This document shows, one piece after another, positions 1-20,727 of a DNA stretch of 20,727 bases. A program made the translations under genes and the position numbers. Origin of the DNA: a virus. Position 1 is the first letter of the stretch. Each line of letters starts with the position of its first letter. The stretch covers positions 1 to 20,727 of IMG/VR virus record IMGVR_UViG_3300022752_000469, one strand, 5' to 3'. A model generated the notes under the pieces. That model did no database searches. It had not been told where the DNA came from and saw only the letters and a program-made list of their open reading frames with translations.

Positions 1-20
1 AATAGATTGTTAACTAATTA

Positions 21-47
21 ATGCTACATAAGGGGAAAGGGTAGCAT
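21..47. other. Unexplained stem-loop at the window edge
   Basis: ATGCTAC and GTAGCAT form a perfect 7-bp stem around a 13-base loop. No T-run follows on either strand, so it is not an obvious terminator. It lies beyond the terminator of the protease gene, probably in the leader of the next minus-strand gene outside the window. In T4-like phages that position often holds scaffold or major capsid genes. Its role is unknown. Confidence 0.4.
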
Positions 48-90
48 ATTTGAATATACATATATACGGATCTACGAAAAGTCGCTTTTT

Positions 91-122
91 AAAAAAAGAA
101 ATGCCTCTTTTTTGAGAGGCAT
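91..122 (-). terminator. Rho-independent terminator after the protease gene
   Basis: Read on the minus strand, an 8-bp stem (ATGCCTCT pairing with AGAGGCAT, loop CAAAAA) at 101-122 is followed directly by TTCTTTTTTT at 100-91. It lies 28 bases beyond the stop codon of the prohead protease gene and closes the block that runs from the P-loop kinase through terminase and portal. Confidence 0.85.
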
Positions 123-150
123 CAATCCTAAAATACTATTCTAGGAGGGG

Positions 151-762
151 TTAAAAAATTGGACATGTTCCATTAGCACAAAGTATGTCTGTGATAATAG
201 AATTTACTTTAGAATATTTGTTAATTTGTTGAGGCATTTTAGATTCATTCATCATACCTACTTCTTTCATATATGAGCCTGGGTTTGAAGGTGTTGAAAC
301 AAAGTCCCAACACAACAATTCAAAATCGTCTTGTACTTCCATTATTTCTCCCATTTGTTTTAATGAGCCCATACCACGTGATGATACGCCTACTGGAATG
401 TTGTTTTGGAATAAAGCAGCTAATATGTTGCCTGAAGGTGTAGGTAAAATTTCTATTGCTCCCATTACATTATCATTATCCCACCATATTTTTTTAATGT
501 TGTGGGATACGTTTTTTAAATTGATGATTTGAGAATCGGGATGGTCTAGTTCACCTAAAGCACGATTTGATTTTACATTCTCCATGTACTTATTAATTTC
601 TCTTTCCCATAAATCTTTTGAGTAGTAACGGCCGTTACCGTTTTTTACTTCGGCTGTTGCTAGTATTCCTTCAACTAATAAATTGCTATTACCACCTTTA
701 CCTTCAACTAGTTTAACTGGTTTAGCAGAAAATATTTGGGTTTCAATAAGTACTTGTTTCAT
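151..762 (-). CDS. 21: Prohead core protease, T4 gp21-like
   Basis: This 203-residue protein is recognisable as the T4 gp21-type prohead protease (peptidase family S80/U9), the serine protease that cleaves scaffold, capsid and internal proteins after (L/I)-x-E during head maturation. Catalytic motifs are visible: GELDHPDS with His74, GVSSRGMGSL with Ser127/Ser128, and a downstream CWDFVSTPSNPGS block around Asp153 that is typical of the family. Two L-V-E-G sites near the N-terminus (cut after Glu20 or Glu31) match the enzyme's own consensus and could be self-processing sites, as T4 gp21 also processes itself. The start is ATG at 762, 2 bases after the stop of the upstream gene. A strong terminator follows. 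The assignment is firm; the autocleavage sites are inference. Confidence 0.92.
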   Translation of the reverse strand: MKQVLIETQIFSAKPVKLVEGKGGNSNLLVEGILATAEVKNGNGRYYSKDLWEREINKYMENVKSNRALGELDHPDSQIINLKNVSHNIKKIWWDNDNVMGAIEILPTPSGNILAALFQNNIPVGVSSRGMGSLKQMGEIMEVQDDFELLCWDFVSTPSNPGSYMKEVGMMNESKMPQQINKYSKVNSIITDILCANGTCPIF

Positions 763-764
763 AA

Positions 765-2246
765 TTAGCCCTTATCACTTGTTTTTAAATTTTCTTTTTC
801 TTCTTTGTATTTTTTTAGTTGGTTTTTTAATATAACCGGATCAATTTTTAATTCTTTAGCTATGTTTTCGGGTGATTTGCCTTTTTTATGCATTTTAAGT
901 GCTTTTTCAAATTGATCTTCACTAATTTTACTTTCAGCTAATACTTCTTTTACTAACAAATGAATTTGAGAACGTAAAACTGATTCTTTTAGAGATTTAA
1001 ATGACTCTCCAATTGCTCTAAAATTTCCAGCGTCTTTCATCCATATGTTGTTATAAACTTCATCCGGTGTCTTGCCTTCTTTCCAGTATTTTTTTATTTC
1101 AAACTCATCTACAGCTATATCTTCTTTATCTAAACCAGCGTCAGCCATGATAATATTATATAATTTGGTTTTCCATGAGTTAAAATCTTTATCCTCATTT
1201 TCTTTTAAATCACCATAACCTGAAGATTTGTGTTTACCTTTAGCAGGTTTTGGTTCGCCTAATCCAGGTGCTTCTACTGAATAACCAGCTCCTTCAACAC
1301 CAAATGGGCTGTTTTTAACATAGTGTAAACAGTCTTTAGCTAAATTTTTAGCTACGATTTGTTTTAATTCTTCAACTGTTTTGTCCTCGTTTTTTGGATC
1401 TTGCATTTCACTATAGAATCCTTTTAAAAACGCAGTACCAAAAATGTTATCAATGTTTTTAGTATCTTTATAGTCGTAACCACGTGTTGCCATGTCAGTT
1501 ACTTCTTTAGTAGTTTCTTTTTCTTCAGCTTTAGCTTCTTTAGCTTCAGTTAATCTTTTTAAAGAATATGTTGAGTCTAAATCATCATCTTTTATAGTGT
1601 CTGGGAATCCATTTGGTTTTTCACCAGAATATTTAAGATTATATTCTATTCCTGTACCTGTACTCATTGATGTGCTGGTAATCATTGCTTTAGCTTTTTT
1701 ACCAGTTTTATTATTAATAACGGTAACTTCTTCTTTAGAACCAAATTTTCCTGATAATTCAGTTATGTTTTCTTCATTGCTTGATATTTCTGCTTCTTTC
1801 CATCCCATTTGCCATAATTTAGCTAAATCTGCTTTATAATATTTATTATAACCATCTTCATATGGACATGCTTCATATGGTACATCATCATAATAATCTT
1901 CTTTTCCTTTATTTATAAAGTCTTGAATGCCTTGATTTTTACGGGCTGATGATCTATTATACATTCCGTATGTCATATCTTGTCCACCTGAGTCTTCTCC
2001 ATACTCAGTTATGTTTTCTTTAAAAATAGAAAACCAATCAGGTGTTTTACCTTTAGTAACTACACCTCCTCCTACAAACATTTCACTAATGATACCTTTG
2101 TTTTTAAGGATGGTAACAGCATCATTTAATGTGTTAACAGGAGTAATTAAATTAGGGAATAAATGACGAGCAGATTTAAAAAATTGCTGTTTATTACCTT
2201 TACCTTCTTTAATAAGGTTATATTGTTCTTGTAATGTATTTCTCAT
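765..2246 (-). CDS. Conserved phage head-region protein, possible scaffold or core component
   Basis: I do not recognise a named family for this 493-residue protein, although the opening (MRNTLQEQYNLIKEGKG) and a central block around a VEAPGLGEPK motif look like conserved proteins of marine T4-like phages. It is highly charged and predicted largely hydrophilic, with a Lys/Glu-rich central stretch (about 235-250). The C-terminal third is helical and ends in a possible helix-turn-helix (about 441-485). Around 416-438 the run LRSQIHLLVKEVLAE closely resembles the type A leaders of other proteins here and contains an L-A-E site (Glu438) that the protease could cut. Lying between portal and protease, where T4 keeps its prohead-core genes, it is a candidate scaffold or core protein. 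The start is ATG at 2246, one base after the upstream stop. Confidence 0.7.
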   Translation of the reverse strand: MRNTLQEQYNLIKEGKGNKQQFFKSARHLFPNLITPVNTLNDAVTILKNKGIISEMFVGGGVVTKGKTPDWFSIFKENITEYGEDSGGQDMTYGMYNRSSARKNQGIQDFINKGKEDYYDDVPYEACPYEDGYNKYYKADLAKLWQMGWKEAEISSNEENITELSGKFGSKEEVTVINNKTGKKAKAMITSTSMSTGTGIEYNLKYSGEKPNGFPDTIKDDDLDSTYSLKRLTEAKEAKAEEKETTKEVTDMATRGYDYKDTKNIDNIFGTAFLKGFYSEMQDPKNEDKTVEELKQIVAKNLAKDCLHYVKNSPFGVEGAGYSVEAPGLGEPKPAKGKHKSSGYGDLKENEDKDFNSWKTKLYNIIMADAGLDKEDIAVDEFEIKKYWKEGKTPDEVYNNIWMKDAGNFRAIGESFKSLKESVLRSQIHLLVKEVLAESKISEDQFEKALKMHKKGKSPENIAKELKIDPVILKNQLKKYKEEKENLKTSDKG

Positions 2247-2247
2247 T

Positions 2248-2751
2248 TTATGTAAATAGTTTTATAGTGTCGTCTATTAATGAAATTGCTAAATCTGTAC
2301 CATAAACAGCTTTAAATTCAGGATTTTCTCTGTAACTGTTTATTGTTTCTTTTTTAGCTTCTTGTATTAATTCAATAAGTTCTTTTAATTTGCTAGCAAG
2401 TAAATCAAAGTCTCCTAAACGTCCTGCTATGTATTTTTTTAATTCTTCATTATCAGTTTGTAAAGCACTTACAAATCCTTCAATGTCAAATTTAGGTGTT
2501 TCTTCTTCCCACAAATGTTTTACTTCAATGCCTTTAGCCTTTTTATTTAAAGCTTTTTGGTTTACTGGTTTGAATCCTAATTTGTAATAATAAATGTTTT
2601 TAGCACCTTTAGCCTTTTTATTTGGATTAAAAGCATTAGGTGTAGCATAATTAGCACCAGTACCAGCAGTAAAAGAAGCACCAGTGCCTGTAGCGCTTAT
2701 TTCTTTTAAACGCTTTTGAATTAATTCACGTATTTGGTCTTTTTTATTCAT
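2248..2751 (-). CDS. Small head-region protein with type A leader
   Basis: This 167-residue protein has no function I can assign. It opens with an amphipathic helix (MNKKDQIRELIQKRLKE) ending in L-K-E at 15-17, a fit to the prohead-protease consensus and similar to the leaders of several other genes here. A flexible Gly/Thr/Ala-rich stretch follows (TGTGASFTAGTGANYATP, about 21-38), a pattern seen in small structural proteins of marine myoviruses. The rest is helical. The start codon overlaps the stop of the upstream gene as ATGA, implying translational coupling. Its position next to portal and protease suggests a minor head or core component processed during maturation. Confidence 0.7.
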   Translation of the reverse strand: MNKKDQIRELIQKRLKEISATGTGASFTAGTGANYATPNAFNPNKKAKGAKNIYYYKLGFKPVNQKALNKKAKGIEVKHLWEEETPKFDIEGFVSALQTDNEELKKYIAGRLGDFDLLASKLKELIELIQEAKKETINSYRENPEFKAVYGTDLAISLIDDTIKLFT

Positions 2752-3602
2752 TTTACAATTTTTAATTCTTCTATCAATTCACAGTATTGTAAAAGATTTA
2801 CTAATTGGTCATCATTAATTCTGTCGTTTTTGCTTAAAACAGGTAAAATATTTATTACTTCGTTGATTTTTATTTTAGTGGCAGGGTTAGAAACTGATTT
2901 GTTAAGTACTGATAATTGGGTTTTAATTTCAAATACTTTAGTGTTGTAAAATTCTTTTAATTTGGGAGTATTATCAACACTGTTTATAAATTCTTTTAAT
3001 ATGATTTTTTGGTTTGAATTTAAATTTGAGTATTTGTCATTAAATTTTTCAAGTAGTACTCTATATGCTAAAACACGAATATCTTTATCTTGATGTTTAA
3101 ATTCTTCTAAAATATTGTTTTTAACTTCTGTTTTGTTAATAGGTCCTTTAGTTAAAAATTCTAAAAGCGCGGTTTTATTTTCTATAATTTGATTTGGGTT
3201 GGATAAGTTTTCACTGTTATACACTTCTAAAAGAGTAAATAAAGCGGCTTGTGCTTTATAATTAGGAAGTTTAGTTTTAAAAAACTCTTCTAAATTGTAA
3301 TGCGCCTTAATCTCTTTAATCAAATTATATTTTTGTCTTTTTAGTATAGAACGGTTTAAATACTTTGAACTTTCAACAAGAGTTGTTATAACCATATCAG
3401 CTTTAGCCTCACTAATATTAGTATGCTTAAAAAAGCTTTCATACAACTTATACTCTCTTCCTAATTCAGTTTTAGTAAAGTATTTTTTTAAAATGGTAGT
3501 AGCTGGGGAAGCATCACCTGATAAAGTATCAGCTGTAATTTGTCTAACAAGTAGTTCAAAAAGGATCCCAGTATTTTTGTACTTTGAATGTTTAATTACC
3601 AT
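2748..3602 (-). CDS. Conserved helical protein downstream of portal, function unknown
   Basis: This is a 284-residue, almost entirely helical and charged protein without signal peptide or membrane segments. The N-terminal motif KYKNTGILFELLVRQIT looks strongly conserved and lacks the cleavable leader seen on neighbouring proteins. It sits directly after the portal gene, where T4 encodes the prohead-core proteins gp67 and gp68, but it is longer than those and I see no sequence match, so the functional link is positional only. The start is ATG at 3602, 18 bases downstream of one copy of the recurrent ATATTTATAA motif. Its stop overlaps the next start as ATGA. Confidence 0.7.
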   Translation of the reverse strand: MVIKHSKYKNTGILFELLVRQITADTLSGDASPATTILKKYFTKTELGREYKLYESFFKHTNISEAKADMVITTLVESSKYLNRSILKRQKYNLIKEIKAHYNLEEFFKTKLPNYKAQAALFTLLEVYNSENLSNPNQIIENKTALLEFLTKGPINKTEVKNNILEEFKHQDKDIRVLAYRVLLEKFNDKYSNLNSNQKIILKEFINSVDNTPKLKEFYNTKVFEIKTQLSVLNKSVSNPATKIKINEVINILPVLSKNDRINDDQLVNLLQYCELIEELKIVK

Positions 3603-3620
3603 TCTTGGCTAATATTTTAG

Positions 3621-3630
3621 TTATAAATAT
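3621..3630 (-). promoter_or_regulatory. Recurrent boundary motif ATATTTATAA, copy 1
   Basis: Exact copy of the recurrent 10-mer in the 38-bp gap between the portal stop and the next ATG, ending 18 bases before that start codon. Read on the plus strand it is TTATAAATAT, containing the T4 late-promoter core TATAAATA but facing away from the genes. Its role is unproven. Confidence 0.4.
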
Positions 3631-3640
3631 GTATGAAATG

Positions 3641-5530
3641 TTATTCTCGTATTTGAGATTCATCTAACAGTGAAGAATCTTCTTTTTTAATAGACAACTT
3701 TTTGTCTAAAGACTCTAACAATGATTTATTTTTTAATTTAGTTTCTAAGGCTAGTGGGGATCCTCCTTTAAAACTGTTTTTTATAGATGCATCTTCACCT
3801 GTAGCATCACCTTTTTTCATACCCATGCTTCCTAATCTGTCTTTTCCTAAAGCATTTTGTTGAGTACCCATAGTTGATGATTTTTCGGTTGGTCTTCCTA
3901 ATATTTCATCTTTATCGTATCCGTCAGGTACTCCCATATTGTTTCTTCCTGCCCCGTATAAAGCAGCTAAGTCATGAGGTGTACCATATGATTTGCCAGA
4001 TTCTAATGGGTCGTTTCCTTCATTTTCAATTTGTTTAAACCTAAAGATTCGTTTTTGGTCTTCAACAATTAAATCTCTGTATTCATCGTATTGGTCTTCA
4101 CTTAAGTGGAAAATGTTATCATAAATCCAATCTGTAGGTAATAATTTACCGTCAACAATGTCTTTTGCTAATGATACTTTTTCTCTCATTAACGCTATTC
4201 TTTCTTGATCATAAATGATTGAAGGAGTAGTTAATGATAATTCAAAATTGGTTAATGCTTCGTTTCTATAACCTTGAGTATACAAATGTACTAATGCAAT
4301 TTTGTATAATTCTGAAAGTATAATGCGTTGTAGTCTATCAATTGTACGAGCAAAACGAATGTCTTCTGCTGCTAATGTTGCTTTACCGGTTAAGTCTTTT
4401 TCATAACCCATAAATGCTTTAGGAACTTTTAAAGCAGCAAATAATTTATCCCTTAAGTAAGTAACGTCTTCAATTGCTGTATAATCTAAACCTTTTGTAG
4501 GTTCAATTTTAGTTGTTGTATCGTTTCCTCTAACTGGAATGTAAAAGTCTTCTAATGAATTTTGTAAATTATACTTTAAATTATATTCACCAGTTTGTGG
4601 GTCGATGAATGGTGTTCTTTTCATCTGTGAAATTGTCTTTTGCATAAAGTTTTCAACTTCATTAGGAGGAATAGAACCTACATTTATGTAAAATATTCTT
4701 TTTTCAGGGGCACGAACAATACGATGAATCAGCATAGCATCTTCCATCAAAATGTATTGTTTAAACAATTTACGTGCTGGTTCTAAGTATGAACGACCAT
4801 AAGGAAGATAATTAGTATCAGCTACTAGTCTAAAATGAGCCATTTCATAATTATCAAAATAGATATTTTTATCATTTTTGTTAGGACTATATGTTCCTTT
4901 ACCTGTCACACCATAAAAACCTGTAGAACCACCTGAAAAACCATCTGGTGAGAAAGCAAATCTTACTTCAGCTGGGTTGGCAGGGTCATAATTTTCTTCT
5001 CTCATGATGTGGTAAGCCATGTAAGGGATAACATTGTATACTCCAAATTTTTCAGCAATTTCTAATTTTAAAAAGAAATCACCATACTTACACATTTGTC
5101 TAATCCATGACCACAAATTAAACTCAATGTTTAACACATCATAGAACAAATTATAAAGTATTTTTTGTGTGTCTTCGTTGCTGCTTTTGATTTGAAGTAC
5201 TTCTCCCATGTCATTTTTAAGAGTACATTCATCAGCTATAATGTCTAAAGCAGAGGCTACAATAGCATCTGTATCCATTGCATCGTAATCTGAGTATACT
5301 TGAGTACGAAGGTATCTCCAGTTAAGATTTAATTGGGCTCCAAATAAAGATGTACTGTTGCTTGAATAGATTCGGTTGTATCTGTCAACTAAAGCATTGG
5401 TTTGAAATTCTCCACTTTTTTGAATGCTATTCACATCCATTACTTTTAACTGATTACCACCAGCATTGCGGATTATAACATCAGTTGAGAATAATTTTCT
5501 TAACCTTGTAAAGATACTTGTATCAGCCAT
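3641..5530 (-). CDS. 20: Portal vertex protein, T4 gp20-like
   Basis: This 629-residue protein forms the dodecameric ring at the unique head vertex through which DNA is packaged and ejected and on which the prohead is nucleated. Hallmarks of T4-type portals are present: an early DTDAIVASALDIIADE helix, a WSWIRQMCKYGDFFLKLEI block, the APEKRIFYINVG segment, and the KVPKAFMGYEKDLTGKATLAAE region just before the tunnel helix. It is about 100 residues longer than T4 gp20 (524). The extra length is largely a Gly/Lys/Ser-rich tail after residue 500. It lies directly downstream of the terminase, without the tail sheath and tube genes that separate 17 from 20 in T4. The start is ATG at 5530, preceded by a variant of the recurrent motif. 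Confidence 0.95.
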   Translation of the reverse strand: MADTSIFTRLRKLFSTDVIIRNAGGNQLKVMDVNSIQKSGEFQTNALVDRYNRIYSSNSTSLFGAQLNLNWRYLRTQVYSDYDAMDTDAIVASALDIIADECTLKNDMGEVLQIKSSNEDTQKILYNLFYDVLNIEFNLWSWIRQMCKYGDFFLKLEIAEKFGVYNVIPYMAYHIMREENYDPANPAEVRFAFSPDGFSGGSTGFYGVTGKGTYSPNKNDKNIYFDNYEMAHFRLVADTNYLPYGRSYLEPARKLFKQYILMEDAMLIHRIVRAPEKRIFYINVGSIPPNEVENFMQKTISQMKRTPFIDPQTGEYNLKYNLQNSLEDFYIPVRGNDTTTKIEPTKGLDYTAIEDVTYLRDKLFAALKVPKAFMGYEKDLTGKATLAAEDIRFARTIDRLQRIILSELYKIALVHLYTQGYRNEALTNFELSLTTPSIIYDQERIALMREKVSLAKDIVDGKLLPTDWIYDNIFHLSEDQYDEYRDLIVEDQKRIFRFKQIENEGNDPLESGKSYGTPHDLAALYGAGRNNMGVPDGYDKDEILGRPTEKSSTMGTQQNALGKDRLGSMGMKKGDATGEDASIKNSFKGGSPLALETKLKNKSLLESLDKKLSIKKEDSSLLDESQIRE

Positions 5531-5548
5531 TATAAATTGTATTATTTA

Positions 5549-5560
5549 CCATAAATATTA
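5549..5560 (-). promoter_or_regulatory. Recurrent boundary motif, variant TAATATTTATGG, copy 2
   Basis: The minus-strand string TAATATTTATGG overlaps the terminase stop codon (its TAA) and ends 18 bases before the portal ATG. The same 12-mer, with the same stop overlap and the same 18-base spacing, precedes the gene at 7168-7953. That repeat makes chance unlikely. Confidence 0.4.
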
Positions 5561-7129
5561 TAGTAACCAACTAATATCCTCATTCCTTCCATTAATATTC
5601 ATTTGGTAAGGATTTGCTTGACCATTAGTTGTATAGTTACCTTGAGGGTTTTGTCTAACTGTTGCTATGTTTTTTAAAGCAGCTCGGGTTAAGTCTAGGT
5701 TTTGGGTTTTAAATTTTAAAGCTGTATCACGAACATACATTCCAATTGCAAAACTCATAACCAAATCATCATTATAACCAGATTGTGCTTCAGGTCTACC
5801 ATTTTTCCAAATAAACACTTTCATTTCTTCAAATAAACGACGAGACTGTATGTTTACACTTTTGTCTCCTATGTATTCTCTGAATTTGTTTATGACTAAT
5901 GGTCTTGTTCTCATAGACATTGTAAAACCAGGTACCATTCTTGATGGGTCATCTGTTCTTTCTAAGTATGATTCAGCGTTTAATGCTTCAGTTTTTGGAG
6001 AATAGTATAAATTTCTGTATCCTCTTTCTATAATTGCATCAAGAGTTGACCAGCCTATGTTAGCGTTTTCAACAACTAACAATGCATCATTATACTCTGT
6101 TGCAATGCTTACTAACAAATAACCAAATTCTTTTGGTGAAAGTTGACTTCTGTATTCAGCAACTTGTGTATTTGTTTCAACGTCTATTACGTGAAATGTT
6201 GAAAAGTCTTTTCCATCCCCACGAGCAACGTCAGCAACAACCATATAGTTTCTTGTATAATCGGGTAATTCCCATATCCATAAGTTATGATCAATTCCAC
6301 GTTTTTCCAAGGGATCCTTAATAGACGTTGCTAAAATAAAATCTAATTGTTCATTGTAGAACACAGTATCACCTGAAGTATTAAAGTCACAGTCACATTC
6401 TTGTGCTGCTAATCTTGGGTCTCCTAATAATTCGTCTTGTTTTTTTCTCCAACTTTCATCACGTTCAGGGTGAACATACCAAGGCAATTTGATTGGTAAA
6501 AAGTCATTGTCTTGTGCTTCTGCTCTTACCCATGTTTGATGAAACCAATTACCAGTACCAAATGGAGTTGATAATATAATGGCTCCACCACCAGTTGCTA
6601 AGGTTTGTTGAGCAGAAGCCCATATTTCACCAATTCCGTCAATGAAGGCAGCCTCGTCTATTATTAGGAGTGATACTGCTTCTGATCGACCCGCATCACC
6701 TGCTGCTGAAACTGCTTTGATTTGAGAACCATTATTAAGTCGAAGTGTTAGTTTATTGTTTTCATCTGCAGGTACTTTTAACCAAGAAGGTAAATTTTCA
6801 AACATGAATTTTACCTTTGTAACCATGTTTTTAGCAGTTTCTTGTTTAGTAGCAATGCAAAGGATATTTTTATCCTTTTGAAACAACATTAACCATAATG
6901 AATAACCAGCAGTTAAGGTTGAAATTCCTAATTGTCTGGATTTGAGTACTATGTTATATGGATTGTCTCTCCATAAACGTAATACTTTTTCTTGGAATGG
7001 GTAAAGATTGAATATAATTCTACCACGAGTTGGGTGTTGGATGTGGCAGTATTTTTTCATAAAGTGCGCCGGATCTTTTGAACACTTTACATACTCATCT
7101 CGTATTATTTGTTTTAAGTCTTGAGACAT
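5558..7129 (-). CDS. 17: Terminase large subunit, T4 gp17-like
   Basis: This 523-residue motor packages DNA into the prohead through the portal and cuts the concatemer. The N-terminal ATPase shows a Walker A variant KSRQLGIST (63-71), Walker B LLIIDEA (154-160) with catalytic Glu159, and the coupling motif STPFGTGNWF (from 187). The C-terminal RNase H-like nuclease shows its three acidic positions: Asp300 (VVADVARGDGKDF), Glu354 (LLVVENANIG) and Asp454/455 (GYNDDLVMSFAIG). Length is slightly below T4 gp17 (610). No small terminase lies immediately upstream. The start is ATG at 7129 with AAAGGG 10 bases upstream, one of few SD-like sites in the window, which falls inside a small hairpin. Confidence 0.96.
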   Translation of the reverse strand: MSQDLKQIIRDEYVKCSKDPAHFMKKYCHIQHPTRGRIIFNLYPFQEKVLRLWRDNPYNIVLKSRQLGISTLTAGYSLWLMLFQKDKNILCIATKQETAKNMVTKVKFMFENLPSWLKVPADENNKLTLRLNNGSQIKAVSAAGDAGRSEAVSLLIIDEAAFIDGIGEIWASAQQTLATGGGAIILSTPFGTGNWFHQTWVRAEAQDNDFLPIKLPWYVHPERDESWRKKQDELLGDPRLAAQECDCDFNTSGDTVFYNEQLDFILATSIKDPLEKRGIDHNLWIWELPDYTRNYMVVADVARGDGKDFSTFHVIDVETNTQVAEYRSQLSPKEFGYLLVSIATEYNDALLVVENANIGWSTLDAIIERGYRNLYYSPKTEALNAESYLERTDDPSRMVPGFTMSMRTRPLVINKFREYIGDKSVNIQSRRLFEEMKVFIWKNGRPEAQSGYNDDLVMSFAIGMYVRDTALKFKTQNLDLTRAALKNIATVRQNPQGNYTTNGQANPYQMNINGRNEDISWLL

Positions 7130-7135
7130 AACTGT

Positions 7136-7147
7136 CCCTTTATAGGG
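7136..7147 (-). promoter_or_regulatory. Small hairpin covering the terminase ribosome-binding site
   Basis: The minus-strand sequence CCCTATAAAGGG can fold into a 4-bp stem with an ATAA loop. The 3' arm contains the AAAGGG Shine-Dalgarno-like sequence of the terminase gene, so folding could limit its translation. The stem is short, so the regulatory reading is speculative. Confidence 0.25.
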
Positions 7148-7167
7148 TTATGTTAAGTAATTTTTAA

Positions 7168-7953
7168 TTAATCAGCTCTTAAATAAATTTTTGGATCATC
7201 TTGTGAACCATCAGCTGGATCAATAGCGTCAAGAGAGACGGGTTTTCCTTTATACATAAATGCTTTATCAGGTTGTGATAAAAGCATATTTCTATATTTA
7301 GTGCTATTCATTTTGTCTGAGTCTAGGGGTTTTCCATTTAAAGTTATAGTCTCAGCACTGTATATATCAACTTTAATTTCTTTTGCTTCTTTTAAAATTT
7401 TTTGAATTTCTTCTTTAATGATTTGTTGCAATTGTGATTTTTTCATAGTTTTGGTTTTTAAATTATTTTCTTTAAGAGTTTTCTCTTTTTCTTTAAGAAT
7501 TTTATCTAATGATTGTATTTTAGATGTTAGGTCTTTTAATTCATCTAACAACTTTGCTTTTTCTTTACCTTCGGCTTTCTTATATTTTTCATTAACATTT
7601 TTACGATCTATAACTAATTTAGCTATAGCATCTGTTATAGTAGCTATACTAGCATTTTTTTTCAAATCTGATTTTGATGGCTTAGCGTTAGCTATTTTAG
7701 CATCTTTTTTATCATCTTCATCTTCTTTACCATAAGTATCTTCTACGTCTTCGTCTGATTCAGCTACTTTTCCAGTTAATGTCACTGATTGTCCAGAGGT
7801 ATTAGCTTGTTGTAATGCTGAGGTTACCGCAGCTTGTGGTACTCCTTTTTGTCTAGCCGCATTTTTTACATCCATAGCGTTAGATCCGGGAGTAATAGTT
7901 AATATCTCCGTAATAGTATCTTCTATTTGTTTTCTTAATTCAGATAGTTTCAT
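7168..7953 (-). CDS. Leader-bearing protein that looks like a fusion of two small genes
   Basis: This 261-residue protein has no function I recognise. The first half has a type A leader (MKLSELRKQIEDTITEIL, with an I-T-E site at 14-16), a short helical region (20-55), an acidic stretch (65-85) and a Lys/Glu-rich coiled coil (about 115-162). At residue 170 a second complete leader starts with its own methionine (MKKSQLQQIIKEEIQKILKE), ending in L-K-E followed by Ala190, and a separate 71-residue domain follows. The DNA before Met170 (AAAAACCAAAACTATG) resembles the untranslated leaders of other genes here, for example AAAAAACCAACATCATG before 15325. This suggests two genes joined by loss of a stop, or an internal start. 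Cleavage at Glu189 would release the C-terminal domain. The start is ATG at 7953. Confidence 0.75.
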   Translation of the reverse strand: MKLSELRKQIEDTITEILTITPGSNAMDVKNAARQKGVPQAAVTSALQQANTSGQSVTLTGKVAESDEDVEDTYGKEDEDDKKDAKIANAKPSKSDLKKNASIATITDAIAKLVIDRKNVNEKYKKAEGKEKAKLLDELKDLTSKIQSLDKILKEKEKTLKENNLKTKTMKKSQLQQIIKEEIQKILKEAKEIKVDIYSAETITLNGKPLDSDKMNSTKYRNMLLSQPDKAFMYKGKPVSLDAIDPADGSQDDPKIYLRAD

Positions 7954-7971
7954 TGTATTTATAGTTTTTGG

Positions 7972-7983
7972 CCATAAATATTA
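7972..7983 (-). promoter_or_regulatory. Recurrent boundary motif, variant TAATATTTATGG, copy 3
   Basis: Identical to the 12-mer before the portal gene. It overlaps the stop codon of the kinase gene and ends 18 bases before the next ATG. Nearer the ATG, a sense-orientation TATAAATA occurs at 7956-7963, but only 2 bases from the start codon. Confidence 0.4.
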
Positions 7984-8511
7984 GAAACCTAAGTAACCTT
8001 TAATCTGTTTAATTCTTTCTTCAGTAGTGCCTGAAATGAATGCTAGATTTTTAATTTGATTTAAATGTTCATGTATTGTGCTTTTTATAGTAAAATCAAT
8101 TAATTCACGATAATCAGCATTAGTTTCTCTAACACCATTATCTTCAATTTTTACACCAATAGGAGACACATAAAAAACATAATCATAGTCCCAAATAAAT
8201 GGAGCAGCATATTTAACAAATGCATTTTTATCATCTTGACAAATTGACTTGGCACATTGAGTAAAAGCCATCACATCGATAATTGTTCTATCAGTAATAA
8301 CATTTTCTCTCATTAGTTCAGAACAACGTTCAGCTAAGAATATTGTTTGACCTTTTAATGTACTATCAGTGTTTAATGGAATACCTAAATCACGTAAGTA
8401 TTTACTACGTTCAGTAGCAAAGAAATAATCTTTAAATTCAGGTAATTCTTTTAAAGCATGTACTAGTGTTGATTTGCCAACACTCATTGTTCCACATAGT
8501 CCTATCTTCAT
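7981..8511 (-). CDS. P-loop nucleotide/nucleoside kinase-like ATPase (AAA_28/NadR-like)
   Basis: This 176-residue protein is a small P-loop kinase. Walker A is GTMSVGKST (7-15). A TDRTIIDVMAFT motif (73-84) is the DR-containing region typical of thymidylate-kinase and NadR-type ribosylnicotinamide-kinase folds. A hydrophobic strand YDYVFYVSP (about 109-117) ends near residues that would form a lid (VRETNADYRE, about 127-136). Such enzymes phosphorylate nucleosides, nucleotides or nicotinamide riboside; the exact substrate cannot be read from the sequence. It is the first gene after the terminator at 8524-8550 and may be carried into the terminase operon. The start is ATG at 8511 without SD. 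The fold is fairly certain, the substrate is not. Confidence 0.82.
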   Translation of the reverse strand: MKIGLCGTMSVGKSTLVHALKELPEFKDYFFATERSKYLRDLGIPLNTDSTLKGQTIFLAERCSELMRENVITDRTIIDVMAFTQCAKSICQDDKNAFVKYAAPFIWDYDYVFYVSPIGVKIEDNGVRETNADYRELIDFTIKSTIHEHLNQIKNLAFISGTTEERIKQIKGYLGF

Positions 8512-8523
8512 ATTAGTAATATA

Positions 8524-8550
8524 ATAAAAAAGGCCTGGTTTCCCAAGCCT
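8524..8550 (-). terminator. Rho-independent terminator after the acidic leader protein
   Basis: On the minus strand AGGCTTGG pairs with CCAGGCCT (one G-T pair) around a GAAA tetraloop, followed by TTTTTATTATA. It lies about 20 bases after the stop at 8569 and separates block 2 from the kinase-terminase-portal block. Confidence 0.88.
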
Positions 8551-8568
8551 AATTTAAAATACTGTTTT

Positions 8569-9048
8569 TTAGAATTCATCATAATCAGTCTTCCAACCAA
8601 ACTCATCATCTTCATCATCTTCATCATTATTTCTACCATATAGTTCATTTAATACAACTAATACTTTATCTACCGCGTTTTTTAGATTAGGATTATTAGA
8701 AGCTATTTGTTCTAATCGAGGTATTACTTCTTCATCAAAAAGATCTTCTGGGTAGTTTGTAATTTCATTTATTTTGTCATCTATTTCTTTAATAGTAGAT
8801 GCTAGTTCTTCTACTGTTCTTACTTTAGGGTATGGTTTAAGTGATTTCAAATATGCTGCTACTTCTCTTTTGTGGGTGTCATCAAAGAAACCAGCGACAT
8901 ATTCAGCATCATGACTGTCTATATATAACTCTATAATACGCTGACATTCGTTGGGAGAAGGAGTTTGAGTCTTATTTAATTTTTCTTGGTATTGACCTTC
9001 AGTAATAATACCAGCCATTTTTTGCATTTTAAGGAACTCTTTGTTCAT
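8569..9048 (-). CDS. Acidic protein with type B leader, candidate internal head protein
   Basis: This 159-residue protein has no known function. It begins with the type B leader MNKEFLKMQKMAGIITE followed by Gly18. The I-T-E/G junction is a close match to the T4 prohead-protease site. After cleavage the mature protein would be about 142 residues, helical, and end in a very acidic tail (NNDEDDEDDEFGWKTDYDEF). A leader, a protease site and a compact charged body resemble the logic of T4 internal proteins, though the sequence is not related to them. The start is ATG at 9048. There is no SD; an A-rich leader and one motif copy lie upstream. A terminator follows the gene. Confidence 0.75.
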   Translation of the reverse strand: MNKEFLKMQKMAGIITEGQYQEKLNKTQTPSPNECQRIIELYIDSHDAEYVAGFFDDTHKREVAAYLKSLKPYPKVRTVEELASTIKEIDDKINEITNYPEDLFDEEVIPRLEQIASNNPNLKNAVDKVLVVLNELYGRNNDEDDEDDEFGWKTDYDEF

Positions 9049-9079
9049 TGTCTTTTATTTTTTAAATTAGTATATTTTA

Positions 9080-9089
9080 TTATAAATAT
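9080..9089 (-). promoter_or_regulatory. Recurrent boundary motif ATATTTATAA, copy 4
   Basis: Exact copy in the 51-bp gap before the acidic leader protein, ending 31 bases before its ATG. A run of nine T residues precedes it on the minus strand just after the upstream stop codon, without a convincing hairpin. Confidence 0.4.
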
Positions 9090-9099
9090 CAAAAAAAAA

Positions 9100-9357
9100 C
9101 TAAGATCGTGATCCTTTACCTACACTACTCTTAAACCAAGGTAACCCAATTCCATCACGTTTTGCTTTATGATGACTATCTTTGTCATGTTGAAAACCAT
9201 TAATAAAATACTCTTCTTTACCATCTGGGTGGATTACGGCTGGACCATCCCAGTTGTGTAATTTTCCATCTTTCATGTAACGAATTGTACCGTCTGTTGA
9301 TGTGTACTTTTTAGTTTCTAGTGTTGGGTCTAGTTGATACTTTTTTTCTTCTTCCAT
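9100..9357 (-). CDS. Small MORN-like repeat protein
   Basis: This 85-residue protein has two repeat-like units of the pattern DG-x-x-x-Y-x-x-(D/N)G-K-x-H: YMKDGKLHNWDGPAVIHPDG and the following EEYFINGFQHDKDSHH. This is the MORN-variant type common in phage and bacterial proteins, with conserved Gly, His and the DGPAVI core. The repeats probably form a small beta sheet; the role in phages is unknown. I chose ATG at 9357 because it lies 8 bases after the stop of the upstream endonuclease gene. A longer reading frame to 9381 would need a TTG start inside that gene. No leader or protease site is seen. Confidence 0.7.
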   Translation of the reverse strand: MEEEKKYQLDPTLETKKYTSTDGTIRYMKDGKLHNWDGPAVIHPDGKEEYFINGFQHDKDSHHKAKRDGIGLPWFKSSVGKGSRS

Positions 9358-9365
9358 ATGTTTTA

Positions 9366-9974
9366 TTATATATATTTCCAAATATAACCATAAGCGGTTT
9401 TTTGCCTACCTGAGGCGCAATCTGCTATTTGATTACCTGATTTATTTAGACATCTACCTGCTTCTTGTGCTGACTGGTATTCATTAAGTAGATTACCTTG
9501 AAGATCATATTGGAGTATTGGTTTATGGTGACTTAAATAATTTTTAGGTTTTCCTCTAAGGGCATCCCCTATTTTATTAGCCCATAATATATTTCTACCT
9601 TTGTTTGCTTTACTAATATTTTGCTTCCATTCTTTACTTCGAGGTCCTAAACCTTTACCTTTTCTATTTTCACTTTGACGTTGTTTTACTTCATCAGTAT
9701 ATGCCCAAGTACCTCCACCTTTAGAATATTTAGTTTGATTAATTATTTTGTACCCTAATTTTTTATATTCTTCAATAAGAGTATGTTCATATAGATATGC
9801 GGTTTGTTCATCATCAAAATACTTAATAATTTCCCAAAAGCATTCAACTTTAGAAGTAATATTTTTCCATCCTTTATTTGATTTTTTATGACCTGCTCTA
9901 TTACCTGTTCCTTTTCCTACATAAAAAGGTTTATTAGTATCTTTTCTAATCCAATGATATACATAATATTTCAT
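9366..9974 (-). CDS. GIY-YIG homing endonuclease with NUMOD3/NUMOD1-like DNA-binding modules
   Basis: This 202-residue protein has an N-terminal GIY-YIG nuclease domain. VYHWIRKDTNKPFYVGKGTG holds the two signature strands, with Arg26, Glu63 (LYEHTLIEEY) and Asn79 as likely catalytic or core residues. From about 95 to 126 are NUMOD3-type motifs (RQSENRKGKG, KQNISKANKG). The C-terminus (about 150-200, PILQYDLQGNLLNEYQSAQE onward) resembles the NUMOD1 DNA-binding helix-turn-helix. Such free-standing, Seg-like enzymes cut phage genomes lacking them and spread by repair. ATG at 9974 is preferred; a GTG at 9989 would add five residues encoded by the recurrent motif. It lies directly behind the FAD oxidoreductase gene. 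Confidence 0.9.
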   Translation of the reverse strand: MKYYVYHWIRKDTNKPFYVGKGTGNRAGHKKSNKGWKNITSKVECFWEIIKYFDDEQTAYLYEHTLIEEYKKLGYKIINQTKYSKGGGTWAYTDEVKQRQSENRKGKGLGPRSKEWKQNISKANKGRNILWANKIGDALRGKPKNYLSHHKPILQYDLQGNLLNEYQSAQEAGRCLNKSGNQIADCASGRQKTAYGYIWKYI

Positions 9975-9976
9975 AA

Positions 9977-9986
9977 TTATAAATAT
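9977..9986 (-). promoter_or_regulatory. Recurrent boundary motif ATATTTATAA, copy 5
   Basis: Exact copy ending only 2 bases before the preferred ATG of the GIY-YIG gene at 9974. At this spacing it cannot act as a normal -10 promoter for that start. This copy therefore argues either for another role or for displacement of its original gene by endonuclease insertion. Confidence 0.35.
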
Positions 9987-10003
9987 CACCAGAAATTAAA
10001 TAC

Positions 10004-11311
10004 TTACATTTTTTTTAAAATACCTTCAGCAATGTAAATACCTTGACTGCCTGCTACTGTTATACCTCTAGCTGATAAAGCGTCTCCGGCAAAATGAATA
10101 TTGTTGTATGTTGTAAGACTTAAATCATCATAGTTAACAAGAGGCTCTGCAGAGACATATTTTACTTCAGGAATATACATACCCCAATCATCACCAAATT
10201 CAAATACTTCATTCATTTGGTCGATAAAATTAAGAATATAATCGGCATATTCACTAAATGCGTCTTTAAACCAGCTTAACTCAACGATTTGATAACTATC
10301 GACTGTATTATTTTCTGATGTTAAACTTGGTTTTCGAGTTAAATTAGGTGAATAATATAAACCAGATTTTTTAGCTACGGGTAAATCAAATTGACACTTC
10401 TTAACTATTTCTCTACTCCATTCAAATGGATTTTCAATACCTTTAATTTCCATTAGGATACCAAAGTTGGTCATATCGTTTTTAAATTCTTCACCTTTTT
10501 TAGCATGACCATTGTAACTAATGTCACCATATGTTTCCTCTACTGCGACGTAAGCTGCGTTATTATTAGTACAAAATGATCTTAACGATACATTATCAAA
10601 CTTTTGGTATAGTTTAAAATCATAACTGATATCAATTAGTTTTTGAAAGTATTTTTGTGGTGCCTCGTAACGGACTCCAATTTGTACTGATTTTGGTTCT
10701 GTAGGTAGTTGGTATTGGTTTGATAATGATTGAGCAAAGTCAATACCACTTTTACCTACAGCAAATATTAAAGAATCATATTGTAATGTAGTATTATGAG
10801 TATAAACTTTATTATTATTAAAATCAATGTCCTCTACTTCTGTTTCCCATTCAAATCTAACACCTTTATCCACTAAATATTGATACCATGCTTTAGCAAT
10901 CTCGTGAAGATAATTTGAACCAATATGCCATACAGGAAATAAACGTAAACCAAAATATGGTTTAATAAATTCAGGTTCTGATTGTGGGTCAGAGCAAAAT
11001 ATTTCTTCTGGTTTAGGATGGAAACGTCTAAAGTTATTAATGACTTGATCCATCAATTCCATTGCTTTCTCTTCACCACAATACTTTGATAATACACCTC
11101 CAATTGCAGTGTGATATGTTAATTTACCATCACTCCAACCACCAGCACCTAACATACCTGTCATTACTTCCTCAGGTAAACGATTGTGTGGATCATTTCC
11201 TTTATCAATAATAGTGATTAACTCACCTGGGTAGCCATTATCTACTAATTTTGTCGCGGCATTAATGCCTGCTACACCTGCTCCTACAATTACTATTTTT
11301 TTATTTTTCAT
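10004..11311 (-). CDS. FAD-dependent oxidoreductase (COG2509-like dehydrogenase)
   Basis: This 435-residue flavoprotein has an N-terminal Rossmann dinucleotide-binding motif (IVIVGAGVAGINAA, 6-19; acidic residue Asp36 ending the second strand). A GGWSDGKLT block (57-65) and SVQIGVRYEAP, followed by SLRSFCTNNN, resemble the COG2509 FAD-dependent dehydrogenases. The C-terminal second half of the FAD site is FAGDALSARGITVAGSQGIY (from about 406). The substrate is unknown. It has no leader, signal peptide or protease site, so it is probably a cytosolic auxiliary metabolic enzyme made in the infected cell. It lies between a terminator and a GIY-YIG gene, and appears to have its own promoter. The start is ATG at 11311. 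The flavoprotein fold is certain, the subfamily likely. Confidence 0.88.
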   Translation of the reverse strand: MKNKKIVIVGAGVAGINAATKLVDNGYPGELITIIDKGNDPHNRLPEEVMTGMLGAGGWSDGKLTYHTAIGGVLSKYCGEEKAMELMDQVINNFRRFHPKPEEIFCSDPQSEPEFIKPYFGLRLFPVWHIGSNYLHEIAKAWYQYLVDKGVRFEWETEVEDIDFNNNKVYTHNTTLQYDSLIFAVGKSGIDFAQSLSNQYQLPTEPKSVQIGVRYEAPQKYFQKLIDISYDFKLYQKFDNVSLRSFCTNNNAAYVAVEETYGDISYNGHAKKGEEFKNDMTNFGILMEIKGIENPFEWSREIVKKCQFDLPVAKKSGLYYSPNLTRKPSLTSENNTVDSYQIVELSWFKDAFSEYADYILNFIDQMNEVFEFGDDWGMYIPEVKYVSAEPLVNYDDLSLTTYNNIHFAGDALSARGITVAGSQGIYIAEGILKKM

Positions 11312-11315
11312 ATTC

Positions 11316-11346
11316 TAAAGATAATAAATTTTATTTAAAAAACAAA
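11316..11346 (-). promoter_or_regulatory. Possible Bacteroidota-type promoter for the FAD oxidoreductase
   Basis: On the minus strand TTTG (11346-11343), a 19-base spacer and TATCTTTA (11323-11316) match the Bacteroidota sigma consensus TTTG-N19/21-TAnnTTTG at all but the last position. Transcription would start almost at the ATG (11311), giving a nearly leaderless mRNA. A second TTTG lies 4 bases further upstream, and the region is AT-rich, so chance is possible. Confidence 0.35.
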
Positions 11347-11377
11347 CAAAAAAGTGGCACCTTTTTAGGAGTGCCAC
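11341..11377 (-). terminator. Rho-independent terminator ending block 1
   Basis: On the minus strand GTGGCAC and GTGCCAC form a perfect 7-bp stem (11377-11354) around a 10-base loop, followed by TTTTTTGTTTGTT. It separates the leader-protein block upstream from the FAD oxidoreductase gene. Confidence 0.88.
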
Positions 11378-11391
11378 AGCTACCATATTTT

Positions 11392-11426
11392 TGTCTCTGT
11401 TTAGAGCGACCGGCTATGAATCGGTC
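11392..11426 (+). other. tRNA-like fragment (D-stem half and anticodon arm)
   Basis: On the plus strand, opposite to all genes, TTTAGAGC is followed by G and then a 5-bp stem ACCGG/TCGGT (one G-T pair) closing a 7-base loop CTATGAA, with U33 and A37/A38 as in tRNAs and a would-be anticodon ATG. No T-arm (GGTTCGAATCC type) follows, no acceptor stem is visible, and the D-loop is too short. It could be a decayed tRNA or simply two adjacent hairpins (11395-11406 and 11408-11426) in the 3' region of the minus-strand transcript. Confidence 0.3.
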
Positions 11427-11433
11427 TATATGT

Positions 11434-11520
11434 TTATTTTAATATTTTATTATTAATTAGTTGACTAAGTCTCCCACCATTTAGATTGAATTTATTTTCA
11501 AATTCTTTTCTAGTACCTTA
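11434..11520 (-). pseudogene. Remnant of a homing-endonuclease C-terminal DNA-binding module
   Basis: Between the coiled-coil gene and the terminator, one minus-strand frame reads 27 residues, including RKEFENKFNLNGGRLSQLIN, between a TAA at 11520-11518 and a TAA at 11436-11434. The pattern (T/R)-K-E-F-x-x-K-F-N-L-x-x-G-x-L-S-x-L-I-N-x-K is typical of the helix-turn-helix repeats at the C-terminus of phage HNH and GIY-YIG endonucleases, where it usually continues into K-G-W. There is no start codon and no nuclease domain. I read it as the tail of a deleted endonuclease gene. Confidence 0.5.
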
Positions 11521-11522
11521 TT

Positions 11523-12173
11523 TTATTTTATTGGGAATGTTGATTTTAGTTTTTTTAAATGAGATATTAAAGCATCATACATTCCACTTTCGTCATTTTT
11601 ATATTTTGATTTAATATCATCTATAGCTTTACTATAATCAAATTTAGCTTCTATTTCATCGTCACCATATTGATCATATATTTTTTCTTCAATATCACCT
11701 ATTTTACTCAAAATTGTTTCTATTTTACTTTTATTTTCATTAATAATACCTGCAAGTTTTTGCATACGAATAAAAGATTCGTTTAATGCTTCTTCTTGTG
11801 TATTGTCAGGCATGTTCATTTCAGCTGTTACATCAGCTTCATCAATAGGAGCATCAGTAGTTACTTCTTTTTCAGGATTTGCTTTTTTATCCTTTTTAGC
11901 TTGCATTTTAGCTTTTTGAGCAGCGTATTTTTTCTTAGCTTTCTCTAAAATTTTAATTTCGGCTTGAATATTTTTTACTTTAGTTTCATCAACCATTTCT
12001 TTAAGATCATCATTTTCATTAATCTTATTTAGTCTTTCTTGACGTGATTGGATTGCTTCTTCACATTTAGTGATACTAGCATCTACAGCTGCTTCATTAG
12101 CTGCTTGTTCAATTTCTCTAATATATTCGTTGATAGATTCTCTTATAAGAGTACGTAATTTTTCTACTTGCAT
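11523..12173 (-). CDS. Coiled-coil protein carrying both leader types
   Basis: This 216-residue, strongly helical protein has no known function. It starts with a type A leader (MQVEKLRTLIRESINEYIRE, I-R-E at 18-20). A long Lys/Glu/Ala-rich coiled coil spans about 21-97, followed by an acidic linker (100-128). At 130-147 comes a type B leader sequence, LNESFIRMQKLAGIINEN, in which the usual initiating Met is replaced by Leu. The I-N-E site (Glu146) lies where type B leaders are expected to be cut. The last 70 residues form a separate helical domain. It looks like two leader-bearing genes fused end to end, or a polyprotein cut by the prohead protease. The start is ATG at 12173 with an A-rich leader and no SD. 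Confidence 0.72.
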   Translation of the reverse strand: MQVEKLRTLIRESINEYIREIEQAANEAAVDASITKCEEAIQSRQERLNKINENDDLKEMVDETKVKNIQAEIKILEKAKKKYAAQKAKMQAKKDKKANPEKEVTTDAPIDEADVTAEMNMPDNTQEEALNESFIRMQKLAGIINENKSKIETILSKIGDIEEKIYDQYGDDEIEAKFDYSKAIDDIKSKYKNDESGMYDALISHLKKLKSTFPIK

Positions 12174-12194
12174 TTTATTTTGGTTTTTATTTGT

Positions 12195-12204
12195 TTATAA
12201 ATAT
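12195..12204 (-). promoter_or_regulatory. Recurrent boundary motif ATATTTATAA, copy 6
   Basis: Exact copy in the 34-bp gap between the two leader-protein genes, ending 21 bases before the ATG at 12173. The stretch that follows, AAAAACCAAAATAAAATG, has counterparts upstream of other leader genes. Confidence 0.4.
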
Positions 12205-12207
12205 GTG

Positions 12208-12654
12208 TTATTTAGATAAGGCATAAATTCCACCATTTATTCCTACTGCAAATTTGTTTGGATGATTCTTAATATAATCCTTAGCGTAATTTATCATCAT
12301 TTTTTTATATGTATCTGAGTCAGCATTGGAATTACCTTTCATTTCACCTGTTTTATCACTAATGTCTGATCCTAGTTTAAAAAGATCATCATCATTCATT
12401 TTAGTAACTTCGTTACTAAGAACATTATTGTAATATTCAACTTGTTTAGCTTTATCAGCTTTTGCTTGTTGATCCATTTGATATACTTTACCTATTCCTC
12501 CTAAAGTTGATAATGTAATTAAACCACCTAACAACCAGTTTTTCCACCCTTCATCTAAAGTTTCATCATGAATTGCCTCAATAAACATTCTATATTCACC
12601 TTCAGTTATTACTCCGGCAATTTTTTGCATTTTTTTAATTTCAAGTATATTCAT
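12208..12654 (-). CDS. Type B leader protein with one membrane segment
   Basis: This 148-residue protein has no known function. It starts with the type B leader MNILEIKKMQKIAGVITE, followed by Gly19. The I-T-E/G junction fits the prohead-protease site. A single hydrophobic helix follows at about 39-57 (WLLGGLITLSTLGGIGKVY), then a soluble, Asp/Asn/Lys-rich domain of about 85 residues. A protein packaged in the head with a membrane-spanning segment could act at the host inner membrane on DNA entry, but that is inference. The leader at the extreme N-terminus is not a secretion signal: it is not hydrophobic and has no signal-peptidase site. The start is ATG at 12654, 12 bases after a motif copy. 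Confidence 0.74.
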   Translation of the reverse strand: MNILEIKKMQKIAGVITEGEYRMFIEAIHDETLDEGWKNWLLGGLITLSTLGGIGKVYQMDQQAKADKAKQVEYYNNVLSNEVTKMNDDDLFKLGSDISDKTGEMKGNSNADSDTYKKMMINYAKDYIKNHPNKFAVGINGGIYALSK

Positions 12655-12666
12655 TTTTAATTTTGT

Positions 12667-12676
12667 TTATAAATAT
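12667..12676 (-). promoter_or_regulatory. Recurrent boundary motif ATATTTATAA, copy 7
   Basis: Exact copy in the 33-bp gap between the two membrane-segment leader proteins, ending 12 bases before the ATG at 12654. Spacing is identical to copy 8. Confidence 0.4.
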
Positions 12677-12687
12677 GTTGTTTTTTA

Positions 12688-13470
12688 TTAAATTGCTAAA
12701 CCAATAGAATTAACTATTTCACCTATACTTTTTCCTCCTTTAACTCCATCTGCTATAGTCATAGCTACTGGGGCTACTCCTGTAAGATGTCCTAAATGGG
12801 AAAGAATACCAACCCCAGCTATTCCAGTCATCGTAATAGCATATAGTATATTAGCTAATTTTTCTCTAAATTCTTTATTTTTTAATTTTTTATTTCCTGT
12901 TATAAATCCAACCCATTTTAATAAGGTTCTAATAGGCCAAGTATAAGCATGATGTAACCCATGAGCTTTTTTTTTCATCCATTGCCCAAAATCAGAACCC
13001 CACATATCATCTCTTTGTTTTTTTAATTTATTTAAAAGTTCTCTTTCTCTCATTTCACTTTTAGCATCTTTTTTATCTAAATTCTTTATTAATTCTTCTT
13101 TTTCTTTAATTTTTTCATTAAATTTTTTTAATTGTGCTATTTCAGCTTCATTTTTTCCAGTGTTACGAGAAACCCAATTTGATACACCTCCTATAGCATC
13201 CATAGCTAAAGGAATTAATCCAGCTATTGTAACAGCAGTTAAAACAGCTGATTCATCAACTTTATCCTCAGGGGTGGAAGTTTCTTGTTTAGCTAATTGT
13301 TTAATTTTTTCAACTGGTTGGGCAGTAGCTTTAGATATGATGTTTAATATATTGTTAGGGACTTGATCAATAGTTTCAGCTTCTTCTCCTTCAAATAAAG
13401 TATTAGTTTTATACTCACTTTCAGTAATAATACCAGCTAATTGTTGCATTCTTAAAAATTCTTTATTCAT
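12688..13470 (-). CDS. Type B leader protein with hydrophobic segments, candidate internal membrane-active protein
   Basis: This 260-residue protein has no known function. The type B leader MNKEFLRMQQLAGIITE (cut expected after Glu17, before Ser18) is followed by a second possible site L-F-E/G at 25-28. Hydrophobic stretches lie at about 75-95 (VLTAVTIAGLIPLAMDAIGG), around the WPIRTLLKWVGFITG region, and at about 210-240 (ITMTGIAGVGILSHLGHLTG). A charged Lys/Glu coiled coil separates the first two. The layout suggests a protein able to insert in membranes after packaging and cleavage. It starts 2 bases after the stop of the upstream gene, with no SD. Confidence 0.74.
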   Translation of the reverse strand: MNKEFLRMQQLAGIITESEYKTNTLFEGEEAETIDQVPNNILNIISKATAQPVEKIKQLAKQETSTPEDKVDESAVLTAVTIAGLIPLAMDAIGGVSNWVSRNTGKNEAEIAQLKKFNEKIKEKEELIKNLDKKDAKSEMRERELLNKLKKQRDDMWGSDFGQWMKKKAHGLHHAYTWPIRTLLKWVGFITGNKKLKNKEFREKLANILYAITMTGIAGVGILSHLGHLTGVAPVAMTIADGVKGGKSIGEIVNSIGLAI

Positions 13471-13472
13471 AG

Positions 13473-15056
13473 TTATACTGTTTTCTTTTCAACTTTTTGG
13501 TTTAATTTGAAATTTCTTACACCTTTAACAGCTCTAATGTCTTGTAATAATTGTTGTAAATCTTCATCTTTAAATCCAGAAGGATATGGGTGTGGATCAA
13601 CTTTAATTTTTATAATAGTACCGTAATTTGGGTTATTAGTAGCATACACATTTGGGTTTATGTCTTTAGAAGACACAATTGTTACACCAGGTAAAGAACG
13701 AATGTCTGAAAGAATATCTTTTTGAGGACGTTCTCTAGTATCTGTGTATAGAATACCTTCCATGTTGTATTGGGTTGATTCTTCTTTTAATATTTTTAAA
13801 GTTAAGGTTCCGTCACCTTTAATTAAACGGTGCCATTCACCTTTAGGTATTCTAATGGGTTGATTTATAGAAACTGGTAACTGGTTTTCAAGTTGAATTT
13901 TCCAATTTGTTTTACCTACAATTTCTATTATACGGTTTTCTTTATCACGATGCCACTTTAATTCGATTGGGTCAATGTTTTCGTTGAATTCACGAAGAAT
14001 GTATTTGTCGGTTGTTTCAAGGTCTTTGTATGGACGTTTTTTTTCATTTAATCCTAAATCAGACAAATCTACATCGTCTATATTATCTTCATCATTATTA
14101 GAAAAAGAACTCATAGCTCTTTCAGCATCTATAGTTTGCAAATACACTTGTATGTCTTCTAATTCATTTTCAATCCAAGCAATTTGGTCTTCACTTAAAG
14201 GTCTATCACCTACAACATTACTTATAAATGAAAAAAATTCATCTGGTTCCATTTGAAGAATAGCTGTATAAAAAACAACAAGTGTTCTTACATCAACATC
14301 TGGGGAAGTAAATGCTTTATATATGGTTTTTAATTTATTAAATATTATTGGACCATAACGAATATCTTCAGGTTCATATTCTAATCTATCAACTCTATCA
14401 ACTGTAGCTTGTGCTTCTTCATCACTACCTTTTAATCCAGTTTGTGCTAAAATACTCCAATAACCTTTTAAAATTTCATGGACCAACATTGGGAAACAAA
14501 TTGCTTCAGCAATGATTTTAGGACCTTCATTTTCAGTTACAATTTGAGATTTACCACCAGCTAAATTTTGGCCTGAAGCTATGGCAGCAAGCATCATGTT
14601 TATGGCTTGATCATCATTATATATGTCAAAAACTTGTTTCATTAATTCATTATACTTGTCATATAATGTTGAATTAATAGAACGTATTTGTTGAATAACA
14701 CTTTCTTTTTCAAATAAAGAATATAGTTCTTCAACTGACGCTCCTTGTACTAAAGCATTAGAGATGCGTCTTTGTTTTTCATATGGGTTATATTCTTCAA
14801 GAGTAACATTACTAACTATTCTAGCTTCTACATCAATATTATCCTCTACTAAAGTAGGATAATGATCTTTAACTATATCAATAGCTAATTGTGATAATTG
14901 AGATTTATATGGGGCTTCAATTGAAACTACAAGACTTAATAATTCTTGAGAAGATCTCATCATTTGCATAAGACTTTTTCCTCTAATTTTTTCAGAGGAT
15001 TTAGCCTTTAACTTAGCTATGATTTCAGGATCAAATATGTCTTGATACTTAGGCAT
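13473..15056 (-). CDS. Multi-domain phage protein with embedded cupin-like domain
   Basis: This 527-residue protein has no named function that I recognise. The N-terminal 320 residues are helical and resemble conserved proteins of marine T4-like phages (MMRSSQELLSLVVSIEAPYK; RRISNALVQGAS; AICFPMLVHEILKGYW at 185-200). An acidic linker (322-332) leads to an 83-residue domain at 342-424 with paired motifs LKWHRDKENR and IPKGEWHRLIKGDG, probably a small beta barrel of cupin type. It is a paralogue of the separate 85-residue gene at 17943-18200. The last 90 residues (TDTRERPQKDILSDIRSLPG; VDPHPYPSGFKDEDL) look like a ferredoxin-like alpha/beta domain. No type A or B leader is present. Its ATG overlaps the upstream stop as TAATG. 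Confidence 0.72.
   Translation of the reverse strand: MPKYQDIFDPEIIAKLKAKSSEKIRGKSLMQMMRSSQELLSLVVSIEAPYKSQLSQLAIDIVKDHYPTLVEDNIDVEARIVSNVTLEEYNPYEKQRRISNALVQGASVEELYSLFEKESVIQQIRSINSTLYDKYNELMKQVFDIYNDDQAINMMLAAIASGQNLAGGKSQIVTENEGPKIIAEAICFPMLVHEILKGYWSILAQTGLKGSDEEAQATVDRVDRLEYEPEDIRYGPIIFNKLKTIYKAFTSPDVDVRTLVVFYTAILQMEPDEFFSFISNVVGDRPLSEDQIAWIENELEDIQVYLQTIDAERAMSSFSNNDEDNIDDVDLSDLGLNEKKRPYKDLETTDKYILREFNENIDPIELKWHRDKENRIIEIVGKTNWKIQLENQLPVSINQPIRIPKGEWHRLIKGDGTLTLKILKEESTQYNMEGILYTDTRERPQKDILSDIRSLPGVTIVSSKDINPNVYATNNPNYGTIIKIKVDPHPYPSGFKDEDLQQLLQDIRAVKGVRNFKLNQKVEKKTV
13785..14033 (-). repeat. Duplicated cupin-like domain, embedded copy
   Basis: These bases encode residues 342-424 of the 527-residue protein. 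They match the gene at 17943-18200 over the full domain in protein (PYKDLE-TDKYI-REF-ENIDPIELKWHRD through IPKGEWH and the final K-I-x-K). They are also clearly similar in DNA, for example in the stretch ending at the RPYKDL codons. This is a domain-sized duplication some 4 kb apart. Confidence 0.8.
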
Positions 15057-15325
15057 TACTTTTTATTTTTAAGCATTTTGCTATACCTATTTCCTATTTT
15101 TTCAGCTATTTTTTCAGCTGTTTTTTCAGCTTTTGGTTTTTCTTTTATACCAGGTCCAGGTCTTTTTGTTCGAGAAGGTGTAGTTGTTGGTTGAGAAGGT
15201 GTAGTTGTTGGTTTTACTGGTGCTTCCTTTTTACGTGTTGGTGTTTCCTCTTCACGTATTGGTGCTTCAGCTAATACTTTTTCAATTTCTTCTCTGATGA
15301 TTTGTTTTAGTTCGTTAATTTTCAT
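15056..15325 (-). CDS. Short basic Pro/Thr/Lys-rich protein with type A leader
   Basis: This 89-residue protein has the clearest type A leader: MKINELKQIIREEIEKVLAE, cut expected after Glu20 before Ala21 (L-A-E/A). The mature part would be about 69 residues, unstructured and strongly basic. It has two imperfect copies of a TTTPSxPTTTPS-type repeat (about 40-51) and a helical AEKTAEKIAEKIG repeat (67-78). A small, basic, heat-stable-looking protein with a removable targeting peptide is what T4 IPI-IPIII look like in outline, though no sequence relation is claimed. It overlaps the upstream gene (ATGA) and the downstream gene (TAATG), so the three are probably translated together. Confidence 0.74.
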   Translation of the reverse strand: MKINELKQIIREEIEKVLAEAPIREEETPTRKKEAPVKPTTTPSQPTTTPSRTKRPGPGIKEKPKAEKTAEKIAEKIGNRYSKMLKNKK

Positions 15326-17943
15326 GATGTTGGTTTTTTATAAATATTAGTTAATTTTTGTCTCAATTCATTCATTGATTCAGGATCTGCTTCAGCATGC
15401 AACGCTAACATTACTTTTGCATTTTCGTTTATGTTACGTGTTCTTAGTTGTGTTACAAGATCATCGGGACTTGGTATTCTAAAGGAAGAATTTGTAGTAA
15501 CTATGTAATGTTGATTACCAGGTTGAAAAACTGCTGATCCTATGTATGCTCCACTTCTTAAACGAATAATATAAAGTTTAGAATTACCTGATTCAATTGT
15601 ATTTGAAACTTGTCCTCCATATTGTCTTAATAAATTGTTTCTACGAGATGCACCTCTATCACCTGCAAATCTACCAAGGATTTGTCCTGAAGATATTACA
15701 TTTCGTACATTTTGGGGTAAGGTATTAAAGCCTGCTGTTAATCCAAATTGTTCAATCATAGTTACAACATCTGGATTTGCCGCGGCGGCGGCTGGAGCTT
15801 GTCTAGGTGCTCCACCACCAGCTGGTCTTCCTCTTCTTCTAAGAGGGGCTAATTCTCTTTCTCCAGCACCAGGTGGTGTTGTTGCAGCATTTGCTTGTCC
15901 TCCAATGTATTGAGCAGCAGCACGTGGAGGAAAATTATAATTGATTAATCTACCTGAAGTGTTGGATATAAATTTACTGTTTCTAGGGTTAATTCGGTTT
16001 AATAAAATGTATTTGTCTTCTACTACTACAGCCATCCATCTTTCACCTAATGGTGGATTAGCGGCTATTATGTTTTGTTTATAACTTCGATTATATTGAC
16101 TATTTATAGCACCTATAATTTCATCACCTTGATATGCCCATCCTTTTGTTCTTGCATATTCAAAATATTCTCTAAGAACTTCAAGACTACTAGCAAAATT
16201 AGTTAAACCCGGTGATTCTCTCCAATTTGTTCTATTAAGATTATAATGAAATTGAGCTCTAAATGATGTTGATAATTCCCTATTATCTATTAATAATATT
16301 TCTTCATTTTCATCATCTAACATAACTACATAATCTATATTTCTTACAGTTGTTATTCTATTGTTAATTGGAATATTTTTTAATAGATTAACAAATGTAG
16401 TTTTGTCTATAGTGTTAGGAATACCACTTCCAAATAATTGTAAAATGTTGTTTTGAATACCTTCATTTTCTTCTGATTCTTCAGAATTAAGGACTCTTTG
16501 AACTTCTTCACTATCAAAAGGTATAGGTGTTATAGAATCATCTTTAATTTTATAAGAATTAAAACTATTAGAATCAACTAATATTTGTCCATCTTCTGTG
16601 TCTTTTACTATTATAGCCGAGTTTGGGTCTTCTTTAGCTTTTTCTATAACCTTATTGATAATTAATTTATCAATAGCTTCTTGAGATGCTAATTTTAAAA
16701 GATACCTAAAAGGAATAGTGTCTATTTCGGGATAGTCTGCTAAAAATTTAGAAGTACGTTTATTAAGTTTAATATTTGGATAATCAGCATCTTCTGTGTA
16801 TACTCCTACTTTTAAATCGTCGTCTAAAGTTAATAAAATTATAGCTTCACCATTTTTAGTAACATATATTCTTTCGTTGTTACTAAGATTCCATTTATTT
16901 AATTTAACTAATAATTTTTTAATGTCAAATGAAAATGTTTGTTTATCTAAATATTTTAAAGACACATTTGTTCTCATGTTAGCCATGATAGATCTTCTAT
17001 CTTGGTTAGAGAATTTATCTAAATATTTTAATAAAACTTCATCTTCAATAATATCATTGTTTAAAGCAATAAATTCAGCTATTTGTGGATAATTTGGAAG
17101 GTAAGTACTTACAAATTCATTATCACTAATATCTGAAAAAAATTCTGATTGGTTTTTTCTGGCTACTAGATATTGTTTTTTCATTTCAAATGAGAATTGA
17201 GTCCATTCTCTATAAGTAGCAGCTTTGTTTTTATATGTTTGAGTTATTTTCTCATTACTAGTTAAAGGGATATATCTTAAAACATTACTAAGATTAGGCA
17301 CTTCACTAAGCCAAGGAACCTCAGATACTAATTTATTAAAAGACATAGCATTAGACTCATATGGGCTATTCTGTCTATTAGTATAAACGTACCTTTTATT
17401 TTCATCAGATGTATCTCTAACCTGTATAGCAACAAAACTTAATTTATCAGTATTAGGTAAATTAGTATTTTTAGCAAGATAAAATGTAGGAAAGCCTCTA
17501 TCAGCATCGTACCTGTAATTACCATAAGAGCCTCTAGTTATGCACCATCTTTCACCTTGACCAAAATTAATACAGTTGCCTTCTTTACTACCATTATAAA
17601 TTACAATAGTATTATTATCATTATTATAAACAACGTCAGGAGTAATATCTGCTTGTTCAGGCATGTCTGCTCCAGCAGATGAAGTAACTAATTGTATTAA
17701 TTTAGATAAAGAGTATTTATGTAAGTCCTTTTCAGTAACTTTAGATGAATTTTTTAACTGGTCAAAACGTTGAATGTATGTTTTTAATTGTTCATCTGTA
17801 ATATTAATGTTTAAATCATTAGCATCTACTTTAAATTTATCAAAAAACTTTTGTCTGTTTCTATCAAGCTTTATTTCATCTTCATTTAAAGGATAACCCC
17901 AATTATAAACAACGTATGCTATAAACTTATGTATATTTTTCAC
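15322..17943 (-). CDS. Large phage protein with WC-motif domain and separate C-terminal domain
   Basis: This 873-residue protein is of unknown function. After a helical N-terminus comes a domain at about 103-200 with GQGERWCITRGSYGNYRYD (Trp133, Cys134) and a following FPTFYLAKN strand. The same W-C-[IT]-T, F/Y-R-Y, T-[FL]-Y arrangement occurs in the neighbouring LRR protein. I recall similar sequences in uncultured marine phages but no characterised activity. The middle (200-680) is helical to mixed. A GC-rich Ala/Pro/Gly/Arg linker (about 682-722) joins a C-terminal domain of about 150 residues containing a GQILGRFAGDRGASRRNN stretch. The start is GTG at 17943, overlapping the upstream TAG as TAGTG. 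No type A or B leader is visible. Confidence 0.72.
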   Translation of the reverse strand: MKNIHKFIAYVVYNWGYPLNEDEIKLDRNRQKFFDKFKVDANDLNINITDEQLKTYIQRFDQLKNSSKVTEKDLHKYSLSKLIQLVTSSAGADMPEQADITPDVVYNNDNNTIVIYNGSKEGNCINFGQGERWCITRGSYGNYRYDADRGFPTFYLAKNTNLPNTDKLSFVAIQVRDTSDENKRYVYTNRQNSPYESNAMSFNKLVSEVPWLSEVPNLSNVLRYIPLTSNEKITQTYKNKAATYREWTQFSFEMKKQYLVARKNQSEFFSDISDNEFVSTYLPNYPQIAEFIALNNDIIEDEVLLKYLDKFSNQDRRSIMANMRTNVSLKYLDKQTFSFDIKKLLVKLNKWNLSNNERIYVTKNGEAIILLTLDDDLKVGVYTEDADYPNIKLNKRTSKFLADYPEIDTIPFRYLLKLASQEAIDKLIINKVIEKAKEDPNSAIIVKDTEDGQILVDSNSFNSYKIKDDSITPIPFDSEEVQRVLNSEESEENEGIQNNILQLFGSGIPNTIDKTTFVNLLKNIPINNRITTVRNIDYVVMLDDENEEILLIDNRELSTSFRAQFHYNLNRTNWRESPGLTNFASSLEVLREYFEYARTKGWAYQGDEIIGAINSQYNRSYKQNIIAANPPLGERWMAVVVEDKYILLNRINPRNSKFISNTSGRLINYNFPPRAAAQYIGGQANAATTPPGAGERELAPLRRRGRPAGGGAPRQAPAAAAANPDVVTMIEQFGLTAGFNTLPQNVRNVISSGQILGRFAGDRGASRRNNLLRQYGGQVSNTIESGNSKLYIIRLRSGAYIGSAVFQPGNQHYIVTTNSSFRIPSPDDLVTQLRTRNINENAKVMLALHAEADPESMNELRQKLTNIYKKPTS
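15338..15347 (-). promoter_or_regulatory. Recurrent boundary motif ATATTTATAA, copy 8, inside a coding end
   Basis: Exact copy ending 12 bases before the ATG at 15325. Here it lies within the last codons of the upstream 873-residue gene, encoding the N-I-Y-K of its C-terminus. Retention of the motif at the usual distance from the next start, even where it must be translated, supports a function tied to the downstream gene. Confidence 0.4.
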
Positions 17944-18200
17944 TACTTATTAATTTTAAGAATTAAAGTACCATTTCCTTTAATAACTATATGCCATTCA
18001 CCTTTTGGTATAAATATGGGTTGATTTAAAGAAGTTGGTAGTTGATTTTCAAGTTGTACCATCCAATCTGTTTCTCCTATTATTTCTATTAAACGATCTT
18101 CTCTATCACGATGCCATTTTAGTTCAATAGGATCTATATTTTCGCTAAATTCACGAATAATATATTTATCTGTTATCTCAAGATCTTTATAAGGGAGCAT
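17943..18200 (-). CDS. Stand-alone cupin-like domain protein
   Basis: This 85-residue protein consists of only the domain found at residues 342-424 of the 527-residue protein. Its motifs include ENIDPIELKWHRDREDR (two of the paired Trp-His-Arg positions), a predicted strand pair around the DWMVQLENQLP motif, and IPKGEWHIVIKGNGTLILKI. The IPKGEWH core followed by a Gly turn resembles the second motif of small cupins, in which His residues bind metal; whether metal is bound here is not known. It starts at ATG 18200, overlapping the upstream stop (TAATG), and ends overlapping the next start (TAGTG). It is therefore coupled to both WC-domain genes. Confidence 0.72.
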   Translation of the reverse strand: MLPYKDLEITDKYIIREFSENIDPIELKWHRDREDRLIEIIGETDWMVQLENQLPTSLNQPIFIPKGEWHIVIKGNGTLILKINK

Positions 18201-19495
18201 TACATCACTATATTAAGTTTAAAAGAAGAAAAATTTACTATTTCACCACCTTTATCTTGAATTGCCTTAATAATTTGATTCCCATCATATTCATATTTTT
18301 TAGCTAAAGGAGTATCAGCTAATAGAAATCTATATACTTTAAGATTATTAGGCATCTCACTTACTTTTAAACTTCGAATATCTACAGTTGAACTTGTAAG
18401 ATTATCAGGTAATTTAGAGAATTGTGGGCATTGTTGAATTCTTATATATTTTGCTTTTATACCTTTTGGAAGTTCAGTAAATGAGGGACAATCATCTATA
18501 GTTAAATCTTCTATTTTATTTTTAGGTTTAGAAATAGAGGTTATAGCAGGACATCTAAATAACGCTAGAGATTTATATTTTATACCCTCAGGAATGGTTG
18601 TTATATTTGGACATTGGGATATAATAAGTTTACCTTTAACTACTAAATTATCAGGTAATTTAGTTATTTTAGAAGCAATTAATTTTAAATCACCTCCAAC
18701 TAAAGTTAAATCACTAGGAAGTTCAGAGTCTAGTTTTACTATCTCTAGTGGACCTTTACTTCCATTTTTAATATAATATTTCATCTGTTCAAGTTGAGCG
18801 CTACTTAATGCTAAATCTCGTTCTTTTTTAGAGCGTTTATTAACAAATATTGATTTATCAAGTCCTAATATTTTTAGATACGCGGGATACCAATTAGATG
18901 GGATATCTTTATCTTTTCCATCAAATATAACACTTATATTATTTTTGTCATTAACAACAACTGCTGATACAACTAAAGATGCCAAACCCTTGTCTTTTAA
19001 TTGTTGTATTATTTCAGGAGATTTAACTTTTATATAATAGAGAGTTTTGTTTTGATCATGGTAATAAATTCTAAAATGATCTGGGATTTTATAAGTGGTA
19101 CACCAGGCTGAATCTTTGCTGCCATCTTTACATACTCTATAAGCGTAGGTAGATAAGCCTAATTTGCGAGATGCAGCGTGGGTATGAGGTACTTGTACTA
19201 TAATATTTTCATTATCAATTATAGTTTCAAAATCTGATTCTAGATCTTTAGAAGATTTACCTACTGTTGATGATAAGCTACTAAAAATTTCTTCAGGAGA
19301 TTTTCCTTGAGATACACCATCTTTAACTTGTTTTAAAATATCAGGGTAAGTCATACCCTTAGCATTTAATGAATTTAATTTACTATCAAATTCACTAGTA
19401 CGTTCAGCACCTAATGCTTTAGCTATACTATCTAACTGTTGCTTGTTAAGTTCAGTTAATAATATTTCTTTTAATATGTTAGTTAGTTTAATCAT
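18200..19495 (-). CDS. WC-domain and leucine-rich-repeat-like protein with type A leader
   Basis: This 431-residue protein is of unknown function. The N-terminus MIKLTNILKEILLTELNKQQ is a type A leader with L-K-E (8-10) and L-T-E (13-15) sites. The middle carries the WC domain (SKDSAWCTTYKIPDHFRIYY; Trp131, Cys132), shared with the 873-residue protein. From about 265 to 400 are six or so repeats of about 20 residues with the pattern L-P-x-x-[IL]-x-x-x-x-[IL]-x-[IL]-x-x-C-P, an LRR-like solenoid. In bacteria LP-type LRRs often bind proteins. I prefer ATG at 19495, which overlaps the upstream stop as ATGA and puts the leader at the N-terminus. An ATG at 19510 would add five residues. Confidence 0.74.
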   Translation of the reverse strand: MIKLTNILKEILLTELNKQQLDSIAKALGAERTSEFDSKLNSLNAKGMTYPDILKQVKDGVSQGKSPEEIFSSLSSTVGKSSKDLESDFETIIDNENIIVQVPHTHAASRKLGLSTYAYRVCKDGSKDSAWCTTYKIPDHFRIYYHDQNKTLYYIKVKSPEIIQQLKDKGLASLVVSAVVVNDKNNISVIFDGKDKDIPSNWYPAYLKILGLDKSIFVNKRSKKERDLALSSAQLEQMKYYIKNGSKGPLEIVKLDSELPSDLTLVGGDLKLIASKITKLPDNLVVKGKLIISQCPNITTIPEGIKYKSLALFRCPAITSISKPKNKIEDLTIDDCPSFTELPKGIKAKYIRIQQCPQFSKLPDNLTSSTVDIRSLKVSEMPNNLKVYRFLLADTPLAKKYEYDGNQIIKAIQDKGGEIVNFSSFKLNIVM

Positions 19496-19875
19496 TTTGT
19501 TTTTCCCCATTTTTTGCCTTTGCCAGGTGTTTTACATTGAGATGGTGTGGGGCGACATGAAGGGTATTTAGCACGTTTTTCTCCTTCTTTTCTACCACAA
19601 GGCTTACATTTACCGTCTCTACAAGTATTACAGTCTACCCACCCACCTGTTTTACCAGGAGCACCTTTACGTTTGAACCAGGTGCGGAGGGTTTCTTTTT
19701 GTTTTTCAGTTAATTCATCCTCTTTTAAATCTTTCCAAATTTCACCCTTACGGCATCTAACAATTGCACCTGATTTATAAGCAGATGGTTTATCGTATTT
19801 GCGATCAGCAATACGTTTACATCTGTCTTCTTTTTTTTCTAAAAGAAGTTGAAGGAGTATGTGTGTTAGTTTCAT
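19492..19875 (-). CDS. Small Cys-rich basic protein with type A leader
   Basis: This 127-residue basic protein starts MKLTHILLQLLLEKKEDR, a type A leader with an L-L-E site (11-13). Then comes a motif seen in small marine-phage proteins (KPSAYKSGAIVRCRKGEIWK). The second half is a likely metal-binding module: WVDCNTCRDGKCKPCGRKEG has C-x2-C-x4-C-x2-C spacing, with two more Cys in SCRPTPSQC, ending in a Gly/Lys-rich tail. It resembles the DUF5872-type proteins of phages and giant viruses, which I recall only by pattern. ATG at 19875 follows the GIY-YIG stop by 4 bases. The longer frame to 19932 would need a TTG start inside that gene. Confidence 0.74.
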   Translation of the reverse strand: MKLTHILLQLLLEKKEDRCKRIADRKYDKPSAYKSGAIVRCRKGEIWKDLKEDELTEKQKETLRTWFKRKGAPGKTGGWVDCNTCRDGKCKPCGRKEGEKRAKYPSCRPTPSQCKTPGKGKKWGKTK

Positions 19876-19879
19876 ATGA

Positions 19880-20506
19880 TTATACATATTGAGCCCTATA
19901 TTGCTTATTCTTAATAGTTTGAGCTTTCCCAATAAGTTGACATCTTACTGTTTCTGGGTTAATTTGAAGATCAAGAGCTAAATCATGATAGCTAGGATAT
20001 GTTTGGATGTATTCACCTGATGTTTTATATAAAGCTACAGGGTTACCTTTTCCTTTATTAGGACTTATTCTGCCTTTATGAGCTTTAGATACATTAGGTT
20101 TAGGGCCATCGGGTTTACCTTTTTTAGATGTTGTTGAACCTGTTTTGGCTTTAGATATTTTTTCGCAAGTTTCTTTTGAGAATTTACGTCCTGTTAGTTT
20201 TTCACTAACTGTCTTTTTAGTTTCTTCTTTATGAAGATTATTTCCTCTAGCATCATTAGTCATATTATAAAACATTGAATTTCCAGCTGCGTTAAATTTT
20301 GTCAAATAATATGTTTCCATAACTCGAGCATCTCCCTCACCTTCCCATAATATTTCTCTAGTGAAATTTTCTTTACCATGTTTTTTTAAAGCATTTTTTA
20401 ATGCTTTTCCACTACCATAATAGTTTTCATCAACTTGAGTCTTTCTAGAAGATCCAATATATTTTTTATTGTTGATGACATTAGTTATAAGATAAACATA
20501 AGCCAT
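19880..20506 (-). CDS. GIY-YIG homing endonuclease with NUMOD3-like repeats
   Basis: This 208-residue protein has a compact N-terminal GIY-YIG domain: YVYLITNVINNKKYIGSSRK gives both signature strands, with Arg21, Glu64 (RVMETYYLTKF) and Asn81 in the expected places. NUMOD3-type motifs follow (SEKLTGRKFSKETCEKISKA, then VSKAHKGRISPNKGKG at about 139-154). A C-terminal helix-turn-helix-like module (155-208) should read DNA sequence. It differs from the endonuclease at 9366-9974 in all but the domain plan, so the two are separate arrivals. It is the only gene here with a strong Shine-Dalgarno sequence (GGAGGGA, 5 bases before ATG 20506), and it separates two small basic Cys-containing genes. 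Confidence 0.92.
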   Translation of the reverse strand: MAYVYLITNVINNKKYIGSSRKTQVDENYYGSGKALKNALKKHGKENFTREILWEGEGDARVMETYYLTKFNAAGNSMFYNMTNDARGNNLHKEETKKTVSEKLTGRKFSKETCEKISKAKTGSTTSKKGKPDGPKPNVSKAHKGRISPNKGKGNPVALYKTSGEYIQTYPSYHDLALDLQINPETVRCQLIGKAQTIKNKQYRAQYV

Positions 20507-20521
20507 ATTCCCTCCAATTTA

Positions 20522-20531
20522 TTATAAATAT
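20522..20531 (-). promoter_or_regulatory. Recurrent boundary motif ATATTTATAA, copy 9
   Basis: Exact copy in the 42-bp gap before the GIY-YIG gene, ending 15 bases before its ATG. The strong GGAGGGA ribosome-binding site lies between the motif and the start codon. Confidence 0.4.
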
Positions 20532-20548
20532 TGGGGGTGTAGCTTCCC

Positions 20549-20727
20549 TTACCAATACCCTGTGTAAGTGGTTTTGAACCCTAGTAGCTTAGCCATACGG
20601 GGCAATGCACAACTCCAGTACGACGCCTTTGTTCTGTCTTTTTTATTAGGACAATCATGTCTTTTTGAAAACGCTTGACGTGCTTTAGGATTATTAAGTT
20701 TTGCTCTTAATCCACCACCTGCCATAC
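20549..20727 (-). CDS. Small basic Cys/Trp protein, possibly partial at the window edge
   Basis: This frame reads 58 residues from an ATG at 20725 (MAGGGLRAKLNNPKARQAFS) to TAA at 20551-20549. The reading frame stays open to the window edge, so the protein may be longer. It is rich in Lys and Arg. A conserved-looking core (KRHDCPNKKDRTKASYWSCA) and a terminal GYW resemble the C-termini of small marine-phage proteins. Two Cys and a His could bind metal, but this is not shown. Its basic, Cys/Trp composition resembles the protein at 19492-19875, on the other side of the inserted endonuclease gene. The codons are in phase and there are no internal stops. Confidence 0.65.
   Translation of the reverse strand, partial: MAGGGLRAKLNNPKARQAFSKRHDCPNKKDRTKASYWSCALPRMAKLLGFKTTYTGYW

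Follow-up and report, generated by a model that had tools for sequence, protein, structure and literature searches.

A leader on unrelated phage proteins that matches the C-terminal tail of the gp22-type scaffold: a candidate removable capsid-targeting sequence

The main new result of this work is that a short leader, carried by phage proteins that otherwise have nothing in common, appears from its sequence to be the same peptide with which the gp22-type scaffold ends at its C-terminus. We read it as a capsid-targeting sequence (CTS) that imitates the C-terminal tail by which the scaffold of the same phage would dock, and that the prohead protease then takes off, and we give this reading a probability of roughly 80%. 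A tag nearly identical to the scaffold tail suggests a route by which helper proteins may be packed into the head and then released. The evidence base throughout is sequence together with single-chain structure models.

The window, by which we mean the whole 20.7 kb stretch of DNA that was analyzed, is a fragment of a T4-type phage, in which we found a protease, a gp20-type portal and a large terminase. The terminase is 60% identical to that of Flavobacterium phage immuto and 53% identical to that of Microcystis phage Mel-JY01, and judged by this protein no cultured phage in the collection is a closer relative than these two. The features of interest are as follows.

151..762, minus strand: T4 gp21-type prohead protease (Peptidase_S77, PF03420, E 3e-30), the likely processing enzyme
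3641..5530, minus strand: T4 gp20-type portal protein; context, head module
5558..7129, minus strand: terminase large subunit, 60% identity to immuto; context
8569..8997, minus strand: body of protein A, acidic and helical
8998..9048, minus strand: type B leader of protein A, MNKEFLKMQKMAGIITE, followed by G; predicted cut after E17
11523..12173, minus strand: protein D, with a "type A" N-terminus, an acidic helical part, an internal cassette and a C-terminal part of ~70 residues
11736..11786, minus strand: internal cassette copy in protein D, LNESFIRMQKLAGIINE, with [LI]xE on each side
12208..12600, minus strand: body of protein B, one hydrophobic helix
12601..12654, minus strand: type B leader of protein B, MNILEIKKMQKIAGVITE, followed by G
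12688..13419, minus strand: body of protein C, several hydrophobic segments
13420..13470, minus strand: type B leader of protein C, MNKEFLRMQQLAGIITE, followed by S

A common N-terminus on unrelated bodies

A sequence-only reading of this DNA had noted that the proteins starting at 9048, 12654 and 13470 (A, B and C) share a 17–18 residue N-terminus ending in I-T-E, and had held their bodies to be unrelated. ORF translations and blastp bear out both statements. The similarity is restricted to the leaders, at 71% over 21 residues between A and C (E 7e-8) and 67% over 18 residues between A and B (E 2e-5). With the leaders taken off, blastp of the bodies found no convincing pair (best E 0.01 over 54 residues, in a database of four sequences), and so whole-length homology, which that reading had named as the observation that would speak against it, was not found by this search.

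At the DNA level, 7 of the 17 codons are not the same in leaders A and C, four of these differences being synonymous, which rules out a recent DNA copy. Chance origin is excluded by counts from an 11-residue core profile, which found 43 sites across 11 genomes or windows (~970,000 six-frame positions) against 1 in shuffled sequence. A promoter-like motif, for its part, closely resembles its own reversal, so that a reversed-sequence control carries no information on it.

The word leader proved too narrow. The three N-terminal copies stand, but the motif is also found inside protein D, whose relative in a 163 kb record (G011) has the same layout, and at C-termini. Going by where it sits in these sequences, the motif is best described as a position-independent docking cassette rather than merely a leader. 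Internal copies are usually flanked by [LI]xE on both sides, and two proteins of 806 and 927 amino acids bear one copy at each end.

To look beyond the window we ran two pattern scans of IMG/VR, neither of which included the cleavage-site E in its pattern. Among the matches listed, at least 129 N-terminal copies were usable; their bodies form 82 clusters, of which 63 have a single member. The comparison of conservation before and after the E, which the earlier reading had proposed, gives a sharp answer: between positions -9 and +9, counted from the M of MQ, information content runs at 1.5–4.8 bits per column; it drops to nearly nothing within a few residues of the E and is ~0 from +14. Among these same matches, [LI]xE lies at +5 to +15 in 94% of cluster representatives and in 7% of control windows of that size taken from their bodies, and the E is at +9 in 61 of the 82. 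The 82 body clusters, the 94% figure and the S77 protease in the window favor the original proposal of a removable targeting sequence over descent of whole genes.

The motif also keeps company with the protease. Among the matches listed, 25 contigs with a genuine motif reach 70 kb or more, and 24 of these encode an S77 protease, whereas neither of the two long contigs with a chance motif does; one 99 kb fragment carries the motif without S77. In 257 billion bases of prokaryote genomes a pattern for the leader matches one contig only, which is itself a phage with an S77 gene. Immuto has two leaders, on gp083 (YP_010114600) and gp230 (YP_010114453), where a cut after IITE would expose S-Q-F-N and S-E-M-W; in Mel-JY01 we found a scaffold tail and no leader. 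The string MQKLAG is absent from the literature we searched, which excludes most subscription literature, and we came across no virion proteomics of immuto.

To none of the cargo bodies could we assign a function. None of the leader proteins in the window has a PHROG or Pfam match better than E 0.005. The only relatives of body A lie in L130 and the 96% identical L340, and a pattern scan of the viral collection for such relatives returned one near-identical contig; a pattern search of that collection found no relative of body C. Body B has five, and two of the three distinct ones have a different leader type, so that homologous bodies carry two types of leader, which amounts to leader exchange. 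In the AlphaFold2 model of protein B (pLDDT 72) the leader is a short separate helix (residues 3–12), followed by a break over the ITE boundary and then the body; the model has no significant fold match in the PDB or among viral structures. Amphipathicity of the leader was dropped as an argument, its hydrophobic moments being not clearly above those of shuffles.

The same peptide at the end of the scaffold

The first IMG/VR scan used MQKLAGI, an unbiased pattern with no E, and most of the matches listed were not leaders at all: they were the C-termini of a protein of 300–500 amino acids. The gene for this protein lies directly upstream of the major capsid gene, and its product, a gp22-type scaffold, ends PI[IVST]E-xxxxFxRMQKLAGII-stop. 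Among the matches listed, the ORF directly upstream of a gp23-type capsid gene ends in the motif at 91 of 97 loci, and at five of the other six it ends in LAFG or a similar variant. The tail is also present at loci reached through the leader alone (G006, G007, G009, G013, G014, G027, G029, G031 and others), where it takes the forms FARMRELAGLTKK, LNRWQILAGIKKI, IARMKKLAGL, VERFKKLAGL and FARMRELAFGKK. The core common to leader and scaffold tail is F-x-[RK]-M-Q-K-L-A-G-[IL].

The scaffold gene lies between those for the protease and the capsid protein, the place that gp22 has in T4, an order also found in immuto and Mel-JY01 (S77 being seen upstream where the contig extends that far). The protein is acidic and helical, and has a weak hhalign match to T4 gp22 (E 7e-4, 32 columns, probability 26%) around LTESQKxKV. 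The immuto scaffold (gp067; the protease of that phage is gp070), which is annotated as a "DNA polymerase phi-like protein" and has no PHROG scaffold match, ends KEIISEVSEQVSRWQKLAGIIK, with a predicted cut after IISE; that of Mel-JY01 ends KKILNESNNVVERMKKLAGIVK. The window stops just beyond the protease, and the scaffold and capsid genes of the same phage fall outside it. In a 96% relative (G053) the scaffold gene does follow, although its end is missing; its start matches that in the 163 kb record, where the scaffold ends AFARMQQLAGLRK.

AlphaFold2 models of 35 scaffolds have a helical body and a disordered linker (residues 361–376, pLDDT <50), with the cut site E377 at the end of the linker and an isolated tail helix (380–388) that corresponds exactly to the motif. 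Among the matches listed, [LI]xE precedes the scaffold tail, with the E at -8 in 55 of 89; control windows in scaffolds contain [LI]xE in 31% of cases, so the enrichment is weaker than for leaders. The cut site thus comes before the peptide in scaffolds and after it in leaders. In both it lies between peptide and body, and a single cut would part the one from the other.

Leaders are closer to the tail of their own genome than to the tails found elsewhere (12 genomes only, p 0.0015; with G009, the most striking genome, left out, p 0.011). The tail is probably the older element of the two, since it is commoner than the leader, Mel-JY01 having the tail only.

Proposed mechanism and its rivals

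During prohead assembly the peptide would bind the site normally taken by the scaffold tail, either on the inner face of the capsid shell or in the core, and unrelated cargo proteins would in this way be co-assembled into the core. The protease would then cut after the E, leaving mature cargo free inside the head, from where it could depart together with the DNA on ejection. Internal copies would dock in the same manner and be cut on both sides. Cleavage, virion location and receptor of the leader proteins are all things we infer from sequence.

Which surface the peptide meets is where the reading has its most serious variant. The peptide may be an element by which the scaffold core associates with itself, rather than one that docks on the shell; the explanation is otherwise the same with a different receptor, and we hold it to be a real possibility, though the less likely one. 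In T4, proteins with a CTS come along when gp22 is purified (PMC9026906), and reviews of that phage speak of the core as the target; the tail helix, besides, is small, and part of its surface is hydrophobic. Against this, the C-terminus of the P22 scaffold binds coat protein through a minimal capsid binding region (PMC9962691), and in the AlphaFold2 models the disordered linker holds the tail away from the helical core; neither point is decisive. All 72 of the capsid-protein propeptides sampled end in [VLI]xE, and the motif as a component of these propeptides was rejected, not being above shuffled background. A capsid propeptide free of the motif fits, though it is no proof of, a shell that acts as receptor, as opposed to being another ligand. 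The same propeptides weigh on the idea that the motif is an exosite, a recognition element of the prohead protease that guides a nearby cut while something else sees to localization. The motif always adjoins [LI]xE and co-occurs with S77 proteases, and an exosite would be position-independent too, yet the capsid propeptides imply that the protease needs no motif. T4 gp21 cuts after L/I-x-E, and its known substrates require little besides (PMC9026906). We regard an exosite as improbable.

Two further explanations strike us as very unlikely, to about the same degree. One is a signal directed at the host, whether for secretion, degradation or a chaperone, as the N-terminal position of most cargo copies and their short hydrophobic stretch might suggest; but by inspection the leader has neither the positively charged n-region nor the hydrophobic core of a signal peptide, the same peptide occurs at the scaffold C-terminus and inside proteins, and the sole match in prokaryote genomes is that S77-bearing phage contig. 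The other is shared descent of whole genes, the bodies having diverged fast and the N-terminus being the slowest part. Some body clusters do have several members (sizes 13, 7 and 4), but the singletons far outnumber them, and the homologous protein B bodies with two leader types, the internal and C-terminal copies and the two large proteins with a copy at each end all argue against it. Homology of whole genes finds no support in body-only blastp of the window proteins or in the clustering of the 129 bodies.

What it would mean

We consider it an even bet that the phages of this clade have one scaffold-derived, position-independent cassette that works as an "address label" for the inside of the head quite generally: a protein that gained it, internally or at either end, would be co-assembled as scaffold is and then excised by the prohead protease. 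If they do, each genome would evolve its own changing set of injected cargo, and T4's own CTS would be predicted to work by imitating a scaffold or core contact. The T4 CTS is not conserved in other core proteins, and mechanisms of core localization "remain mysterious" in the words of a 2023 review (PMC9958956); a targeting peptide that visibly resembles the scaffold's own tail would offer a direct and testable one. On a practical level, the motif may provide a sequence signature by which proteins that are packaged in the head, and probably injected, can be picked out in environmental phage genomes, most of them unannotated. It may also be of use as a short natural tag with which to load capsids.

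Comparison with known systems

In the phages described here a peptide conserved on unrelated bodies ends at L/I-x-E and an S77 protease is encoded alongside, those features of a CTS that can be read from sequence. By these marks the leader would belong to the CTS as a functional class, as in T4 and P1. To our knowledge no separate scaffold has been identified in P1, and we know of no comparable tail match there. An N-terminal packaging signal is what the leader would have in common with P1 DarB, of which an N-terminal stretch of >9 and ≤30 residues is enough to direct a reporter protein to the head interior (PMC9024508).

The internal proteins of T4 are targeted to the core by N-terminal propeptides of 10–19 residues that are then removed (PMC9026906). 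As with the CTS of IPI, IPII and IPIII, differing cargo proteins share a short N-terminal propeptide whose end is the gp21 motif L/I-x-E, and the phage has an S77 protease (PMC9026906, PMC3012670). We do not, however, class the leader proteins of the window as members of the IPI–III sequence family. Unlike the T4 CTS, the leader has a different sequence, has copies that are also internal and C-terminal, and matches the scaffold tail.

T4 gp22 itself ends ...NFVTE/AVEDKAAQGAEDIVSVYAKVASRF, and for the piece that follows VTE we compute a mass of 2525 Da. A 2.5 kDa gp22 fragment is kept in mature T4 heads (table in PMC9026906), and we infer that this fragment is the C-terminal piece after VTE; if so, the tail remains in the head. 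The scaffold tails described here occupy the same position as that C-terminal piece, the likeness in sequence being only suggestive (K-V-A-S versus K-L-A-G). Cyanophage P-HM2 was considered as a phage that might reuse its own gp22 tail, MNAYVQQLAKRL, and was rejected, there being no other copies in the 98% of the genome scanned.

A further parallel is man-made. In engineered P22 scaffold–cargo fusions the C-terminal capsid-binding region of the scaffold brings the cargo in, with an optional protease site for its release (PMC9962691). The fusion in our phages, by comparison, appears to be natural, with the peptide at the N-terminus of the cargo and a viral cleavage site built in.

Candidate promoter and leaders

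A short way upstream of many ORFs in the window, on the minus strand, lies ATATTTAT (20531, 15347, 12676, 12204, 9089, 7981, 5558 and 3630, among others), mostly 20–30 bases from the ATG. Its strand bias is 10 vs 3 in the window, 31 vs 4 in Flavobacterium phage immuto and 53 vs 11 in the related genome G011, and it precedes 45% of the genes carrying the 17–18 residue type B leader, compared with 18% of other ORFs. We regard it as a candidate promoter element of the clade.

Protein B (window 12208-12654, minus) and its counterparts at loci L341–L345 have the same body, on which the leader is either MNKEFLHMQKLAGLITE or MENYLEIKKMQKIAGVITE. Because one body bears two leader types, we suggest that leaders have been exchanged or homogenised within genomes. 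Proteins of 806 aa (G012, L278) and 927 aa (G010, L286) carry the leader cassette at both the N terminus and the extreme C terminus.

A second element

Another recurrent element in the window, type A (consensus MKxxELKQIIREEIxKVLxE), occurs at protein N termini and also internally; it too terminates in L-x-E.

Window ORFs with type A elements or, by eye, GIY-YIG homing endonuclease likeness
15056-15325, minus, type A
11523-12173, minus, type A
7168-7953, minus, type A, internal copy around residue 180
765-2246, minus, type A
9366-9989, minus, GIY-YIG-like
19880-20506, minus, GIY-YIG-like

A pattern search found similar copies in G001, G007 and G009–G012, and the same pattern found none in immuto or Microcystis phage Mel-JY01; the scaffold tail does not match the element. 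Type A may be a second targeting peptide.

One of the two GIY-YIG-like ORFs sits between leader genes. An 85-aa ORF (17943-18200, minus; YKDLEITDKYIIREFSENIDPIELKWHRD...) copies a segment of the 527-aa protein at 13473-15056 (minus), apparently a partial gene duplication.

Scaffold and a possible core protein

The immuto scaffold, gp067 (NC_055915.1, 125626-126867), is annotated 'DNA polymerase phi-like protein', probably a mis-annotation. Small leader proteins of about 60–75 aa (LNEEFLHMQKLAGLITEEEYK) occur in G052, L188, L197 and L135; that of G052 (contig 43, L339:13773, minus), encoded directly between protease and scaffold, is possibly a core protein like gp67/gp68.
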